NCBI GenBank assembly: GCA_017484085.1 | Contig: JAFUTW010000024.1 | Coordinates: 1-64,000 of the forward strand | Origin: Clostridia bacterium | Lineage (GTDB): Bacteria > Bacillota > Clostridia > Christensenellales > Aristaeellaceae | Direction of reading: 5' to 3' | Length of the DNA stretch: 64,000 bases | Shown: positions 1 through 64,000 of the stretch, piece by piece | How positions within the stretch are numbered: position 1 is the first letter of the stretch | Layout of the letters: every line of letters starts with the position of its first letter | Notes under the pieces: generated by a model | The model's input: the letters and a program-made list of their open reading frames with translations, nothing else | Database searches by the model: none | Told to the model about the DNA's origin: nothing | Translations under genes and position numbers: made by a program

Positions 1-110
1 ACGATGGCGAAAGGGATCCACCTGTTCCCATCCCGAACACAGAAGTTAAGCCTTTCAGCGCCGATGGTACTTGGCTGGAGACGGCCCGGGAGAGTAGGAC
101 GTTGCCGGAT
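1..110 (+). rRNA. 5S ribosomal RNA, 5' end outside the window
   Basis: The sequence has the conserved 5S core (CCATCCCGAACACAGAAGTTAAG) and the 3' helix ending in GTTGCCGGA. The first few bases that should pair with the 3' end lie before the window, so only the extreme 5' end is missing. It is presumably the last gene of an rRNA operon entering from the left. An efficient terminator follows directly. Confidence 0.95.
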
Positions 111-153
111 CCAAATGAAAGCCCCCAGCAAAAGCTGGGGGCTTTTCATTTGG
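111..153 (+). terminator. rRNA operon terminator
   Basis: A long hairpin with arms CCAAATGAAAGCCCCCAGC and GCTGGGGGCTTTTCATTTGG around an AAAA loop, with one unpaired base. The T run lies inside the descending arm, so the stem is extended by A-T pairs. It sits directly after the 5S rRNA. Confidence 0.85.
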
Positions 154-180
154 TCCGGAAGTGTGCCGCTGTTTGACATG

Positions 181-230
181 GCTCCCCTGAAAGGGGAGCA
201 GTCAGCCTGATAAGGCTGACTGAAGGGTCG
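181..230. repeat. Intergenic palindromic repeat, copy 1
   Basis: Two adjacent palindromes, GCTCCCCTGAAAGGGGAGC and GTCAGCCTGATAAGGCTGAC, followed by a GGGTCG tail. Read on the minus strand the layout (tail, hairpin, CCCC-type hairpin) matches the two copies at 16179-16233 and 16328-16382. No coding potential is visible. Confidence 0.6.
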
Positions 231-254
231 TAACTTCATCCACCGTTTGAATTA

Positions 255-276
255 CCAAAGCGGATTACCGCTTTGG
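255..276. other. Perfect hairpin in the 231-398 spacer
   Basis: CCAAAGCGG, ATTA loop, CCGCTTTGG: a perfect 9-bp stem with no T run on either side, so not a classical terminator. The rest of the spacer up to the nitroreductase is AT-rich and holds a possible -10 (TATAGT at 352-357) without a convincing -35. Confidence 0.5.
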
Positions 277-398
277 CTGATATAGAACAAGCAAAGCAAT
301 TTATGCCGTCTGAAGAGAAGGGTTACTCTTTTAAAATACGAACAGATATGCTATAGTCTGTCAGAGAAATGCTATTCTAATTCAGTGGAGGGGATTCT

Positions 399-974
399 AT
401 GCTGAAAGACCTTGTCATAAAAAACCGGAGCTGCCGCGGATATGATAATTCGAAGGGCATCAAAAGAGAAACGCTGCTGTCCTTCGTGGATCTGGCGCGC
501 ATCTGTCCGGCCAAAGCCAATCATCAGGCACTGCGCTACCGTCTCGTGACGGATGCTGCTGAGGTTTCGGCCGTCCAGAGGATGACCCGTTGGGGGATGG
601 CGCTGCCGGAGCTCCATCTGCCGTATCCGGGACAGGAAGCGCCTGCTTTTATCGTACTCTGTCTGGATACAGCTGTTGCAAAGCGGCCCGCTGATTACGG
701 TGTGGATGTCGGCATCGCGGCGCAGACGATGGCGCTGGCTGCAGCGGAAGCGGGATATGCTTGCCTCATGATCGAGAGCTTTGACAGAAAAGGGATATCG
801 GAAACGCTGAAACTGCCGGAAGGCCAGTATCCGGCGCTCTGCATGGCTTTCGGGGTTTCCAAGGAGACGGCAGTGCTGGAAGAAATCGGGAAAGACGGAA
901 GCACGAAATACTACAGGGACGCTCAGGGCGTTCACCATGTGCCCAAGCGCCGGCTGGAAGATGTACTGCTGTAA
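399..974 (+). CDS. Nitroreductase family protein
   Basis: A 191-residue protein of the FMN-dependent nitroreductase family, which reduces nitro compounds, quinones or enones with NAD(P)H. The N-terminal segment KNRSCRGYDNSKGI is the usual RRSxRxY-type FMN phosphate-binding start. Residues around GVDVGIAAQTMALAAAEAG match the central helix of the family, and PALCMAFG matches the strand before the C-terminal tail. A GGAGGGG ribosome binding site precedes the ATG. It stands alone and ends at a terminator shared with the convergent carrier-protein gene. The substrate cannot be inferred. Confidence 0.8.
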   Translation: MLKDLVIKNRSCRGYDNSKGIKRETLLSFVDLARICPAKANHQALRYRLVTDAAEVSAVQRMTRWGMALPELHLPYPGQEAPAFIVLCLDTAVAKRPADYGVDVGIAAQTMALAAAEAGYACLMIESFDRKGISETLKLPEGQYPALCMAFGVSKETAVLEEIGKDGSTKYYRDAQGVHHVPKRRLEDVLL

Positions 975-1015
975 GGCGGTTGATTACAGGCAAAGCAGCA
1001 ACAAAGATAGTAAAA

Positions 1016-1062
1016 GAACGGTCCCGTGGATCCCAGAGGATCTTCGGAACCGTTCTTCTTTT
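1016..1062. terminator. Bidirectional terminator between nitroreductase and the carrier-protein operon
   Basis: Arms GAACGGT-CCG-GATC and GGATC-CGG-ACCGTTC form a long interrupted stem. TTCTTTT follows on the plus strand and TTTTAC on the minus strand, so it can end both the nitroreductase transcript and the convergent six-gene operon. Confidence 0.75.
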
Positions 1063-1078
1063 GACGGTTTTCCGGGTA

Positions 1079-1306
1079 TTACTCGTCCTGAAGCCGCTTC
1101 ACCATCGCTTCCATGGCAGCGACGCTGTTAAAGTTGGCCGGAATGATTTCGGTCGCGGGGATGGAGATGTCGAATTCATCGTTCAGGGCGCCGATCAGCT
1201 GGATGATGTCCAGAGAGGAGAGGATGCCGCCGTCGATGAGCGTCTCGCAGTTTGCGTCCACGTCGTCACGGATGTCGGTCAGCAGTTCGATAATCGTTTC
1301 TTGCAT
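1079..1306 (-). CDS. Acyl/aminoacyl carrier protein (DltC-like)
   Basis: A 75-residue acidic carrier protein. The motif GGILSSLDIIQLI has the phosphopantetheine attachment serine at residue 31, where DltC and other carriers have a D/S-S-L triad. The length and the GGILSSLD context look more like DltC than like a fatty-acid AcpP. It is the last gene of the operon, 18 bases after the decarboxylase, with a good AAGGAG site. I infer that it carries the amino acid activated by the ligase at 2508-4040 as a thioester. It would be either the substrate of the decarboxylase or simply the donor for the MBOAT protein. Confidence 0.85.
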   Translation of the reverse strand: MQETIIELLTDIRDDVDANCETLIDGGILSSLDIIQLIGALNDEFDISIPATEIIPANFNSVAAMEAMVKRLQDE

Positions 1307-1324
1307 GGGTATCGCTCCTTATCT

Positions 1325-2515
1325 TTAACACTTTGTTTGTTGGGGACAATTGAATTGCCACGCGGGGAGCGTATCCCGCACGGGCAGGGCAGTGCCGCCT
1401 CGCAGAAGGATGACCTTCGGGAGATCGCGGCTGAGGAAGAGCACGGGCGCTTCGGTTACGGAATACGCGCCGCAATTGTGGAAGGCCAGCAGGTCTCCCG
1501 GATTGAGACTGCGCAGGGCGATGCTGCGGACGAGGACGTCCGCCGTCGTGCAGAGGCTGCCGCAAAGCATCCAGCTTTCATCCGCGGCATCTTCCGGCAC
1601 AGGCTGCACTGGCAGATGGTCGATGTGCGGCACGCGCATGCCCATGCTTCCGCCGTAATAATTGACGTGGTGCATGCCGCCGTCGAGAATGGCGATATTC
1701 GTGCCCTTGCACACCTTTGTATCACAGACGCGGGTGACGTATGTCCCGCAGGGGGAAGCGAAAAAGCGGCCCATTTCAACGGTCAGACGGCAATGCTCTG
1801 CCAGCTCCTGAAGATCGGGCGCGAGCTCCCGCAGAGGAGACAGGGTGTCGCTGTCGTCTTCGCCTTCAAAATAGGGGAAGTAGAGCCCGGCGCCATACTC
1901 GATCTCCTGCGTCTTAAAGCCGTAATCCGCCTCCAGCGAGTCGATCAGCGCGCGGAGCATCGCCAGTTCTTTGCGCTGTCCGTTCAGCCGCTTCTGCTGC
2001 GTGCCGGAGAAGTAATGGATGCCACGGATGGAAAGCCCGGGGGTCTCGTCTCGGTGTTGGATGGCGTACCGGAGATCTGATTCGTCCATGCCGAACTGGC
2101 TGCCTGCCGTCAGACGGAGGAGCACAGGCAGCGCGAGACCGCGCTGCAGCGCCGCTTCGTTCAGGAGCCGGATATGAAGGGGAGATTCACAGGTGAAGTG
2201 ACGCACTCCCAGATCCAGCGCACGTTCGATATCCCCGGCTGTCTTGTTGACGCCGGAGAAGAGGACGGCCTCGGGCGCGACGCCCAGGGCATGGCAGATC
2301 TCCAGCTCACCCGGGCTGCAGACTTCCAGCGTGCCGACGACGCCGGTCATCGCCGGGATGAGAAAGGGATTGGCCTTGATGGAATAGCACAGGCGCACGC
2401 TAGGGCCGACGATGCCAAGACAGTCGTGCATGCGGGACTGCACACAGTCCTCATCAAATACATAAAAGGGCGTGCCGCAGGTTTCGGCCAGGCTGCGGAG
2501 AAGCTCGTTATCCAT
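1325..2515 (-). CDS. PLP-dependent fold-III amino acid decarboxylase, possibly acting on a carrier-bound amino acid
   Basis: A 396-residue member of the Orn/Lys/Arg/DAP decarboxylase group (alanine-racemase fold). The PLP lysine is K47 in CYSIKANPF. GIHYFSGTQ (about 165-173) and EMGR (247-250) are the glycine/histidine and phosphate-binding motifs. GSLCTTAD (319-326) supplies the active-site Cys322 and Asp326 from the partner subunit. The start overlaps the ligase gene by 8 bases, indicating translational coupling. Known relatives include diaminopimelate decarboxylase and BtrK of butirosin synthesis, which decarboxylates a glutamyl residue bound to a carrier protein. Its position between an adenylating ligase and a carrier protein favours a BtrK-like role, but this is inference. 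A free-amino-acid decarboxylase is the main alternative. Confidence 0.8.
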   Translation of the reverse strand: MDNELLRSLAETCGTPFYVFDEDCVQSRMHDCLGIVGPSVRLCYSIKANPFLIPAMTGVVGTLEVCSPGELEICHALGVAPEAVLFSGVNKTAGDIERALDLGVRHFTCESPLHIRLLNEAALQRGLALPVLLRLTAGSQFGMDESDLRYAIQHRDETPGLSIRGIHYFSGTQQKRLNGQRKELAMLRALIDSLEADYGFKTQEIEYGAGLYFPYFEGEDDSDTLSPLRELAPDLQELAEHCRLTVEMGRFFASPCGTYVTRVCDTKVCKGTNIAILDGGMHHVNYYGGSMGMRVPHIDHLPVQPVPEDAADESWMLCGSLCTTADVLVRSIALRSLNPGDLLAFHNCGAYSVTEAPVLFLSRDLPKVILLRGGTALPVRDTLPAWQFNCPQQTKC

Positions 2516-4040
2516 GGTTTGCCGCCTTTCGGTTTTCGTAGAGCGCCAGCAAAGCGGCGCGGTCGATCTTTCCGTTTTTGGTCAGGGGCATCTGATCGAC
2601 GGGGAAGAAGACGTTGGGGATCATGTATTCCGGCAGATCGACGCGCAGCGCCGCGATGATCTCCTCACGGGTGGCAGCGCCGCAGATGAACGCGAGGATG
2701 CGGCCTTTCTTCTCGAGATAATGACAGAGCGCGCGCTCGACGCCCGGGACGGCGTTCAGCCGGACTTCGATCTCACCCAGCTCGATACGGTGGCCCATGT
2801 GCTTGATCTGAAAGTCCTTGCGGGAGACGTAGAGCCATTCTCCGTTTTCCGAAATGCGGATGAGGTCGCCTGTGTGGTAGATCCGGTCATGGACGGACGG
2901 ATTCAGCGGGTTTTCGGTGAAGACGGCGAGCGTCCTCTCCGGGTCGCGCCAGTAGCCGCGCGCGACGGATGTGCCTGCGACGCACAGCTCACCGGTCTGC
3001 CCCGGCTCCGTGACTTCTTTGTCCGCTTCATCCAGCAGGAAGACGCGCTCGTTGCGGAAGGGGATGCCGATGGGGATGATCTCGCCGTCCTGGAATTCAC
3101 GGTCCAGGACGTAGTAGGTGCAGTTGCAGGTGATCTCCGTAGGCCCGTAGAGATTGACGTAAACGGTATCCGGGAGATATTTCTGCAGCTTGCGCAGATG
3201 CTTGGGCGGCATGACCTCGCCGGAGAACATGATGAGCCGCAGCGCGGGGACCTTGTAGGCCAGCGCGTTCATCGTCGTCAGGAAGCAGAGCGCGCTGACG
3301 GCCCAGATGAGCACGTTGACCCTGCGATCGCACAGGTAGTCCATCAGAACGACGGGCTGCGTAAAGTAGGGCGTCGGGATGATCTCTACACTGGCGCCGG
3401 TAAAAAGGCCGCTGTAGATGTCTTTGACGGACACATCAAAATCAAAGGGTGCCTGATTGCCGATGACGTCATTCTCCCCGATGCCGAAGGTTTCCGTAAA
3501 GACGGGGATGAAATCCAGCACGTTGCGGTGGCAGACGACGACGCCCTTGGGCGTTCCGGTCGAGCCGGAGGTAAAGTTGACATACAGGGGATCCGTATCG
3601 ATCATGCGGGAACGGACGCCGGAAAGCCTCTCCTTGTCGCAGGGCGCCTCAAGAAGCTCTTCGAGAAGGAGGACCTTTCCTGCATAGCCGCAGGCGGCCA
3701 GCTGTGCTTTGTGTTCCCTGTCGGTGACGGCAACGGGGCTGCCCAGCGTCTCAAGGATAGCGGCAATGCGCGGCGCGGGGTGGCGCAGGTTCAGCTGCGC
3801 ATAGGCACAGCCGGCGTAGACAGCGCCGAAGAAACCGCAGAGCGCCGCACAGGATTTATCGAGATAGAAACCGACGACGCTGCCGGGCGCAACTTCGCAG
3901 CTGAGCGCGCTGCCGACCCTTCGCGCACGCCGCATGAATTCCGCAAAGGTCAGCGAGGTATCCGGATCGGCAAAAGCCTCTTTATCCGGAAGCCGCGCGG
4001 CGGTCTTCTCAAGGACATCCAGAACCAGATAATCTCTCAT
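2508..4040 (-). CDS. Amino acid adenylating ligase, DltA/NRPS A-domain type
   Basis: A 510-residue adenylate-forming enzyme that would activate an amino acid with ATP and load it on the carrier protein. Core motifs are in order: FTSGSTGTPKG (156-166), PFDFDVSVKD with the amine-binding Asp202, NLYGPTE (296-302), YHTGD (388-392), and NGKIDR with the catalytic Lys491. DltA normally has FCGE at the binding pocket, where the Cys favours D-alanine; here the motif is FSGEV with Ser273. This suggests, but does not prove, a substrate other than D-alanine. There is no fused condensation, carrier or thioesterase domain. It is followed by, and overlaps, the decarboxylase gene. Confidence 0.85.
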   Translation of the reverse strand: MRDYLVLDVLEKTAARLPDKEAFADPDTSLTFAEFMRRARRVGSALSCEVAPGSVVGFYLDKSCAALCGFFGAVYAGCAYAQLNLRHPAPRIAAILETLGSPVAVTDREHKAQLAACGYAGKVLLLEELLEAPCDKERLSGVRSRMIDTDPLYVNFTSGSTGTPKGVVVCHRNVLDFIPVFTETFGIGENDVIGNQAPFDFDVSVKDIYSGLFTGASVEIIPTPYFTQPVVLMDYLCDRRVNVLIWAVSALCFLTTMNALAYKVPALRLIMFSGEVMPPKHLRKLQKYLPDTVYVNLYGPTEITCNCTYYVLDREFQDGEIIPIGIPFRNERVFLLDEADKEVTEPGQTGELCVAGTSVARGYWRDPERTLAVFTENPLNPSVHDRIYHTGDLIRISENGEWLYVSRKDFQIKHMGHRIELGEIEVRLNAVPGVERALCHYLEKKGRILAFICGAATREEIIAALRVDLPEYMIPNVFFPVDQMPLTKNGKIDRAALLALYENRKAANHG

Positions 4041-4074
4041 GACGATACTCCTCTTTCAGCGCAGGATTGAAGGC

Positions 4075-5421
4075 TCAGTAAAGGTCCGCGTGTTCCAGCG
4101 CGTAGTCATAATCCGCCGGGTACCGGAAAAAGACGGGATCCTGCTCCGGATGCTCGGCAAGCCTCGCCTCAAGCAGCAGGTTTTCTCCTTCTTCCAGATC
4201 GGCCCGGATGGTCTTTTCACCGGACCAGTCGCTAAGGAGCGTCTTTGTGCCGTCCGGCGCGACGCGCGTGAAGCGGTATTCAGGCGTCACCATGCTGCCT
4301 GTGTTGCAGCCGACGGTGAAGACGCCGTCCTCGCCCGGATGGACCCAGGCGTTGGTGATCCAGGTGATGCTTTCGCGGTACTGCCAGGTCTTTTCATAAA
4401 ACCAGCCGCTGACGTCCTCCCCGGTGCAGACGGCGTTCAGCAGGCGGCAGAAGGCGGCGGTCTCCAGATCGGCGCCCTCGCCTGTCATATGGTACAGATC
4501 ATAGAAGAAACTGTCAAGGTTCGGCAGGAATTCTTCCTTCGCGAAATAGAGGTTGTAGCATTCGATGCCGTTGTCCCTGCAGAAATCCATCAGGTGCTGC
4601 ATATAGCGCAGATAATCCGGCTCTGCCAGGGCATGCGTCGTATGGTTATCGGAAATGATGACCATAAAGCGGGTGCCGTGCGCCTCGACGCTGTCGCGGT
4701 AAGCGAGCAGCATCTCCTTGGACTCCGGCAGCAGCGGAAAATCATATCCCTCATCCCGCTCCGCGATCATCTGCTGCCGGATGACGTCCGAAAGATCGCT
4801 GGTCTTCTCGTGCCTGAGAAAGCCGCGGCCCATATAACGCACATCTTCAAGCCCTTTCTGGATCTCTGCGAAGGTGCCGGCCGGATCGATGTGCATCCGG
4901 ACGGTTTTAAGAAAAGCGGAAAGCGACCGCGCCGGAAAGTCCCGGAAGATGAGCGCCCTGTCCACCCAGTAGCCGTCGATCTTCGCGTTGGCAGCATAGT
5001 AGCGCACGCGTGTACCGAGGCCGGTCAGCCAGGGCATCAGCTTGTAGGAGGGTTCGGGGTCTTCCCGTGCGGTGTTGAAGTTGTAGGGCTCCAGGACCAG
5101 GCAGAGGAGTTCCGGCGTGTTTTTCTTGTACAACTCCTCCGTGATGGCAGCGAAGGTCTGAAAACCGGCGCCGGGCGCGGTTACGGAAAAGGAGGAGAGG
5201 CCGGTTTCCCTCGTGATCATGTCCTCGTTGAAGTGATCCCGGACGACCGAGGAGCCGACGATAGCGAGCTGTATGTCATCCGCCTGCTGCATCTCGCGGA
5301 TGGTGAGCGCGGCGACGGAATCGGTATCCACCAGAAAGAAGTCGGCAGCGATGAGCACGAGGAGAAAGACGGCTGCAAACCCGAGAAGGCGCAGCCCTTT
5401 AACCAGAAGGGATTTGTTCAC
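4075..5421 (-). CDS. Membrane-anchored SGNH/DltD-like protein, second copy
   Basis: A 448-residue protein with one N-terminal membrane anchor (about residues 10-31) and a large extracytoplasmic domain. IVGSSVVRDH gives a GxS-type nucleophile at Ser58, and DLYH gives Asp308 and His311, the spacing of the SGNH-hydrolase DxxH block. It is a paralogue of the next protein upstream in the operon: both share GSSV-RDH, TEELY-N-PE, EPY-F-T-RE, MPWL and GEGADL. The start is GTG after a GGAGG site. By analogy with DltD, AlgJ/AlgX or PatB it would work with the MBOAT protein in transferring or removing an acyl group on a surface polymer. Confidence 0.65.
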   Translation of the reverse strand: MNKSLLVKGLRLLGFAAVFLLVLIAADFFLVDTDSVAALTIREMQQADDIQLAIVGSSVVRDHFNEDMITRETGLSSFSVTAPGAGFQTFAAITEELYKKNTPELLCLVLEPYNFNTAREDPEPSYKLMPWLTGLGTRVRYYAANAKIDGYWVDRALIFRDFPARSLSAFLKTVRMHIDPAGTFAEIQKGLEDVRYMGRGFLRHEKTSDLSDVIRQQMIAERDEGYDFPLLPESKEMLLAYRDSVEAHGTRFMVIISDNHTTHALAEPDYLRYMQHLMDFCRDNGIECYNLYFAKEEFLPNLDSFFYDLYHMTGEGADLETAAFCRLLNAVCTGEDVSGWFYEKTWQYRESITWITNAWVHPGEDGVFTVGCNTGSMVTPEYRFTRVAPDGTKTLLSDWSGEKTIRADLEEGENLLLEARLAEHPEQDPVFFRYPADYDYALEHADLY

Positions 5422-5459
5422 AGAAAGCCTCCGTACAGCAAAGGTGCGTTAAGCCGGCA

Positions 5460-6857
5460 TCAGTATTCCGGGCTGGTTCTGAAATCATAATAGACGGCGG
5501 ATTGCTGCCCCGTAAGGCGCGCGTATACGCGCAGGACACGGTGATCCAGGTCTCCGGCGCCGCAGCGGAGGATCCCCTCCTGCTGCCAGGGGGTCAGGGG
5601 CACTTCCATTTCGCCATCCAACAGGAAGAAACGGTATTCGGGCGTATAGAAGGGCGAGTGGTTGCAGTTGGCCAGATAGAGATCCATCTCCCCGTCCGCC
5701 AGAAAACGGACGGCGCCTTCATCCTGCTCGCGCGCCGGATCCCAGTCTTCCGCCGGATCATAGCGCTCCGCCCAGGCATTTGTGACGGTATCAAAGGCCT
5801 GCAGATACTCTTCATTCGAGCCGTAGAAAAGCGGCGTCGTATCCTCGCCCGCATCGCGCAGGTTCAGCCACCTGGCGACGGCGGAGGAGAAGAGATCGGC
5901 GCCTTCGCCGTTTACGTGATAAATATCGAAATAGTATGGATCGAGGTTCGGCAGCAGCTCCGGCTTGGCCAAAGCAAAATTGACGCATTCGATGCCGTTG
6001 TTGCGGCAGAAGAAGGTGAGGCTCCGGTTGTAGCCGAGGAAGGAAGGCTCGGCCAGGTTATGCGCGTTCATGTTCGGATAGATGAGCACGATGAGCTCTG
6101 TGCCGTGCGCGGCGAGCAGATCCCGGTACTCCAGCAGCATCTGTTTGGAGGCGGGCAGCAGGCCGTATTCCCAGCCCGTCACCTGCCGCTTCAGCTTTTC
6201 TTTGACAGCGTCGTCTGCGCGCAGATCGGTCTCGTAGCGGACAAAGCCCTGTTCCTGGTAGGTGACGGGGATATTGCCGTCTCTGGATTCATTGCCCAGC
6301 AGCTCTATCGTCCGGTGGGGGAAGAAGCGCAATCCGACGGTCTTGGCGATATCCAGCGGCGTCTGCGCACCCATATCGCGGAAGAGCAGGATGCGGTCCA
6401 TGTACCAGCCGTCAGCCGCGACCAGGCGCTTGTAATAATCCAGCTTTGTCCGGAAGGAAGAAAGCCAGGGCATCATCGTGTCCTCGGCTTCGATGCCCTC
6501 GCGTTCGGTTTCGAAGGTGTAAGGCTCCACCACCAGCACGATGGTTTCCGGGGCATTCGTACGGTACAGTTCCTCTGTCAGCGCGATGCTGCCCTGCATC
6601 GCAAGGCAGGGGATCGAGGCGTTGAAAGCGGTTTTGCCGGTCGCTTCGGAGATCAGCTGCGCGTTGACGTGGTCCCGGCAGACCGAGGAGCCGATGAAGA
6701 CGAGCTCCAGGTCGTCCCGCTCCTGCATCTCCAGCAGCATCCTGCGCGCAAAGAGATCCGTGCGCAGAAAGAAGACGTCGCCCAGGCAGATGACTGCTGC
6801 AAACACCATGAGGAATGCGGCCAGACGCAGGAGGCCGCGGAAGGCGGATTTGTTCAA
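5460..6857 (-). CDS. Membrane-anchored SGNH/DltD-like protein, first copy
   Basis: A 465-residue paralogue of the preceding entry. It has a membrane anchor at residues 10-31, FIGSSVCRDH with Ser58, and DIYH with Asp311 and His314. The start codon is TTG, supported by a GGGGAGG site 6 bases upstream. The predicted catalytic residues are intact in both copies, so neither looks degenerate; they may act as a pair or on different acceptors. It begins 17 bases after the MBOAT gene ends, in the same operon. Confidence 0.65.
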   Translation of the reverse strand: MNKSAFRGLLRLAAFLMVFAAVICLGDVFFLRTDLFARRMLLEMQERDDLELVFIGSSVCRDHVNAQLISEATGKTAFNASIPCLAMQGSIALTEELYRTNAPETIVLVVEPYTFETEREGIEAEDTMMPWLSSFRTKLDYYKRLVAADGWYMDRILLFRDMGAQTPLDIAKTVGLRFFPHRTIELLGNESRDGNIPVTYQEQGFVRYETDLRADDAVKEKLKRQVTGWEYGLLPASKQMLLEYRDLLAAHGTELIVLIYPNMNAHNLAEPSFLGYNRSLTFFCRNNGIECVNFALAKPELLPNLDPYYFDIYHVNGEGADLFSSAVARWLNLRDAGEDTTPLFYGSNEEYLQAFDTVTNAWAERYDPAEDWDPAREQDEGAVRFLADGEMDLYLANCNHSPFYTPEYRFFLLDGEMEVPLTPWQQEGILRCGAGDLDHRVLRVYARLTGQQSAVYYDFRTSPEY

Positions 6858-6874
6858 GGAATCCTCCCCGGCCG

Positions 6875-8431
6875 TCAGAATACGGCGTACATGAACCCGG
6901 AACTCTGCGTGCCCTCACCTACGAAGGTTGCAACGACAAAGTAGAGGAAGCAGATGAGAATGAGCCAGCGCAGCGGAAGCTTGCGCCCCAGGACGAAGCT
7001 GCGCACATCCGTGCCGCGCTCGCCCATCACGGAGACGATAAACAGCAGGAGGGTCGCGATGCCGAGGATGCGCCAGTCATAGCTGTGCAGGCCGAGGGAG
7101 AGGAGCGTCCCGTCCGAGAGCTGGACAAGGCCGGGCTGAAAGAAGGTTTTGCCCAGCATGAGGAAGGCCTCGGCGCCCCGCGTGCAGCGGTCGAAATACC
7201 AGCCGATGTTGACGATGAGGAACGTGCGCAGGATGCGGAAAAGGGCAAATCCGCGGGAAGCCGACAGCGCGGCATGCTGCTCGCCGAAATGTTTGTATGC
7301 GGGCTCCAGCAGGGCGGAGATGGCAAGGATGATGCCGTTGTAGAGGCCCCAGAGCACATAGTTGATCTGGGCGCCGTGCCAGATGCCGACCAGGAAGAAG
7401 ACGAGAATGTTGCCGAGCGCCGCAGGCAGTGCCCGCGCCATATGGGCGTTGCCGCTTTTGCGGACTGCGCGGCCGAGGGCGGACATCGGGCGGGAGAGCG
7501 CAAAAGGATAGAAGACGTAGTCGCGCATCCAGCTGCCGAGGCTGATGTGCCAGCGGCGCCAGAAGTCTCCCAGACTGGAGGCAAAATACGGGCGGCGGAA
7601 ATTCGGGGCGAGACGGATGCCGAAGAGCTCCGCGATGCCCGTCACGAGATCGATGCCGCCGGAGAAATCGCAGTACTGCTGCAGGGAATAGAGGAGCACC
7701 GCGACGGCGATGACGGCCCCGCCGTAAGCATGATGGTTTCCGAAGACCTCGGAGACAAAGGGCAGCGCCCTGTCGGCGATGACCTTCTTTTTGAAAAAGC
7801 CCCAGGCCATGAGCAGCAGTCCGCGCTCGACGGCATCCAGATCGAATTCATGGGGCTCGGTCAGCTGTGCGGCCAGCTGATCGTGCCGTGCAATGGGGCC
7901 CTGGATCAGCTGCGGGAAGAAGGAGACGAAGAGCAGAAAGCGGAGCGGATTGCGCTCCGGCGCGGTCTTTTCGTTGTACACATCCAGCAGATAGCCCATG
8001 GACTGGAAGGTGTAGAAGGAGATGCCCAGCGGCAGCAGGAGCCCCAGAGAACGGGAGGTCCAGACGGACAGAAGAGGATCCAGATATTTAAGCAGCGCGA
8101 GTATGCCGAAGTTGAGGACGAGGCAGCAGAGCATGACAAGACGCCGGCGGGCCTTGCTGCGGGCTTTCGCGGCCTTCTTTTCTTCGGCGGACAGCTCCCC
8201 GCGGTGCTCCTTGAGCCACGCCCGGTGTGCCTCGGACAGCTTTCCGAGGTAAAGAGCGGAGGCCCAGGTCGAAAAGGAAGTGAGCAGGATAAAGGGAACG
8301 CCGCGCAGCCCCGCGTAGGCATAGATGAGGAGGCTCGCTGCGAGCAGCAGCAGCCAGCGCATGCGCGCGGGGCACAGGTAATAAAGCAGCGCGCACAGGA
8401 GAGAGGCGGCGATCAGCAGGGAAAGCGACAT
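6875..8431 (-). CDS. MBOAT family membrane O-acyltransferase (DltB/AlgI-like)
   Basis: A 518-residue polytopic membrane protein and first gene of the operon. Signature segments are LGDFWRRWHISLGSWMRDY with His295 and FLVGIWHGAQINYVLWG with His352, the two conserved MBOAT histidines (H289 and H336 in the DltB structure). The PNFRRPYFASSLGDFW context is typical of the AlgI/DltB branch. A charged loop rich in Lys/Arg lies at about 75-97. It would take the carrier-bound acyl or aminoacyl group across the membrane and pass it to an extracellular acceptor with the two SGNH proteins. Confidence 0.85.
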   Translation of the reverse strand: MSLSLLIAASLLCALLYYLCPARMRWLLLLAASLLIYAYAGLRGVPFILLTSFSTWASALYLGKLSEAHRAWLKEHRGELSAEEKKAAKARSKARRRLVMLCCLVLNFGILALLKYLDPLLSVWTSRSLGLLLPLGISFYTFQSMGYLLDVYNEKTAPERNPLRFLLFVSFFPQLIQGPIARHDQLAAQLTEPHEFDLDAVERGLLLMAWGFFKKKVIADRALPFVSEVFGNHHAYGGAVIAVAVLLYSLQQYCDFSGGIDLVTGIAELFGIRLAPNFRRPYFASSLGDFWRRWHISLGSWMRDYVFYPFALSRPMSALGRAVRKSGNAHMARALPAALGNILVFFLVGIWHGAQINYVLWGLYNGIILAISALLEPAYKHFGEQHAALSASRGFALFRILRTFLIVNIGWYFDRCTRGAEAFLMLGKTFFQPGLVQLSDGTLLSLGLHSYDWRILGIATLLLFIVSVMGERGTDVRSFVLGRKLPLRWLILICFLYFVVATFVGEGTQSSGFMYAVF

Positions 8432-8496
8432 GGTGTTTCCTTTCCATCCGGCGGCAAAACCGCCGGTTATCGGTTATCAAAACGCTTAACTTCGTT

Positions 8497-8505
8497 ATTA
8501 TACCA
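8497..8505 (-). promoter_or_regulatory. Extended -10 promoter of the MBOAT/ligase/decarboxylase operon
   Basis: On the minus strand TGG-TATAAT, a consensus -10 with the TGn extension, lies 66 bases before the MBOAT start. No good -35 is seen, which is acceptable for an extended -10 promoter. Confidence 0.6.
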
Positions 8506-8586
8506 TGAAAACGGGATTTCTGCATTACTTTCTGCAGGATCGCTGCGTGCAGGCCGTGGGGCAGGGCGGAATCCTTCGCAAGACAA

Positions 8587-8615
8587 TTGAGTTTCCGGGA
8601 AAGGGGATGTATAAT
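8587..8615 (+). promoter_or_regulatory. Promoter of cdd
   Basis: TTGAGT, a 17-base spacer and a consensus TATAAT at 8610-8615, about 30 bases before the cytidine deaminase start. Confidence 0.7.
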
Positions 8616-8645
8616 GAAGAGGCAATTCAGCACCGGAGGGAAACG

Positions 8646-9056
8646 ATGTCAGAAACGAGAGAATTGATCCGGGCGGCTTTGGAAGCCCGTGAAATGGCCT
8701 ATACGCCGTATTCCCATTTCAAGGTGGGCGCGGCGCTGCTGGCGAAGGACGGCACCGTCTGGCGGGGCTGCAATATCGAAAACGCGGCGTACACGCCGAC
8801 CAACTGTGCGGAGCGCACGGCCTTCTTCAAGGCGGTCAGCGAGGGCTGCAGAGAGTTTTCGGCCATTGCAGTCGTGGGCGGCCGGGAAGGCCCCGTCACG
8901 GAGGAGTGCGCGCCCTGCGGCGTCTGCCGGCAGGTGATGGCGGAGTTCTGCGATCCCGATGACTTCCGGGTCATCCTGGCGGCGGATGAAGAGCACTACT
9001 CGGTGTACAGGCTTCGCGAGCTTCTGCCGCAGGCTTTTGTCCCTTCGCGCCTCTGA
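8646..9056 (+). CDS. cdd: Cytidine deaminase
   Basis: A 136-residue homotetrameric-type cytidine deaminase that converts (deoxy)cytidine to (deoxy)uridine in pyrimidine salvage. NCAERTA holds the first zinc cysteine and the catalytic Glu, and PCGVCRQ holds the other two cysteines. FKVGAALLAKDG and GCNIENAAYTPTNCAER are family landmarks. The ATG at 8646 was chosen because a GGAGGG site lies just upstream and the product then has the usual length; the reading frame stays open further upstream without homology. Confidence 0.93.
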   Translation: MSETRELIRAALEAREMAYTPYSHFKVGAALLAKDGTVWRGCNIENAAYTPTNCAERTAFFKAVSEGCREFSAIAVVGGREGPVTEECAPCGVCRQVMAEFCDPDDFRVILAADEEHYSVYRLRELLPQAFVPSRL

Positions 9057-9096
9057 GCGCAGCCGGGATTTGCAGAAGTGAGAAGGAGAGTGGGTC

Positions 9097-10053
9097 ATGA
9101 CGCTGCTGGAGTACCGCGTATTTGACACCGTTACGCAACAGGGAAGCTTTGCGGGAGCGGCGCAGGCGCTGCATCTTACCCCCAGCGCGGTCAGCCATGC
9201 CATCGGGGCCATGGAGGAAGCGTGCGGCTTTCAGCTTTTCGTCCGCGGGAGAGGCGGCGTCAGCCTCACGCATGTGGGAGAGACGCTGTACCCGCTGATC
9301 CGCCAGGTCCTGTCGGCGGATGAGAGCATCACGCGCGCCGTGGATGAGATCAAGGGTGTCCAGCGCGGGAAGGTGCGCATCGGGGCCTTCAACAGCGTGT
9401 GCGTCTCCTGGCTGCCGCAGATCGCGGAGGACTACCGAAGACGGTATCCGGGCGTGGATATTGAGATCCACCAGGGCACCTACAGCGACGTCATCGAGTG
9501 GATCAAGAGCGGCGTGGTCGACCTGGGTTTCCTCTCCACGCAGTACACGAGGGAGCTGACGATCCATCCCCTCTACAGGGACCGCCTGATGTGCGTGACG
9601 CCGGGGACGTATCAGCCGCGCAATCCGGGCTACATCACGCCGGAGGAACTGCGCAACGAGACGTTTGTCGTGCAGGGTTCTTCGGTGGATGCCGATATCC
9701 AGGCTTTTCTGGCCAAATACCAGATCAGCGCCCACGCTTCCTGCCTGGTGACGGATGACCTTTCCACCTTCGCCATGGTGGAAAGCGGCTTCGGCGTGTG
9801 CATCATGCCCAGCCTGGTGCTGGAGGGCTATCGGGGAGGGGCCAAGGTGCTGCCCATCGAGCCCATGGAATACCGGGAGTTCGGCGTGGCCCTGCCGCGC
9901 ACGCAGACGATGGCGCCCGCCGTGGCGGAGATGCTGGAAACGATTGAACGATTTGCCGCAGAGCAGCGCCGGGGCGCTGCCATCGGAGGCGTGCTGCCGC
10001 CGGATGCGGAAGAACAGGAACGGGCTAAGGGCCCGGAGGAGGATTTATGCTGA
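9097..10053 (+). CDS. LysR-family transcriptional regulator
   Basis: A 318-residue protein with an N-terminal winged helix (residues 1-60; FDTVTQQGSFAGAAQALHLT is the recognition segment) and a periplasmic-binding-protein-like effector domain (about 88-295). Its stop overlaps the start of the Lrp-type gene by 7 bases, so the two regulators and the aminotransferase form one translationally coupled unit. The effector is unknown; amino-acid or keto-acid sensing would suit the context. Confidence 0.88.
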   Translation: MTLLEYRVFDTVTQQGSFAGAAQALHLTPSAVSHAIGAMEEACGFQLFVRGRGGVSLTHVGETLYPLIRQVLSADESITRAVDEIKGVQRGKVRIGAFNSVCVSWLPQIAEDYRRRYPGVDIEIHQGTYSDVIEWIKSGVVDLGFLSTQYTRELTIHPLYRDRLMCVTPGTYQPRNPGYITPEELRNETFVVQGSSVDADIQAFLAKYQISAHASCLVTDDLSTFAMVESGFGVCIMPSLVLEGYRGGAKVLPIEPMEYREFGVALPRTQTMAPAVAEMLETIERFAAEQRRGAAIGGVLPPDAEEQERAKGPEEDLC

Positions 10054-10541
10054 CGACGCTGGATATGCATATTCTGGAGATACTCTGTGAGGACGCGCGG
10101 GTATCGCCGCGGGAACTGTCGGTGATGACGGGCGCGGCGGAAGAAGAAGTGAACGCCGCAATGGACGGCCTGAGGCGCGCGGGCGTCCTGGTGGGGACGC
10201 AGACGCTGATCAACTGGGAGCGTACGGACAGGGAGTTCGTGCGCGCGGTGATCGAGGTGAACGTGCAGCCCCAGCGGGAAAAGGGGTTTGACGCCATCGC
10301 ACAGCGGATCATGCAGTACAACGAGGTGCGGTCGCTGTACCTGATGAGCGGCGCATACGATCTGCTGGTGGAGTGCGAGGCGGCCACCCTAAGGGAACTG
10401 GCTCAGTTCGTGCACAGCCGGCTCTCCGTCATCGAAGGGGTCACCGGCACGGCCACGCACTTCATGCTGCGCACCTACAAGTATGGCGGCACGGTCTTTG
10501 AGGCGCCGCAGGATGACAGGCGGCAGGCGGTGATGCCCTGA
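10047..10541 (+). CDS. Lrp/AsnC-family transcriptional regulator
   Basis: A 164-residue protein with an N-terminal helix-turn-helix (DMHILEILCEDARVSPREL onwards) and a C-terminal RAM domain (about 70-145) of the kind that binds amino acids. It starts inside the end of the LysR gene and its stop shares a base with the start of the aminotransferase gene (10541). Such Lrp-aminotransferase pairs often regulate amino-acid catabolism; the specific ligand is not visible. Confidence 0.87.
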   Translation: MLTTLDMHILEILCEDARVSPRELSVMTGAAEEEVNAAMDGLRRAGVLVGTQTLINWERTDREFVRAVIEVNVQPQREKGFDAIAQRIMQYNEVRSLYLMSGAYDLLVECEAATLRELAQFVHSRLSVIEGVTGTATHFMLRTYKYGGTVFEAPQDDRRQAVMP

Positions 10542-11719
10542 TGGATTACGAGCGCATCATCAATACCCGGGTGGCCAGCGTGCCGCCCAGCGGCATCCGC
10601 AAGTTTTTTGACATTGTAAAGCAGATCCCGGACGCCATCTCGCTGGGCGTGGGCGAGCCGGACTTTGTGACGCCCTGGCCGCTGCGGGACGCTGCGATCC
10701 AGGCGATCGAGGACGGACAGACGCAGTACACCTCCAACTGGGGGCTCCCGTCCCTCCGGGAGAAGATCGCGGCCTACCTTCGTCTGCGCTATCACCTGCA
10801 GTACAGCCCGGAGAACGAGATCCTGGTGACCGTAGGCGCCAGCGAGGGTATCGACATCGCCCTGCGCGCCGTCCTCTGTCCCGGGGACGAGGTGCTGATC
10901 CCCGATCCCAGCTATGTGAGCTATGCGCCGTGCGTCACCTTTTCAGGCGGCGTCGCGGTGCCTGTCAGGACACGGCAGGAGGACGGCTTCGCCCTGCGCG
11001 CGGATGCGCTGCGCGCCGCGATCACCCCGCGGACCAAGGCCGTCATCCTGCCATATCCCAATAACCCGACCGGCGGCGTGATGTCGCGCGGGGAGCTGCT
11101 GGCGCTTTCAGAGGTGCTGTGCGGGACGGACATCATCGTCATCTCCGACGAGATCTACTCGGAACTGATCTACGGCGGACACGAGCATACGTCGTTTGCC
11201 GCCCTGCCGGGGATGCGGGAGCGTACGATCACGCTGAACGGCTTTTCCAAGGCCTTTGCCATGACGGGCTGGCGCGTCGGTTATGCGTGTGCGCCCAAAG
11301 AGCTGCTCGCCCCCATGTTCCGGATCCACCAGTACACCATGCTGTGCGCCTCCAATATGGGGCAGGTCGCGGCGGACAAGGCGCTCTCCCGGGCGTTTGA
11401 AACGAATTTTGAAGACGTCCGCCAGATGGTCCGCTCCTACGACCGCAGGCGCAGGCTGATGGTGGACGGGCTGCGCGAGATGGGGCTGCCGTGTTTTGAG
11501 CCGAAAGGGGCGTTCTACGTATTCCCCTGCATCGCAGGGACCGGGCTTTCGAGCGACCAGTTCTGTGAGAGGCTGCTGCGTGAAAAGCATGTCGCAGCGG
11601 TCCCGGGAACGGCCTTCGGCGAGTCGGGCGAGGGCTATGTGCGCTGCTCGTACGCGACAGGCATCGAAAAACTGCGGGAAGCGCTGGTAAGGATGGGCGG
11701 CTTTATGCAGTCCCTGTGA
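10541..11719 (+). CDS. PLP-dependent class I/II aminotransferase
   Basis: A 392-residue fold-I aminotransferase. The PLP lysine is Lys237 in NGFSKAFAMTGWRVGY. PYPNNPTGGVMS supplies the cofactor Asn, ISDEIYSEL the Asp/Tyr pair, and the C-terminal GYVRCSYA the substrate-carboxylate Arg. The sequence resembles the aspartate/aromatic or PatA-type aminotransferases of Firmicutes, but the substrate cannot be assigned. It is the third gene of the regulator-regulator-enzyme unit. Confidence 0.88.
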   Translation: MDYERIINTRVASVPPSGIRKFFDIVKQIPDAISLGVGEPDFVTPWPLRDAAIQAIEDGQTQYTSNWGLPSLREKIAAYLRLRYHLQYSPENEILVTVGASEGIDIALRAVLCPGDEVLIPDPSYVSYAPCVTFSGGVAVPVRTRQEDGFALRADALRAAITPRTKAVILPYPNNPTGGVMSRGELLALSEVLCGTDIIVISDEIYSELIYGGHEHTSFAALPGMRERTITLNGFSKAFAMTGWRVGYACAPKELLAPMFRIHQYTMLCASNMGQVAADKALSRAFETNFEDVRQMVRSYDRRRRLMVDGLREMGLPCFEPKGAFYVFPCIAGTGLSSDQFCERLLREKHVAAVPGTAFGESGEGYVRCSYATGIEKLREALVRMGGFMQSL

Positions 11720-11764
11720 GGATTGTGACGAAAATGTAAACAGCGATTGATTCTTCAATGACAG

Positions 11765-11794
11765 GCCGGCTGAAAGCGTTGAACTTTCACCGGC
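11765..11794. promoter_or_regulatory. Inverted repeat overlapping a -35 box
   Basis: GCCGGCTGAAAG and CTTTCACCGGC are near-perfect inverted arms 7 bases apart. No T run follows, and the right arm begins inside the -35 of the next promoter, so an operator is more likely than a terminator. Confidence 0.5.
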
Positions 11795-11807
11795 TTCGTC
11801 GTATAAT
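11779..11807 (+). promoter_or_regulatory. Promoter of the foldase lipoprotein gene
   Basis: TTGAAC, a 17-base spacer and a consensus TATAAT at 11802-11807, 55 bases before the start codon. Confidence 0.75.
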
Positions 11808-11861
11808 GGGCGCGTTGTCCAAAGAACTATATCCCTGAGCGGGAGACGAAGGAGTAAGAAG

Positions 11862-14084
11862 ATGAAGAAGCTTGCCCTGATCCTGACGCTGGTGCTGGCG
11901 CTTGCAGCGCTGACCGCCTGCGGAAACGATGCCAAACAGACGCCTGCAGCGGCGACGTCAGCACCGACGGCCGAGCCTACAGCGGAACCGACGGCCGAGC
12001 CTACAGCGGAACCGACGGCCGAGCCTACAGCGGAGCCGACCGCAGAACCGACGACGGAGCCGACCGCAGAACCGACGGCCGAGCCCACAGCGGAACCGAC
12101 GGCTGAGCCTACAGCAGAACCGGTTGCGGAGGATTCTGCCAATCCCGTGCTGGCCGCGACGAAGGACGGCGCCATCAGCGTGACCAAGGAAGACCTGCAG
12201 GCTGACTATGATGAGATGCTTGCTTATTATCTCACCCAGTACAGCCAGATGGGCTACACGGTGGATGAGTATGACGCGGAATTCCAGCAGAGCGTGGCGA
12301 CCTATACCGCACAGTCTGTCATGAGCCGCAAGGTCGTGGAAAAATGGGCGGCCGACAACGGCTATACGCTGACCGACGAGCGCGAGGCGGAGCTGAAGAA
12401 GGAAGCTGAAGATGCCGTCACGCAGGCGCGTGAATACATGAGCAGCATGTTCAGCACGTATTACGGGCTCAGCGGTGAGGAACTGGAAACCACCGTGGAG
12501 CAGTATATGCAGGAGAGCGGCTACAACGCGGATGCGTATCTGGACAGCGCGCGCTTCAACGACCTGCTGGATTTCGTGCATGCCACGGCCGTGAAGGACG
12601 TGACGGTGACCGAAGAAGAGGTCAAGGCCGCTTTTGAAGAGAAGATCGCAAGCGCGAAAGAAAGCTACGCGACCGTCGATAATTACCTGAACGCCGTGCA
12701 GAACGGCGAGGACGTGGTCTACGTTCCCGAGGGAGTCCGCCGCGTCCAGGTCGTCTATGTGACGAAGCCGGAAGAAGCCGAAGAAGAGGCGACCCCTTCG
12801 GAGGCGACAGCTGACGAAGCGACGCCTGCCGAGGCAACTCCGGCCGAAGCGCAGCAGGAGCCGGCCGGTGCCGCAAAGGCCGAGGCTGCGCGCGCCGCGC
12901 TGCTCGAGGGCCACGACTTTGCCGAGGTGGCTGCCGCTTACGATGAGAGCGGCGCACAGGCGTCCGATATTGAGAAGGGGATCCTGGTGGCAGAAGGCAG
13001 CCAGCTCTATACCGAAGAACTGGTGAAGGCCGCGATGGGCCTTGAAAAGCCGGGCGATGTCTCCGATGTCGTGGAGACGGCGGGCGCGCTGTTCGTCGTG
13101 CGCTATCTGGAAGACGTTGCCTCCGGCGAGGCGGACTTTGAGAGCCGCAAGGAGACGGAGACCGCTTCGTTCCGGGAGACCAAGGAGCAGGAGGCCTACA
13201 GCGCCTTCGTCTCCGGCATCGTGGAGGACGCAGGGATCGAGTATAAGGATCTCACGCCGCTCTACCATGTGTATGCGGGTGAGGAGATCGTGGCGAAGAC
13301 CGCCTATGCGACTGTAAGCAAAGATGCTTCTCTGCTTTCGCTGCCGGGCGGCGATGCGGTTGCCGCGCTGAAAGCGGGGGCCAGCCTGGATATCCTGGGC
13401 CACGTCGTGGTGGACGGAACGGACTGGGCTTTTGTGGCGGTGCCCGGCACGGAGTTCAAGGGCTATCTGACGGTCGGTGAGTATGCGGGCGCGGAGGAAG
13501 AGGCGGCGCTGGCGGTAGACAATACCGCCCTGGCGGAAGCTGCGCAGGCGGCTGCGGAGGCGAAGCCCGTCTTCTCTATCGTGATGAATGACGGCGCCGT
13601 CATCTACGGTGAGCTGTATCCCGAAACGGCGCCCGAGTCCGTTGGCAACTTCGCAGAGCTTGCCCGCAGCGGTTTCTACGACGGGCTGACCTTCCACCGC
13701 GTCATCGCCGGATTCATGATCCAGGGCGGTGATCCGGCGGGCAACGGCACAGGCGGACCCGGCTACGGCATCAAGGGTGAGTTCTCGGCCAACGGCGTCG
13801 AGAACGGCGTCAGCCACAAGCGCGGCGTACTGTCCATGGCGCGCTCGACCGATATGGATTCCGCGGGCAGCCAGTTCTTCATCATGCATGCGGACGGCGA
13901 TTTCCTCGACGGTCAGTATGCAGCCTTCGGCATGGTGCTTGGCGGCCTGGATGAAGTCGACGTGATCGCTTCCGTGCCGACCGACTCCAATGACAAGCCG
14001 CGCACGGAGCAGGTGATCCGAACCGTGTGGGTGGAGACGAACGGCAAGGAGTACACCTTTACCAAGCTGAACAGCGTGGACTGA
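11862..14084 (+). CDS. Lipoprotein foldase with parvulin-like and cyclophilin domains
   Basis: A 740-residue exported lipoprotein. Residues 1-20 are a signal peptide with lipobox LTAC (Cys20). Residues 35-87 are a TAEP repeat linker. Residues about 95-450 resemble a SurA/PrsA-type chaperone arm with a PpiC-like parvulin segment interrupted by a second low-complexity ATPxEA stretch. Residues about 468-545 look like an SH3-type module. Residues about 568-735 are a full cyclophilin domain (GFYDGLTFHRVIAGFMIQGG, GSQFFIMHADGDFLDGQYAAFG). It should assist folding of proteins after export. Cyclophilin assignment is firm; the parvulin part is divergent and may not be catalytic. Confidence 0.85.
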   Translation: MKKLALILTLVLALAALTACGNDAKQTPAAATSAPTAEPTAEPTAEPTAEPTAEPTAEPTAEPTTEPTAEPTAEPTAEPTAEPTAEPVAEDSANPVLAATKDGAISVTKEDLQADYDEMLAYYLTQYSQMGYTVDEYDAEFQQSVATYTAQSVMSRKVVEKWAADNGYTLTDEREAELKKEAEDAVTQAREYMSSMFSTYYGLSGEELETTVEQYMQESGYNADAYLDSARFNDLLDFVHATAVKDVTVTEEEVKAAFEEKIASAKESYATVDNYLNAVQNGEDVVYVPEGVRRVQVVYVTKPEEAEEEATPSEATADEATPAEATPAEAQQEPAGAAKAEAARAALLEGHDFAEVAAAYDESGAQASDIEKGILVAEGSQLYTEELVKAAMGLEKPGDVSDVVETAGALFVVRYLEDVASGEADFESRKETETASFRETKEQEAYSAFVSGIVEDAGIEYKDLTPLYHVYAGEEIVAKTAYATVSKDASLLSLPGGDAVAALKAGASLDILGHVVVDGTDWAFVAVPGTEFKGYLTVGEYAGAEEEAALAVDNTALAEAAQAAAEAKPVFSIVMNDGAVIYGELYPETAPESVGNFAELARSGFYDGLTFHRVIAGFMIQGGDPAGNGTGGPGYGIKGEFSANGVENGVSHKRGVLSMARSTDMDSAGSQFFIMHADGDFLDGQYAAFGMVLGGLDEVDVIASVPTDSNDKPRTEQVIRTVWVETNGKEYTFTKLNSVD
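11964..12123 (+). repeat. In-frame TAEP tandem repeat
   Basis: About 13 copies of a 12-base unit encoding Thr-Ala-Glu-Pro, with variants such as TTEP. It forms an extended, acidic, proline-rich spacer just after the lipid anchor. The repeat could change length by slippage. Confidence 0.9.
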
Positions 14085-14096
14085 GCAAAGCAGCAA

Positions 14097-14127
14097 GCCC
14101 CCTCCCGGAAACGGGAGGGGGCGTTTT
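14097..14127 (+). terminator. Rho-independent terminator after the foldase gene
   Basis: GCCCCCTCCCG, GAAA loop, CGGGAGGGGGC, then GTTTTGT. It lies between convergent genes. Confidence 0.9.
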
Positions 14128-14144
14128 GTAAGAACTGAAACCGG

Positions 14145-15029
14145 TTAACGGGAAAGCGCTTCCTGCACCTCGGAAAGCTTCGGGATGGAGGGCGCGGCGC
14201 CCATGCGGCTGACGGCGATGGAGGCTGCCTGCGCTGCGTACAGCAGCGCTTCTTCCTCCGCTGCGCCGGCGGCTATGCGGCTGAGGAAGAAACCTTCGAA
14301 GGTGTCGCCGGCGGCTGTGGTATCCACCGCCTTTGCGGGGATGGCACTCTGGAAGCAGCGGGGCCTGCCCGCACCGGCGGCGACGGCGCCTTTGCTGCCC
14401 AGGGTCACGATGATGCGCGCCTGCGGGAAGCGGCGGGTGATCGCCTCGACGGCATCCCCGTCCGCCGCGCCGGAGAGAGTGCGGGCTTCCGCCTCGTTGA
14501 CGAACAGCCAGTCGCAGAGCTCCAGCGGCAGCTTTTCGGTGCCGGCGATGGGAGAGGGGTTCATGGCGATCTTCATGCCGCGCGCCTTCGCGAGGCGCAT
14601 GATCGTCTCCAGACAGGAGATCTCATTCTGCAGAACGAGCAGGTCGCCCTCGCCGAAGTGGGAGAGCGTCTCCTCGGCCTGGGCTTCGTCGACTTTGGCG
14701 TTGCTTCCGGGGTAGAGGATGATGCAGTTTTCACCCTCCGCGTTGATCTGAATGACCGTATGGCCGCCGGGGCCGGGCAGCTGACGAAGATAATCCGTGC
14801 GGACGCCGGCGCTCTGCAGCATGGCGGAAAGCGGTGCACCGTCTTCTCCGATGCAGCCCGCGTGCCAGACGTCTGCGCCGCCGGATGCCAGCGCGATGCT
14901 CTGGTTGAGGCCTTTGCCGCCGCAGGCGACCTCGCGGGAGAGACAGGCCAGCGTTTCACCGGGGCGGATGAAATAGGGCATCTTGTAAATGTAGTCCAGG
15001 TTGAGTGAACCGAAGCTCAGGATCTTCAT
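14145..15029 (-). CDS. rbsK: Ribokinase-type PfkB carbohydrate kinase
   Basis: A 294-residue PfkB kinase. GGKGLNQSIALASGG (about residues 38-52) is the ribokinase substrate loop. DTTAAGDTFEGFFL holds the catalytic Asp and anion hole, and VTLGSKGAV is the usual nucleotide-site segment. The ATG at 15029 is preferred over a GTG four codons upstream because a GGAGG site is 11 bases from this ATG and too close to the GTG. It is divergent from the AEC permease. Ribose is the likely substrate, but other pentoses or nucleosides are possible. Confidence 0.8.
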   Translation of the reverse strand: MKILSFGSLNLDYIYKMPYFIRPGETLACLSREVACGGKGLNQSIALASGGADVWHAGCIGEDGAPLSAMLQSAGVRTDYLRQLPGPGGHTVIQINAEGENCIILYPGSNAKVDEAQAEETLSHFGEGDLLVLQNEISCLETIMRLAKARGMKIAMNPSPIAGTEKLPLELCDWLFVNEAEARTLSGAADGDAVEAITRRFPQARIIVTLGSKGAVAAGAGRPRCFQSAIPAKAVDTTAAGDTFEGFFLSRIAAGAAEEEALLYAAQAASIAVSRMGAAPSIPKLSEVQEALSR

Positions 15030-15067
15030 AGAAAAACACACCTCCGCAACTTGAATTCGCTGTACTG

Positions 15068-15076
15068 ATTATACCA
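15068..15076 (-). promoter_or_regulatory. Extended -10 of the ribokinase gene
   Basis: TGG-TATAAT on the minus strand about 40 bases before the kinase start; the -35 region is weak. Confidence 0.5.
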
Positions 15077-15135
15077 GAGAAAACGGCAAAAATCGACGGG
15101 TTTTGCAAACTGCCGGCGTTTTGACGGTACGGCTC

Positions 15136-15164
15136 TTGCGCCGGGAAATGCAGGGGAGTACAAT
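15136..15164 (+). promoter_or_regulatory. Promoter of the AEC permease gene
   Basis: TTGCGC, a 17-base spacer and TACAAT at 15159-15164, 33 bases before the start. Both hexamers deviate from consensus. Confidence 0.45.
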
Positions 15165-15196
15165 ACGGGTTATCAAATAACAGGGGGCTATAAAAA

Positions 15197-16129
15197 ATGG
15201 AGCGTTTATTCGGCGTGTTGGAGGTCGTGCTGCCGGTCGTGGCGATGGTGCTGACCGGATACGCCGTGAGGCGGCTGGGCATCGTCTCCGAGCGGGGGAT
15301 CGGGGAGATCAAGGAGCTGCTGGTCAAGATCTGTCTGCCCGCGGTGCTCTTCGGGACCTTTTACGCGATGGAGTTTACCTGGCGCGAGGCGGCGCTGTGC
15401 TTTACCCTTTCCGGGGTCACGCTGCTGGCCTTCGCCCTGGGATTTGCGGCAAAGCGGATGCTCGGCGTGCGCAAACGGATCGCGCCGTGGCTGTGCACCA
15501 CCATCGAAGGCGGCAGTATCGGCTATGCGCTGTTCATCTTGCTCTACGGAAAGGAAAACCTTTACCATCTCGCCCTGCTGGACGCCGGCAACGCGCTCAT
15601 CCAGTGGACGCTGGTGATGTCCATGCTCGCGCTCTCCTCGGGCGAAAAGAAGACGCCGGCAGAGACGGTGCGCAGCCTCATCTCGCCCATCAACTGTGCG
15701 ATTGCGGCCGGTCTTCTCTGCTCGGCGGCGGGGATCGGGAAAACGGTGTCGGCAAGCGCGCCCGGACGCGTGCTGGAGGCGGTGCTGGACTTCGCCGGCA
15801 CACCGGTTGCAGCGCTCATCCTGATGACGGTGGGCTACGGCCTGTCCGTGCGGGAGGTGGAATGGAAGGAAACAGCAAAGATGATTGCTGCGCGGGCTGT
15901 CATTTTCGCAGCGGCCGGCTTTGGCGTATACCGCATCGCCGGGGCGCTCTTCCCGGAAAATCCGCTTTACCGCGCGGCAGCGCTCATCTTCTTCATCCTG
16001 CCGCCGACCTATGCCTATCCGGTCTATGTGAAGGATAAAGAGGAGAGCGCCTTCCTCTCGGGCTATCTTGCGGCCTATACGCTGCTGACCATCGCGGCTT
16101 TCGCCGTGGTGGCTGCGATGATCCGGTGA
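15197..16129 (+). CDS. AEC-family (auxin efflux carrier) permease
   Basis: A 310-residue membrane protein with about ten hydrophobic segments in the two-halves layout of the AEC/BART superfamily. Landmarks are LVKICLPAVLFGTFY near the N terminus and PENPLYRAAALIFFILPPTYAYPV in the C-terminal half. Bacterial members export or exchange carboxylates and amino acids such as malate. It shares an intergenic region with the ribokinase gene but not a clear pathway. Confidence 0.8.
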   Translation: MERLFGVLEVVLPVVAMVLTGYAVRRLGIVSERGIGEIKELLVKICLPAVLFGTFYAMEFTWREAALCFTLSGVTLLAFALGFAAKRMLGVRKRIAPWLCTTIEGGSIGYALFILLYGKENLYHLALLDAGNALIQWTLVMSMLALSSGEKKTPAETVRSLISPINCAIAAGLLCSAAGIGKTVSASAPGRVLEAVLDFAGTPVAALILMTVGYGLSVREVEWKETAKMIAARAVIFAAAGFGVYRIAGALFPENPLYRAAALIFFILPPTYAYPVYVKDKEESAFLSGYLAAYTLLTIAAFAVVAAMIR

Positions 16130-16178
16130 TATGAAGGAGCGGTTTCAAAATCGACAGGTTATGCAGCATGCGGCGTTT

Positions 16179-16233
16179 AACCTCATCAGTCAGGGCTTTG
16201 CCCTGCCAGCTTCCTCTAAAGGGGAAGCCAGGG
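16179..16233 (+). repeat. Intergenic palindromic repeat, copy 2
   Basis: CCTCATCAGTCAGGGCTTTGCCC followed by TTCCTCTAAAGGGGAAG. It has the same layout as copy 1 (181-230) and, inverted, copy 3. The region 16130-16458 has no gene; it consists of these two copies and a hairpin. Confidence 0.65.
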
Positions 16234-16265
16234 AAATGTCTCTATCTGTCTTGCCGTCATAAGAT

Positions 16266-16292
16266 AAGCCAGGAGAATGTCTCTCCTGGCTT
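16266..16292. other. Hairpin between two inverted repeat copies
   Basis: AAGCCAGGAGA and TCTCCTGGCTT pair around ATGTC. It lies in the middle of the paired inverted repeats and may be the core of a larger composite element. Confidence 0.55.
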
Positions 16293-16327
16293 TGCAGTAA
16301 AAAGGTAAACCCAAGGAACGTCTCTTC

Positions 16328-16382
16328 TTGCCTTCCCCTTTAGGGGAAGGTGACTTGCGCAGCAAGTCGGATGAGGTCGATG
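16328..16382 (-). repeat. Intergenic palindromic repeat, copy 3 (inverted to copy 2)
   Basis: On the minus strand it reads CGACCTCATC, then the hairpin GACTTGCTGCGCAAGTC, then CTTCCCCTAAAGGGGAAG. The ends match copies 1 and 2, while the inner hairpin sequence differs. Confidence 0.65.
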
Positions 16383-16458
16383 TAAATCCTCTAAAGATGC
16401 TTCATAGAATCTGATAGTCAGTAAGACCGTTCCTTTAACAGGAATATGAATCAATTCA

Positions 16459-17409
16459 TCACACAACCAGCCGGACGGGCTTTCCTTCCAGGAAGGCCGT
16501 TACGTTTTCGAAGGCCATGGCAGCGCGCCGCTCGATGGATTCCACCGTGTTAAAGCCGATGTGCGGTGTGCAGATGAGGTTCGGTACACCCATAAGGGGA
16601 TGATCCGCCGCAAGAGGCGGGTCTTTTTCATATACGTCGATGCCGGCTGACAGGCGGCCTTCCCTGAGGGCGGCTGCCAGCGCCGCGCTGTCCACGATGG
16701 GCCCGCGCGCGGTGTTGACGAGCACTGCGCCCTTCTTCATCAGGGAAAGCTCTTCTTCGCCGATGAGCCCGCGGGTTTCATCCGTCAGCGGGGTGTGGAG
16801 GCTCACGATATCGCTTTCCCGCAGGAGCTCTGCCAGGGAGATATACCGGATGCCCAAAGCCTCCGCTTCAGGGCGGACATGGCGGCTGTAGCCGAGCAGA
16901 CGGCAGTGAAAAGCGGAGAAAAGCTGCGCGGTGCGCTGGCCGATAGCGCCGGTGCCGATGATGCCGACGGTTTTCCCGGCGAGCTCGAACCCGCGGAGGC
17001 CGGCGGAGGATCCGCCGCTCTGCACGGCACGGTGGCAGTCCGCAAAGCGCCGGAGACACGCAAGCGCAAGGCCGACAGCCAGTTCCGCGACAGCATCGTC
17101 GCAGTAGCCTGCGGTGTTGGCGATGCGCGCGCCGAGGGACTGACAGGCCTTGACGTCCACATGGTCGTAGCCGACAAAGGCGACGGATACAAAACGCAGA
17201 TTCGGACACGCGCGGATGGCGCTTTCCGGCAGACGGTGGTTGGCGATCATCAGGATGTCCGCGCCGGCGCAGCGGCGTACGAGTTCCGCTTCCGTTTCGG
17301 CAGGCGCGTCATACGCCATGAAGCTGTGACCCTCCCGCACAAGCGGAGCGGCGAGGGCATCCAGCTTCTCTTTTGAGATGCCGAGCGGCTCTGTGAGAAC
17401 GATTTTCAT
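16459..17409 (-). CDS. D-isomer-specific 2-hydroxyacid dehydrogenase
   Basis: A 316-residue NAD-dependent dehydrogenase. IIGTGAIGQRTAQLF is the Rossmann glycine motif. NTARGPIVD, DVYEKDPPL and CTPHIGFN carry the catalytic Arg, Glu and His. It is the last gene of the peptide-scavenging operon and overlaps the dipeptidase gene by 4 bases. VanH-type D-lactate dehydrogenases belong to this family, but no D-Ala-D-Lac ligase is present. Interconversion of a keto acid and a D-hydroxy acid from D-amino-acid breakdown is the more likely role. Confidence 0.85.
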   Translation of the reverse strand: MKIVLTEPLGISKEKLDALAAPLVREGHSFMAYDAPAETEAELVRRCAGADILMIANHRLPESAIRACPNLRFVSVAFVGYDHVDVKACQSLGARIANTAGYCDDAVAELAVGLALACLRRFADCHRAVQSGGSSAGLRGFELAGKTVGIIGTGAIGQRTAQLFSAFHCRLLGYSRHVRPEAEALGIRYISLAELLRESDIVSLHTPLTDETRGLIGEEELSLMKKGAVLVNTARGPIVDSAALAAALREGRLSAGIDVYEKDPPLAADHPLMGVPNLICTPHIGFNTVESIERRAAMAFENVTAFLEGKPVRLVV

Positions 17410-18095
17410 ACCGGTACCTCCTCTTGATCCTTGGTGAAATCAGGCTGCTTTCCTGAGAGGGAAGCGCGGGAAACGGGAAAGGTGAAATAGGTGTCCGGGT
17501 AGGGCTCTTCCCGGAGGGTGAAATGCCACCATTCCGAGGAGAGCGGGCGGAAGCCGGCTTCCGCCATGGTGCGCTGCAGCAGCATGCGCAAATCGTATTG
17601 GAAGGGAGAGATGCCGGCGCGGCAGGACGGATGGGAGCGCTCACCGAACCAGTCGAAAGGGCTGCCCATGTCCGCATCGCACCCCTTGGCCATGTCAAAC
17701 AGCGTGACATCCAGGGTGCTGCCCCGGCTGTGCCCGGAGCGGCGGGAGATGAAATCCAGCTCGAACAGGCGGCTCTTGTCGACATCCGGGTAGAAGAAGG
17801 GCTTCATCCGGACGTCTGCGGGGTTGTCCGCCCAGCGCACAAAGTGCTCGACGGCGCTCTGGGGCCGGTAGGCATCGAAGACTTTGAGCAGCCATCCCTG
17901 CGCCTTCAGGCGGCGGCAGACCGGAACAAGCGCCTCCGCAGCTTTGCGGGTGAGCAGCGCAACGGGCTCCTCATAGCCGTCGACGCGGTCTCCGATGAAG
18001 TTGTAAGTGGTAAAGTAACGGATCTCCTGGATGATGTCCGGACAGATCTCGGAGAGCATCACAAAACCGGAAGCATCCTGCGGGCTGATGGTCAT
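17406..18095 (-). CDS. ddpX: D-alanyl-D-alanine dipeptidase (VanX/DdpX family)
   Basis: A 229-residue zinc dipeptidase that splits D-Ala-D-Ala. RRSGHSRGSTLDVTLFD is the SxHxxGxxxD zinc motif, and SSEWWHF holds the catalytic Glu and the third zinc ligand. VFDAYRP carries the conserved catalytic Arg. No signal peptide is visible, so the substrate must be imported, which fits the adjacent Dpp transporter. The ATG at 18095 is chosen because an AAGGAGGA site precedes it; the frame is open 19 codons upstream with no ribosome binding site. Confidence 0.88.
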   Translation of the reverse strand: MTISPQDASGFVMLSEICPDIIQEIRYFTTYNFIGDRVDGYEEPVALLTRKAAEALVPVCRRLKAQGWLLKVFDAYRPQSAVEHFVRWADNPADVRMKPFFYPDVDKSRLFELDFISRRSGHSRGSTLDVTLFDMAKGCDADMGSPFDWFGERSHPSCRAGISPFQYDLRMLLQRTMAEAGFRPLSSEWWHFTLREEPYPDTYFTFPVSRASLSGKQPDFTKDQEEVPV

Positions 18096-18152
18096 AGCTC
18101 CTCCTTCATCAAAAAAACGGAAGCGCGAAACTGCGCTTCCATGATACCGCAT

Positions 18153-19541
18153 TCAGATGATTTCGTCCAGTGCGGGGATGGCCTCGGCGTAAACTGCGAA
18201 GCCGTCTTTCAGTTTTTTGTAGGTGACGTATTCATCAGGCTGGTGGCCTTTGCCGCGGGACGGGCCGAATTCGCTTTCGGTGCCCCGCAGACCCGGGCCG
18301 TAACCGACCGCGTTGCGCAGGTGGCGCGCATAGGTGCCGCCGCCCATCGTGAAGGGGGGCAGGTCCGTCCCCAGCACCCGGTTGGCGATCTGGGTCAGGC
18401 GGACGACGGCGGGGCTGTCCTTATCCACATAGCTGGGCGCGCTGTCCTTCATTGTGACGCCGGTAAAGCCGCAGCCTTCCAGGCACGAGGTGATCGCGGC
18501 TTTCATCGCATCCCTGTCGGCCGTGACGGGATAGCGAATGTTGATGTCCTGTTCCGCCTCGCCGTCGGCAAAGAGCACCATGCCGCCAACGTGAGTGAGC
18601 TTGCCGCTGACCGCATCCTCCAGGGGCACGCCAAGGCCTGCACCGTAGGTATCGGCGAAAAGGCTGCAGCATGCGTTTGCAAAGCGGCGCGCTTTTTCAT
18701 CCAGATCCGGAAGCCGCAGCAGCGCCTGACACAGTATGACCTGCGCGCTCCTGGATCCCTCAGGGAAAGCGGCGTGCGCGGCGATGCCGTGGGCAATCAC
18801 TCGGCAGCCCTGTGCCTCTTCGGCGACCTCAATATCCGGCAGGCCGGAGAGGGCGGCGGAGACTCTGGCGAAGGGGACAGAGAGGAGCGCTTCCGCATGC
18901 GCGGGCACGGCATTGCTGGCCACGCCGGATACGAAGGAGCGCAGCACGCTGCCGCGCAGGTCGAACTTCGCGCGGACGCCGAGGATGCCCTTTTCGCCGT
19001 AGCAAACGGGGAAGGAGGCATCTGGTGTGAAGGAGAATGCCGGCATGGGCATATGCTCCACATAATAGTCGATGTCCTTCATCCCGGCCTCTTCATTGAC
19101 GCCGAAGAAGAAGCGGATGCTGTGGCGCGGGCGGTAGCCGCTCTCTTTAAGGTAGAGAAGGGCGTACAGCGCGGAAAGCGCAGGCCCCTTATCGTCGCTG
19201 GAGCCGCGTGCGATCAGCTTGTCATGAAGCAGGATCGGCTCATAGGGGTCGCCCGTCCAGCCCGTTCCCTCGGGCACGACATCCAGATGGGCAAAGATGC
19301 CGATCTCCTCTTCCGTTTCGCCCTTCCAGAGCAGCGTGGCGCAGTAGCCTTCATGGTTCCGCGTTTCAAAGCCCATGCGGTTCCCGATGCGCATGATGGC
19401 ATCCAGCACGCGTGCACAGGGCTCTCCGAAGGGACAGGCGGGGTCTCCGGTTTCATGGGTGACGCTGGGGATGCGGATGAGGGTCACCAGATCCTCCATG
19501 AACGGGTTCCAGCGGCTCTCAAGCCAGGCGGTTTTATCCAT
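18153..19541 (-). CDS. M20-family dipeptidase (PepV-like)
   Basis: A 462-residue metallopeptidase of the PepV/Xaa-His dipeptidase branch. IFAHLDVVPEG and RGSSDDKGP give the first zinc ligands, and GVNEEAGMKDIDYY gives the catalytic Glu and a further ligand. The long lid region and overall length fit PepV. It would cut imported dipeptides, complementing the D,D-dipeptidase downstream. It begins 15 bases after dppF. Confidence 0.88.
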   Translation of the reverse strand: MDKTAWLESRWNPFMEDLVTLIRIPSVTHETGDPACPFGEPCARVLDAIMRIGNRMGFETRNHEGYCATLLWKGETEEEIGIFAHLDVVPEGTGWTGDPYEPILLHDKLIARGSSDDKGPALSALYALLYLKESGYRPRHSIRFFFGVNEEAGMKDIDYYVEHMPMPAFSFTPDASFPVCYGEKGILGVRAKFDLRGSVLRSFVSGVASNAVPAHAEALLSVPFARVSAALSGLPDIEVAEEAQGCRVIAHGIAAHAAFPEGSRSAQVILCQALLRLPDLDEKARRFANACCSLFADTYGAGLGVPLEDAVSGKLTHVGGMVLFADGEAEQDINIRYPVTADRDAMKAAITSCLEGCGFTGVTMKDSAPSYVDKDSPAVVRLTQIANRVLGTDLPPFTMGGGTYARHLRNAVGYGPGLRGTESEFGPSRGKGHQPDEYVTYKKLKDGFAVYAEAIPALDEII

Positions 19542-19555
19542 ATATTCAGCCTCCT

Positions 19556-20524
19556 TCAGGAAAGGTTCTCTTGCGCAAAGTGACAGGCTGCGGCGTGGCC
19601 GCCGCCCAGATCGGTCATGGACGGCATCCGCTCACGGCACACCGGCTGCGCGTAGGGACAGCGGGTGTGGAAGGGGCAGCCGGCGGGGGGATCGTAAGGG
19701 CTTGGGACTTCTCCGCGGAGGATGATCTTCTCGGTTTTGACATCCGTATCCGGTACGGGGATGGAGGACAGCAGCGCTTTGGTATAGGGGTGGACGGGAT
19801 GCTCGTAGAGCGTATGCTTGTCCGCCACCTCCACGATGTGCCCCAGGTACATGACAGCCACGCGGTCGCAGAGGAAGCGCACGACCGAGAGATCGTGGGA
19901 AATGAAGAGGTAGGTGAGATCCATTTCACGCTGGATCTTCTTCATGAGATTCAGCACCTGGGCCCGTACGGAGGCATCCAGCGCGGAGACCGGCTCGTCG
20001 CAGAAGATGAAGCGGGGCTGAAGGATGAGGGCGCGGGCGATGACGATGCGCTGGCGCTGTCCGCCGGAGAATTCATGCGGATACTTGTACATGAATTCAT
20101 CCCGCAGGCCGACGAGGTGCATGATGTTCGTCACCTTTTCCATCTTCTCCGCTTCGCTCTCGCGCGAGAAGACGTCCAGCGGGGCGCGGATGAGCTCACG
20201 GACGGTCATGCGCGGATTGAGAGAGGCGTAGGGATCCTGGAAGATGATCTGGATCTCCCTGCGCTTTTTGCGCATCTCTTCGGCGGAAAGCGACGCCAGA
20301 TCCACGCCGTCGTAGAAGACCTGACCGCCTGTCGGCTCAAGCAGGCGGATGATCGTGCGCCCGAGGGTGGATTTGCCGCAGCCCGATTCACCGACGATGC
20401 CGAAGGTTTCGCCGCGGAAGATATCGAAGGACACATCGTCGACCGCTTTGACCGAGGAGCCGCGGTGTTTTCCGGCGAAGTACTTTTGAAGGTTCCTAAC
20501 GGAGATCAGGGGTTGCTGCTGCAT
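19556..20524 (-). CDS. dppF: Dipeptide/oligopeptide ABC transporter ATPase, DppF/OppF type
   Basis: A 322-residue ATPase with Walker [10 protein letters not shown], signature LSGGQRQR and Walker B RFIFCDEP. The C-terminal tail [14 protein letters not shown] is the cysteine-rich extension of peptide-transporter ATPases, which holds an iron-sulfur cluster in some members. It overlaps dppD by 19 bases, so the two ATPases are translationally coupled. Confidence 0.9.
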
Positions 20525-21507
20525 CCTTCATCCTCCTCTCTCTGCGGCGTTTCGTATTTCCAGCAGCGCACCTGCTGCGTTCCCTTCGCAAACATGGGCG
20601 GCCGCTCTTCAAAGCAGCGCGGCTGCGCTTCCTTGCACCGGGTGCAGAACCGGCAGCCTTTGGGCATGGTCTGCAGGGTCGGAACGGTGCCCTCGATGGT
20701 ATAGAGCTCATCCACATCCCTGTCCTTGCGCGGAATGGCTGCGAGCAATCCGCGGGTATAGGGATGCATCGGGTTTTTGAATATATCATGCGCCGTACCG
20801 ATCTCCATCACCATGCCTGCATACATGACCATGATCCGGTCGGACATCTCGGCTACGACGCCCATGTCGTGCGTAATGAGCAGGATGGCGGTGTTGCTCT
20901 GGCGCTTTAATTCCTTCATCAGTTCCAGGATCTGTGCCTGAATGGTGACATCCAAGGCGGTGGTGGGTTCGTCCGCGATCATGACGGAAGGGTTCCGGGC
21001 GAGGGCGATCGCGATCATCACGCGTTGCCGCATGCCGCCCGAAAGCTGATGCGGATACTCCTTCATGCGTTTTTCGGGGGAGGGGATCTCGACCCGGCGC
21101 AGCAGCTCAAGCGCTGAGTGCCAGGCCTCGGCTTCTGTAAGTTGAGTATGCAGCCGGCAGGCTTCTGCGATCTGCCGGCCGACGGTGAGCACGGGGTTCA
21201 GGCTCGTCATGGAGTCCTGGAAGATCATAGAAATCTCCTGGCCGCGGTAGGCGCTCATCGCGCGGTTGTCCAGGGGGACCAGATCCGTCCCTTTGTACAG
21301 GACCTGACCCTGCTCGATCCGGGAGGTTTTCTCGGGCAGGAGGTGAAGGATGGACATGGAGGTGACGCTCTTGCCGCAGCCGGATTCGCCGACGATGCCG
21401 AGCGTCTCGCCCGCATCCACCGAAAAGCTGACGTCCTCTACGGCAGGCACCCATTTTTTATCGATTTTGAAGCTGACGCGAAGATCCCGGACTTCCAATA
21501 CAGCCAT
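20506..21507 (-). CDS. dppD: Dipeptide/oligopeptide ABC transporter ATPase, DppD/OppD type
   Basis: A 333-residue ATPase with Walker [10 protein letters not shown], signature LSGGMRQR, Walker [10 protein letters not shown] and a C-terminal CRFCTRC tail. It forms the heterodimeric motor with DppF. It follows the binding-protein gene after a stable stem-loop. Confidence 0.9.
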
Positions 21508-21528
21508 GCCAGTCCTCCTGTCGGAAGA

Positions 21529-21553
21529 GGGGCTGCCGACGGACGGCAGCCCC
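21529..21553 (-). other. Stem-loop between the binding-protein gene and dppD
   Basis: GGGGCTGCCG and CGGCAGCCCC form a perfect 10-bp stem with a 5-base loop and no T run. Such hairpins after a solute-binding-protein gene usually protect its mRNA 3' end and raise its level over the downstream ATPases. Confidence 0.65.
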
Positions 21554-21565
21554 CGGTTGAATAGG

Positions 21566-23128
21566 TTACTCGGTGACGCTCCAGTTCCACACGTCGCGGT
21601 TCAGCTGCGTGTAGTCCTGCACATCGGTGATGCCGGACACGCGGTTGTTGTACGCGTAGAGGATGTTGTTGAAGTAGGTGAAGCAGAAGGGGACCTGCTC
21701 ACGCAGAACCTTCTGGTATTCATCATAGCAGACCTTGCGGTCTTCGAAGGTGAAGGCGTGCTGGCCCTTGGCACCGGTGTTGAAGACGGTCCAGTCAGAC
21801 AGCTGGGAGAAGTTGTTGAGATGATCGGGGTTGAAGTTGATGACGCACTCGGACGGATCCGGGGAGCCGGAGGAGCCGATGAAGCCCAGGTCGTAGTTGC
21901 CCTCGCGGACGCGGTTGAGGTGGGTGGCAAAGTCGGCGGATTCGATGGTGGTCTTGATGCCGACGTCGGCCAGATTCTGCTGGATGATGACAGCGGACTG
22001 CTCACGCGGCGCGTTGCCGGTCGGTACGGACATCACGAGGACATGGCTGCCGTCCCAGCCGGCTTCGGCCAGCAGCGCCTTGGCGCCTTCGGGATCATAC
22101 GGCTCTTCGATTTCGGGATTGTAGTACGCGCTCATGGGAGAGATAGGGCCGTAAGCGGCGACCGCCTCACCCTGGAAGAGACCCTGCACGAAGAGATCGC
22201 GGTTGATGGCCTTGTTGATGGCCTGACGGACCTTGGCCGGCAGGTAATCGCGGGAGGTGTTGATGGCCATGTACTGATAGCCGACGGACTCGGCAGAGAT
22301 GCAGGTCAGGTTTGGCTGCGCCTTGGCCATATCCCAGTCGGAGAGCTGCAGGGAGGCGACGTTGCCCGCCAGGCAGTCGATCTCGCCGTTCATGAGGCCG
22401 GCCAGCAGGTTTGCGGTGGGCACGACGCGCACGACGAAGCGGTCCCAGTCGGGGGTCTTCAGGAAGTAATCCTTGTTGGCGGTGAACTCGATGCGCTCGC
22501 CGCTGATCTCGCTGGCGTACACGGCGGGGCCGGAACCGACGGGAGCCTTCCAGTAGTCGGCCTCGCGGATCTTGTCATACGGGATGTCGCCCAGCAGGTG
22601 CTTGGGCAGGATGTAGATATCGCGGAACTTGGTGAAGAGCAGGAAGTCCAGGTTGGTGGATTCCTTCAGGGTGAACTGAACGGTGTGCTCGTCCAGCGCT
22701 TCGACCTTCAGGCTGTCGTCGCTCTCGCCGAACCCGGCAAACTCGTTGCACTGGTTGGTGCGGGCGGTTGCGGCGCTGGGCGCGGCATACAGCTTGCAGG
22801 TAAAGACGACATCGTCCGCGGTCAGCGGAACACCGTCATGCCACTTGGCGTTCTCGTTGAGATGCACCGTCAGTACGGTGGAATCCTCGTTGACGTCGAT
22901 GCCGGTGGCCAGACGCCAGGTGTAAGTGCTGTCCGCCTTGAGGTAGACCAGCTTGTCGAACAGCAGGTCCATCACGAGGTCGGAATAGGAGCTGGTGGTG
23001 TCAAAGGGCATCAGCGTGTCCCATGCGGAGACCATGGCCATGGTGATGGTCTTCTCGGCAAACGCAGCCGGTACCATCAGACAGAGCAGCGCGGCCAGAG
23101 CCAGGACGAGGAGTCGTTTGGTTTTCAT
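21566..23128 (-). CDS. dppA: Peptide-binding protein of the Dpp-type transporter (SBP family 5)
   Basis: A 520-residue extracytoplasmic solute-binding protein of family 5. Residues 1-24 are a signal peptide ending in PAAFA. There is no lipobox, since the only Cys in the region (about residue 16) is preceded by Leu. VHLNENAKWHDGVPLTADDV is the family-5 signature region. It delivers peptides to the BC permease. Lack of a lipid anchor is unusual for a single-membrane bacterium. Confidence 0.88.
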   Translation of the reverse strand: MKTKRLLVLALAALLCLMVPAAFAEKTITMAMVSAWDTLMPFDTTSSYSDLVMDLLFDKLVYLKADSTYTWRLATGIDVNEDSTVLTVHLNENAKWHDGVPLTADDVVFTCKLYAAPSAATARTNQCNEFAGFGESDDSLKVEALDEHTVQFTLKESTNLDFLLFTKFRDIYILPKHLLGDIPYDKIREADYWKAPVGSGPAVYASEISGERIEFTANKDYFLKTPDWDRFVVRVVPTANLLAGLMNGEIDCLAGNVASLQLSDWDMAKAQPNLTCISAESVGYQYMAINTSRDYLPAKVRQAINKAINRDLFVQGLFQGEAVAAYGPISPMSAYYNPEIEEPYDPEGAKALLAEAGWDGSHVLVMSVPTGNAPREQSAVIIQQNLADVGIKTTIESADFATHLNRVREGNYDLGFIGSSGSPDPSECVINFNPDHLNNFSQLSDWTVFNTGAKGQHAFTFEDRKVCYDEYQKVLREQVPFCFTYFNNILYAYNNRVSGITDVQDYTQLNRDVWNWSVTE

Positions 23129-23163
23129 AGTTTTCCCTCCTTTTTATTCTTAAATACCGGATG

Positions 23164-24039
23164 TCAGATGCTCATCCGGGTATCCAAGGCGTCTCTTATG
23201 CCGTCCCCCAGAAAGTTGATGGAGAGCACCGTCAAAATGAGGATGATGCCCGCCGGGAGCCAGAGCCAGGGCTTGAAGGAGAGGACGGCGATGGACTGCG
23301 CATAATAAAGGATATTTCCCCAGGAAGCCACGGGGGGCTGTACGCCCAGCCCCAGGAAGCTGAGGGAGGATTCGGTGATGATCGCCTGCGCCGTGCGGAA
23401 GGTGAAGGCGACGATGATGGGCGCAAAGGAGTTGGGCAGGATGTAGCGCGCCAGGATGGTGCCGCTCTTTGTGCCGACGGCCTTTGCCGATTCCACGTAA
23501 TCCTTTTCCCGCACGGAGAGCGTGCTGGCGTAGATGAGCCGGGCAAATTCCGGCCAGCCGAGCACGCCGATCACCACGGTGATGGTGACGACCGACTGCC
23601 CCAGAACGGAGGCCAGGACGAGGATGAGGATCATGGAGGGGAAGGACATGAAAATGTCCGCCAGACGCATGATGAGGATCTCGGCCGGGCCGCGGAAGTA
23701 TCCGGCGATCAGCCCCAGGGGGACGCCGACGGCTAGCCCGATGAGAGCGGAGCAGATGCCGACCGTAAGCGAGATGCGCCCGCCGAAGACGAGGCGCGCA
23801 AAGAGGTCGCGCCCCACGTCGTCCGTACCGAGCAGGTGCTTGGCGCTGGGCGCCGCACCGAAGGCCATGACATCCAGACTGTACGGATCGAGGCGCATGA
23901 TCCTCGGCAGCAGGATGACGCAGAGGATCTCGAAAAGCAGTACGGAAAGCCCGAGGACGGCCAGCTTGTGGTGAAAGAAGCGCTTGACGACGTCCCGCAG
24001 GTAGGAGCTCTTCTGGAACTTTTGATTCTTCTCTTTCAT
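23164..24039 (-). CDS. dppC: Peptide ABC transporter permease, DppC/OppC type
   Basis: A 291-residue permease with a cytoplasmic N-terminal arm, a first membrane span at about 25-45 and the OppC_N/BPD_transp_1 layout. LLGTDDVGRDLFARLVFGGR is the typical DppC start of the core. The EAA loop is ESAKAVGTKSGTILARYILP. Confidence 0.9.
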   Translation of the reverse strand: MKEKNQKFQKSSYLRDVVKRFFHHKLAVLGLSVLLFEILCVILLPRIMRLDPYSLDVMAFGAAPSAKHLLGTDDVGRDLFARLVFGGRISLTVGICSALIGLAVGVPLGLIAGYFRGPAEILIMRLADIFMSFPSMILILVLASVLGQSVVTITVVIGVLGWPEFARLIYASTLSVREKDYVESAKAVGTKSGTILARYILPNSFAPIIVAFTFRTAQAIITESSLSFLGLGVQPPVASWGNILYYAQSIAVLSFKPWLWLPAGIILILTVLSINFLGDGIRDALDTRMSI

Positions 24040-24055
24040 TTCCGCCCACCTCCCG

Positions 24056-25009
24056 TCAGCTGTAGCGGATGCGCGGATCGAGCAGGCCGTACAGGATATC
24101 GATGATGATATTGCCGATCAGCACGGCTGCCGCGATGCAGACGGTGATGCCCATGATCATGGGATAGTCGCGGGAGTTGATGGACAGCACCATGAGGCTG
24201 CCGAGGCCGGGCCAGGCAAAGAGCTGCTCCGTTACCACTGCGCCGCCGACGAGGAAGGGGATCATGTTGCCGACGCAGGTGACTACGGGCGCCAGCGCAT
24301 TGCGCAGCGCATGGCGGAGCAGGACGCTGCGCTCCACACAGCCTTTGGAGCGGGCGGTGCGGATGTAGTCGTCCTGCAGCACTTCCAGCATGCTGGCGCG
24401 CATCTGCCTAATGAAGCTGCCCACCTGCTGGATGGACAGCACGATGACCGGAAGGATCATGTGCTGCACGAGCATGGCGAAGGTGCGCGTGCCGGAGCTG
24501 TCGTACATGCCGCTGGAGGGCAGCAGCTTCAGGCGGACGGACAGCACGTAGATGAGCACGAGACCGGCGAAGAAGTTGGGCGTGGCCGCGCCGACGAAGG
24601 AGAGCCCGGAGGAGATGTAGTCCCAGCCCGAGTAGGGCTTGTAGGCGGACATGATCCCCAGCGGGATCGCGATCAGCAGCGAGAGAAAGAGCGACGAGAA
24701 GGTGATGAGCAGCGTGGGGCCGATGCGCTCCGAGATGTCCGCCCAGACGGCATGGCCTGTCCGGTACGATATGCCGAGATTGCCGTGAAAAAGCTCGGAG
24801 AGCCATCGCAGATACTGAATGTAGAAAGGCTGATCCAGCCCGAGGCGCTGCTCCATCTGCGCCATGGCTTCAGCGCTGGCGTTGGAGTCCATGAACATCA
24901 TTTCCAGCGGAGATCCGGGCGCAAGGGAGGCCAGCAGATAGACGAGCAGCGTGATCCCCAAAAAGGTGGGGATGGCGATGAGCAGGCGTTTTTGGATGTG
25001 CTTTCGCAA
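24056..25009 (-). CDS. dppB: Peptide ABC transporter permease, DppB/OppB type
   Basis: A 317-residue permease with the DppB N terminus (ITLLVYLLASLAPGSP) and about six spans; the EAA loop is TARSKGCVERSVLLRHALRN. The start is TTG at 25009: an AAAGGAGGG site lies 6 bases upstream and no ATG fits. The frame continues 86 codons upstream into the URO-D gene without homology, so that extension is rejected. Confidence 0.88.
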   Translation of the reverse strand: MRKHIQKRLLIAIPTFLGITLLVYLLASLAPGSPLEMMFMDSNASAEAMAQMEQRLGLDQPFYIQYLRWLSELFHGNLGISYRTGHAVWADISERIGPTLLITFSSLFLSLLIAIPLGIMSAYKPYSGWDYISSGLSFVGAATPNFFAGLVLIYVLSVRLKLLPSSGMYDSSGTRTFAMLVQHMILPVIVLSIQQVGSFIRQMRASMLEVLQDDYIRTARSKGCVERSVLLRHALRNALAPVVTCVGNMIPFLVGGAVVTEQLFAWPGLGSLMVLSINSRDYPMIMGITVCIAAAVLIGNIIIDILYGLLDPRIRYS

Positions 25010-25043
25010 GGTCAGCCCTCCTTTGCCGTATTCCGGCTGCGAA

Positions 25044-26006
25044 TCAGGCCCGGGCGGCTTCGACAGCGGCGCGGACCAGAGAGAGGTCCTGCTCGGTGGC
25101 CAGGGTGCAGTCCGCACCCAGGATGAGGCCCTTGCGGCCCCATGTGCGGATGACGTCCTGAACGGCTGCGCGGACAGCGGCCGCGTCGCCGTCCACCAGC
25201 ACACCGTGGCGGTTGGGCAGGCCGCCCATGACCGTCTTTCCGGGGAAGAGGGAGCGGCCCTCCTCAAGGCTCATCGGCGCTTCATACACGCCCCAGTTGA
25301 CGACGTCACAGAAATCGGTATAGCCCTTGTAGCGCTGCATGTTCAGTCCGTCCTTGCAGATGTGAAGGACACAGTATCCGCCTGCCTCGCGCACGGCGGT
25401 CATGATCTGCTTGTCCAGCGGCTCGATCCACTCGGCGAACTCCTCGTCGGTGAAGTAGCGGTTTTCGCCGCCCAGCGCCGCGTAGTAAACGCCGTCCAGG
25501 CCGGCTTCGATGTAGCCGCGGGCGAGCTCGCTCATGCCGTCGGCGATGCGGCGGAAAGCGGAGAGCATCTTCTGCGGGTTTTCGCGCAGCAGCTTCACCT
25601 GCAGCGCGCGCGCATCGTCATAGGCGATCCCCATCTTCTCAATGGGGTGCAGGCCGGAGGCGACGATGCCGTGCAGCGTGCCCAGGGTAAAGGCTTCCTT
25701 TTCACATCCGTCCAGGATACGGCGCGTGAAATCCAGCTGCTGCGCCATCCACGGATCCTTCACGCCGAAGGAAGGGAGGAACGAGGCGTAGCTTTCGGCG
25801 CTGTCCATGCGGCCGTAGTTGGGGACGAGGTTCTCGTTCATGATCTTCAGGATATCCGTGTCCGTATCACGGAAGAAATCCAGATGGGCGCGGACGCCGG
25901 CTTCGCCGCTGTTGCAGTCTGCGGGGAAATGGAGTGAAAAACAGGAAGGGATGGCGTCGGGCTCTTCGCCGCGGATGGCAGCCAGGACGCGCTCTTTCTT
26001 TGTCAT
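25044..26006 (-). CDS. Uroporphyrinogen decarboxylase (URO-D) family protein
   Basis: A 320-residue TIM-barrel protein of the URO-D superfamily. The N-terminal MTKKERVLAAIRGEEPDAIP and the ICKDGLNMQRY region match the branch containing corrinoid methyltransferase-like proteins rather than haem-pathway HemE. No other haem gene is nearby. It is the first gene behind the operon promoter and precedes the peptide transporter, so a role in modifying or demethylating an imported compound is possible. I cannot assign a substrate. Confidence 0.75.
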   Translation of the reverse strand: MTKKERVLAAIRGEEPDAIPSCFSLHFPADCNSGEAGVRAHLDFFRDTDTDILKIMNENLVPNYGRMDSAESYASFLPSFGVKDPWMAQQLDFTRRILDGCEKEAFTLGTLHGIVASGLHPIEKMGIAYDDARALQVKLLRENPQKMLSAFRRIADGMSELARGYIEAGLDGVYYAALGGENRYFTDEEFAEWIEPLDKQIMTAVREAGGYCVLHICKDGLNMQRYKGYTDFCDVVNWGVYEAPMSLEEGRSLFPGKTVMGGLPNRHGVLVDGDAAAVRAAVQDVIRTWGRKGLILGADCTLATEQDLSLVRAAVEAARA

Positions 26007-26035
26007 GAAATCCTCCTCCGGGCAAAACGCCCTAA

Positions 26036-26050
26036 ACTGATATGATCAGT
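26036..26050. promoter_or_regulatory. Palindrome, candidate GntR operator
   Basis: ACTGAT-ATG-ATCAGT, perfect 6-base arms, about 11 bases downstream of the -10 on the minus strand, close to the expected transcription start of the scavenging operon. Confidence 0.5.
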
Positions 26051-26061
26051 AGTATGATTAT

Positions 26062-26090
26062 AGTATAATAAAAGAAAACGGAGGTGTCAA
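26062..26090 (-). promoter_or_regulatory. Promoter of the peptide-scavenging operon
   Basis: On the minus strand: TTGACA (26085-26090), a 17-base spacer, TATACT (26062-26067), in an AT-rich stretch 56 bases before the URO-D gene. Confidence 0.75.
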
Positions 26091-26137
26091 CTCCGTCATA
26101 ACAATTATGAAAAATAGGTGATTATGCACAAAAACCG

Positions 26138-26785
26138 TCAGATCCGGCTGACTGTCAGGATCTCGTTTTTGACGGCGAGCACGTCCTTGCGCAGCATCTG
26201 CTCGGCAGTCTCATAGTCGCCGTCTTCGATGGCGTTTGCGATGGCAAGATGATAGCTGCCGTCCGACTCTCGGGAAGCAGCCCACGCGGAGCGGAAGTAC
26301 TGCCCGATGAAGAGCACGGAATGGCGAAGGGTGTTGCGCAGGATATCATAGGTATAGCGGTTGCCGGAGCAGCTGCACAGGGCGAGATGGAAGGCTTCGT
26401 TCTTCAGCCAGTGCGGAGTGACGGGCCCCTCGCCGGAGGCATCGGTTTCAATGCTGAGCTGCTGAAGCTGCACGACCTGCTCCGGCTTGAAACGGCCTTC
26501 GGCCCTGCGAAAGTTGGAGACCTCCAAATCCACGCGGAAATCCAGCAGATCCACGACCTCCTGGAGGGTCACGGATTTGACGAGGTAGCCCTTGCGCGGG
26601 AGGCTCTGAAGAGCCTGGTCCTTGCACAGCTCGATCAGCGCTTCGCGCACGGGCGCTTTACCCATGGCGTAATTCTCCATAAGGCTGCTTTCTGTAAGAA
26701 TGCTGCCGGGGGCATAGCGCCCCTCGATGATGTCCTCAAAGATCGCATCGTAGACAGTCTGCTTGAGCGTCACGGCACCGCGCAT
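26138..26785 (-). CDS. GntR-family regulator, FadR/FCD subfamily
   Basis: A 215-residue protein. Residues 5-70 are a winged helix (AIFEDIIEGRYAPGSILTES and GKAPVREALIEL), and the rest is an all-helical FCD ligand domain. The second ATG (26785) is preferred because GGAGG is 7 bases upstream of it and touches the first ATG. It precedes the scavenging operon on the same strand and probably controls it through the palindrome at 26036-26050. Confidence 0.85.
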   Translation of the reverse strand: MRGAVTLKQTVYDAIFEDIIEGRYAPGSILTESSLMENYAMGKAPVREALIELCKDQALQSLPRKGYLVKSVTLQEVVDLLDFRVDLEVSNFRRAEGRFKPEQVVQLQQLSIETDASGEGPVTPHWLKNEAFHLALCSCSGNRYTYDILRNTLRHSVLFIGQYFRSAWAASRESDGSYHLAIANAIEDGDYETAEQMLRKDVLAVKNEILTVSRI

Positions 26786-26900
26786 GCGCATCCCTCCGCT
26801 TCCTCTTGTTATAAAGCAATGCTAAAAGATTGTAGCAGAACAGGCGGCCGGTTTCAATGAAAATCAGTCGGAGGGAAGCAAGAAAAATGAAAAAAGCCTC

Positions 26901-26929
26901 TTGACGAATCGTGTTGTTAGGGATATCAT
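26901..26929 (+). promoter_or_regulatory. Promoter of the iron-uptake operon
   Basis: TTGACG, a 17-base spacer and TATCAT (26924-26929). The expected transcription start falls at the edge of the inverted repeat that follows. Confidence 0.65.
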
Positions 26930-26935
26930 ACCGAT

Positions 26936-26955
26936 GTTAGTTAAACTAAACTAAC
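26936..26955. promoter_or_regulatory. DtxR/IdeR-like iron box
   Basis: The 18-base core at 26937-26954 has TTAGTT and AACTAA ends, resembling the DtxR-family consensus TTAGGTTAGCCTAACCTAA; with the flanking bases the arms are GTTAGTT and AACTAAC. It covers the predicted +1 of an operon that encodes iron transport, so repression by an iron-loaded DtxR-type protein is the natural reading. No regulator gene is present in the window. Confidence 0.6.
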
Positions 26956-27005
26956 GTCAGAACGGCAATGGCCGGACTGACGTTTGTCGGAAAGGATGGC
27001 AACGA

Positions 27006-28754
27006 ATGACCGGAAGGATGAAATGCGGCATAGCCGTTTTCTTGGCGGCGCTGCTCGCGCTCTGTCTGCTGGGGCTCGCGTCTGCGGAAGAAAGCAGGCG
27101 TTGGGGCGATGCGGCGGACGCGATCGATAAATATGTGGACACCGCTTTTGAGGAGTACCTGAACGGGGAATACGGAAGGGCGTATAAAAATGTAAGCGAT
27201 GCCTATTTCCAGATCTACGAGATCACGGGCTTCGAGCGGCAGACACTCAGCTATATCGCCGGGCCGCGCAAGAACGCAGTTGAACTGCAGTTCTCCGCGT
27301 GCAAAGCGGCGGTGAAAAAGCCCAACGATGTGGAGGAGAACGTCCAGGCGGCGCGCAGCGCCATCAACAAGCTGAAGACGATGATCCGCGAGGACGCCAA
27401 CAAGCTTGCGGCCAAGGACGGCGAAGCACCCACGGTGATGAGCCACTGGGTGAAGGGCGAGCAGGTTGCGGAAGATCCGTACGGCGAATACGCAGACGAT
27501 CCGAACGCAGTTGTCCGCTACGCCTCCTGGAGTGAAGCCTACGAGGCAATCGACGAGCTGCTGGATACTGCGTACCAGGGATACCGCGGGCGCGATTTCG
27601 AGTCGGCTATCGACAACATCAATACAGCATATTACACGGTCTACGAAGAATCGGGCCTCAGCCACAAGATCTACACGGACATGGGCATCGAGAGCCGTGA
27701 GGCGGTGGATGCGACTTTTGCCAACCTGAAGGCCCTGGCCAAGGGGGAGAAGTTCCAGTCCAAGGCGTTCCAGCGGACGGCCAAGACGGTGAAAAACGCC
27801 GTGGAGAGCAGGACGACAGCGCTGGATGAGAAGGCTGCCGAGGAAAAGGCCGCCAAAGAGGCGGAGGCCGCGGAAGCCGCGGCTGCCGCAGCGGCGGAGG
27901 CGGAAGCAAACGCCGGCGATCCCCGGATGCTCACCTTCTTTGCGGCGTTCGGCATCATCGTGCGCGAGGGCCTGGAGGCGATCCTGGTCATCGCGGCCAT
28001 CATTGCATACCTGGTGAAGAGCGGCAACGGAAAGAGCCTGCGCAACGTGTACATCGGCGCTGTGCTGGGCATCGCAGCCAGCTTCCTCGCCGCTGCAGTG
28101 CTCTACTATCTCAAACAGGCGTTCGCCAGCGCAGGCATGGCGCAGGAGATCATCGAGGGCGTCACGGCGCTGATCGCGGTGTGCGTGCTGTTCTACGTCA
28201 GCAACTGGATGATCTCTAAGGCGGAAGCTGCGGCGTGGTCCAGCTACATCGACAGCAAGGTGCAGAGCTCTGTGGAGCGCCGCTCGGCCTTCACGCTGGC
28301 CTTCACTGCGTTCCTGTCGGTCTTCCGCGAGGGCGCGGAGGTCGTGCTCTTCTACCAGCCGATGCTCTCCGAGGGCAATGCGAGCATGGTTTGGGCCGGC
28401 TTCGGCGTGGGCTGCGTGGTGCTGGTGTTCGTCTACCTGGCCATCACGAAGCTTTCGATCAAGCTGCCGATCAAGGTGTTCTTCACCGCGACCAGCATCC
28501 TCATGGCGGTCATGTGCGTCGCCTTCTTGGGCTCCGGCATTAAGGAACTGGCTGAGGGCAACGTGTTCGATCTCTCGCTGCAGGTGCCCGGCATTCCCGA
28601 AAACGACGCGCTGCAGATCCTCGGCATATATCCGTATCTGGAGACGCTGGTGCCGCAGCTCATCCTCGCCGTCATCCTGCTGATCACCTTCATGATGGCA
28701 CACTACCGCGGCAAGATGGAAGCGCTGCGGAAGGAGAAGGCCGCGAAAGCTTAA
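27006..28754 (+). CDS. FTR1-family iron permease with extracytoplasmic N-terminal domain
   Basis: A 582-residue protein. Residues 1-26 are a signal peptide. Residues about 30-290 are a helical extracytoplasmic region with two related copies of a segment (DAIDKYVDTAFEEYLNGEYG and EAIDELLDTAYQGYRGRDFE), ending in an Ala/Glu-rich linker. Residues 305-575 are the seven-helix FTR1 permease with iron-binding REGLE (320-324) and REGAE (441-445). The layout is that of bacterial FTR1 proteins paired with P19. It imports iron, probably after redox handling by neighbouring proteins. Confidence 0.9.
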   Translation: MTGRMKCGIAVFLAALLALCLLGLASAEESRRWGDAADAIDKYVDTAFEEYLNGEYGRAYKNVSDAYFQIYEITGFERQTLSYIAGPRKNAVELQFSACKAAVKKPNDVEENVQAARSAINKLKTMIREDANKLAAKDGEAPTVMSHWVKGEQVAEDPYGEYADDPNAVVRYASWSEAYEAIDELLDTAYQGYRGRDFESAIDNINTAYYTVYEESGLSHKIYTDMGIESREAVDATFANLKALAKGEKFQSKAFQRTAKTVKNAVESRTTALDEKAAEEKAAKEAEAAEAAAAAAAEAEANAGDPRMLTFFAAFGIIVREGLEAILVIAAIIAYLVKSGNGKSLRNVYIGAVLGIAASFLAAAVLYYLKQAFASAGMAQEIIEGVTALIAVCVLFYVSNWMISKAEAAAWSSYIDSKVQSSVERRSAFTLAFTAFLSVFREGAEVVLFYQPMLSEGNASMVWAGFGVGCVVLVFVYLAITKLSIKLPIKVFFTATSILMAVMCVAFLGSGIKELAEGNVFDLSLQVPGIPENDALQILGIYPYLETLVPQLILAVILLITFMMAHYRGKMEALRKEKAAKA

Positions 28755-28834
28755 CCCGGTCACCCGGGCGGTGTGCCCCGCGCTTGCCGCCCTTGGCGAT
28801 ACATTTTCTTACATCTTTATAGGAGGAAGTATTT

Positions 28835-29422
28835 ATGAAGAAGATTCTTGCCCTGCTGCTGGCCGCCATGTTGGTTGCCGTTGCCGCTTTTGCCCTGGCT
28901 GAGGAAGCCGGCTTTGAAGAGACCCCCATCGCGCTGGACGGCAGCAAGTCCGCTGACGACGCCGATTACGTGGAAGAAGTCGACGTGGACGAGCTGCACA
29001 TCGCGGCCGTTTACTTCCAGCCCGTGCAGATGGAGCCGGCCGACCAGGCGGGCCTCACCGTTGAAGAGTCCAACATCCACCTCGAGGCGGACATCCACTG
29101 GAACGAGAACGAAGTCGGCTTCGAAGTCGGTGCCTGGGTCCCGTACCTGACCGTCGATTACAAGATCACCTCCGAGACCAACGGCAACGTCGCTGCCGAG
29201 GGCAGCTTCATGGTCATGAGCGCTGACGACGGCCCCCACTACGGCGCCAACATCGCTCTGCCGGAGTCTGACACCTACACCCTGACCTTCACCATCCACA
29301 ATCCTGCCGAGAACGGCTACCTCCTGCATGTGGACGAGGAGACGGGCGTCAAGGGCCATTTCTGGGATGCTCCGATCGTTGTTGAGTTCGTGCACTGGGA
29401 GTACACCGTCCAGGAGTGGTAA
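28835..29422 (+). CDS. P19/Tp34-family periplasmic-type iron-binding protein
   Basis: A 195-residue exported protein with a signal peptide (residues 1-21, ending AFALA). VQMEPADQAG, SNIHLEADIHW and DDGPHYGANI supply the Met and His ligands of the P19 metal site. P19 proteins bind iron and copper and feed FTR1 permeases. AGGAGGA precedes the ATG. There is no lipobox. Confidence 0.88.
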   Translation: MKKILALLLAAMLVAVAAFALAEEAGFEETPIALDGSKSADDADYVEEVDVDELHIAAVYFQPVQMEPADQAGLTVEESNIHLEADIHWNENEVGFEVGAWVPYLTVDYKITSETNGNVAAEGSFMVMSADDGPHYGANIALPESDTYTLTFTIHNPAENGYLLHVDEETGVKGHFWDAPIVVEFVHWEYTVQEW

Positions 29423-29481
29423 TCTGATCTGTTCGCCGGGCCGGCAGTGTTCTGCCGAAAAACCGGAAACCGAAAGGGCCG

Positions 29482-29503
29482 GCGCACAGCGGGAGCTGTG
29501 CGC
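29482..29503 (+). other. Stem-loop after the P19 gene
   Basis: GCGCACAGC, GGGA loop, GCTGTGCGC, a perfect 9-bp stem without a T run. It may stabilise the upstream FTR1-P19 mRNA. Confidence 0.55.
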
Positions 29504-29510
29504 TGCCCTA

Positions 29511-29560
29511 AACTGCCGGCACGGCGATTTGCGGGGAATCGCCTGCTGGCAGTTTGTTTA
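29511..29560 (+). terminator. Intra-operon terminator or attenuator
   Basis: AACTGCC-GGCACGGCGATT pairs with AATCGCC-TGCTGGCAGTT to form a stem of about 18 bp with one or two mismatches, followed by TGTTTA. The imperfect T tract suggests partial read-through, giving more FTR1/P19 than downstream products. Confidence 0.6.
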
Positions 29561-29590
29561 ATCTAACAGAAATTCAAAGGGGTAATCACC

Positions 29591-30910
29591 TTGCTGAGAT
29601 ATATCGTAACCGTGACGGAAGACCTGGTGATCGCTGCGGCCATCGTCACGATGATCGCGGCTCTTTGCAAGCTGGCCTTCGGCTACAAGGGTGTGCGCTT
29701 CGTCGGCGCCGGTCTCATCGTGGGCCTGCTCTCTTCGTCGGCGATGGCCGTGGCAAAGAATACGACCAGTAAGATCGCCACCAACCAGTGGAACTTCTAT
29801 ATCTTCCTTATAACCATCGTATTGACGCTGCTGTTTCTCGTCTTTTCCGTCCTCTTCGGAAGAAGGCATCGCCGGCTGACCGTGTACGGCAGCGATCTGG
29901 GGCAGGGGATCGGCGTGGGCGGCGTCATCGTCGGCGTGCTGAGCGCTGCGCTGACCGCGGTGCTGCTCTTCTATGAGGCACCTGACGTCCTGGCTTATCC
30001 GTTCAAGTTTGAAACGGCGGGCAACGGCGTGCTGAGCGCGGAGTGGGCGCTGCGCCTTGCCGGCTACCTGCTGGCGCTCATCCTGCTCGCCGTCTATGTG
30101 CGCTTTCTGTACCGGTGCGCGATGGGCCTGAACAGCACGATCGCCGTGCTGTGGGAAGTCAACGCCATGCTGCTGTGCAACGCGGTCCGCTGCTTCGGCC
30201 TGGCCGTGAGCAAATGGACCGCCCGCTCCCGCTGGCTGAAATGGCTGCCGGCGTACAGCGGGGCGAAATACCCGTGGGCCTTCCCTGTTGCAAGATTCAC
30301 GACGAACCATACACTGCTGTTTGTCTTGGCTGTCACGGCGCTGTCGCTGATCATCCCGGCCGTGCTGTTCTTGCGCAACCTGCATGTGCATGATCCCTAT
30401 GCCAACCCGGCGCAGCTGCGCAAGCTGAAGTCCATCTGCCGCAGGAACCGCCGTCAGGCGATCGGTACTGCGGTCTGCTTTGCGCTCATCCTCGTCAATC
30501 TGACGGCGGTGCAGGCGTACCTGAACCGGCCTGTCGAGCTGAGCCAGCCGGAGGAATACCAAATTGAAGGCGATAACGTGCTCATCGCCATTGACAACGT
30601 GAACGACGGTCATCTGCACCGATTTGAATATGTGACGGAAAACAAGGTCGGCGTGCGCTGGATCATCGTGAAGAAGCCGGGTGCCGGCGCGTACGGCGTC
30701 GGCCTGGACGCGTGCGACGTCTGCGGCAACGCCGGCTATTACGAGCGCGGCGAGCAGATCGTCTGCAAGCGCTGCGACGTCGTCATGAACATCAACACCA
30801 TCGGTTTCAAGGGCGGCTGCAACCCGATCCCGCTGGAGTACAGCGTATCGGGCGGCAGCATCATCATCCCGATGTCGGCTGTGCTGGCCGGCGAGCGGGA
30901 ATTCAAGTGA
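29591..30910 (+). CDS. DUF2318 membrane protein with iron-sulfur-type cysteine motif
   Basis: A 439-residue protein. The first 300 residues contain about seven membrane spans. The C-terminal domain has ACDVCGNAGYY and VCKRCD followed by GGCNP, the CxxC-CxxC-C pattern of DUF2318, plus exposed His/Asp residues. The start is TTG at 29591 with AAAGGGG upstream. Homologues occur next to FTR1 and P19 in Campylobacter and other bacteria. An electron-transfer role for reducing iron is plausible but not shown by sequence alone. Confidence 0.85.
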   Translation: MLRYIVTVTEDLVIAAAIVTMIAALCKLAFGYKGVRFVGAGLIVGLLSSSAMAVAKNTTSKIATNQWNFYIFLITIVLTLLFLVFSVLFGRRHRRLTVYGSDLGQGIGVGGVIVGVLSAALTAVLLFYEAPDVLAYPFKFETAGNGVLSAEWALRLAGYLLALILLAVYVRFLYRCAMGLNSTIAVLWEVNAMLLCNAVRCFGLAVSKWTARSRWLKWLPAYSGAKYPWAFPVARFTTNHTLLFVLAVTALSLIIPAVLFLRNLHVHDPYANPAQLRKLKSICRRNRRQAIGTAVCFALILVNLTAVQAYLNRPVELSQPEEYQIEGDNVLIAIDNVNDGHLHRFEYVTENKVGVRWIIVKKPGAGAYGVGLDACDVCGNAGYYERGEQIVCKRCDVVMNINTIGFKGGCNPIPLEYSVSGGSIIIPMSAVLAGEREFK

Positions 30911-30922
30911 GGAGGCGGAAAC

Positions 30923-32224
30923 ATGCTGTTTCGGATGATTCGCGGGGCGCTGTTCCGCCAGCGCGGCAAAATGCTGCTGATTGCCTTCACCATCGCGCTG
31001 GGCGCGTCGCTCGCCACGGCGATGCTGAACGTCATGCTGGACGTGGGCGACAAGGTCAACCAGGAGCTGAAGACATACGGCGCCAATATCACCGTAAAGC
31101 CCAAGGACTCTTCGCTGCTGTCCGACATCTACAACGTGGAGGACGACGGCGAGGCGATCCAGCAATCCTACCTGCGGGAGGATGAGCTTGGCAAGATCAA
31201 GACGATCTTCTGGGCATTCAACATCGTGGACTTTGCGCCCTTCCTGGAGACGCAGGCGGCACTGCCGGACGGCAGCAGCGCGAAGGTCACGGGCACCTGG
31301 TTCAACCATCATATGGATCTGCCGACAGGCGAGCAGCTGGACGCCGGCGTGGCCAGCATGCGGTCCTGGTGGGATATGACGGAAGGCGGCTGGCTGGACG
31401 AGCAGAAGGATGAGGACAGGAACGCCGTCCTCGTGGGAAAGACCCTGGCGGAGCAGCTCGGGCTCCATGCGGGGGATACGCTGACCCTGGCGGGCAGGGC
31501 GGAGACGAAGGAAGCGGTCGTCCGCGGCATCTTTGATGCGGGCGGAGACGAGGACGGACAGATCTACGCGCCGCTGGATTTCGTACAGTCACTGGCTGCG
31601 CTGGAGGGCAAGGTTGCCACCATCGAGGTCAGCGCCCTGACGACGCCGGACAACGACCTGGCCAGACGGGCCGCGCAGAATCCCAACGCGCTTTCGACCA
31701 AGGATTACGAGACGTGGTACTGCACGGCTTACGTCAGCGCGATCTGCTACCAGATCCAGGAAGTCATCACCAACTCCGTCGCCTCGGCGGTGCGCCAGGT
31801 GGCTGAGTCGGAGGGGACCATCCTGGACAAGACGCAGCTGCTGATGATCCTCATCACGGCTCTCAGCCTCATCGGCTCCGCGCTGGGCATCTCCAACCTG
31901 GTGACGGCCAGCGTGATGGAGCGCTCCCAGGAGATCGGCCTGCTCAAGGCGATCGGCGCGCATGACGGCCCCATCACCGGGCTCTTCATGTCCGAGATCC
32001 TGCTGACTGCGCTGGGCGGCGGCATCGCCGGTTACTTCCTCGGCTTCGGCTTCGCGCAGCTGATCGGGCACAGCGTCTTCGGCTCTGCGGTGGAAATGAA
32101 GCCGATGGTCATTCCCATCGTGGCGGTCCTGATCGCCCTGGTGACGATCGCGGGCAGCATGCCGGCGATCCGCATGGTGCTCCGCCTGGATCCGGCGGAA
32201 GTGCTGCATGGCTCCAAGGCGTAA
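30923..32224 (+). CDS. FtsX/MacB-like ABC permease, iron-uptake operon, first
   Basis: A 433-residue permease with one N-terminal span (about 18-38), a large extracytoplasmic domain (about 45-295) and three C-terminal spans, the MacB/FtsX topology. MERSQEIGLLKAIGAHDG is the conserved cytoplasmic loop before the second span. It begins 12 bases after the DUF2318 gene and pairs with the next permease and the ATPase at 33746. Confidence 0.87.
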   Translation: MLFRMIRGALFRQRGKMLLIAFTIALGASLATAMLNVMLDVGDKVNQELKTYGANITVKPKDSSLLSDIYNVEDDGEAIQQSYLREDELGKIKTIFWAFNIVDFAPFLETQAALPDGSSAKVTGTWFNHHMDLPTGEQLDAGVASMRSWWDMTEGGWLDEQKDEDRNAVLVGKTLAEQLGLHAGDTLTLAGRAETKEAVVRGIFDAGGDEDGQIYAPLDFVQSLAALEGKVATIEVSALTTPDNDLARRAAQNPNALSTKDYETWYCTAYVSAICYQIQEVITNSVASAVRQVAESEGTILDKTQLLMILITALSLIGSALGISNLVTASVMERSQEIGLLKAIGAHDGPITGLFMSEILLTALGGGIAGYFLGFGFAQLIGHSVFGSAVEMKPMVIPIVAVLIALVTIAGSMPAIRMVLRLDPAEVLHGSKA

Positions 32225-32238
32225 AAGAGGGGGAGAAC

Positions 32239-33699
32239 ATGAGCAGACGTAAGATGTTTTTGAGGATGATCACGGCGTCGCTGCTGAGGCGGCGCTCCCG
32301 CATGATCGTGGCGCTTCTGTCCATCGGCATCGGGGCGACCATCCTTTCCGGTCTTGTGACCATTTATTACGATGTGCCGCGCCAGATGGGCGCGCAGTTC
32401 CGCAGCTACGGCGCAAATATGCTGCTGGTCGGCGACGGGGAAACGCCGCTGACGACCGAAACGGCATCGGCCGCGCTTGATGCTATTCCGGCAGAGAATG
32501 TGATCGGCGCCACGCCGTACCGCTATGTTTCCGTGCAGATGGTGAAGCGCCAGCAAAGCTTTGTGGCTGCCGGCACGGATTTTGAACAGGTGACGCGCAC
32601 CAGTCCGTATTTCAGCGTGGATGGGCGCTACCCGGAAAACCACCGCGAGGTGCTGGTGGGCAAAGAGGTGGCCGATGCCATCGGCGTGAAGCTGAACAGC
32701 ATCATGGAGCTGACCTATAAGCCGGAAGAGACAACCGGCGGCGAGCGCTCGGAGATCCGGCCGGGAGACCGGATCGCGGGCAGCGCGGAAGGCTGGGGCG
32801 GCGGCCTCGTCTACGTTACCGCGGAGCTGGATGAGGAGATGAAGATCGCCTCCCTGACGGTGAACGCGGATACCCAGACGGAGGAAATCGGCGGACAGTG
32901 CGCAGAGGCCAATTACACGAACCGCTTTATCGGACGGGCATTCCCGCCGGAAGAGAAGGACGCGGACGTGGTGAGCGGAGCGACGCTGACCAGCCGGGCC
33001 GTCCTCTCGGCGCTGCAGACAGCTGTTCCCGTCAGCAAGACGGCTGCGGTGCAGACGGGCAACACCCTGAACCTGACCGTCGTCGGCATCCTGCAGACCG
33101 GCGGTGAAGAAGAAGGCTACGTCTTCCTCTCCCAGAGCGACATGGCTGCGCTGACCGGAGAAGAAGGGAAGATCGACGTTATGGAGCTCAGCGTTTCGGC
33201 CTCGGCGGAAGAGCTGGAAGGATACGCTGAGGCGATCACCGGAGAGGGAAGTGGTGTGCTGGCCAGACTGGTCAAGCGCGTGACGAAGTCCGAGACGGCG
33301 GTGCTGGCAAAGCTGCAGGCGCTGGTGTTCCTCGTGACGGTTGTCGTTCTCCTGCTGACCATGATCTGCGTTTCTACGACGATGATGGCGGTAGTTACGG
33401 AGCGCCGCAAGGAGATCGGCCTTCGCAAAGCGCTGGGCGCCTCCGACAACGGCATCCGGGCGGAATTCCTGGGTGAAGGCATGTTCCTCGGCGCGCTGGG
33501 CGGTCTGCTGGGCGCGGCGCTGGGCTTCGGCTTTGCGCAGGTGGTAAGCGTCAATGTGTTTGGCTCTTCCATCACGTTCCAGCCGCTGCTGCTTCCGGTG
33601 ACCGTTGTGGTTTCCATGGTCATCGCGGCGCTATCGTGCCTGCTGCCCATCAAGCGGGCCGTGCAGATCGACCCGGCGCTCGTCCTGAAGGGCGAGTAA
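32239..33699 (+). CDS. FtsX/MacB-like ABC permease with inserted FMN_bind domain
   Basis: A 486-residue permease with FtsX topology (span at about 22-42; three C-terminal spans after about 350; loop TERRKEIGLRKALGASDNG). Residues about 178-262 form an extra module in the extracytoplasmic domain: GSAEGWGGGLVYVTAEL, an ET-x-x-IG-like segment at TQTEEIGG, and DADVVSGATLTS. The last matches the covalent flavin site Dxx(S/T)GAT, with Thr249 as the expected FMN-linked residue and Asp243 conserved. This is an FMN_bind fold, normally flavinylated by ApbE after export. It would place a flavin on the outer face of the transporter. No apbE gene is in the window. Confidence 0.82.
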   Translation: MSRRKMFLRMITASLLRRRSRMIVALLSIGIGATILSGLVTIYYDVPRQMGAQFRSYGANMLLVGDGETPLTTETASAALDAIPAENVIGATPYRYVSVQMVKRQQSFVAAGTDFEQVTRTSPYFSVDGRYPENHREVLVGKEVADAIGVKLNSIMELTYKPEETTGGERSEIRPGDRIAGSAEGWGGGLVYVTAELDEEMKIASLTVNADTQTEEIGGQCAEANYTNRFIGRAFPPEEKDADVVSGATLTSRAVLSALQTAVPVSKTAAVQTGNTLNLTVVGILQTGGEEEGYVFLSQSDMAALTGEEGKIDVMELSVSASAEELEGYAEAITGEGSGVLARLVKRVTKSETAVLAKLQALVFLVTVVVLLLTMICVSTTMMAVVTERRKEIGLRKALGASDNGIRAEFLGEGMFLGALGGLLGAALGFGFAQVVSVNVFGSSITFQPLLLPVTVVVSMVIAALSCLLPIKRAVQIDPALVLKGE

Positions 33700-33745
33700 G
33701 CGCAGCTGCCTTTTAACTTAAAACCTGACTGAAAAGAGGATAGCT

Positions 33746-34420
33746 ATGAGCCTTCTTGAACTGAAAAACGTATCCAAAATCTACGGCGAGCTGAAGGCGC
33801 TGGACAACGTCAGCCTGCATGTGGACCAGGGGGAGTGGGTCGCCATCATGGGGCCTTCCGGTTCCGGCAAATCGACCATGATGAACATCATCGGCTGCAT
33901 GGATAAGCCGACCCTGGGCGAAGTGCTGCTCGACGGCGTGGACATCGCCAAGGAGAACAGCAAGCGGCTGACGGACATCCGCCGCGACAAAATCGGCCTC
34001 ATCTTCCAGCAGTTCCACATGGTGAACTACCTCACCGCGGTGGAGAACGTGATGGTCAGCCAGTACTATCACTCCATGCCGGATGAGAAGGAAGCGCTGG
34101 AGGCGCTGGGGCGCGTCGGCCTGCGGGAGCGCGCGCGCCATCTGCCCAGCCAGCTTTCCGGCGGCGAGCAGCAGCGCGTCTGCGTCGCCAGGGCGCTGAT
34201 CAACCATCCGGAGCTGATCCTCGCGGACGAACCTACGGGCAACCTGGACGAGGCCAATGAGAACATCGTGCTGGACCTCTTCCGGCAGCTGCACCGCGAG
34301 GGAACGACGCTGATTGTCGTCACGCATGACCCGGAGGTCGCAGAGGCGGCCCAGCGCACCATCGTGCTGGAGCACGGCAGGGTGGCGCGTGAGATCATCA
34401 ACGAGAATTTCGAAGCTTGA
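33746..34420 (+). CDS. ABC transporter ATPase, MacB/LolD type, first
   Basis: A 224-residue ATPase: Walker A GPSGSGKST, signature LSGGEQQR, Walker B LILADEPTG, H-loop VTHD. It is of the type that drives FtsX/MacB permeases and presumably partners the two permeases just upstream. Confidence 0.9.
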   Translation: MSLLELKNVSKIYGELKALDNVSLHVDQGEWVAIMGPSGSGKSTMMNIIGCMDKPTLGEVLLDGVDIAKENSKRLTDIRRDKIGLIFQQFHMVNYLTAVENVMVSQYYHSMPDEKEALEALGRVGLRERARHLPSQLSGGEQQRVCVARALINHPELILADEPTGNLDEANENIVLDLFRQLHREGTTLIVVTHDPEVAEAAQRTIVLEHGRVAREIINENFEA

Positions 34421-34436
34421 GCATAGGAGAAAAGCG

Positions 34437-34841
34437 ATGAAAAGAGAGAGGCTGCTTTCCGCCCTGCGGCTTGCGCTCAGCCTGCTGCTGGTCATCGGGA
34501 TAAAGACCTTCCTGCACGCCTGCGTCCATGAGGACGGCAGCTTCGGCACGTGCCACTGGGCCGGAGAGGCGGTCTTCGGCGTCGGCATCGTGCTGGCGGC
34601 GCTGTCGGCCCTGTCCCTGCTGCTCTCGGGCGACAGGGCAGGCCTGGGCGTTGCCGCCGCGACGATGCCGGCGGCCCTTCTGGGGTTCCTGCTTCCCGGC
34701 GGGCTCATCCCGCTGTGCATGATGGAGACGATGCACTGCAACGCAGTGATGAAGCCGGGCGTCCGCCTGATCTGCGCCGCGGTCTTCATCCTTTCCGGTA
34801 TTTCTTTCTTTACCGGCGTGCGAAGGGGTAAAAAAGCATGA
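34437..34841 (+). CDS. DUF4418 small membrane protein
   Basis: A 134-residue protein with about four hydrophobic segments and conserved Cys/His/Met residues facing outward (LHACVHEDGSFGTCHWAG and PLCMMETMHCN). It matches DUF4418, which is recurrently encoded between ABC modules of this kind. Met/His/Cys clusters suggest metal contact. The ATG at 34437 is used, with AGGAGAAA upstream. Its stop overlaps the next start (ATGA). Confidence 0.75.
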   Translation: MKRERLLSALRLALSLLLVIGIKTFLHACVHEDGSFGTCHWAGEAVFGVGIVLAALSALSLLLSGDRAGLGVAAATMPAALLGFLLPGGLIPLCMMETMHCNAVMKPGVRLICAAVFILSGISFFTGVRRGKKA

Positions 34842-36040
34842 AGCGGCTCAGTCTTCCGCTGCGGAACCTCGCCGCAAGGCCGGGGCGGACGGCGGCGCTG
34901 ATCGTATTGACCGCGCTGCTGGCCGCAGCCGTCTTCGGCGGCTCACTCATCGTGAGGAGCCTTGAGGGCGGCCTGGACAGCCTTGAAAGCCGGCTGGGCG
35001 CGGATGTGATCGTGGTGCCGGTAAGCGCAGCCTCCAAGTCCGATCTGCAGAACATGCTGCTGCAGGGGACGGTCGGCTACTTCTATATGGACAGCGGTGT
35101 GCTGGACAAGGTGCGCGGCATGGCAGGCGTCGAGACGGCTTCGCCGCAGCTCTTTCTGGCATCGCTGCGCGCGGACTGCTGCAGCATCCCCGTCCAGATG
35201 ATCGGCTTTGACAGGGAGACGGACTTTACCGTCACCCCATGGATGCGGGAGCGCTACAGCGGCGATCTGCAGGACTTGCAGGTCATCGTCGGCTCGCGGG
35301 TCAATGCGGCGCCCGGGACTTCCATCAAGATCTACGGCGAAAACTGCAAGGTGGCCGCCAGACTGTCGGAGACGGGCACCGGCCTGGACACGGCCGTGTA
35401 CGGCAGCATGGAGACGCTGCGCTCGCTCCTGGATGCGGCGCGGGGCCTGGGACACGACCTTAAGATCTCGGGGGATCCCGACAAGGTGATCTCTGCCGTG
35501 TACATCAAAGTGCGTGACGGCTATGACGCGGAAAGCGTGGCGAACGATATCAACCTGCACGTCCGCAAGGTCAAAGCGATCCGCACCCGGAGCATGATGA
35601 GCGACGTATCCGGCAGCCTGTCTTCGATCGCCGGGATCGTCTCAGTGCTGGCCGCGGCTGTCTGGGTGATGGGATTCGTCGTCCTGTTTGTTGCCTTCAG
35701 CGCGATGACGCGGGAAAGAAAGGGCGAGTTTGCCGTGCTGCGCGTCATCGGGATGACCCGGCGGGCGCTGGCCGGCATGGCGCTCAAAGAGGCCGTGCTC
35801 ATCGGAGCGGCCGGGGCGCTGCTGGGCATCGGCCTCTCTGCAATCGTGGTGCTGCCGTTCACGGCGCTGATCGAAAGCCGTTTGGGGCTGCCCTTCCTCG
35901 TACCGGAACCCGGGCGGCTCCTGCTGATCGGCGCGCTGACGCTGGCAGGGCTCGTTGCGGCGGTCTGCCTGGCATCCGCGGTCGGAGCGGTGAGGCTGTC
36001 GCGTGCGGATACGGCGGATATCCTGAGGGAGGGAAACTGA
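34838..36040 (+). CDS. FtsX/MacB-like ABC permease, iron-uptake operon, third
   Basis: A 400-residue permease with the FtsX plan (N-terminal span about 20-38, extracytoplasmic domain, three C-terminal spans; cytoplasmic loop MTRERKGEFAVLRVIGMTRR). It overlaps the DUF4418 gene by 4 bases and the next ATPase by 1 base, so these three form a tightly coupled second ABC module. Confidence 0.87.
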   Translation: MKRLSLPLRNLAARPGRTAALIVLTALLAAAVFGGSLIVRSLEGGLDSLESRLGADVIVVPVSAASKSDLQNMLLQGTVGYFYMDSGVLDKVRGMAGVETASPQLFLASLRADCCSIPVQMIGFDRETDFTVTPWMRERYSGDLQDLQVIVGSRVNAAPGTSIKIYGENCKVAARLSETGTGLDTAVYGSMETLRSLLDAARGLGHDLKISGDPDKVISAVYIKVRDGYDAESVANDINLHVRKVKAIRTRSMMSDVSGSLSSIAGIVSVLAAAVWVMGFVVLFVAFSAMTRERKGEFAVLRVIGMTRRALAGMALKEAVLIGAAGALLGIGLSAIVVLPFTALIESRLGLPFLVPEPGRLLLIGALTLAGLVAAVCLASAVGAVRLSRADTADILREGN

Positions 36041-36720
36041 TGCGGCTGGAAGCGAAAGGGATCTCCCGGCGGTACTTCCGCAATAAAGGGAGCGCGAACA
36101 CCTTCTTTGCGGTGAAGGAGACGGACTTTGTGCTGGAGCCCGGCCGGATCACCGCGCTGCACGGACGCTCCGGCGGCGGAAAATCCACGCTGCTGCAGAT
36201 GCTCTCCGGACTGCTGACACCGACGACGGGGGAGGTGCTGCTGGACGGGCAGAGCCTATATACCCTGCAGGACAGGGAACTCTCCCGCCTGCGCAATGCG
36301 CATCTGGGGGTGATCCCGCAGGGCAAGGCCGCCGTCGGCAGCCTGAGCGTGCTGGAAAACGTGCTGCTGCCGGCACAGCTGTACGGGCAGGCGGACGAAC
36401 AAACCCGGAAGGAAGCCGCACAGCTGCTGGAACGCCTGGGGATGGCGGAGCTGGCCGGTGTCCGTCCGCGGGAGCTCTCCGGCGGGGAACTGAGACGCAT
36501 GTCGATCGCGCGGGCACTTGCGGCAAAGCCGGGCGTGCTGCTGGCGGATGAACCCACGGGGGATCTGGATGACCTGAATACGAAGACCGTGCTGGACCTG
36601 TTTGCCGAGGCGGCGGACCGGGGCTGCGCCGTGCTGCTCGTAACGCACGACAGGGATTCGCTGAGCGTTGCGCAGGACGTGTGGCGCATGGACGCGGGCG
36701 TATTGACTCACGAGACCTGA
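36040..36720 (+). CDS. ABC transporter ATPase, MacB/LolD type, second
   Basis: A 226-residue ATPase: Walker A GRSGGGKST, signature LSGGELRR, Walker B VLLADEPTGD, H-loop VTHD. The Q-loop reads VIPQGKAAVGSLSVLEN. It is the last gene of the iron operon and partners the permease at 34838. Confidence 0.88.
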   Translation: MRLEAKGISRRYFRNKGSANTFFAVKETDFVLEPGRITALHGRSGGGKSTLLQMLSGLLTPTTGEVLLDGQSLYTLQDRELSRLRNAHLGVIPQGKAAVGSLSVLENVLLPAQLYGQADEQTRKEAAQLLERLGMAELAGVRPRELSGGELRRMSIARALAAKPGVLLADEPTGDLDDLNTKTVLDLFAEAADRGCAVLLVTHDRDSLSVAQDVWRMDAGVLTHET

Positions 36721-36736
36721 AAACAAGATATAGCGC

Positions 36737-36767
36737 AAAGATTCCGCAAAAAATTTGTGGAATCTTT
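36737..36767 (+). terminator. Possible terminator of the iron operon
   Basis: AAAGATTCC-GCAAA pairs with TTTG-GGAATCTTT. There is only a short T run after the stem, so efficiency is doubtful. Confidence 0.45.
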
Positions 36768-36771
36768 ACAC

Positions 36772-36800
36772 TTGCCACATTCGGGAACTTGCCGTATAGT
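36772..36800 (+). promoter_or_regulatory. Promoter of groESL
   Basis: TTGCCA, a 17-base spacer and TATAGT (36795-36800), directly upstream of the CIRCE element. Confidence 0.75.
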
Positions 36801-36811
36801 ATAGCAGGATT

Positions 36812-36838
36812 TTAGCACTCGATTATTTTGAGTGCTAA
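36812..36838. promoter_or_regulatory. CIRCE element (HrcA operator)
   Basis: TTAGCACTC, 9 bases, GAGTGCTAA: an exact match to the CIRCE consensus, overlapping the expected start of groESL transcription. HrcA repression is the established mechanism; hrcA itself is not in the window. Confidence 0.97.
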
Positions 36839-36873
36839 CAAGATAGAGACAAAACCAAAGGAGGTTCTTTTTT

Positions 36874-37158
36874 ATGAGTCTGAAACCGTTGTTTGACCGC
36901 GTCGTCATCCGCGATGCGGAGAGCGAGGAAACCACCAAGAGCGGCATCATCCTGACTTCCAGCGCGAAGGAGAAGCCCCAGTACGCTTACGTCGTGGCAG
37001 TCGGCCCCGGCGGCGTGGTGGACGGCAAGGAAATCACCATGCAGGTGCAGGAAGGCCAGAAGGTGGTCTACTCCAAATATGCCGGCACGGAGATCAAGAT
37101 CGACGGCGAAGAGTACAAGATCGTCCGCCAGAGCGACATCCTCGCGATCGTTGAGTAA
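36874..37158 (+). CDS. groES: Co-chaperonin GroES
   Basis: A 94-residue GroES. KPLFDRVVIRDAESEETTKSG contains the start and mobile loop, and the C terminus reads YKIVRQSDILAIVE. The loop lies at about residues 17-33. An AAAGGAGG site precedes the ATG. It caps GroEL during folding. Confidence 0.97.
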   Translation: MSLKPLFDRVVIRDAESEETTKSGIILTSSAKEKPQYAYVVAVGPGGVVDGKEITMQVQEGQKVVYSKYAGTEIKIDGEEYKIVRQSDILAIVE

Positions 37159-37192
37159 GACAAGCAAACACGAAACCTTACAGGAGGAATGA

Positions 37193-38824
<1,632 letters not shown>

Positions 38825-38922
38825 TCGAGGCCGCAAAGCCTTGATATAGCTGGATTTTAGCACAATCGGGAAAGGCATTTACGCCACGTTTACGCCAAAT
38901 TCAGCGCCGAATGGATAGCAAG

Positions 38923-38963
38923 AAATGGGCAGCCGGTACTGCATGTACTGACTGCCCATTTTT
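38923..38963 (+). terminator. Rho-independent terminator downstream of groEL
   Basis: AAATGGGCAG and CTGCCCATTTTT form a stem ending in a T run. It is about 100 bases after the groEL stop and may end the groESL transcript. Confidence 0.6.
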
Positions 38964-39165
38964 CTACGCCATTTGCTCTTTACAATCTTCGGACAAAAAA
39001 CCGCCTCCCATGAGATGGATATACGCACCACATAGGGCGGGTTGCCATCCGGGAAACGGCAGAAAACTGTCCCCCAAGTAATATAATAAGAAATTATATA
39101 AAAACAAGAAGAAAAAGCGTTTCCTTTGATTTGGTCAGCTAAGAGAGGACTGTTCACATGAGGAA

Positions 39166-39191
39166 GGGGCTGCGGAACAAACCGCAGCCCC
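39166..39191 (-). other. Perfect hairpin after the 113-residue gene
   Basis: GGGGCTGCGG, AACAAA loop, CCGCAGCCCC. It lies just downstream of the minus-strand gene ending at 39207. No long T run on that strand. Confidence 0.6.
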
Positions 39192-39206
39192 AAATCGGTA
39201 AAAACG

Positions 39207-39548
39207 TTATTCCTGTTGCTCTGCTTCACTATCCAGGTTGATGCGAATATCATTTTGTATGAGATATTTCCCGTTGTTTTTTGCATAGAGCATTGCCAAA
39301 GCGTGATCAACCAAAGATTTTAATTTGGTATCATCGGCAATATCTGTACTGCCTACAAAGCGAAATTCATGCTTATTGTCGATGAAGAACGTATCATAGT
39401 AATCACTCAGTGCCATAAAGGCATCTGTGAGCTGCTGATCGTCGTCCCATTCGGGCGGATTATCGTTGTCGATGATCTCACCGTCTTCATCATACAGCCA
39501 AATGGGGTAAGTGTTGTACTCTAAGAGCAAGCGAATTTTACTAATCAT
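39207..39548 (-). CDS. Small acidic protein, candidate immunity protein
   Basis: A 113-residue, strongly acidic protein (DEDGEIIDNDNPPEWDDDQ near residues 20-38) without signal peptide or membrane segment. I do not recognise the family. Its size, acidity and position in a row of toxin/immunity-type cassettes suggest an immunity protein, but this rests on context only. Confidence 0.5.
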   Translation of the reverse strand: MISKIRLLLEYNTYPIWLYDEDGEIIDNDNPPEWDDDQQLTDAFMALSDYYDTFFIDNKHEFRFVGSTDIADDTKLKSLVDHALAMLYAKNNGKYLIQNDIRINLDSEAEQQE

Positions 39549-39616
39549 ATCCTACTGCATTACGCTCCTTTTCCATATGATTACTGTAAACCGTGCGATT
39601 CCAGTTATTTCCGATT

Positions 39617-39641
39617 GACAGCGCGAGAGATTCGCGCTATC
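39617..39641. other. Hairpin upstream of the small acidic protein gene
   Basis: AGCGCGA and TCGCGCT arms flanked by GAC and ATC. It could be an operator or a transcript hairpin. Confidence 0.4.
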
Positions 39642-39650
39642 ATATAAGCA

Positions 39651-39730
39651 CTTATTTGGAGGATACTCGTATCCCTCAGAATGAGCCCGCCGGGTGTTGG
39701 TAGCGCCCGGCGGGCCCTTTTTTTGCTTAT
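39651..39730. repeat. Cassette-separating repeat, copy 1, with GTTGGTAGC-loop hairpin
   Basis: It begins CTTATTTGGAGGATACTCG (shared with copy 3), continues GTATCCCTCAGAATG, then a 10-bp hairpin GCCCGCCGGG/CCCGGCGGGC (39685-39715) with loop TGTTGGTAGCG, a T run and GCTTAT. From 39665 it is nearly identical to copy 2 over 65 bases. It overlaps the end of the next gene by 4 bases. Confidence 0.8.
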
Positions 39731-40173
39731 GAGCGCTTGTCCTGTTGATAGCGTTTGCGGAACTCGTTTAGGCACAAATCGTTTGAGCTGCCTGCCCAGC
39801 GATCTGGCTCATCTTCCATAAGGCCATCATCCAGCCACCCACAGACCGGGCTAATATCGAAGCTGTCCCGATCTTTGAACGTATGTTTCCCGCATACAGG
39901 GCATTGATGAGGCTCTATAGGGGGGCAATGCTCGTCTGAAAAATCGTATTCTGGATTTTCTGCGATTACTTCCTCATACCACGCCCGGTACTCGTTGACG
40001 CTTTGAACGTTTTTGCCCTGCTTGAGATCCGGATTGGCAGCTTGATTGTAATCGTAGCGCCACCCGCATTTAGAGCATTGAAGAAGGCCTACATTGTCAC
40101 CCTCCTGCAACTCAGAGAAGTAAAACTTGCCGCAAACCGGACATACCATTGGCTGACACACACTGTTTTTCAT
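39727..40173 (-). CDS. Cysteine-rich CPCC-type protein, candidate immunity protein
   Basis: A 148-residue protein with two zinc-ribbon halves. The N-terminal half has VCPVCGKF and QCSKCGW. The C-terminal half, HQCPVCGKHTF...SPVCGWLDDG...LNEFRKRY, matches the CPCC cysteine-rich domain, found among immunity proteins of polymorphic toxin systems. The ATG at 40173 fits the start of homology; a longer frame reaches 40428 but crosses a repeat copy. Confidence 0.65.
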   Translation of the reverse strand: MKNSVCQPMVCPVCGKFYFSELQEGDNVGLLQCSKCGWRYDYNQAANPDLKQGKNVQSVNEYRAWYEEVIAENPEYDFSDEHCPPIEPHQCPVCGKHTFKDRDSFDISPVCGWLDDGLMEDEPDRWAGSSNDLCLNEFRKRYQQDKRS

Positions 40174-40188
40174 TTCCTTGACCCCTCT

Positions 40189-40253
40189 ACTCGTATCCCT
40201 CAGAATGAGCCCGCCGGGTGTTGGTAGCGCCCGGCAGGCTCTTTTTTGCTTAT
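40189..40253. repeat. Cassette-separating repeat, copy 2, with GTTGGTAGC-loop hairpin
   Basis: Near-identical to 39665-39730. The hairpin stem GAGCC-GCCGGG / CCCGGC-GGCTC differs at two positions from copy 1, while the loop TGTTGGTAGCG is unchanged. It ends in a T run and GCTTAT, overlapping the stop of the next gene by 4 bases, exactly as in copy 1. Confidence 0.8.
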
Positions 40254-40783
40254 TCCTCAGCAGATGGAGACCATGAGTCCTCCAACTCATAGGAGAATAG
40301 CACCTTCGTTGTGGCCTTGTCCACTGCATGGACGATTTTCTCATCCAACGACAGATAGTACTGGACATTGTCATGCCGCTGCAAATAGTCGGAAAGCCGG
40401 ATGTCCCCGTCTGCCTCTGTTGCATCATATACTTCTGTATCTGTCATGAAGTATATCTGCTTCCAACCTTCAAGGCTTTCGGGTACAGCAACATCTGAAC
40501 GTTGGTAAATCCGCAACCAGCGTCCACCAGGGATGTACTGTACTTCATACACCCTTTTGCATACGGGACAGAACCAATAATCTACGGGTTCCGGCCTGTC
40601 CATGTAATCTCTTTGACATTCGTTCTTTTCGTCCCACCCAAGCAAGAAATCGTGAAGAGTAACCTCCGGATTATCTTTAATCGCATTGTCGGCTTCATTT
40701 TTGTAATAGACATACACAATGTACGGAGACGGATCATCTGATGATCCCATACTTGCTCCGCACTTACATCCCAATCGTGACAT
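40250..40783 (-). CDS. Uncharacterised zinc-ribbon protein
   Basis: A 177-residue protein. GCKCGAS at residues 5-11 and WFCPVCKRVYEV at about 70-81 supply four cysteines of a possible zinc ribbon; the rest is acidic. GGAGG lies 8 bases before the ATG at 40783. No known family is recognised. It sits 14 bases after the nuclease-like gene, so it may be that protein's immunity partner. Confidence 0.6.
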   Translation of the reverse strand: MSRLGCKCGASMGSSDDPSPYIVYVYYKNEADNAIKDNPEVTLHDFLLGWDEKNECQRDYMDRPEPVDYWFCPVCKRVYEVQYIPGGRWLRIYQRSDVAVPESLEGWKQIYFMTDTEVYDATEADGDIRLSDYLQRHDNVQYYLSLDEKIVHAVDKATTKVLFSYELEDSWSPSAEE

Positions 40784-40797
40784 GCTTATTCCTCCAT

Positions 40798-41238
40798 TCA
40801 ATATGAGAGTTTAGTTCTATCAGCAAACCAGACCTCGATTGGCCCTTTGATGAGCCCTTTTCGCCTTGCTTCTGCAATGCCAGCTTCTGCAAACTTACGC
40901 CCCGTTTCACTATTTCTGTGATTAGGGAGATAGATCGCAATCGTGTCTCCGGCGTGTATCTGCTCATTAGCCTTTTGAATATTTGTGGCGATTTTGCTTG
41001 AATTTGGACTCGTGACCCTCTTAACTTCGATGTTTTTAATAAAGTTATCATCGTTACTTGATTTAATTGTTAAATCGTAAGTATGGTCTGGAGCGTGGGT
41101 CTGGCGAAAAACAGCTTCAAAACCTTGGTCGATATAGCGCTCTGCTACAAAAATTGCGCCTTTATCCGTGACTTTATGGCCGCCGGAGTCCTTATAGCTC
41201 GGCTGTTTTTCGGTATAACCGCCTCTGCCTCTGCCCAT
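40798..41238 (-). CDS. Orphan toxin-like nuclease domain (CdiA C-terminal type)
   Basis: A 146-residue protein resembling the tRNA-nuclease domains found at the C terminus of CdiA-type toxins. GAIFVAERYIDQGFEAVF is followed by a PD-(D/E)xK-like core: Asp55 in HTYDLTI, then Glu71 and Lys73 in NIEVKRV. The end reads GPIEVWFADRT. There is no secretion or repeat region, so it is a free-standing domain. The ATG at 41238 sits at the end of the DUF4417 gene; a longer frame overlaps that gene and is rejected. Confidence 0.6.
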   Translation of the reverse strand: MGRGRGGYTEKQPSYKDSGGHKVTDKGAIFVAERYIDQGFEAVFRQTHAPDHTYDLTIKSSNDDNFIKNIEVKRVTSPNSSKIATNIQKANEQIHAGDTIAIYLPNHRNSETGRKFAEAGIAEARRKGLIKGPIEVWFADRTKLSY

Positions 41239-41239
41239 A

Positions 41240-41887
41240 TCACGCACCCCATCTTTCTTGCGAAAACGTGTTACAGACGACGATAGGCATCGGGAAGCGT
41301 TCCCGCCAAGCATCGGGGAACTTGCCGTAGACGACGAGCTTTTCCGGGTGCTTTTGACGAGCCAGCTCGTGCAGACCGTTCAAAAGGGACTGCTTGGAAA
41401 CGTAATCGTGGCCCATGCACCCTTGCGTCGTGATGGAAAGCACGCTGTATGCCGGAAGCCCATCAAAGGCCCATTCAAGACTCTCTGCATCGCTCCATCC
41501 TGCGTTGGGGATGATGGTTAGACCGTTCCGCTGCATATAATAGGCCGTTGCCCGGTTGCGCCAACAGTTCCATATCTGTTGGCTGCGGGGCATGTCCAGA
41601 TAAATGCTGTAGTCGGTACTGATCCCACCGGCAAAGCGCCGCAAAACCGATAAGTACTGCGCGGGGCGGTTCCATAGCCGTTCAAACTGGTAGTCGTCCT
41701 CGTAGAAATGAAACCACCGCTGTTCGGGATTCTTGGCCGTCTTAGCCATGTGGAACGGCACGAGATTTTCCGGCTCAACGTCATGAACCGGCTGGAGCTT
41801 GGGCATATCGTATTTTCCCTCAAGCTCCGCATCCTTGATTCGTTCCCAGCGGAACGTGTCAAGGTCATTCAGTTTATCAAATTTCAT
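41240..41887 (-). CDS. DUF4417 protein
   Basis: A 215-residue protein matching DUF4417, a family common in phages and mobile elements of Firmicutes. Typical segments are FHFYEDDYQFERLWNRP and SIYLDMPRSQQIWNCWRNR, followed by GLTIIPNAGWSDAES. Its function is unknown. A GGAG site precedes the ATG. It is coupled to the toxin-like gene, whose start lies 2 bases before this stop ends. Confidence 0.75.
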   Translation of the reverse strand: MKFDKLNDLDTFRWERIKDAELEGKYDMPKLQPVHDVEPENLVPFHMAKTAKNPEQRWFHFYEDDYQFERLWNRPAQYLSVLRRFAGGISTDYSIYLDMPRSQQIWNCWRNRATAYYMQRNGLTIIPNAGWSDAESLEWAFDGLPAYSVLSITTQGCMGHDYVSKQSLLNGLHELARQKHPEKLVVYGKFPDAWRERFPMPIVVCNTFSQERWGA

Positions 41888-41942
41888 TTTGTCTTCTCCA
41901 TATCCTAAGATTTTTGTATCTGAGGATACGAGAGCCGATTTA

Positions 41943-42017
41943 CTTATTTGGAGGACACTCGTATCCCCAGAATGGGTTTATGGTGCAGCATACCGTTGGT
42001 AGCAGCCATGCTGCGCC
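41943..42017. repeat. Repeat copy 3 with a different stem and the same loop
   Basis: CTTATTTGGAGGACACTCGTATCCC-CAGAATG matches copy 1 (39651-39682) with one substitution and a one-base indel. The hairpin that follows, GGTGCAGCAT/ATGCTGCGCC (41982-42017), is unrelated in stem sequence but carries GTTGGTAGC in its loop. Confidence 0.7.
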
Positions 42018-42029
42018 GCCTGCATCTAT

Positions 42030-42062
42030 GCCGGTATAAAAGTTGGTAGCAGATATACCGGC
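42030..42062. repeat. Fourth GTTGGTAGC-loop hairpin
   Basis: GCCGGTATA and TATACCGGC form a perfect 9-bp stem around AAAGTTGGTAGCAGA. The stem again differs from the other three, and the loop core is identical. Confidence 0.7.
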
Positions 42063-42110
42063 TTCCTTACACAATCATACGCCTCACCGCCTTTCCTGTC
42101 ATCCGCATTC

Positions 42111-43184
42111 TCATGTCCTCTGTGCGAGATCGATAAGCTCTGTGAAAAAGTACTGTTTCCCGCGCTTACGATCATCCCCAAGGAGGACTCGCTTTTCCTC
42201 TAACACATGCAGATACCGTACCGCCTGCCCATGAGAGACCGCTAACTGGTCTTCAAGGATATAGGCGTTCAGTGCCGGATGTGTGAACAGGCATTCGATG
42301 ATTTCATCAAATTTCGGGCTGTTGATGCACTCCTTGACCGTGTTCTTAGTCTTGTTGTAAAGTGCGTTCAGCGCGTCGATGTACCCGATATGCTTGGCCG
42401 TCTGCACACAGACCTTATGGAGGAAATACTTGATCCACTCATCAAGCGTATTGGTTCTCGAATCTGTCAGCATACGGTAGTAAACGGCTTTGTCCATACT
42501 TATAGCCTCGCTGATATAGAAGAACGGAAAATTGATGACTCTGGCCTTGTAAAGGTACAGACTGATCAACACGCGGCCAACACGCCCGTTACCATCGGAG
42601 AACGGGTGAATTGATTCAAACTGAGAGTGGATCATAGCTGCCTTGATAAGCGGGTTCAGACCGTCCTCGGTGTCATTCATAAAGGAAATCAGTTCATCCA
42701 TGTATTTTTTCGTTTCCGAAGCAGAGGGGGGAGTGTAGACCACGGCCCCGGTGGAGCTTTTGATCTGGTTGTCCTTGACCTTGTATTTTCCGAGCGTTTT
42801 TTCAAGGCCCGGCGCGATAATCCCGGTCATCATATAAACATGGAGCTGCTTCATGAAAGAATGCGTGAATTTCCCAGAACGAAGGTGTTCCGCGCCAAAG
42901 ATAAGGGTTCGGGTATGATTGCGGACTTCTGTCTGGATCTTATCCCCGCTGGTTTGCGGGCTGATCTCGTTTTTCAGTACGTCCGGGATGGTTGTCTGCG
43001 TTCCCTCAATATACATCGACGAAACCGCTTCCTTCTTCTGGAGCATCGGGATGAGGATGCTGTTGAATTGGTAAGAATCTATCTTTGCCTCCAGAATACC
43101 AAGGCTCTTGGAGGCGTTCGCCAGCTCATTCACGAAAAATTTGACGTCGAAATCGTCTACGCGGTCTTTTATAAATTCCAACAT
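42111..43184 (-). CDS. Fic-family protein, class II
   Basis: A 357-residue Fic protein. The active motif HPFSDGNGR is at 193-201. An N-terminal inhibitory helix motif, SMYIEG with Glu60, marks a class II self-inhibited enzyme. The C-terminal region (about 275-355) looks like a winged helix (YILEDQLAVSHGQAVRYLHVLEE). It should transfer AMP to a hydroxyl group on a target protein. The ATG at 43184 has a GGAG site at good distance, unlike the upstream ATG. It lies at the right end of the island behind its own promoter. Confidence 0.9.
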   Translation of the reverse strand: MLEFIKDRVDDFDVKFFVNELANASKSLGILEAKIDSYQFNSILIPMLQKKEAVSSMYIEGTQTTIPDVLKNEISPQTSGDKIQTEVRNHTRTLIFGAEHLRSGKFTHSFMKQLHVYMMTGIIAPGLEKTLGKYKVKDNQIKSSTGAVVYTPPSASETKKYMDELISFMNDTEDGLNPLIKAAMIHSQFESIHPFSDGNGRVGRVLISLYLYKARVINFPFFYISEAISMDKAVYYRMLTDSRTNTLDEWIKYFLHKVCVQTAKHIGYIDALNALYNKTKNTVKECINSPKFDEIIECLFTHPALNAYILEDQLAVSHGQAVRYLHVLEEKRVLLGDDRKRGKQYFFTELIDLAQRT

Positions 43185-43215
43185 GGCAAAGTCTCCTTTC
43201 ATCTACACACGATGA

Positions 43216-43244
43216 AATATAGCACCATACGGGAATAAAGTCAA
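43216..43244 (-). promoter_or_regulatory. Promoter of the fic gene
   Basis: On the minus strand: TTGACT, a 17-base spacer, TATATT (43216-43221), about 30 bases before the fic start. Confidence 0.7.
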
Positions 43245-43290
43245 GAGCTAACACGCATCTTTTTGTAAAACATGCACGTTAGCTCTTTTT
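43244..43290. terminator. Hairpin terminator at the right edge of the island
   Basis: AGAGCTAAC-GCAT and ATGC-GTTAGCTCT pair with a two-base mismatch, with T5 on the plus strand. It separates the fic promoter from the gene remnant and phosphatase upstream. Confidence 0.6.
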
Positions 43291-43318
43291 GCGCCTATGT
43301 AAATCGGACGCCTTGTAT

Positions 43319-43586
43319 TTATATATTGACCTCCGATACATACGCCGCCCATGAGACAAAACAGCCCTGCTCCGGCAGCACCAGCACGCCGTCTGTGCGG
43401 TCACGCTGCTGCACCAGCAAACAATCCCAGACGTCTCCCGGCTTTGCAGTCTTGCCCGTGATCCTCAATGAATTGCCTGTCTGCCAGCATATCCGTAACG
43501 AAGTTTTCATAGTCGATTCCTTGCAGTTCCACCTTGGCAACAATGCGGTATGGCCGTTCCCTGTTAAGCAGATGCAGGATCTGCAA
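43319..43586 (-). pseudogene. Frameshifted small conserved gene
   Basis: Two overlapping frames join into one plausible protein of about 88 residues. The first frame begins LQILHLLNRERPYRI (TTG start) and runs to DCKAG. The second continues as GDVWDCLLVQQ to CFVSWAAYVSEVNI. The break lies at GCCGGGAGAC; removing one G from the GGG restores a single frame. So this is either a +1 frameshift mutation, a phase-variable tract or a sequencing error. It directly overlaps the end of the phosphatase gene. The protein family is not known to me. Confidence 0.6.
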
Positions 43587-43587
43587 A

Positions 43588-45072
43588 TCATCCAGCCTCT
43601 GGGGTCGCTCTACGAAATAAAGCAGAGGCCGTGCACTCTGTTCCGCGGTATAAAAGACAAAGCATGGTCATATCGTCGAACTGTTTCGCGCTGTTTACGA
43701 AGGCGTTCACATCCGATCGCACGGAGCGCAGGATTTCTTCGGGGGACTCCTTTTCCGCCTGATTCAGCACGGCCTTCAGGCGCTCTGTGCCGTACATCTT
43801 TCCGGCGGCGTCATTGGCCTCCGGTACGCCGTCGGTGTAGACGAAGACGGCGTCTCCCTGGGAAAGCTCCAGGGTATATTCGGTGTACTGCGCCTTCTTT
43901 GTCACACCGACCATCACGCCGTGCTTGTCCCGCAGCACCCGGAAAGTGCCGCCCCCGGCGCGGATGAACGGGTTTTCGTGGCCCGCATTGGCGCAGGTCA
44001 GTTTCCCTGTGCTGATCTCAAGGATGCCGATCCAGACGGTGACGAACATCTTTGAGGGGTTGTTTTCACACAGCAGCCTGTTCACGGATTCAAGCAGGCC
44101 CTTCGGCGAGCAGCCCCGCATGGCTTCGGATTTGATCATGCTCCTGGAGGACATCATGAACAGCGCAGCCGGAACGCCCTTGTCGGACACATCCGCGATC
44201 ACCAGGCAAAGATGGTCGTCGTCGACCAGAAAGAAATCGTAATAGTCGCCGCCGATCTCCCGTGCAGGCTCCATCGTTGCGAAGATGTCGAACTCGCTTC
44301 GATCCTTGTAGGCGCATGCGGGATCGGGGAGGATGCTCTGCTGGATATCGTGGGCCATGGACAGCTCTGCATCGACCCTGGAAATGCGCCTTTGTTCCAG
44401 GATCATCTGATGGCCCCGCGCGGCGCTCTGTACGGAGGCATAGGCCACGATGACATACAGCAGCAGCTTGGGGAGATAACTCAGCAGGGGGGTGTTTCGG
44501 ATGAGCATGGATCTTTGCAGGCCCATGAACTCCAGCGCCTCGACGAGGCGATGCCCGATGAACAGCGTAAAGTTTTGCGGCAGATCGATGATATTGACAT
44601 CGAGTATCCCGTGTACCGCGCCCCAGATTGCCGAGAGCGCAAAGATGACCGCTGTGAATACGGCGACCCGCAGCGTGGTGATCTTTGAGAAGTATCGTAT
44701 ACTGATCACGATGGGGATGACCATCAGCAGCGCGGTCTTGTAGGTCAGCTGGGCGTCGATGATGGCCAGGGAAAGGGTCAGGCTCCCCAGCAGCACGTTC
44801 TTCATCCAGGGCTTTCCCGGGCCGAAGAGCGTGTAGATCGTGAGCGGGATCAGCTGGAAGAGGATCCCATCTATGATCGCCGCTGTCAGCGCCTTTCCTT
44901 TGAAGAGCCCCAGAAGGTTGAACAGCAGCACTACGAGATAGACAGCCTCCGTGACAACGATCGTCAGGGCCACAGCCCGGTTTCCCTGCTGTTCATTGAA
45001 GATAAAAATGTCGTCTGTATCCCGGGGCTGCAGCCTCTCCCAGGCCTTTTTGAACCATGCAGTCTTTTTCAT
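43588..45072 (-). CDS. SpoIIE/RsbU-type PP2C phosphatase with membrane sensor region
   Basis: A 494-residue protein. Residues about 35-225 contain six to seven hydrophobic segments, followed by a short coiled coil. Residues about 240-470 are a PP2C/SpoIIE phosphatase domain with MEPAREIGGDYYDFF, VIADVSDKGVPAALFM and FVYTDGVPEAND, which supply the metal-binding Asp residues. Such proteins dephosphorylate anti-sigma-factor antagonists. No partner anti-sigma genes are adjacent, so its pathway is unknown. The last residues run into the remnant gene. Confidence 0.87.
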   Translation of the reverse strand: MKKTAWFKKAWERLQPRDTDDIFIFNEQQGNRAVALTIVVTEAVYLVVLLFNLLGLFKGKALTAAIIDGILFQLIPLTIYTLFGPGKPWMKNVLLGSLTLSLAIIDAQLTYKTALLMVIPIVISIRYFSKITTLRVAVFTAVIFALSAIWGAVHGILDVNIIDLPQNFTLFIGHRLVEALEFMGLQRSMLIRNTPLLSYLPKLLLYVIVAYASVQSAARGHQMILEQRRISRVDAELSMAHDIQQSILPDPACAYKDRSEFDIFATMEPAREIGGDYYDFFLVDDDHLCLVIADVSDKGVPAALFMMSSRSMIKSEAMRGCSPKGLLESVNRLLCENNPSKMFVTVWIGILEISTGKLTCANAGHENPFIRAGGGTFRVLRDKHGVMVGVTKKAQYTEYTLELSQGDAVFVYTDGVPEANDAAGKMYGTERLKAVLNQAEKESPEEILRSVRSDVNAFVNSAKQFDDMTMLCLLYRGTECTASALFRRATPEAG

Positions 45073-45183
45073 CGATCAAACCCCTCAATAGGCCATACAG
45101 AACATCAGCATGACGCTCTGTTTCCCCGGACTCAACCGGCAGGCTCTTTGCTCCGGCCTGAAATCCTTTCAGACAGACAGTAT

Positions 45184-45211
45184 TTTATATCACATCATCT
45201 TCAAAAAGCAA
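45184..45211 (-). promoter_or_regulatory. Possible promoter of the phosphatase gene
   Basis: On the minus strand TTGCTT, a 16-base spacer and TATAAA, about 110 bases before the start. The 45073-45314 stretch holds no gene. Confidence 0.35.
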
Positions 45212-45314
45212 TGCCGCACAGTATAAATCCGGGCCGCACAGGCGCAGCGATACGCAATGCAAAAGGATAACGGTTATAACGGCATGAATTGGATGAAGAC
45301 ACGGAAAAAACCGC

Positions 45315-45343
45315 TTGACAGGACTGCTCGTCGGCGCTATAAT
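45315..45343 (+). promoter_or_regulatory. Promoter of the tRNA-Asn gene
   Basis: Consensus TTGACA, a 17-base spacer and consensus TATAAT, 25 bases before the tRNA. Confidence 0.9.
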
Positions 45344-45368
45344 ACCTATCGTTCGCAAGAGAACGTAT

Positions 45369-45443
<75 letters not shown>

Positions 45444-45444
45444 C

Positions 45445-45487
45445 AAAAGGGTGAGTGCTGTGAAAGCCACTCGCCCTTTTCTTTTCC
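45445..45487 (+). terminator. Terminator of tRNA-Asn
   Basis: AAAGGGTGAGTG pairs with CACTCGCCCTTT, followed by TCTTTT. Confidence 0.85.
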
Positions 45488-45548
45488 GGTGAAATGAACG
45501 TTATAAAGAAACGGCCTGTGCGGGCTGTGATCGGGAGATGAACGGGAA

Positions 45549-45827
45549 ATGCTGATCGGGATTGCGGCCGCCCTTGTCGCCGCGCTGAACCTCATCTGCT
45601 TTGCGCTGATGGGGTATGACAAGGACTGTGCCAAAAAAGGAAAGCGCCGTGTGCCGGAGAAGCGGCTGTTCCTCTCGGCAGCCTGCTTCGGCGCGGTCGG
45701 CGGCGTGCTGGGGATGCAGGTGTTCCGCCACAAGACGAAGCACTGGACCTTCAGCATCTTCTTTCCGCTGCTGGCCGCAGTGCAGATCGCGCTGCTGGCG
45801 GCAGGGATATACACGCTGTGCCGATGA
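45549..45827 (+). CDS. DUF1294 small membrane protein
   Basis: A 92-residue protein with three hydrophobic segments. FALMGYDKDCAKKGKRRVPEK and RHKTKHWTF are the conserved DUF1294 loops. Function unknown; the family is widespread. Confidence 0.8.
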   Translation: MLIGIAAALVAALNLICFALMGYDKDCAKKGKRRVPEKRLFLSAACFGAVGGVLGMQVFRHKTKHWTFSIFFPLLAAVQIALLAAGIYTLCR

Positions 45828-45867
45828 CGTGCGGACGGCAGGACAGAGTGACCTGGGAGGGTAAAAA

Positions 45868-47262
45868 ATGAAGCAGTATGACGTGCTGATCATCGGCGCG
45901 GGGCCGGGCGGCATTTTCGCGGCCTATGAGCTGACGCGCCTTGCGCCGCGGCTGAAGATCGCGGCTTTTGAGGCCGGCAACCCGCTGGAGCAGCGGAAGT
46001 GCCCGATCGACGGCAAGAAAGTGAAAACCTGCGTGCACTGCCAGACGTGCGGGATCATGAACGGCTTTGGCGGGGCAGGCGCCTTTTCCGACGGCAAGTA
46101 CAACATCACCAACGCCTTCGGCGGCACGCTGCACGACTACATCGGCAAGGACAAGGCGCTGGAGCTGATGCGCTATGTGGACAGCATCAACGTGAGCTTC
46201 GGCGGCGGAAAGACGAAGCTGTATACGACAGAGAACACGGACCTGGCGAGGCGCTGCCTGCAGCATAACCTGCACCTGCTGGGGGCGTCCGTGCGGCATC
46301 TGGGCACCGATATCAATTATGAAGTGCTCTCGGGCCTCTATAAAGAGCTGAAGGATAAGGTGGAGTTCTTCTTCCGGACGCCGGTCAGCGAAGTCCGCAG
46401 GGAAGGCGAAGGCTACGCCGTCACCGCGAAAGAGGAAGAATACTACGGCCGGTACTGCATCGCCTCGGTCGGGCGCAGCGGCAGCAGCTGGATGGAAAAG
46501 GTCTGCGAAGGGCTGGGGATCCCGACCAAATCCAACCGGGTGGACATCGGCGTGCGCGTGGAACTGCCGGCGGCCATTTTTGCCCATATCACGGACGAGG
46601 TGTATGAGAGCAAGATCGTCTACAAGACGGAGAAGTATCAGGACTTCGTGCGCACGTTCTGCATGAACCCGAAGGGCGTCGTGGTCACGGAAAACACGAA
46701 CGGCATCGTGACGGTGAACGGCCACAGCTATGAGGATCCGGCGCTGCATACGGAGAACACCAACTTTGCGCTGCTGGTCTCCAAGCACTTCACGGAACCT
46801 TTCAAAGACAGCAACGGGTACGGCGAGAGCATCGCCCGGCTGTCCAACATGCTGGGCGGCGGGGTCATCGTTCAGCGCTTCGGCGATCTCATCCGCGGAC
46901 AGCGCAGCACGCCCTCCCGCATGGCGAAGTCGTTCATGACGCCTACCCTTTCCGCAACACCGGGCGATCTCAGCCTCGTCATCCCCAAACGCATCCTGGA
47001 CGGCATCATCGAGATGATCTATGCGCTGGACAAGATCGCACCCGGAACGGCGAACGACGATACGCTGCTCTACGGTGTGGAGGTCAAGTTCTACAACATG
47101 GAAGTCTGCCTGGACGAGAACCTGGAGACACCGTGCCGGGGCTTCTTTGCGATCGGGGACGGCAGCGGGGTCACACATTCTCTGTCGCATGCCTCGGCCA
47201 GCGGCGTTTATGTGGCAAGACACCTGGCCGGGATGCTGGACGTAAAAGCGGATACAAACTGA
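45868..47262 (+). CDS. FAD-dependent dehydrogenase (NAD(P)/FAD oxidoreductase)
   Basis: A 464-residue flavoprotein. VLIIGAGPGGIFAAYEL is the N-terminal dinucleotide motif, and GFFAIGDGSGVTHSLSHASASG is the C-terminal FAD-contact region. CVHCQTCGIMNGFGGAGAFSDGKYN near residue 52 is a cysteine-rich loop characteristic of this subfamily, whose substrate is not established. It starts 40 bases after the DUF1294 gene. Confidence 0.82.
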   Translation: MKQYDVLIIGAGPGGIFAAYELTRLAPRLKIAAFEAGNPLEQRKCPIDGKKVKTCVHCQTCGIMNGFGGAGAFSDGKYNITNAFGGTLHDYIGKDKALELMRYVDSINVSFGGGKTKLYTTENTDLARRCLQHNLHLLGASVRHLGTDINYEVLSGLYKELKDKVEFFFRTPVSEVRREGEGYAVTAKEEEYYGRYCIASVGRSGSSWMEKVCEGLGIPTKSNRVDIGVRVELPAAIFAHITDEVYESKIVYKTEKYQDFVRTFCMNPKGVVVTENTNGIVTVNGHSYEDPALHTENTNFALLVSKHFTEPFKDSNGYGESIARLSNMLGGGVIVQRFGDLIRGQRSTPSRMAKSFMTPTLSATPGDLSLVIPKRILDGIIEMIYALDKIAPGTANDDTLLYGVEVKFYNMEVCLDENLETPCRGFFAIGDGSGVTHSLSHASASGVYVARHLAGMLDVKADTN

Positions 47263-47267
47263 ATCCT

Positions 47268-47290
47268 GCGCTGCCTCGGCAGCGCTTTTT
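47268..47290 (+). terminator. Terminator after the FAD-dependent dehydrogenase
   Basis: GCGCTGCC and GGCAGCGC with a very short loop, followed by TTTTT. Confidence 0.8.
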
Positions 47291-47292
47291 CA

Positions 47293-47321
47293 TTGACGCG
47301 GCAGGCGGTTCATGATACCAT
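47293..47321 (+). promoter_or_regulatory. Promoter of the fructokinase/amylosucrase operon
   Basis: TTGACG, a 17-base spacer and TACCAT, about 60 bases before the start. The -10 is weak. Confidence 0.5.
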
Positions 47322-47379
47322 AAACAACAGCAACTATCGTTTGCGGAAAGAGATATTCTTTCCGGGGAAGAAGGGGAAA

Positions 47380-48312
47380 ATGAAGATTACGGCAATCGGA
47401 GAAATCCTGGTGGATATGACCCAGACCCAGGTGGACGGCAGAGGCATCCGGCACTTTGCCGCCAACCCGGGCGGCGCGCCGGCCAACGTGGCTGTGGCGG
47501 CGGCGAAGCTGGGGGCGGAATCCGCTTTTATCGGCTGTGTCGGCGATGACGTCTTCGGCCAGACGCTGAAGGAGACGCTGCTTTCAAACGGCGTCGACGT
47601 GTCCGGCCTTCAGGTGACTGAGAAGGCCAGCACGACGCTCGCGGTGGTGACGGTGGATGAGAAGGGAGAGCGCAGCTTTTCCTTCTGCCGCAGGCCGGGC
47701 GCGGATACGCGTCTGGATGCCGGGAAAGCGGCAGAAGCGGCCGCCGGAACGGGCATCCTGCATTTCGGCAGCGTCAGCCTGACCGATCCGGACAGCCGAC
47801 AGGCGACGGTCTGCGCTGTGCGTGCCGCCAAAGAGGCCGGCGCGATCATCACCTATGATCCCAATTACCGCGCTTCGCTCTGGCCGGACAGGGAGACGGC
47901 CGTGCGGGAGATGCGCGCGCCGCTGCCGCTGTGCGACATCGTGAAGATCAGCGACGAGGAGACGGAACTGCTGTGCGGTGTCAGCGATCCCCGGGACGCG
48001 GCCCGCGTGCTCTGTGAGGGCGGCGCAAAGCTGGTGCTGGTGACGCTGGGAGCTGAGGGCGCCTTCTGGCGCTGCGGTGAGGAATCCGGCGTCGTGCCGG
48101 GCTGCCGCGTGAAGGTGGCGGACACCAACGGCGCGGGTGATACGTTCTTCGGCGCGCTGCTCAGCCGCATCGCGCTGCGCGGCGGTCTCCAGGACCTGGA
48201 CGCGCAGGAGATCACCGGCATCGTCGCCTACGCCAACCGGGCGGCGGCGCTGACGACCAGCAGGCCCGGCGCGATCCCGGCGATGCCGACACGCGAAGAA
48301 CTGGAAGGGTGA
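47380..48312 (+). CDS. PfkB-family fructokinase
   Basis: A 310-residue sugar kinase. The N terminus ITAIGEILVDMTQ and GGAPANVAVAAAKLG are typical of fructokinases. NGAGDTFFGALLSRI carries the catalytic Asp. The ATG at 47380 follows AAGGGGAA; the open frame extends upstream into the promoter and is rejected. It overlaps or abuts the amylosucrase gene, so it would phosphorylate the fructose released there. Confidence 0.85.
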   Translation: MKITAIGEILVDMTQTQVDGRGIRHFAANPGGAPANVAVAAAKLGAESAFIGCVGDDVFGQTLKETLLSNGVDVSGLQVTEKASTTLAVVTVDEKGERSFSFCRRPGADTRLDAGKAAEAAAGTGILHFGSVSLTDPDSRQATVCAVRAAKEAGAIITYDPNYRASLWPDRETAVREMRAPLPLCDIVKISDEETELLCGVSDPRDAARVLCEGGAKLVLVTLGAEGAFWRCGEESGVVPGCRVKVADTNGAGDTFFGALLSRIALRGGLQDLDAQEITGIVAYANRAAALTTSRPGAIPAMPTREELEG

Positions 48313-48317
48313 GAGGC

Positions 48318-50168
48318 ATGGAGAAGAACTGGGAAGCGGAGTTTTCACGCCGCTTTGCGCGGCACGAGGATGAACTGAAGTGGCTCTACGGCGAGCTGTA
48401 CCACGGCGACGCGCAGGCCTACGATTACTTTGTCTCCATGCTCTACCGGGCCTACTGCGAGCGGCCGGAGGCGCTGCGCGAGCTGGACAGGGCGCGCGAA
48501 GCGGATCCGGGCTGGTACAAGGGGCACGAGATGGTCGGCATGCTGATGTATGTGAACGCATTTGCCGGCACGCTCCGGGGCGTAGAGGAAAAGCTGGACT
48601 ATATCGAATCCTGCGGTGTCAACTACCTGCATTTGATGCCCCTGCTGGAGAGCCCGGAGGGGCGCAGCGACGGCGGCTATGCGGTCAGCGACTTTCGGAA
48701 GGTGCAGCCGGAGCTGGGCACGATGGAGGATCTCTCCCGCCTGGCCGGCAAATGCCACAAACGCGGCATCGCCGTGTGTCTGGACTTTGTGATGAACCAC
48801 ACGAGCGAGGACCACGAGTGGGCCAGGCGCGCGGCGGCAGGGGAGAAGGCGTATCAGGACCGCTACTTCTTCTTTGACAACTGGGTGACGCCGAACGAGT
48901 ATGAACGGACCGTTCCGCAGGTCTTCCCGACCACGGCGCCCGGCAATTTCAGCTGGAACGAGCAGGCGGGCAAGGTGGTCATGACGACCTTCTATCCGTA
49001 CCAGTGGGACCTCAATTACGCCAACCCCGTCGTCATGAACGACATGACGGACAACATGCTCTATCTGTGCAACCGGGGCGTGGATGTCATCCGGCTGGAC
49101 GCGGTGCCCTATATCTGGAAAGAACTGGGGACGAACTGCCGCAATCTGCCGCAGGTCCATTCACTCGTCCGCATCATGCGGATGGTGTGCGAGATCGTCT
49201 GCCCGGGAACGCTGCTTTTGGGCGAAGTGGTGATGGAACCCAGCCGGGTGGTGCCTTATTTCGGCTCAGTGGAGAAACCGGAGTGCCATTTGCTCTATAA
49301 TGTGACGACAATGGCGAGCACGTGGCACACAGTGGCGACGCGGGACGTGCGCCTGCTGGCGCACCAGCTGGAGCAGGTGTTCGCGCTGCCCCGCGATTAT
49401 ACGTTCCTCAACTATCTGCGCTGCCACGACGACATCGGGTGGGGCCTCGACTATCCCTTCCTCACCCGGTTCGGCCAGATGGAAGTGCCGCACAAGAAAT
49501 ACCTGAACGACTTTTTCACCGGCAAATGGCCGGGCAGCTTCTCCGTCGGCGAGCTGTACAACGACGATCCCCGGCTGGGAGACGCCCGGCTGTGCGGCAC
49601 GACGGCCTCCCTCTGCGGCATCGAAAAGGCCCGGACGCAGGGTGACATGGCTGCGATGGAGACGGCGCTGCGCCGGGATGTCCTGCTGCACGCCTACATG
49701 CTCACCCTGAGCGGCATCCCCGTCCTCTACAGCGGAGACGAGGTCGCGCAGGAAAACGACCACGCCTATCACGACGATCCGCTGAAGGCGCCGGACAGCC
49801 GGTATCTGCACCGCGGAAAGATGGACTGGGCGAAAGCGGAGCGGGCCAAGGATCCCGGGACAGTGGAGGGACACGTCTTTGCCGCCATCCGGGAGCTTGA
49901 GCGGATCCGCGCGCAGCAGGCCGTCTTTGACGGGACGGCGGACGTATGGCTGCTGCAGACGGGCAGCGAGCACGTGCTGGGGATCGGCCGCTACAGGGAA
50001 GGCGAAAAGCTGCTGGCGCTCTTCAATTTCGGGGATGCGGAAGAGACGGTGTGGCTGAACGACCCGACGCCGACCGTAAACCTCATGACCGGAGAGGCGC
50101 AGAGCGCGCTCAAGGTGACGCTCCCGGCCGCCGGGTTCTGCTGGCTGGGACAGAAGTTTGATGCCTGA
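48318..50168 (+). CDS. Amylosucrase-type GH13 enzyme
   Basis: A 616-residue intracellular GH13 enzyme that matches amylosucrase along its length. GHEMVGMLMYVNAFAGTL and YLHLMPLLESPEGRSDGGYAV are subfamily-typical. The nucleophile is Asp261 in IRLDAV, the acid/base Glu303 in LLGEV, and the third acidic residue Asp371 in RCHDDIGW. Amylosucrase uses sucrose to extend an alpha-1,4-glucan and releases fructose, which the adjacent fructokinase can use. Sucrose hydrolase is a close alternative. A GTG nine bases upstream would add three residues. Confidence 0.82.
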   Translation: MEKNWEAEFSRRFARHEDELKWLYGELYHGDAQAYDYFVSMLYRAYCERPEALRELDRAREADPGWYKGHEMVGMLMYVNAFAGTLRGVEEKLDYIESCGVNYLHLMPLLESPEGRSDGGYAVSDFRKVQPELGTMEDLSRLAGKCHKRGIAVCLDFVMNHTSEDHEWARRAAAGEKAYQDRYFFFDNWVTPNEYERTVPQVFPTTAPGNFSWNEQAGKVVMTTFYPYQWDLNYANPVVMNDMTDNMLYLCNRGVDVIRLDAVPYIWKELGTNCRNLPQVHSLVRIMRMVCEIVCPGTLLLGEVVMEPSRVVPYFGSVEKPECHLLYNVTTMASTWHTVATRDVRLLAHQLEQVFALPRDYTFLNYLRCHDDIGWGLDYPFLTRFGQMEVPHKKYLNDFFTGKWPGSFSVGELYNDDPRLGDARLCGTTASLCGIEKARTQGDMAAMETALRRDVLLHAYMLTLSGIPVLYSGDEVAQENDHAYHDDPLKAPDSRYLHRGKMDWAKAERAKDPGTVEGHVFAAIRELERIRAQQAVFDGTADVWLLQTGSEHVLGIGRYREGEKLLALFNFGDAEETVWLNDPTPTVNLMTGEAQSALKVTLPAAGFCWLGQKFDA

Positions 50169-50187
50169 CAGGGGGAGAAAGGCTGAT

Positions 50188-51018
50188 ATGAAGCAAAAAC
50201 TGATTTTTCTGGATATCGACGGGACCCTGACCCCGGCCGGCAGCAACGTGCCGCCGGAGAGCGCCATGGAGGCGGTGCGCCTGGCGCAGGCGCAGGGCCA
50301 CAAGGTGTTTCTGTGCACCGGGCGCAATTATGCGATGCTGAAGCCGGTGCTGGATCTCGGGTTTGACGGCGCCGTGGCGAGCGCGGGCGGTTACGTCTTC
50401 GCCGGGGACGAGGTGCTCTTCGACTGTCCGATGCAACCGGAGCAGCGCGATACGGCGATGCGCCTTATGAAGGAGAGCGGCGTCTTCCGCACGGTCGAGG
50501 CGAGGGACGCCACTTACGGGGATGAGGATCTGGGGGATTTCCTCGCCGGCGCAGGGGAAGGCAACAGCGAGCTGATGCGCTGGCGCAAGGCGCTGGCAGA
50601 GCGGCTGAACATCCTGCCCATGGCCGCGTATGCGGGAGATCCGGTGTATAAGATCGTTTACATGTGCAGCCGGTTGGAACAGCTGGACAGCGTGCGCAGC
50701 GCACTGGAAAAGGACTTCAACTTCCTCGTGCAGGACGTGGCGGCCCATAACTGCCTGAACGGCGAGATGATCAACCGCAGGTTCGATAAGGGCCGCGGCG
50801 TGCGCGTCATGGCGGAGCACTTCGGCGCGGAGATCGCCGATACCATCGGCTTCGGGGACAGCATGAACGACCTGGAGATGATCGAGACCGTCGGCATCAG
50901 CGTGTGCATGGAAAACGGGAGCCCGGCGCTCAAGGCGAAGAGCAGCAGGATCTGCCCCGCCGTGGAGCAGGACGGCCTGGCCAAGGCCTTCCGCGAACTC
51001 GGTCTTACAGGCGAATGA
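50188..51018 (+). CDS. HAD-IIB (Cof-type) phosphatase
   Basis: A 276-residue HAD phosphatase. FLDIDGTLTP gives Asp9 and Asp11, and GFGDSMNDLEMI gives the metal-binding motif; the cap is of type IIB. Substrates are usually sugar phosphates. It directly follows amylosucrase and precedes the PTS genes, so a sugar phosphate formed by the PTS (for example sucrose-6-phosphate) is an attractive but unproven substrate. Confidence 0.85.
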   Translation: MKQKLIFLDIDGTLTPAGSNVPPESAMEAVRLAQAQGHKVFLCTGRNYAMLKPVLDLGFDGAVASAGGYVFAGDEVLFDCPMQPEQRDTAMRLMKESGVFRTVEARDATYGDEDLGDFLAGAGEGNSELMRWRKALAERLNILPMAAYAGDPVYKIVYMCSRLEQLDSVRSALEKDFNFLVQDVAAHNCLNGEMINRRFDKGRGVRVMAEHFGAEIADTIGFGDSMNDLEMIETVGISVCMENGSPALKAKSSRICPAVEQDGLAKAFRELGLTGE

Positions 51019-51052
51019 CCGCATAATTAAATATTTGTTTGTTATTTAACTG

Positions 51053-51062
51053 AACATATGTT
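51053..51062. promoter_or_regulatory. AACATATGTT palindrome at the PTS promoter
   Basis: A perfect 10-base palindrome overlapping the -35 in an otherwise AT-rich upstream region. It may be an operator for a LacI- or GntR-type regulator. Confidence 0.35.
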
Positions 51063-51090
51063 TACAGAACCGCGCCCAAAAGTATACAAT
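51061..51090 (+). promoter_or_regulatory. Promoter of the PTS operon
   Basis: TTTACA (51061-51066) with TATACA at 16 or TACAAT at 18 bases spacing. The ribosome binding site AAGGAGG lies 55 bases on. Confidence 0.55.
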
Positions 51091-51144
51091 AACTGCAGCA
51101 TTGCGGCCGTTGCCGCAAAAGCACGAGTTTAAGGAGGAAATGGT

Positions 51145-53034
51145 ATGGCACTGGACTATCGCAAATGCGCTGAGCAGATCGCGGCCAATATCGGCGGCGG
51201 TTCAAACGTCATCAGCGCGGCCCATTGCGCAACCCGTCTGCGCCTCGTCATCGCGGACAACGGCAAGGTAAACAAGGAAGCGCTTGAGAATGTGGACGGC
51301 GTCAAGGGCATGTTCGAATCCAACGGGCAGCTTCAGCTCATCATCGGCACAGGCACCGTCAACAAGGTTTACGACGAGTTCCTGGCCGTGACCGGCGCCA
51401 GCGCCGCCAGCAAGGCGGATGTCAAGGCTGCCGCTGCGAGCCGCATGCCGCTGTGGAAGAAGATCCTGAAGACGCCGGGCGACGTCTTCGTGCCGATCTT
51501 GCCCGCCATCGTGGCCTCCGGCCTCATGATGGGTATCGTGGAAGCCATCCCGAAATTCGCTCCTGCCTTCGGCCAGAGCGACTGGTTCGCCTTCCTGGAT
51601 CTCGTCGCCAATACCGCTTTTGCGCTGCTGCCGGTGCTGGTCGCCATTTCCGCCGCGCGCGTCTTTGGCGGCAATATCTTTCTGGGCGCCGTTGTCGGCC
51701 TCATGATGGTGCACCCCGCGCTGATCAACGCGTGGACCGTCGGCAGTTACGCTGCAGGAGAGATACCCACGTGGCACCTGTTCTTCTTCAGTGTGCAGCA
51801 GGTTGGCTATCAGGGCCACGTCATACCGGTCATACTGGCAGTCCTGCTCATGAGTACGGTGGAGAAGTGGCTGCATAAAAAGGTGCCGGAGATGATCGAC
51901 CTCTTCGTCACGCCGCTGTGCACTGTGCTCGTCACCTCTTTCATCACCTTCACCATCATCGGACCTATCTTCTCCGTCTTTGAGAACTGGGTGTTGGCCG
52001 GCGCAAAGTGGCTGATCACCGTGGGCTTCGGCCTCGGCGCGGCGGCGATGGGCGCCATCTATCCGCTCACGGTCGTCATGGGCCTGCACCACATGTACAA
52101 CGTCATCGAAGCTGGCATGATCTCCTCGACGGGCGTCAACACCTGGATGCCCATCGCGAGCGCAGCCAACTTCGCCCAGTTCGGCGCCTGCCTTGCTGTC
52201 GCGCTGAAGGTGAAGAACGCGAAGACCAAGTCGGTCGCGCTGCCGTCCTCCCTGTCCGCCTCTCTGGGCATCACGGAGCCGGCTATCTTCGGTATCAACT
52301 TCCGCTTCATGAAGCCCTTCGTCTGCGGCATGATCGGCGGCGCCGTGGCGTCCCTGTTCGCCTCCTGGATAAAAGGCACCGCGATCAATGAGGCCGGCGA
52401 GGTCGTCAAGGTCGCCTTCGGCGCTACGACCTACGGCGTCACCGGCATCCCGGGCATCCCGGCCGTCAACAACGTGCCCATGTATCTCGTGGAGCTGATC
52501 ATCGCTGCCGGCATCGCCTTCGGCCTGACCTGGGTCGTATGGAAAGAGGATGAGCCCAAGAAGGCTGCGGAGCCCAAGGCTGAGGCGGCTCCTGCCGTTC
52601 CCACCGTATCCGTCATCCGCTGCGCGAACGGCGTCGTGCTGCAGCCTGTCGAAGGAACGGTCATCGCCCGCGAGGATATCCCGGACGACACCTTTGCCTC
52701 CGGCGTCCTGGGCGACGGCGTAGGCATCCAGCCGACCGGAGAGGTCGTCGTGGCGCCGTTTGACGGCACGATTTCCTCCGTGGCGGAGAGCCAGCATGCC
52801 GTGGGCATCGAAGCGAACGGCATGGAAATGCTGATCCACGTCGGCGTGGATACCGTGCAGATGAACGGCGACGGCTTCACCTGCCTGGTCAAGGAAGGCG
52901 ACGCCGTGAAGGCGGGCCAGCCCCTCATCCGCTTCAGCCGCGAGAAGATCAAGGCCGCCGGCTACAGCGACACCGTGGCGGTGCTGCTCACGAACTCCGA
53001 CGATCTGGAAGGCGTCGAGTGCGGCGCGAAGTAA
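51145..53034 (+). CDS. PTS enzyme IIBCA, glucose/sucrose superfamily
   Basis: A 629-residue three-domain PTS permease. IIB is at residues 1-80 with the phospho-cysteine Cys28 in HCATRLR. IIC is at about 100-460 with about ten spans (ITEPAIFGINFRFMKPF is typical). IIA is at about 480-625 with His565 in LIHVGVDTV. The order B-C-A fits the sucrose/trehalose/beta-glucoside group. Nearby fructokinase and amylosucrase favour sucrose. It takes phosphate from HPr encoded downstream. Confidence 0.87.
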   Translation: MALDYRKCAEQIAANIGGGSNVISAAHCATRLRLVIADNGKVNKEALENVDGVKGMFESNGQLQLIIGTGTVNKVYDEFLAVTGASAASKADVKAAAASRMPLWKKILKTPGDVFVPILPAIVASGLMMGIVEAIPKFAPAFGQSDWFAFLDLVANTAFALLPVLVAISAARVFGGNIFLGAVVGLMMVHPALINAWTVGSYAAGEIPTWHLFFFSVQQVGYQGHVIPVILAVLLMSTVEKWLHKKVPEMIDLFVTPLCTVLVTSFITFTIIGPIFSVFENWVLAGAKWLITVGFGLGAAAMGAIYPLTVVMGLHHMYNVIEAGMISSTGVNTWMPIASAANFAQFGACLAVALKVKNAKTKSVALPSSLSASLGITEPAIFGINFRFMKPFVCGMIGGAVASLFASWIKGTAINEAGEVVKVAFGATTYGVTGIPGIPAVNNVPMYLVELIIAAGIAFGLTWVVWKEDEPKKAAEPKAEAAPAVPTVSVIRCANGVVLQPVEGTVIAREDIPDDTFASGVLGDGVGIQPTGEVVVAPFDGTISSVAESQHAVGIEANGMEMLIHVGVDTVQMNGDGFTCLVKEGDAVKAGQPLIRFSREKIKAAGYSDTVAVLLTNSDDLEGVECGAK

Positions 53035-53086
53035 ACCTTCAGTCAAAGAACCGCGAATCAGCGGATAAGATTAAAGGAGGATCACC

Positions 53087-53344
53087 ATGAAGACATTTGA
53101 GTACACCATCACCGATCCTGTGGGCATCCACGCCCGTCCGGCCGGCATCCTGGTCAAGGAGATCAAGAAATACGCTTCCGCCGTCACCGTCATCAAGGGC
53201 GAGAAGTCCGTCAACGCGCTCAAGCTCATGGCGCTCATGGGCATGGGCATCAAGCAGGGAGATACCGTTAAAGTGACCGTCGAGGGCGCGGATGAGGATA
53301 CCGCAGCCGCCGCCATCGAAGAGTTCTTCAAAGCGAATTTCTGA
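53087..53344 (+). CDS. ptsH: Phosphocarrier HPr with Lys at position 46
   Basis: An 85-residue HPr. His15 in GIHARPAG is the enzyme I phosphorylation site. The second conserved region reads SVNALKLMALMGMG instead of the usual SVN-KSIMGVMSLG, so the regulatory Ser46 is replaced by Lys. The protein should carry phosphate to EIIA but cannot be phosphorylated by HPr kinase at this position. AAAGGAGGA precedes the ATG. Confidence 0.93.
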   Translation: MKTFEYTITDPVGIHARPAGILVKEIKKYASAVTVIKGEKSVNALKLMALMGMGIKQGDTVKVTVEGADEDTAAAAIEEFFKANF

Positions 53345-53352
53345 TGAACGCG

Positions 53353-53394
53353 AGAGGGCGGCTGCCGGAAGACAGCCGCCCTCTGTTCTGTTTT
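53353..53394 (+). terminator. Terminator between ptsH and ptsI
   Basis: AGAGGGCGGCTG and CAGCCGCCCTCT form a 12-bp stem, followed by GTTCTGTTTT. The interrupted T tract would allow some read-through into ptsI. Confidence 0.75.
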
Positions 53395-53415
53395 GAGACG
53401 AGGAGGTAACGGACC

Positions 53416-55095
53416 ATGATTTCCATCCAGGGTAAGGGCGTATCCACGGGCGTGGCCATCGGACCCCTGTACTTCTATCAGCGCGCCAAGAGCACCATCC
53501 GCCGCTATGAGGTCGAAGACGAGCAGGCGGAGTGGAACCGGTTCAAGGACGCGCAGGCAAAAGCCGTCGAGCAGCTGGGCGAGCTGGCCGAGAAGGCGCG
53601 GGCGGAGGCCGGCGACGAAGCGGCGCTCCTGTTTGAGACGCATCAGCTGATGGTGGAGGATCTCGACTACGAGGAAGCCATCCAGGGCCTCATTCAGGAC
53701 GACAAGCTCAACGCCGAAGCGGCGGTAACGGATACGGCAGCGCAGTTCGCCGAGATGTTTGCCGCGATGGACGACGCTTATATGCAGGCCAGGGCGGCGG
53801 ACGTGAAAGACGTCTCTTCCCGCATCATTTCGATTTTGACGGGTGTGGTGCAGGGCGGCATCGATTCCCCGGTGCCCGTCATCCTGGCAGCGGACGACCT
53901 GGCCCCCAGCGAGACGGTGCAGCTGGACAAGAGCAAGATCCTCGGCTTCGTGACAGAGGGCGGCAGCGGCTCCAGCCATACCGCGATCCTGGCCCGCACG
54001 ATGGGCATCCCCGCCATCATCGGCGTCGGCGACCAGCTGAAGCCGGAGTACGAAGGCCGCGAGGTCATTGTGGACGGCAGCACGGGCAATGTGGTGGTGG
54101 ATGCTGACGAAGCGACGCGCACGCACCTGCTGGCCAAGCAGGAAGAGCAGCGGAAGATGCGCGAAATGCTGGAACAGCTGAAGGGCAAGCCCAACGAGAC
54201 GAAGGACGGGCAGTCCATCCGCGTCTACTGCAACATCGGCGGCCCGGACGACGTGCACGCGGTGCTGAGCAACGACGGCGGCGGGATCGGCCTGTTCCGC
54301 AGCGAGTTCCTGTATCTCAACTGCGACGATTATCCCTCTGAGGACTATCAGTTCGAGGCCTACAAGAAGGTCCTCTCCGACATGGACGGCAAGGAGGTCG
54401 TCATCCGCACGCTGGATATCGGCGCGGACAAGCAGATCGGCTACTTTAATCTGCCGGCGGAAGAGAACCCGGCCATGGGCAACCGTGCGCTGCGCATCTG
54501 CCTCAACCGTCCGGAAGTCTTCCATACGCAGATCCGCGCGCTGTACCGCGCTTCCGCCTTCGGCAAGCTGGGCATCATGTTCCCCATGGTCACCAGCGTG
54601 TGGGAGGTCAAGGAAGCCAAGAAGATGTGCGACCGCGTCAAGGCTGAGCTGACGGCAGAAGGCATCCCGTTTGCGGACGACGTGGAAATCGGCATCATGA
54701 TCGAGACGCCGGCCGCTGCCGTGATGAGCGACCGCCTGGCGCGCGAGGTGGACTTCTTCTCCTGCGGCACCAACGACCTCACGCAGTACACACTGGCCTG
54801 CGACAGGCAGAACGCGGATCTCGGCCGCTTCTACAATCCGCATCACCCGGCGGTGCTCCGCCTGCTCAAGATGGTGTGCGACAACGCGCACAAGCAGGGC
54901 ATCTGGGTCGGCATCTGCGGTGAGCTGGGCGCCGATCTGGAGCTCACGGAGACATTCCTCTCCATCGGCATCGACGAGCTGAGCGTATCGCCGCGGTCGG
55001 TGCTTCCGCTCCGGCAGAAGATCCGGGAGACGGACGTTTCCGCTGTGCGGGAAAAGGTGCTGGGCGATCTGCTGAGCGACGAAAACGCACTGTAA
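53416..55095 (+). CDS. ptsI: PTS enzyme I
   Basis: A 559-residue phosphoenolpyruvate-protein phosphotransferase. The phospho-His is His188 in GSSHTAILARTMGIPAI. The PEP-binding region includes GIGLFRSEFLYL, MFPMVTSVWEV and FFSCGTNDLTQYTLACDR, the usual enzyme I signature. It transfers phosphate from PEP to HPr. Confidence 0.95.
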   Translation: MISIQGKGVSTGVAIGPLYFYQRAKSTIRRYEVEDEQAEWNRFKDAQAKAVEQLGELAEKARAEAGDEAALLFETHQLMVEDLDYEEAIQGLIQDDKLNAEAAVTDTAAQFAEMFAAMDDAYMQARAADVKDVSSRIISILTGVVQGGIDSPVPVILAADDLAPSETVQLDKSKILGFVTEGGSGSSHTAILARTMGIPAIIGVGDQLKPEYEGREVIVDGSTGNVVVDADEATRTHLLAKQEEQRKMREMLEQLKGKPNETKDGQSIRVYCNIGGPDDVHAVLSNDGGGIGLFRSEFLYLNCDDYPSEDYQFEAYKKVLSDMDGKEVVIRTLDIGADKQIGYFNLPAEENPAMGNRALRICLNRPEVFHTQIRALYRASAFGKLGIMFPMVTSVWEVKEAKKMCDRVKAELTAEGIPFADDVEIGIMIETPAAAVMSDRLAREVDFFSCGTNDLTQYTLACDRQNADLGRFYNPHHPAVLRLLKMVCDNAHKQGIWVGICGELGADLELTETFLSIGIDELSVSPRSVLPLRQKIRETDVSAVREKVLGDLLSDENAL

Positions 55096-55102
55096 TCCAT
55101 TT

Positions 55103-55129
55103 GCGGCCGGCTGTCAGCCGGCCGCTTTT
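55103..55129 (+). terminator. Terminator of the PTS operon
   Basis: GCGGCCGGCT and AGCCGGCCGC form a 10-bp stem followed by TTTT. Confidence 0.85.
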
Positions 55130-55150
55130 AACGAAGAGAGGGGTTAACCA

Positions 55151-55930
55151 TTGCAACTGATCAAACGGGATTTCTGGTACGGACCGGGCGCTTCAAACCG
55201 GATGCTCCACATCCTGCTGCCGGACGGGTACGATGCGGGTGATGAGCGCTATCCGGTGATGTACTTCTTCGACGGACACAACCTCTTCCGCGACGAGGAT
55301 GCGACCTACGGCAAGAGCTGGGGCCTTACGGAGTACCTTGGAGCATGGGGGAAGAAGCTGATCATCGTGGGCGCCGAGTGCAGCCACACAGGCAACGAGC
55401 GGCTGTCTGAGTACCTGCCCTATACGGTGCACCGCGGCTGGCTGTCGGATACGCAGGCCAAAGGCGAAGAGACGATGCGCTGGCTGATGGAAGAGGTGAA
55501 GCCGATGATCGACGCGGAGTACCGCACGATGCCTTTCCGCGAATGCACGGGCATCGGCGGCTCGTCCATGGGCGGCATCATGGCGCTTTACGCGGTGGTT
55601 CATTGGAACCGTCTCATCTCCAAGGCAGCCTGTGTGTCGCCGGCGCTGGGTCCCTGTGCGCCGGCGCTCTGGCGGGAGATGAACGGTCATCCGGTCGATC
55701 CCGATACCCGCGTCTTCCTCTCCTGGGGAACGCAGGAAGCGCCGGGCGTCAAGGACATATGGCAGGAGGACCGCAGCAGCGGCACCTACCGGCGCATCAA
55801 GGGCACGGCCAACAAGCTGGATGCGCAGGGGGCGGCCGAATGGATGTACTGCCAGGTCGGCGGGCGCCATTGCGAGGCGGACTGGGAAAAGCAGCTGCCG
55901 CTGTTCATGCCGTTTTTGTGGCAGGCATAA
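55151..55930 (+). CDS. Alpha/beta-hydrolase esterase (esterase D type)
   Basis: A 259-residue hydrolase of the putative esterase family (PF00756-like). GSSMGGIMALYAVVHW contains the nucleophile Ser, and GRHCEADWEKQLPLF contains the likely catalytic His. YFFDGHNLFRDEDATYG is a typical oxyanion region. The start is TTG with AGAGAGGGG upstream. No signal peptide is visible. Substrate unknown; feruloyl or acetyl esters and siderophore esters are known for relatives. Confidence 0.8.
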   Translation: MQLIKRDFWYGPGASNRMLHILLPDGYDAGDERYPVMYFFDGHNLFRDEDATYGKSWGLTEYLGAWGKKLIIVGAECSHTGNERLSEYLPYTVHRGWLSDTQAKGEETMRWLMEEVKPMIDAEYRTMPFRECTGIGGSSMGGIMALYAVVHWNRLISKAACVSPALGPCAPALWREMNGHPVDPDTRVFLSWGTQEAPGVKDIWQEDRSSGTYRRIKGTANKLDAQGAAEWMYCQVGGRHCEADWEKQLPLFMPFLWQA

Positions 55931-55932
55931 TC

Positions 55933-55976
55933 AAAAGCCTTCCGGTTCCGGTATCCCCGGTTCGGAAGGCTTTTTC
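55933..55976. terminator. Terminator between esterase and tRNA thiolase genes
   Basis: AAAAGCCTTCCG and CGGAAGGCTTTTT, serving convergent genes; T runs on both strands. Confidence 0.85.
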
Positions 55977-55981
55977 TCTGA

Positions 55982-56824
55982 TCAGGTGTCGCCGTAATCG
56001 TCCAGAAACGAGTGGACCTGCCCCTTGTACTTCCAGCCCGCCATCGTATCCAGGCATACGGAGTGAATGCTGCTGAAGATGCAGTCGTCGATGTCGGGGT
56101 GGCGCTGCTTGAGGCTGCGGATGAGCTCCTTGACCTCCTGGCGCTTGGAGACGCCGGCGGCGCCCTCCGCCTCAAGGCGCTCCGTCAGGCGGCAGGCGCA
56201 GCGGATAAAGGAGAGATCGTTGTAGCGGCACCAGGAGAGGATGTCCTCCTCGCGCACGCAGTAGAGGGGGCGGATGAGTTCCATGCCGGGGAAATTGCGG
56301 CTGTGCAGCTTGGGGGGCATGGCCTGGAGCTGAGCGCCGTAGAACATGCTCATCACGACGGTTTCGATGACGTCGTCCATGTGGTGTCCCAGGGCGATCT
56401 TGTTGCAGCCCAGTTCCTGCGCTTTGGCATACAGCGCGCCGCGCCGCATCCGCGCGCAGAGGTAGCACGGGTTTTGCTCCACCGCGCTCGTCACGTCAAA
56501 AATCCGGCTTTCGAAGATCGTGACCGGTACGCGCATCAGGGCGGCGTTCTCCTCGATCTTCTGCCGGTTTTGAGGATTGTAGCCGGGATCCATCACGAGG
56601 AAAACGGCCTCGAAGGGGACTTCCGTGTGCCGCAGCAACTCCTGCACGAGCTTGGCCAGCAGCATGGAATCCTTGCCGCCGGAAATGCAGACCGCGATCC
56701 GATCCCCGGAAGAGATGAGCCGGTAATCCCGGATGGCCTTCATAAAGGGCGTCCAGAGCTCCTTGCGGAAGCGCTTGTTGATGCTGCGCTCGATCATCTG
56801 GCAGCGGTCCAGTGTGCGGGGCAT
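55982..56824 (-). CDS. TtcA-family tRNA 2-thiolation protein
   Basis: A 280-residue PP-loop ATPase of the TtcA/TtuA group. AVCISGGKDSMLLA is the PP-loop, NPCYLCARMRRGAL contains the CxxC motif that holds an iron-sulfur cluster, and ALGHHMDDVIET is a conserved region. It would activate a tRNA base (cytidine 32 in TtcA) for sulfur insertion. The ATG at 56824 has AGGAGGAGG upstream; the frame is open much further without homology. Confidence 0.87.
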   Translation of the reverse strand: MPRTLDRCQMIERSINKRFRKELWTPFMKAIRDYRLISSGDRIAVCISGGKDSMLLAKLVQELLRHTEVPFEAVFLVMDPGYNPQNRQKIEENAALMRVPVTIFESRIFDVTSAVEQNPCYLCARMRRGALYAKAQELGCNKIALGHHMDDVIETVVMSMFYGAQLQAMPPKLHSRNFPGMELIRPLYCVREEDILSWCRYNDLSFIRCACRLTERLEAEGAAGVSKRQEVKELIRSLKQRHPDIDDCIFSSIHSVCLDTMAGWKYKGQVHSFLDDYGDT

Positions 56825-56869
56825 AAAGAAGCCTCCTCCTGATTTCATACGGGGTTGAATCCTGTGCGC

Positions 56870-56891
56870 GGCGATTTGTTTTGAAATCGCC
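56870..56891. promoter_or_regulatory. Inverted repeat overlapping the inhibitor-gene -35
   Basis: GGCGATTT and AAATCGCC flank GTTTTG; the right arm begins inside the -35 box, so it may be an operator. Confidence 0.4.
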
Positions 56892-56909
56892 GGTGCCGCA
56901 TGGTATACT
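56881..56909 (+). promoter_or_regulatory. Promoter of the chagasin-like gene
   Basis: TTGAAA, a 17-base spacer and TATACT (56904-56909), 24 bases before the start. Confidence 0.65.
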
Positions 56910-56932
56910 GTTATAAGAAAGAAGGGATGAAC

Positions 56933-57685
56933 ATGACGGGAAGAGCACTGGCCCTGATAACGGCGGTCTTTACGCTGATGTGCGCCTTGGCAGCGGCGGA
57001 TGCCGGTTTCCTGGCGCTGACGGGTCTGGACCGGATGGCGGATTCGATCCGGCAGGGCGCGCAGCTTTCCTCCGCTTATTATACGGACGGTACCCGGGAG
57101 TTTGAAACGAGGGATGCGGCGGAGGCGCAGCAGCTGTACGAAGCGCTTTCGGAGATCAGCATCGCTTCTTTTTCCGGGCAGCGCGACGGAGAAGGCTTTA
57201 CCGCAATCATCTTTTCGCTGACGGACGGCAGCCGTTACAGCGTGCGCTTCGCAGGCGAACGGCTGGAGGCCGGCAATACGACCTACGACGTGCAGGGGGC
57301 GGAGACCTTCCGCATGATGGCGCAGGCGATCCTTCAGGGCAGGACGGGCCAAAGCGGCCAAACGGCAGGCGGGACGGTGAACGCCGTCGATCTCTATCTG
57401 CCGTGCACCCCGTCGACGGGCTACTCCTGGTCAGCCGCTGCAGAGCGGGAGGGCATCGTCCGCATTACCGGTCAGTACTTTGAAGGGGATGCCTCCGGAC
57501 GGACTGCCGGCGCCGGCGGAACCCAGTGGTTTCACTTTGACGGGGTCGCGCCGGGCATGACGGCGGTGACGCTTGCCTATTCCCGACCGTGGGAGAGCAA
57601 TGCGGCGTATACGCTGACCTGCCGCATGACGGTCGATTCGGCGCTGAACGTGCTGACCTGGGGCATAGAGATGCAGGCGCCATGA
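56933..57685 (+). CDS. Exported protein with C-terminal chagasin-type (I42) protease inhibitor domain
   Basis: A 250-residue protein with an N-terminal hydrophobic signal or anchor (about 5-25). Residues about 25-140 are an uncharacterised domain. The C-terminal domain has the three loops of chagasin inhibitors: PSTGY at about 160, GAGG at about 192 and RPW at about 219. These loops block the active site of papain-like cysteine proteases. The ATG at 56933 has GAAGGG at proper distance, unlike the ATG two codons earlier. Confidence 0.78.
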   Translation: MTGRALALITAVFTLMCALAAADAGFLALTGLDRMADSIRQGAQLSSAYYTDGTREFETRDAAEAQQLYEALSEISIASFSGQRDGEGFTAIIFSLTDGSRYSVRFAGERLEAGNTTYDVQGAETFRMMAQAILQGRTGQSGQTAGGTVNAVDLYLPCTPSTGYSWSAAAEREGIVRITGQYFEGDASGRTAGAGGTQWFHFDGVAPGMTAVTLAYSRPWESNAAYTLTCRMTVDSALNVLTWGIEMQAP

Positions 57686-57687
57686 TA

Positions 57688-57720
57688 AAGGGGCTGCGAA
57701 CAGAGCGCAGCCCTTTGCTT
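57688..57720. terminator. Terminator between the inhibitor gene and mnmG
   Basis: AAGGGGCTGCG and CGCAGCCCTTTGCTT, serving convergent genes. Confidence 0.75.
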
Positions 57721-59605
57721 ATGCCTGTGCGCCGCTTCTCCGGTCTTCCGCCTCTTTCCTGGCCAGCCAGACCAGGAGAACGGCGATGTCGCCGGGGGAG
57801 ACGCCGGAGATGCGCGATGCCTCGCCGACGCTGCGCGGCTGCTGTGCGTTCAGCTTCTGACGGGCCTCGATGCGCAGCCCCTCGATCTGCATGTAATCGG
57901 TACCGGAGGGCAGAAGGCGGTTTTCTTCACGGCGGAAGGCTTCGACCTGCCGCCGCTCTTTTTCGATGTAGCCTTCGTAGCGCAGGGCGATCTCGGTCTG
58001 TTCCCGGACCGCATCGGGCAGGGGGGACCAGCTGCCGTCGATGCTCTTCAGGTCATCGTAGAGGATGCCGGGGCGCCGCAGCAGATCGGCTGCGCAGACG
58101 CTGCCGGCGGAAGGCTCCTGTCCGTACGCTGCCATCCACGCGTCCAGCATGGGCTCCTTGGGGATCCAGACCTTCCGCAGGCGGGCGATGGCTTCTTTTG
58201 TCTTCGCGCTCTTTTCCTGCATGCGCTCCAGACGCTCGCGGGAAGCAAGACCCACTTCGTGCCCCAGCTGTGTGAGGCGCAGGTCGGCATTGTCCTGGCG
58301 CAGCAGCAGACGGTATTCGCAGCGGCTGGTCATCATCCGGTACGGCTCGTTGGTGCCCTTGGTCGTGAGATCGTCGGCCAGAACGCCGATGTAGGCGCGG
58401 TCCCGACCCAGGATGACCGGCGTTTCACCGCGGACGAAGCGCGCGGCGTTGATTCCGGCCAGGATGCCCTGCCCGGCAGCCTCTTCATAGCCGCTGGTGC
58501 CGTTGACCTGCCCGGCCAGATACAGACCGGGGATACGCCGGCAGCCGAGGGAAGCGGTGAGCTGAAGGGGGTCGATGCATTCGTATTCGATGGCGTAAGC
58601 CAGACGAAGAATGCGCGCATGGTGCAGGCCGGGGATGGAGTGCACGACGGAAAGCTGCACGTCCTCCGGCATGGAGGTGGACAGCCCCTGGATGTACCAC
58701 TCGCAGGTGTTCAGGCCTTCCGGTTCCAGAAACAGCTGGTGCCGGTCCTTGTCCGCAAAGCGCATGATCTTGTCTTCGATGGAGGGACAGTAACGGGCGC
58801 CCGTGCCGTGGATCTTGCCGCTGTACATCGGGGCGCGGTGGATGTTTTCGCGCAGGATGCGGTGCGTCTCTTCATTCGTATAGGTGAGGTAGCACTGCGC
58901 GCGGTTCTGCAGCGGACGGTCGGTGAGAAAGGAAAAGGGGGTGACCGGCTCATCCCCGGCCTGGGGTTCCATCTCATCAAAATCGATGGTGGAAGCCTGG
59001 ACGCGCGGCGGCGTTCCTGTCTTGAAGCGGCGCAGCGAGAGCCCCAGATGGGAAAGCGCGCCTGCCAGGTGACGGGAGGAGACGAGCCCCTGCGGGCCGC
59101 CCTGCCAGGAGGCCTCGCCGATGATGATGCGGCTGTCCATATAGACGCCGGAGCAGATGACGACCGCACGGGCGCTGATCTCCTGTCCGGTGGTGGTGCG
59201 GATGCCGCACACAGCCCCATCCCGGGTGAGGATCTCGCCGCATTCGCCCTGGCGCAGCACGAGATTATCCTCGGCAAACAGGGCGGTCTTCATGCGCTCC
59301 TGATAAGCGCGCTTGTCCGCCTGCGCGCGCAGCGAGTGGACGGCCGGACCTTTTCCGGTGTTGAGCATGCGGGACTGGAGCATCGTATCATCGATGGCAA
59401 GCCCCATCTCGCCGCCGAGGGCGTCGACCTCCCGAACGATGTGTCCCTTTCCCGTTCCGCCGATGGAAGGGTTGCAGGGCATCAGGGCGACGGCATCAAG
59501 GCTCAGCGTGAGCAGCAGGGTGGAAAGCCCCATGCGGGCGCAGGCGAGCGCAGCTTCACAGCCGGCGTGGCCGGCGCCGACGACGACAATGTCAAATGAT
59601 TCCAT
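57719..59605 (-). CDS. mnmG: tRNA U34 carboxymethylaminomethyl-modification enzyme MnmG (GidA)
   Basis: A 628-residue FAD protein. VVVGAGHAGCEAALACARMG is the dinucleotide motif, and PCNPSIGGTGKGHIVREVDA and GTGARYCPSIEDK are MnmG signatures. It works with MnmE to modify the wobble uridine of tRNAs. GGAGG lies before the ATG at 59605, six codons after the first possible ATG. No mnmE is in the window. Confidence 0.95.
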   Translation of the reverse strand: MESFDIVVVGAGHAGCEAALACARMGLSTLLLTLSLDAVALMPCNPSIGGTGKGHIVREVDALGGEMGLAIDDTMLQSRMLNTGKGPAVHSLRAQADKRAYQERMKTALFAEDNLVLRQGECGEILTRDGAVCGIRTTTGQEISARAVVICSGVYMDSRIIIGEASWQGGPQGLVSSRHLAGALSHLGLSLRRFKTGTPPRVQASTIDFDEMEPQAGDEPVTPFSFLTDRPLQNRAQCYLTYTNEETHRILRENIHRAPMYSGKIHGTGARYCPSIEDKIMRFADKDRHQLFLEPEGLNTCEWYIQGLSTSMPEDVQLSVVHSIPGLHHARILRLAYAIEYECIDPLQLTASLGCRRIPGLYLAGQVNGTSGYEEAAGQGILAGINAARFVRGETPVILGRDRAYIGVLADDLTTKGTNEPYRMMTSRCEYRLLLRQDNADLRLTQLGHEVGLASRERLERMQEKSAKTKEAIARLRKVWIPKEPMLDAWMAAYGQEPSAGSVCAADLLRRPGILYDDLKSIDGSWSPLPDAVREQTEIALRYEGYIEKERRQVEAFRREENRLLPSGTDYMQIEGLRIEARQKLNAQQPRSVGEASRISGVSPGDIAVLLVWLARKEAEDRRSGAQA

Positions 59606-59649
59606 GGATCCTCCGGGATGCATAAAGCTTAAGCTCTCTCGTGCGCCTG

Positions 59650-60717
59650 TCAGGCCTCGGGACGCATAAACTGCCGGATCTCGCGGAGAACGGCCTGGGT
59701 CCCGTCCGCTTCGGGCAGGCTGACAAGCGCGCTTACAAGGCGGTCCCTGTCGGCGACGAGCGCATCCAGAGCTTTGGTGAGGGATGCGGCGGTCATATCG
59801 CTCTGCGGCAGCACATGGGCCAGGCCTCGCGCTTTCAGCGAGGCGGCGTTTTGCACCTGGTCGCCGCGCCCGCTGTGATAGGGGATGAGCAGCGCGGGCT
59901 TGTGCAGCGCGAGGATTTCGGACAGGGAGTTGGAGCCTGCCCGGGAGAGCATGAAATCCGCGCAGGCAAAGGCGTCCGGCAGCTCCTCTGACAGGTACTC
60001 GAACTGGCGGTAGCCGGGCAGGGAAAGAAGGCTTTCATCAAGATTGCCCTTGCCGCAGACGTGCAGCACATCAAAGCGGCGGGTCAGCTCCGGCAGCGCT
60101 TCGCGCAGAACGGCATTGACCGTCTGCGCCCCGAGGGAACCGCCCATCATCATGAGGACTGGCTTTTGGCCGTCGAATCCGGCAAGGGCGAGGCCGCGTT
60201 CCCGGCTGCCGGCAAAGAGCGAAGCGCGAAGAGGCGTTCCGGTGCAGAGTCCCTTGGGGCCGAGCGCCTCGGCGCACTCCGGAAAGGTGGTGCAGACGCG
60301 CCGTGCAAACGGCTTGCAGAGCTTGTTGGCCAGCCCGGGCGTGATGTCGCTTTCATGCATTACGACGGGCACGCGGCACACGGCTGCGCCGAAGACGGCC
60401 GGAACGCTGACGAAGCCGCCCTTTGAAAAGAGCACGTTCGGATGCAGCTTCGCGACGATCGCGATGCTTTGGAACACGCCGGCGATGACGCGGAAGGGAT
60501 CGGTGAAGTTTTTGAGATCAAAGTACCGGCGAAGCTTGCCGGACTGCACGGCGTGGTAGGTGACGTTTTCCATGGGCTCGATGAGCTGACGCTCGATACC
60601 CGCTTTCGTGCCGATATAGTGGATTTCCCAGCCTTCCTTCAGAAGGTGGGGAATGAGTGCCTGGTTGGGCGAAACGTGTCCGGCGGTACCGCCGCCGGTC
60701 AGGATGATGCGCTTCAA
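59650..60717 (-). CDS. murG: MurG, UDP-GlcNAc transferase of peptidoglycan synthesis
   Basis: A 355-residue GT-B glycosyltransferase that makes lipid II from lipid I. ILTGGGTAGHVSPNQALIPHL is the N-terminal loop (GGTAGH in place of GGTGGH, as in other Clostridia); MGGSLGAQTVN and LSRAGSNSLSEIL are the C-terminal nucleotide-sugar motifs. The start is TTG at 60717, with GAGGGGGG upstream. It lies outside a dcw cluster, 44 bases before mnmG. Confidence 0.93.
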   Translation of the reverse strand: MKRIILTGGGTAGHVSPNQALIPHLLKEGWEIHYIGTKAGIERQLIEPMENVTYHAVQSGKLRRYFDLKNFTDPFRVIAGVFQSIAIVAKLHPNVLFSKGGFVSVPAVFGAAVCRVPVVMHESDITPGLANKLCKPFARRVCTTFPECAEALGPKGLCTGTPLRASLFAGSRERGLALAGFDGQKPVLMMMGGSLGAQTVNAVLREALPELTRRFDVLHVCGKGNLDESLLSLPGYRQFEYLSEELPDAFACADFMLSRAGSNSLSEILALHKPALLIPYHSGRGDQVQNAASLKARGLAHVLPQSDMTAASLTKALDALVADRDRLVSALVSLPEADGTQAVLREIRQFMRPEA

Positions 60718-60748
60718 AAGGAACCCCCCTCTTTTTTGGACAGGTGAT

Positions 60749-60777
60749 ATTATAACGGCGCCCCGACTGCCGGTCAA
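60749..60777 (-). promoter_or_regulatory. Promoter of murG-mnmG
   Basis: On the minus strand: TTGACC (60772-60777), a 17-base spacer and consensus TATAAT (60749-60754). Confidence 0.8.
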
Positions 60778-60883
60778 GTGGCCTCAATCGTCGTGAACGC
60801 GCATGGTTTGGCGTGCCGTTTTTTGTAGAGGAAGCCAAAAAAAGATGTGAAACGAATTTGTTACGTCAAAGCGTTGCATCTTG

Positions 60884-60892
60884 TGGTATAAT
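60884..60892 (+). promoter_or_regulatory. Extended -10 promoter of the PRPP-synthetase-like gene
   Basis: TGG-TATAAT with no clear -35; 51 bases before the start. Confidence 0.6.
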
Positions 60893-60943
60893 AATTTGCG
60901 CATTATAGATAACCGGACGAACGGACCAAGGAAAGGGAGAAGC

Positions 60944-62152
60944 ATGAACGAAAACAGCAAGGCGGAATCCTCTCAGAAGTTTCCTACACGGCCGGTAGCA
61001 CCGCTTGGCGTCATTGCCATGCGCGGCTGCGAGGAGATCGGCAATAAAGTCAATGAGTATCTGCTCCGCTGGCAGGTTTCCAGTGAAGGGGAGACGGAGA
61101 CAAGCCAGGAGAATCTGCACAGCTTCTACGGTTCGGACAGAAACGGATTCTTGCTGGAGGCGGAATGCCCGCGTTTCGGAACGGGTGAAGCGAAGGGAAT
61201 GCTCAAGGGTTCCGTACGCGGCTATGACCTGTTCATCATCTGCGATGTGGGCGCCTATCAGTGCACATACAAGCTCTACGGGCGCGAGGTCCCGATGTCG
61301 CCGGACGAGCATTACGCGGACCTCAAACGCATCATTGCCGCAGTCAGCGGCAAGGCATACCGCATCAACGTCATCATGCCGATGCTCTACGAGGCGAGGC
61401 AGCACCGCCGCACGGCCCGCGAGTCCCTGGACTGCGCGCTGATGCTCCAGGAGCTCGTGAACATGGGCGTCGCCAACATCATCACCTTTGACGCGCATGA
61501 TCCCCGCGTGTCCAATTCCATCCCGCTGCACGGCTTTGAGAGCATCATGCCGACCTACCAGATGCTGAAGGCCATGTGCAAGACGTATTCCGACCTCAGC
61601 TTTGATTCGGACCACATGATGGTGGTTTCCCCGGACGAAGGCGCGCTCGGGCGCAACATCTATTACAGCTCCGCTTTGGGCGTGGATATGGGCATGTTCT
61701 ACAAGCGCCGGGATTACACCCGCGTCGTAAACGGCACGAATCCTATCGTCGCGCATGAATACCTGGGCGCCAGCGTGGAAGGCAAGGACATTTTCGTGGC
61801 CGACGATATCATCGCCTCCGGCGATTCCATTCTCGATCTGGCGTATAATCTGAAGAGCCGCGGCGCACGGCGCGTCTTCGCGGGTGCGACCTTTGCTTTC
61901 TTTACCAAGGGCGCTGAGATTTTTGACAAGGCGTACGCGGAAGGCGCCATAGACCACGTCTTTGCCACCAACCTTACGTATACGCCGCAGGAGATCCTGG
62001 ACCGCCCGTGGTTCACGCGCGCGGAAATGAGCAAGTACATGGCCTATGTCATTGCCACGCTTAACCACGACCAGTCGCTCTCCTATCTGCTGAACCCGTG
62101 GCACCGCATCGAAAAGCTGCTGACACGCTACCGCGCGTCGCAGCAGGGCTGA
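60944..62152 (+). CDS. prs: Ribose-phosphate diphosphokinase-like protein, long form
   Basis: A 402-residue PRPP synthetase homologue, versus about 315 residues in standard enzymes. FDAHDPRVSNSIPLHGFES replaces the usual DLHxxQIQGFF region, VVSPDEGALGRN matches the conserved VVSPDxGG segment, and FVADDIIASGDSI is the PRPP-binding loop. Extra length lies mainly in the N-terminal part and at the C terminus (about 345-402). The ATG at 60944 follows GGGAGAAGC. It probably makes PRPP, but it belongs to a divergent branch. Confidence 0.8.
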   Translation: MNENSKAESSQKFPTRPVAPLGVIAMRGCEEIGNKVNEYLLRWQVSSEGETETSQENLHSFYGSDRNGFLLEAECPRFGTGEAKGMLKGSVRGYDLFIICDVGAYQCTYKLYGREVPMSPDEHYADLKRIIAAVSGKAYRINVIMPMLYEARQHRRTARESLDCALMLQELVNMGVANIITFDAHDPRVSNSIPLHGFESIMPTYQMLKAMCKTYSDLSFDSDHMMVVSPDEGALGRNIYYSSALGVDMGMFYKRRDYTRVVNGTNPIVAHEYLGASVEGKDIFVADDIIASGDSILDLAYNLKSRGARRVFAGATFAFFTKGAEIFDKAYAEGAIDHVFATNLTYTPQEILDRPWFTRAEMSKYMAYVIATLNHDQSLSYLLNPWHRIEKLLTRYRASQQG

Positions 62153-62167
62153 TCCTTTTAAAGAAAT

Positions 62168-62202
62168 ACAGCACCTCCGCAGAGCCGGAGGTGCTGCTTT
62201 TT
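62168..62202. terminator. Terminator between the prs-like gene and the histidine kinase
   Basis: CAGCACCTCCG and CCGGAGGTGCTG with TTTTTG on the plus strand; genes are convergent. Confidence 0.85.
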
Positions 62203-62214
62203 GTTTTCTTGCTG

Positions 62215-64000
62215 TCAGGCGATGTGCAGCGTGAAGGAGAAGCAGGAGCCTTTGCCTTCTTCGCTGGTGACGCGCATGTCTTCACCCAGCTGTTTCATGA
62301 TTTCATAGGCGATGGCAAGGCCCAGCCCCGTGCCGTGGCTGTGATGGGACTTGTCCGCCTTGTAAAACCGGTCGAAGACGTGCGGCAGATCTTCGCGGCT
62401 GATGCCGACGCCCGTATCGCGGACGGAGATCACCAGCACGTCGTCCTGCCGGGCGGCCTGCAGGGTCACCGTTCCGCCTTCCGGTGTGTACTTGAAGGCG
62501 TTGTCAAGCAGGGCGACGAGCACCTGCTGCGTCCTGTCAGGGTTGCCGGTCACGTCGGGCAGGGAATCCGGCACCTCGTAGAGGAAGGTCTGCTGGTAGT
62601 CCTCCGCGTAGGGTGCGTAGGTCTCTCGGATGAGGGACAGCAGGGGCAGAGGCGAAAAGACGCTGCGCTGCAGCGAGGCGGTGCCGCTCTGCAGGCGGGA
62701 AAGCTCCAGCATGTCGCTCACGAGGCGGGAGAGCCGCATCGTTTCGCGCAGGACGACGTCGTAGATCTGCTGACGCTGCTCCTCAGAGGTGACCAGCCCG
62801 TCGCGCAGCGGCTCGATGAGCGCGCGCAGCGCGGTGAGCGGGGTGCGGAGCTCGTGGGAAACGTTGGCGACGTAGTCCCGCCGGGTCTGCTCCAGCCGCT
62901 CGGCGCTGGTGACGTCGGAAACGATGGCAACGCAGCCGTCCGTGCTGTCTTCGGCGGAGGACAGGGGAGAGACGGATATGTGCAGGGCCACCTTGTCCTG
63001 CCAGATGGTTTTGCGGACGACCCGGCCGCTCTGCATCGCTTCATCCAGCATGGCAAAGACCTCCGGCGCTGCGGCCCGCACATCCTGGCAGTCCTCCGGG
63101 ATGCCCAGAAGGGTGTGAACAGCCGGATTGAGCAGGGGCGGCGCGTCGCTGCGGTCCAGCGCGATAATGCCCTCCGAAAGGCCGTTGATGAGGCTTTCCA
63201 GACGGTTCCGCTCCAGCTTCAGCGTGGAGATGGTCTCGCCCAGCTCGGAGGAGAGGTGGTTGAGCGCCAAGCCGAGATCCCCGTACTCATCCCGCTTGTT
63301 ATCGTCTGCCCGCACGCTGAAATCGCCGGAAGCCATGGCGGCTGCTACGCTGCGCATGCGGACAAGCGGCCTGGACAGACGGGAAGCGAAGAAAAGCACG
63401 GCAGGCAGCAGCAGCAGCGCGAGGGCCACCAGCGAGATCATGATGGTGTTGGAAAGGGCGCGCATGCCGCTCATGATCTCCGTCATGGACTGCGCCATGA
63501 ACACGGCGCCGACCACCTGATCCAGGAAGAGGATGGGTACCGCCACGGCGACGAGGTTCCCGCTGATTTCCTCCTCGCCGTATTCGCCCTGCTCCGTGCC
63601 GTCGCTCAGCCTGTCCATCACTGCGCTGATGCCCGATACGGAGGAAGAGCGGGTGCCCTCTTCGGCCAGATCTTCCATGCTGCCGACGTGGGTGACGGTC
63701 TCGCCCGTCAGCACCTTGGGCAGCATGGAGCGGCTGAGCCTGGCGGGCAGGCTGCCGACCCGACGGCCGTTGATCGTCTGTGTGCGGATGAGCGTCTCAC
63801 CCTGGGCATCCACGACCCAGACGGTCGCCTCCCACTGGGAGGAGCTGCGGCCGATAAGGGGCATGAGGTAGGAGGAGGAAATCTCCCCTTCCAGTGTGCT
63901 TTCGATGTATCCTGCTATGATCTGTCCTTTGGGGATGAGATCGTCGATCTTGTTCGCCGCGAAGATGCGCGGGGAGACGAGATGGTAAACGAGCAGGATG
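62215..64000 (-). CDS. Sensor histidine kinase (WalK/PhoR type), N terminus outside the window
   Basis: The frame is open to the window edge, so the N-terminal span and beginning of the sensor domain are partly missing. From the edge: the end of a membrane segment, an extracytoplasmic sensor domain (through about 63500), a second span, HAMP (SRPLVRMRSVAAAMASGDFS), a PAS-like segment, the H box ANVSHELRTPLTAL, the N box LLDNAFKYTPEG, and G boxes DTGVGIS and GTGLGLAIAYE. It autophosphorylates on His and passes phosphate to a response regulator, probably encoded beyond the right edge. The kinase core is intact. Confidence 0.9.
   Translation of the reverse strand, partial: ILLVYHLVSPRIFAANKIDDLIPKGQIIAGYIESTLEGEISSSYLMPLIGRSSSQWEATVWVVDAQGETLIRTQTINGRRVGSLPARLSRSMLPKVLTGETVTHVGSMEDLAEEGTRSSSVSGISAVMDRLSDGTEQGEYGEEEISGNLVAVAVPILFLDQVVGAVFMAQSMTEIMSGMRALSNTIMISLVALALLLLPAVLFFASRLSRPLVRMRSVAAAMASGDFSVRADDNKRDEYGDLGLALNHLSSELGETISTLKLERNRLESLINGLSEGIIALDRSDAPPLLNPAVHTLLGIPEDCQDVRAAAPEVFAMLDEAMQSGRVVRKTIWQDKVALHISVSPLSSAEDSTDGCVAIVSDVTSAERLEQTRRDYVANVSHELRTPLTALRALIEPLRDGLVTSEEQRQQIYDVVLRETMRLSRLVSDMLELSRLQSGTASLQRSVFSPLPLLSLIRETYAPYAEDYQQTFLYEVPDSLPDVTGNPDRTQQVLVALLDNAFKYTPEGGTVTLQAARQDDVLVISVRDTGVGISREDLPHVFDRFYKADKSHHSHGTGLGLAIAYEIMKQLGEDMRVTSEEGKGSCFSFTLHIA

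Follow-up and report, generated by a model that had tools for sequence, protein, structure and literature searches.

D-alanylation tunes surface charge and cationic-peptide resistance in Gram-positive bacteria. In the Dlt pathway (DltA, DltB, DltC, DltD and DltX) a ligase loads a carrier, and an MBOAT and an SGNH protein pass the aminoacyl moiety on to a polymer of the envelope. The PatA/PatB and AlgI systems for O-acetylation are also MBOAT-SGNH systems, with a C-terminal shuttle motif fused to the MBOAT and a separate SGNH protein. In the BtrI/BtrJ/BtrK system of butirosin, carrier-bound Glu is converted to GABA (PMC7857480, available part). The VinN/VinL/VinO and FlvN systems, which make macrolactam starter units, consist of an adenylation enzyme, a stand-alone carrier and a PLP decarboxylase, and an Asp-type substrate is loaded before decarboxylation (PMC11284099, in the portion available).

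The cassette described here shares parts with each of these systems and is apparently an undescribed relative of the D-alanine cell-wall pathway. No account of it was found in a literature search judged on titles and the opening lines of abstracts, the scope of which excluded bioRxiv and the majority of subscription papers. We think it fairly probable that this is a dedicated surface-aminoacylation cassette, in which Glu or Asp is loaded, decarboxylated on the carrier and moved by the MBOAT and SGNH proteins to a surface polymer. A carrier-based system of this kind could equip the surface with another amine, generated by a decarboxylation step that takes place on the carrier.

The six-gene cluster and its products

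The window, that is, the whole stretch of 64,000 nucleotides that was analysed, carries the cluster on the minus strand at 1079-8431. All six ORFs of the operon proposed in the initial annotation are present there in one direction, and all cassette coordinates given below refer to that strand. MBOAT, AMP-binding, fold-III decarboxylase and PP-binding domains all scored above their Pfam cut-offs in these ORFs, which agrees with the fold-III PLP decarboxylase annotated at first.

The MBOAT acyltransferase gene (6875-8431) encodes 518 amino acids, with PF03062 above cut-off. DltB was ruled out by the curated cut-off of TIGR04091 (164 of 375 bits). His352 (codon 7376-7378) and the aligned Tyr515 were found in all 92 aligned MBOAT rows, and a Y-x-x-F end in 90; 91 of these rows are distinct, the L056 locus being represented twice, and one row, from L046, belongs to an MBOAT gene that lies apart from the cassette. 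The C-terminal acyl-shuttle motif (residues 513-518, 6878-6895) reads FMYAVF in the window, a strict FxYxxF. Its first residue is F in 23 of the 92 rows, P in 68 (PxYxxF) and unread in one. The function of this motif is described in PMC12148441, in the available part of which DltB is without it. MBOAT domain, catalytic His and C-terminal shuttle Tyr were all found, as fits an MBOAT-SGNH acyltransferase pair.

Two SGNH/DltD-like proteins are encoded next to it. SGNH-1 (5460-6857, 465 aa, TTG start) has a G-x-S...D-x-x-H pattern, and SGNH-2 (4075-5421, 448 aa, GTG start) has Ser58, Asp308 and His311. Neither gave a Pfam or NCBIfam match at E ≤ 0.001. When 51 homologues were aligned (50 of cassette origin and one from the orphan pair L062), G-x-S and D-x-x-H proved to be kept, with G56, S58 and H311 invariant and D308 in at least 90%, a pattern that makes them candidate SGNH proteins. 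The carrier protein (1079-1306, 75 aa) has PF00550 above cut-off and scores below cut-off with both DltC models (31.7 of 68 and 21.3 of 52.35 bits). Its Ser31 (codon 1214-1216), the likely pantetheine site, was found in 91 of 91 aligned rows (89 distinct).

The stand-alone adenylation ligase (2508-4040, 510 aa) and the BtrK-like fold-III PLP decarboxylase (1325-2515, 396 aa; Lys47, Cys322 and Thr323) are encoded by genes that overlap, as annotated, the ligase stop and the decarboxylase start sharing 8 nt at 2508-2515 (ATGGATAA). Such an overlap was scored in 40 of 57 measured loci; this count is a maximum, since the script takes the first possible start. The flanking genes, a nitroreductase-like gene (399-974), a cytidine deaminase gene (8505-9056) and a LysR gene (9097-10053), were dropped as parts of the cassette because among 27 near loci their order is kept only in L031, the closest relative.

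Conservation of the gene set

The gene set recurs in numerous anaerobic bacteria of the gut and elsewhere, the bearers being Bacillota and Coriobacteriia-type Actinomycetota. Cultured bearers include Catenibacillus scindens (L084), Parvibacter caecicola (L117) and Anaerobium acetethylicum (L139). Restriction of the cluster to this genome, which the initial annotation named as a refuting outcome, was checked and not observed: the set was found in two phyla and in several gene orders. We compared 80 loci, the best 80 of 437 relatives from Bacillota and Actinomycetota. A sample so chosen leans towards close relatives, and a class-wide draw was used as a check. One of the 80 is a duplicate: L065 and L056 are a single locus.

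Decarboxylase and ligase genes are neighbours in 79 of the 80 loci (77 by script, L079 and L134 by eye), the remaining locus, L140, being cut by its contig. A carrier is nearby in 75, an MBOAT in 74 and an SGNH protein in 70. In the class-wide draw the ligase lay no more than 1.5 kb from the decarboxylase in 13 of 13 loci, with the carrier in between in two and present in 12. The near loci (26 stretches from 25 genus-mates, and L056) have the ligase next to the decarboxylase in 27 of 27, the carrier in 23 (L039 was read in two pieces) and a full MBOAT in line in 18. Cassette company was found in none of 20 LysA-level control loci, which were hand-chosen among LysA-level matches and ten of which were checked by NCBIfam; a laxer rescan of these 20 gave a single SGNH match of 12.7 bits. 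None of six BtrK-like loci had such company either. Given these synteny counts and controls, the clustering is not due to chance, and the conserved company shows that the cassette genes act together.

At least four gene orders occur. Ligase-decarboxylase-carrier-MBOAT-SGNH is the order in 61 of the 80 loci and ligase-decarboxylase-SGNH-carrier-MBOAT in three; the window, L137 and L198 have MBOAT-SGNH-ligase-decarboxylase-carrier, and L195 and L196 have decarboxylase-carrier-ligase-MBOAT-SGNH. The carrier gene is on the opposite strand in L080. It is absent from the related near loci L048, L050, L051 and L052 despite 1.4-4 kb of room, and also from L083 despite room. With room likewise present, L043, L046 and L142 are without an adjacent MBOAT, and L105, L130 and L142 without an SGNH protein. 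The phage search yielded a single 'phage' record that bears the entire cassette.

Decarboxylase, ligase pocket and reaction order

The best PDB matches of the window decarboxylase are BtrK (2j66 and 7ru7, 1.4e-37), compared with 1.6e-28 for the best DAPDC. BtrK was also the best PDB match, by more than 40 orders of magnitude, of the two BtrK-like proteins tested. Cassette and BtrK-like decarboxylases have a G-x-L-C-T motif where LysA-level rows have C-E. K47 and C322 occur in 84 of 84 decarboxylases, and position 323 is Thr in 75 and Ser in nine. The PDB ranking and the CT motif both uphold the BtrK analogy drawn in the initial annotation. With the NCBIfam equivalog lysA the window enzyme scored 166.6 bits, below the cut-off of 297.9, while ten control LysA-level proteins scored 277-468 (four pass, six lie at 277-289). 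Identity with LysA was rejected on this score and on CT in place of CE.

The main tree is unrooted, and because it has three groups and no outgroup its 100/100 split alone gives no placement with BtrK; kinship drawn from it was withdrawn. Its path lengths, with a BtrK-like stem of 0.36 and a LysA stem of 1.48, are the sole placement with BtrK. The function of the cassette enzymes may have shifted, because they sit on a long stem of their own (2.61) and, in five cassette rows, are about 15 residues shorter ahead of the FG-D motif than BtrK-like and LysA rows. In a quick tree (SH-aLRT support only, midpoint root) the cassette decarboxylases join three plasmid relatives with a support of 93. These three, examined out of 126 plasmid records with distant decarboxylases, all lie within about 6 kb of a carrier gene; two are accompanied by an AMP ligase.

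The initial annotation called the ligase DltA-like. It is nearer NRPS adenylation domains, passing TIGR01733 (324.6 bits, cut-off 317.4) and missing the DltA models (263-273 bits against cut-offs of 476-560; 263 of 559.85 for the equivalog, which the B. subtilis and L. lactis controls pass). Pocket positions were numbered after what we take to be the GrsA motifs. The pocket code is DVKIMSLCNK, presumably different from that of DltA at most positions, and its invariant basic residue K239 is Lys206 of the ligase (codon 3423-3425). K239, S301, C330 and N331 occur in all 97 ligase rows (96 distinct, owing to the same duplicate) and V236 in 95. This uniform pocket differs from that of 21 decarboxylase-less sister ligases, in none of which V236, S301 or C330 was found. 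K239 also occurs in 15 of the 21 and was therefore rejected as a marker of decarboxylation.

VinN has F at 236 and S at 301, and an A236V exchange in engineered TycA favoured a beta-amino acid (PMC11253843, available part); the cassette ligase combines V236 with S301. Adenylation of a side-chain carboxyl by an NRPS domain is described for ACV synthetase (PMC7147772, available part). The shortened loop and K330/R331 of VinN are absent from the cassette ligase, for which side-chain loading is therefore a tentative proposal. At that site an Agrobacterium plasmid ligase has a gap and an aligned R. DVKIMSLCNK matched none of the published Glu, Gln, Asp and Asn codes compared, as far as the available parts of the sources give them. 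The predicted substrate, an acidic amino acid, is supported indirectly, by K239 and by the racemase context of sister ligases.

In the reading that we favour, surface aminoacylation with decarboxylation on the carrier, the ligase would adenylate L-Glu or L-Asp through the side-chain carboxyl and load the carrier pantetheine, as its pocket and context suggest. The BtrK-like decarboxylase would strip the free alpha-carboxyl on the carrier to give a gamma-aminobutyryl or beta-alanyl thioester, in keeping with its family and motif and with the coupling of its gene. The MBOAT, in which the shuttle motif is observed, would move the aminoacyl group from the carrier onto its own Tyr515, as PatA and Dlt suggest by analogy. 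The Ser of the observed SGNH pattern would then accept the group and esterify a putative extracytoplasmic polymer, adding positive charge. The group delivered may be GABA or beta-alanine. As to the teichoic-like acceptor suggested earlier, TagB/F-type PF04464 is absent from the window's genome and present in only 9 of 29 genus genomes, on which count canonical WTA was rejected as a general acceptor in the genus. The initial annotation was upheld in part: its cluster and its BtrK analogy were retained, its DltA-like ligase and teichoic-like acceptor were not, and its substrate, its decarboxylation on the carrier and its cationic surface product stay predictions.

Decarboxylation might also come first: the PLP enzyme would release free GABA or beta-alanine, and this free omega-amino acid would then be loaded by the ligase. 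The gene overlap leaves the order of reactions undecided, and a beta-amino acid would go well with V236 and S301 (PMC11253843, in part). However, the invariant Lys239 would have no carboxylate to bind in that case, and BtrK, the closest characterised enzyme, acts on a carrier-bound substrate (PMC7857480, in part), as does VinO (PMC11284099, in part); we consider this order unlikely. Surface lysylation, in which meso-diaminopimelate is loaded and its distal centre decarboxylated to give a lysyl-carrier, seems highly improbable. LysA is in the fold-III family, the window enzyme does score with lysA (166.6 bits) and the unrooted main tree alone does not exclude kinship with LysA, but the cut-off reached or approached by the ten controls is missed, the motif is CT instead of CE, and 17 genus genomes retain a separate LysA-level protein besides the cassette enzyme.

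The product might instead be a small secreted or lipid-linked metabolite, modified by the MBOAT and SGNH proteins in place of a surface polymer. Of the ligase-carrier-decarboxylase sets known or encountered here, those closest to the cassette are natural-product genes, 25 of the 80 loci contain ABC-transporter ATPase genes at some position, and no acceptor gene is linked to the cassette. Against these stand the shuttle-bearing MBOAT and SGNH protein, an envelope-polymer acylation pair (PMC12148441, in part), and a histidine kinase gene immediately upstream in 20 of the 79 ligase-bearing loci. Moreover, no NRPS or PKS was noticed in the 30 largest neighbour clusters, inspected mostly by eye over the first 80 residues. 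A metabolite appears improbable to us, and surface aminoacylation remains the reading that we prefer.

Sister cassettes and comparison with known systems

A ligase match at E ≤ 1e-100 without the cassette decarboxylase was found in 77 genomes (91 minus 14), of which 20 were examined. In sister cassettes a GNAT acyltransferase stands where the decarboxylase would be, or an Asp/Glu racemase is encoded upstream. These arrangements suggest modular tailoring, and a wider range of surface amino acids, unnamed by the family models used. The case for a modular class of envelope aminoacylation is, in our judgement, evenly poised. In such a class, ligase and carrier would feed a shuttle-fused MBOAT, an exchangeable editor would act before export and set the chemistry of the surface group, and the ligase pocket would be adapted to the editor. 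We are equally divided on the editors themselves, which would be the BtrK-like decarboxylase here and, in the sisters, the GNAT protein in the same slot or the upstream racemase.

Unlike the Dlt pathway, the cassette has a decarboxylase, and its ligase, MBOAT and carrier score below the Dlt cut-offs. Its MBOAT carries the acyl shuttle as a fused part, whereas Dlt has a separate DltX (PMC12148441, available part). DltA above cut-off was found in none of 29 genus genomes and none of 15 other cassette genomes (44 in total, none from Actinomycetota). With the exosortase-A-associated set the cassette shares TIGR03099, the best NCBIfam match of the decarboxylase (191.7 bits), and TIGR03098, which matches the ligase (195.4 bits), but both scores fall far short of the cut-offs (478, 592).

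The butirosin pathway, which builds an antibiotic side chain, presumably uses an ATP-grasp ligase, whereas the cassette has an adenylation ligase and an MBOAT. Three of the six BtrK-like loci were read: at L187 and L190 the BtrK-like protein has ATP-grasp-like genes as neighbours, and no ATP-grasp gene was noticed at L185. The VinN systems feed a polyketide synthase, and their loop and K330/R331 are missing from the cassette ligase. PatA/PatB and AlgI use acyl-CoA donors and have no carrier protein (PMC12148441, available part), where the cassette has a ligase and a carrier. Decarboxylation of carrier-bound substrates by PLP enzymes is known from antibiotic synthesis, and the cassette would unite it with envelope acylation of the MBOAT-SGNH type.

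Conservation of the cassette

The cassette is a conserved unit, with the parts, motifs and nearest homologues set out below. In the window it forms a single run of ORFs on the minus strand (8431-1079), in the order MBOAT, two SGNH proteins, ligase, PLP decarboxylase and carrier. Four of the six proteins were directly backed by Pfam, the search giving no family match for either SGNH protein; G-x-S and D-x-x-H are kept by the SGNH proteins across 51 aligned homologues. The ligase and decarboxylase genes of the window overlap by 8 nt. Such an overlap occurs in 40 of 57 measurable loci, most frequently of 4 nt (20/57), counts that are an upper bound because the script chose the earliest possible start.

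The survey of close relatives covered 100 genomes: the own one, those of 28 genus-mates, 31 from other genera of the family and 40 from the order. Cassette-level orthologues, taken as at least 57% identical, were present in 25/28 genus-mates, 0/31 family-mates and 1/40 order-mates (G068, 42%). In G014, one of the three genus misses, the ligase match stops 134 nt short of the contig end. The ligase adjoins the decarboxylase in all 27 near loci (26 from the genus plus L056), and 23 have a carrier, counting L039, where its gene is split into two pieces (3784-4026). Four related genus-mates (L048, L050, L051, L052) have ligase and decarboxylase and no carrier in the 1.4-4 kb of room downstream. 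A full in-line MBOAT is present in 18/27 loci; the L048 contig keeps a fragment of it at its edge, six further loci run into a contig end, and at L043 and L046 none was found in line although room was available. Genome G006 carries two cassettes (L037, L049) with three SGNH genes in each.

A scan of the GTDB collection gave 437 relatives, and the best 80 of them were analysed (57 Bacillota, 22 Actinomycetota, 1 unplaced; L065 duplicates L056). Among these 80 the script placed a ligase within 400 nt of the decarboxylase in 77. The ligase is present too at L079 and L134, where the decarboxylase ORF was over-extended, and was not seen at L140, whose contig begins 282 nt upstream. A carrier is nearby in 75 (contigs end at L066, L098 and L123, L083 has 1.5 kb left, and the L080 carrier lies on the opposite strand) and an MBOAT in 74, five misses being contig ends and L142 truly lacking it. 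With an iterated profile SGNH was found in 70, and not found despite room in L105, L130 and L142. The order LIG-DEC-ACP-MB-SG (ligase, decarboxylase, carrier, MBOAT, SGNH) occurs in 61 of these best 80 and LIG-DEC-SG-ACP-MB in 3; MB-SG-LIG-DEC-ACP is found in the window's genus, L137 and L198, and DEC-ACP-LIG-MB-SG in L195 and L196. That partner genes are kept together through reordering is hard to account for other than by shared function. A complete cassette also lies in an unverified record (MT836540.1; L192:9897-15270) that is entered as 'Bacteriophage sp.' and comes from human faeces; this is probably a mislabelled bacterial contig.

Because the best 80 of 437 were ranked by closeness, an even class draw of 391 genomes was used as a check. 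Twenty matched at E <= 1e-40, 14 at cassette level (own included) and 6 BtrK-like. In all 13 other cassette-level loci the distance to a ligase is at most 1.5 kb, the carrier intervening in L154 and L156; a carrier is present in 12/13, the miss (L146) being a contig end. Identical profiles found cassette partners in 0/6 BtrK-like loci. In a phylum draw the cassette was found in 4/398 genomes, own counted. Partner genes were found in 0/20 control loci at LysA level, and a laxer rescan of these gave a single SGNH match (12.7 bits, L178). For ten controls checked, lysA was the top NCBIfam model in 10/10; 4 exceed the cut-off and 6 score 277-289 of 297.9 bits.

In 20/79 ligase-bearing loci from the best 80 of 437, the gene immediately upstream, in the same orientation, belongs to a histidine-kinase cluster, more than 1500 nt of upstream sequence being available in 71 of the 79; Pfam confirmed one example each of the histidine kinase and an OmpR-type regulator. 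A 4'-phosphopantetheinyl transferase gene adjoins the cassette at L133 (14880-15239), and its neighbour cluster occurs in 4/80 of those loci. Elsewhere in the window, G+C drops to 0.49-0.54 at 38000-45400, a possible island bounded by a chaperonin-like gene and tRNA-Asn and containing an ORF that looks Fic-like by eye (42111-43202). A 740-aa ORF with a PTAEPTAEP-type repeat (11862-14084) is apparently, by eye, a foldase fused to a cyclophilin-like part.

The decarboxylase

Searched against the PDB, the cassette decarboxylase matched BtrK, the carrier-protein decarboxylase of butirosin, best (1.4e-37, 1.6e-37), the best diaminopimelate decarboxylase reaching 1.6e-28. Two of the six class-draw proteins labelled BtrK-like were tested likewise, with BtrK as best match (9e-94, 2e-99) and diaminopimelate decarboxylase at 4e-52 and 1e-57; the L187 protein scores 286.9 of 297.9 bits with the lysA model. 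In a tree of 43 proteins, 17 cassette, 6 BtrK-like and 20 LysA-level enzymes each fall on one side of a branch, a three-way split without outgroup that leaves the closest pair undefined. By path length the BtrK-like proteins are closer to the cassette enzymes (stem 0.36 vs 1.48); the long cassette stem (2.61) counts against BtrK-type function. When three plasmid relatives were added, a quick tree grouped the cassette enzymes with them (SH-aLRT 93), apart from the BtrK-like and LysA rows. All three, from 126 records of which 3 were examined, have a carrier within ~6 kb, and two also an AMP ligase.

In the alignment rows displayed, cassette and BtrK-like enzymes share G-x-L-C-T where LysA-level rows have C-E, and cassette enzymes lack ~15 residues ahead of the FG-D motif. 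Lys47 and Cys322 are kept in 84/84 and T323 in 75/84, the remainder having Ser. ATP-grasp-like genes adjoin the BtrK-like genes at L187 and L190, with a carrier at most 8 kb away, and these neighbourhoods may be butirosin-like sets. BtrK acts on glutamyl-carrier (PMC7857480), and VinO, the PLP decarboxylase of a macrolactam starter-unit pathway, on 3-methylaspartyl-carrier, with prior thioester formation needed (PMC11284099).

The ligase pocket and the sister cassettes

Pocket positions are given in presumptive GrsA numbering, assigned from GrsA motifs. D235, K239, S301, C330 and N331 are kept in 97/97 aligned rows (96 distinct) and V236 in 95/97; five additional decarboxylase-bearing ligases match at all six positions. 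The 21 sister ligases without decarboxylase have V236, S301 and C330 in 0/21, N331 in 1/21 and K239 in 15/21, which means that K239 does not single out the cassettes with a decarboxylase. Ten sister ligases have the code DAKCAGLGMK, with a racemase homologue nearby in 7/10 (L235, L236, L238-L242) and directly upstream in 6/10; the single homologue tested was a PF01177 Asp/Glu racemase. From this context K239 appears to accompany an acidic amino-acid substrate.

The cassette code matches none of the published Glu, Gln, Asp and Asn codes compared, as far as the sources give them. The changes at 236 and 301 appear to resemble those letting VinN, the ligase acting with VinO, or engineered TycA accept beta-amino acids (PMC11253843). 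VinN differs in a shorter loop with K330/R331, both absent from the cassette ligase. ACV synthetase provides a precedent for adenylation at a side chain (PMC7147772), and activation of Glu or Asp at the side chain is moderately supported.

The ligase profile matched 91/391 class-draw genomes at E <= 1e-100; the cassette bearers are the top 12 and two lower-ranked genomes (G443, G477). Of the remaining 77 genomes 20 were sampled. All 20 sister loci have a carrier (one scoring just 21 bits), 19 have an MBOAT and 14 a clear SGNH, and no decarboxylase was found in the 20. In five (L233, L243, L247, L248, L249) a GNAT acyltransferase lies between ligase and carrier, the decarboxylase's usual slot. 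In a quick ligase tree a branch with SH-aLRT 98 separates the 21 decarboxylase-bearing rows from all others, and a second branch (SH-aLRT 100) sets apart the ten ligases with DAKCAGLGMK. The GNAT slot and this tree support tailoring enzymes being exchangeable between cassettes.

Proposed transfer to the surface

The window MBOAT ends in FMYAVF. A Y-x-x-F end is present in 90/92 MBOAT rows, Tyr and His352 are aligned in 92/92, and residue one of this shuttle motif is P in 68 and F in 23 of the 92. Two further MBOAT-SGNH loci, both without ligase, occur in the own genome. One is near the cassette type (L062:7099-10171, contig C26; scoring 756 bits against the profile of the cassette MBOAT), with neither ligase nor carrier in the stretch read; given this locus, a single carrier supply might feed two acceptors. 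The other (L061:1985-5627, contig C47) has an AlgI-like MBOAT with an FLYFNF end, flanked by two weakly SGNH-like proteins. PF04464 was found in 9/29 genus genomes.

In the pathway we infer, the ligase would load Glu or Asp on the carrier, decarboxylation would occur there, and the product would be an amine-bearing ester at the surface.

By the cut-offs tested, the cassette does not belong to Dlt, the D-alanylation pathway. DltA above cut-off was found in 0/29 genus genomes and 0/15 other cassette genomes, several of the genomes scanned being incomplete; B. subtilis and L. lactis controls pass. The cassette is a new variant of Dlt/MBOAT-SGNH acylation. As described in PMC12148441, Dlt uses a carrier with DltX as a separate shuttle, and MBOAT-SGNH systems outside Dlt use acyl-CoA and a fused shuttle without carrier. 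Unlike both, the cassette combines a carrier with a fused shuttle.
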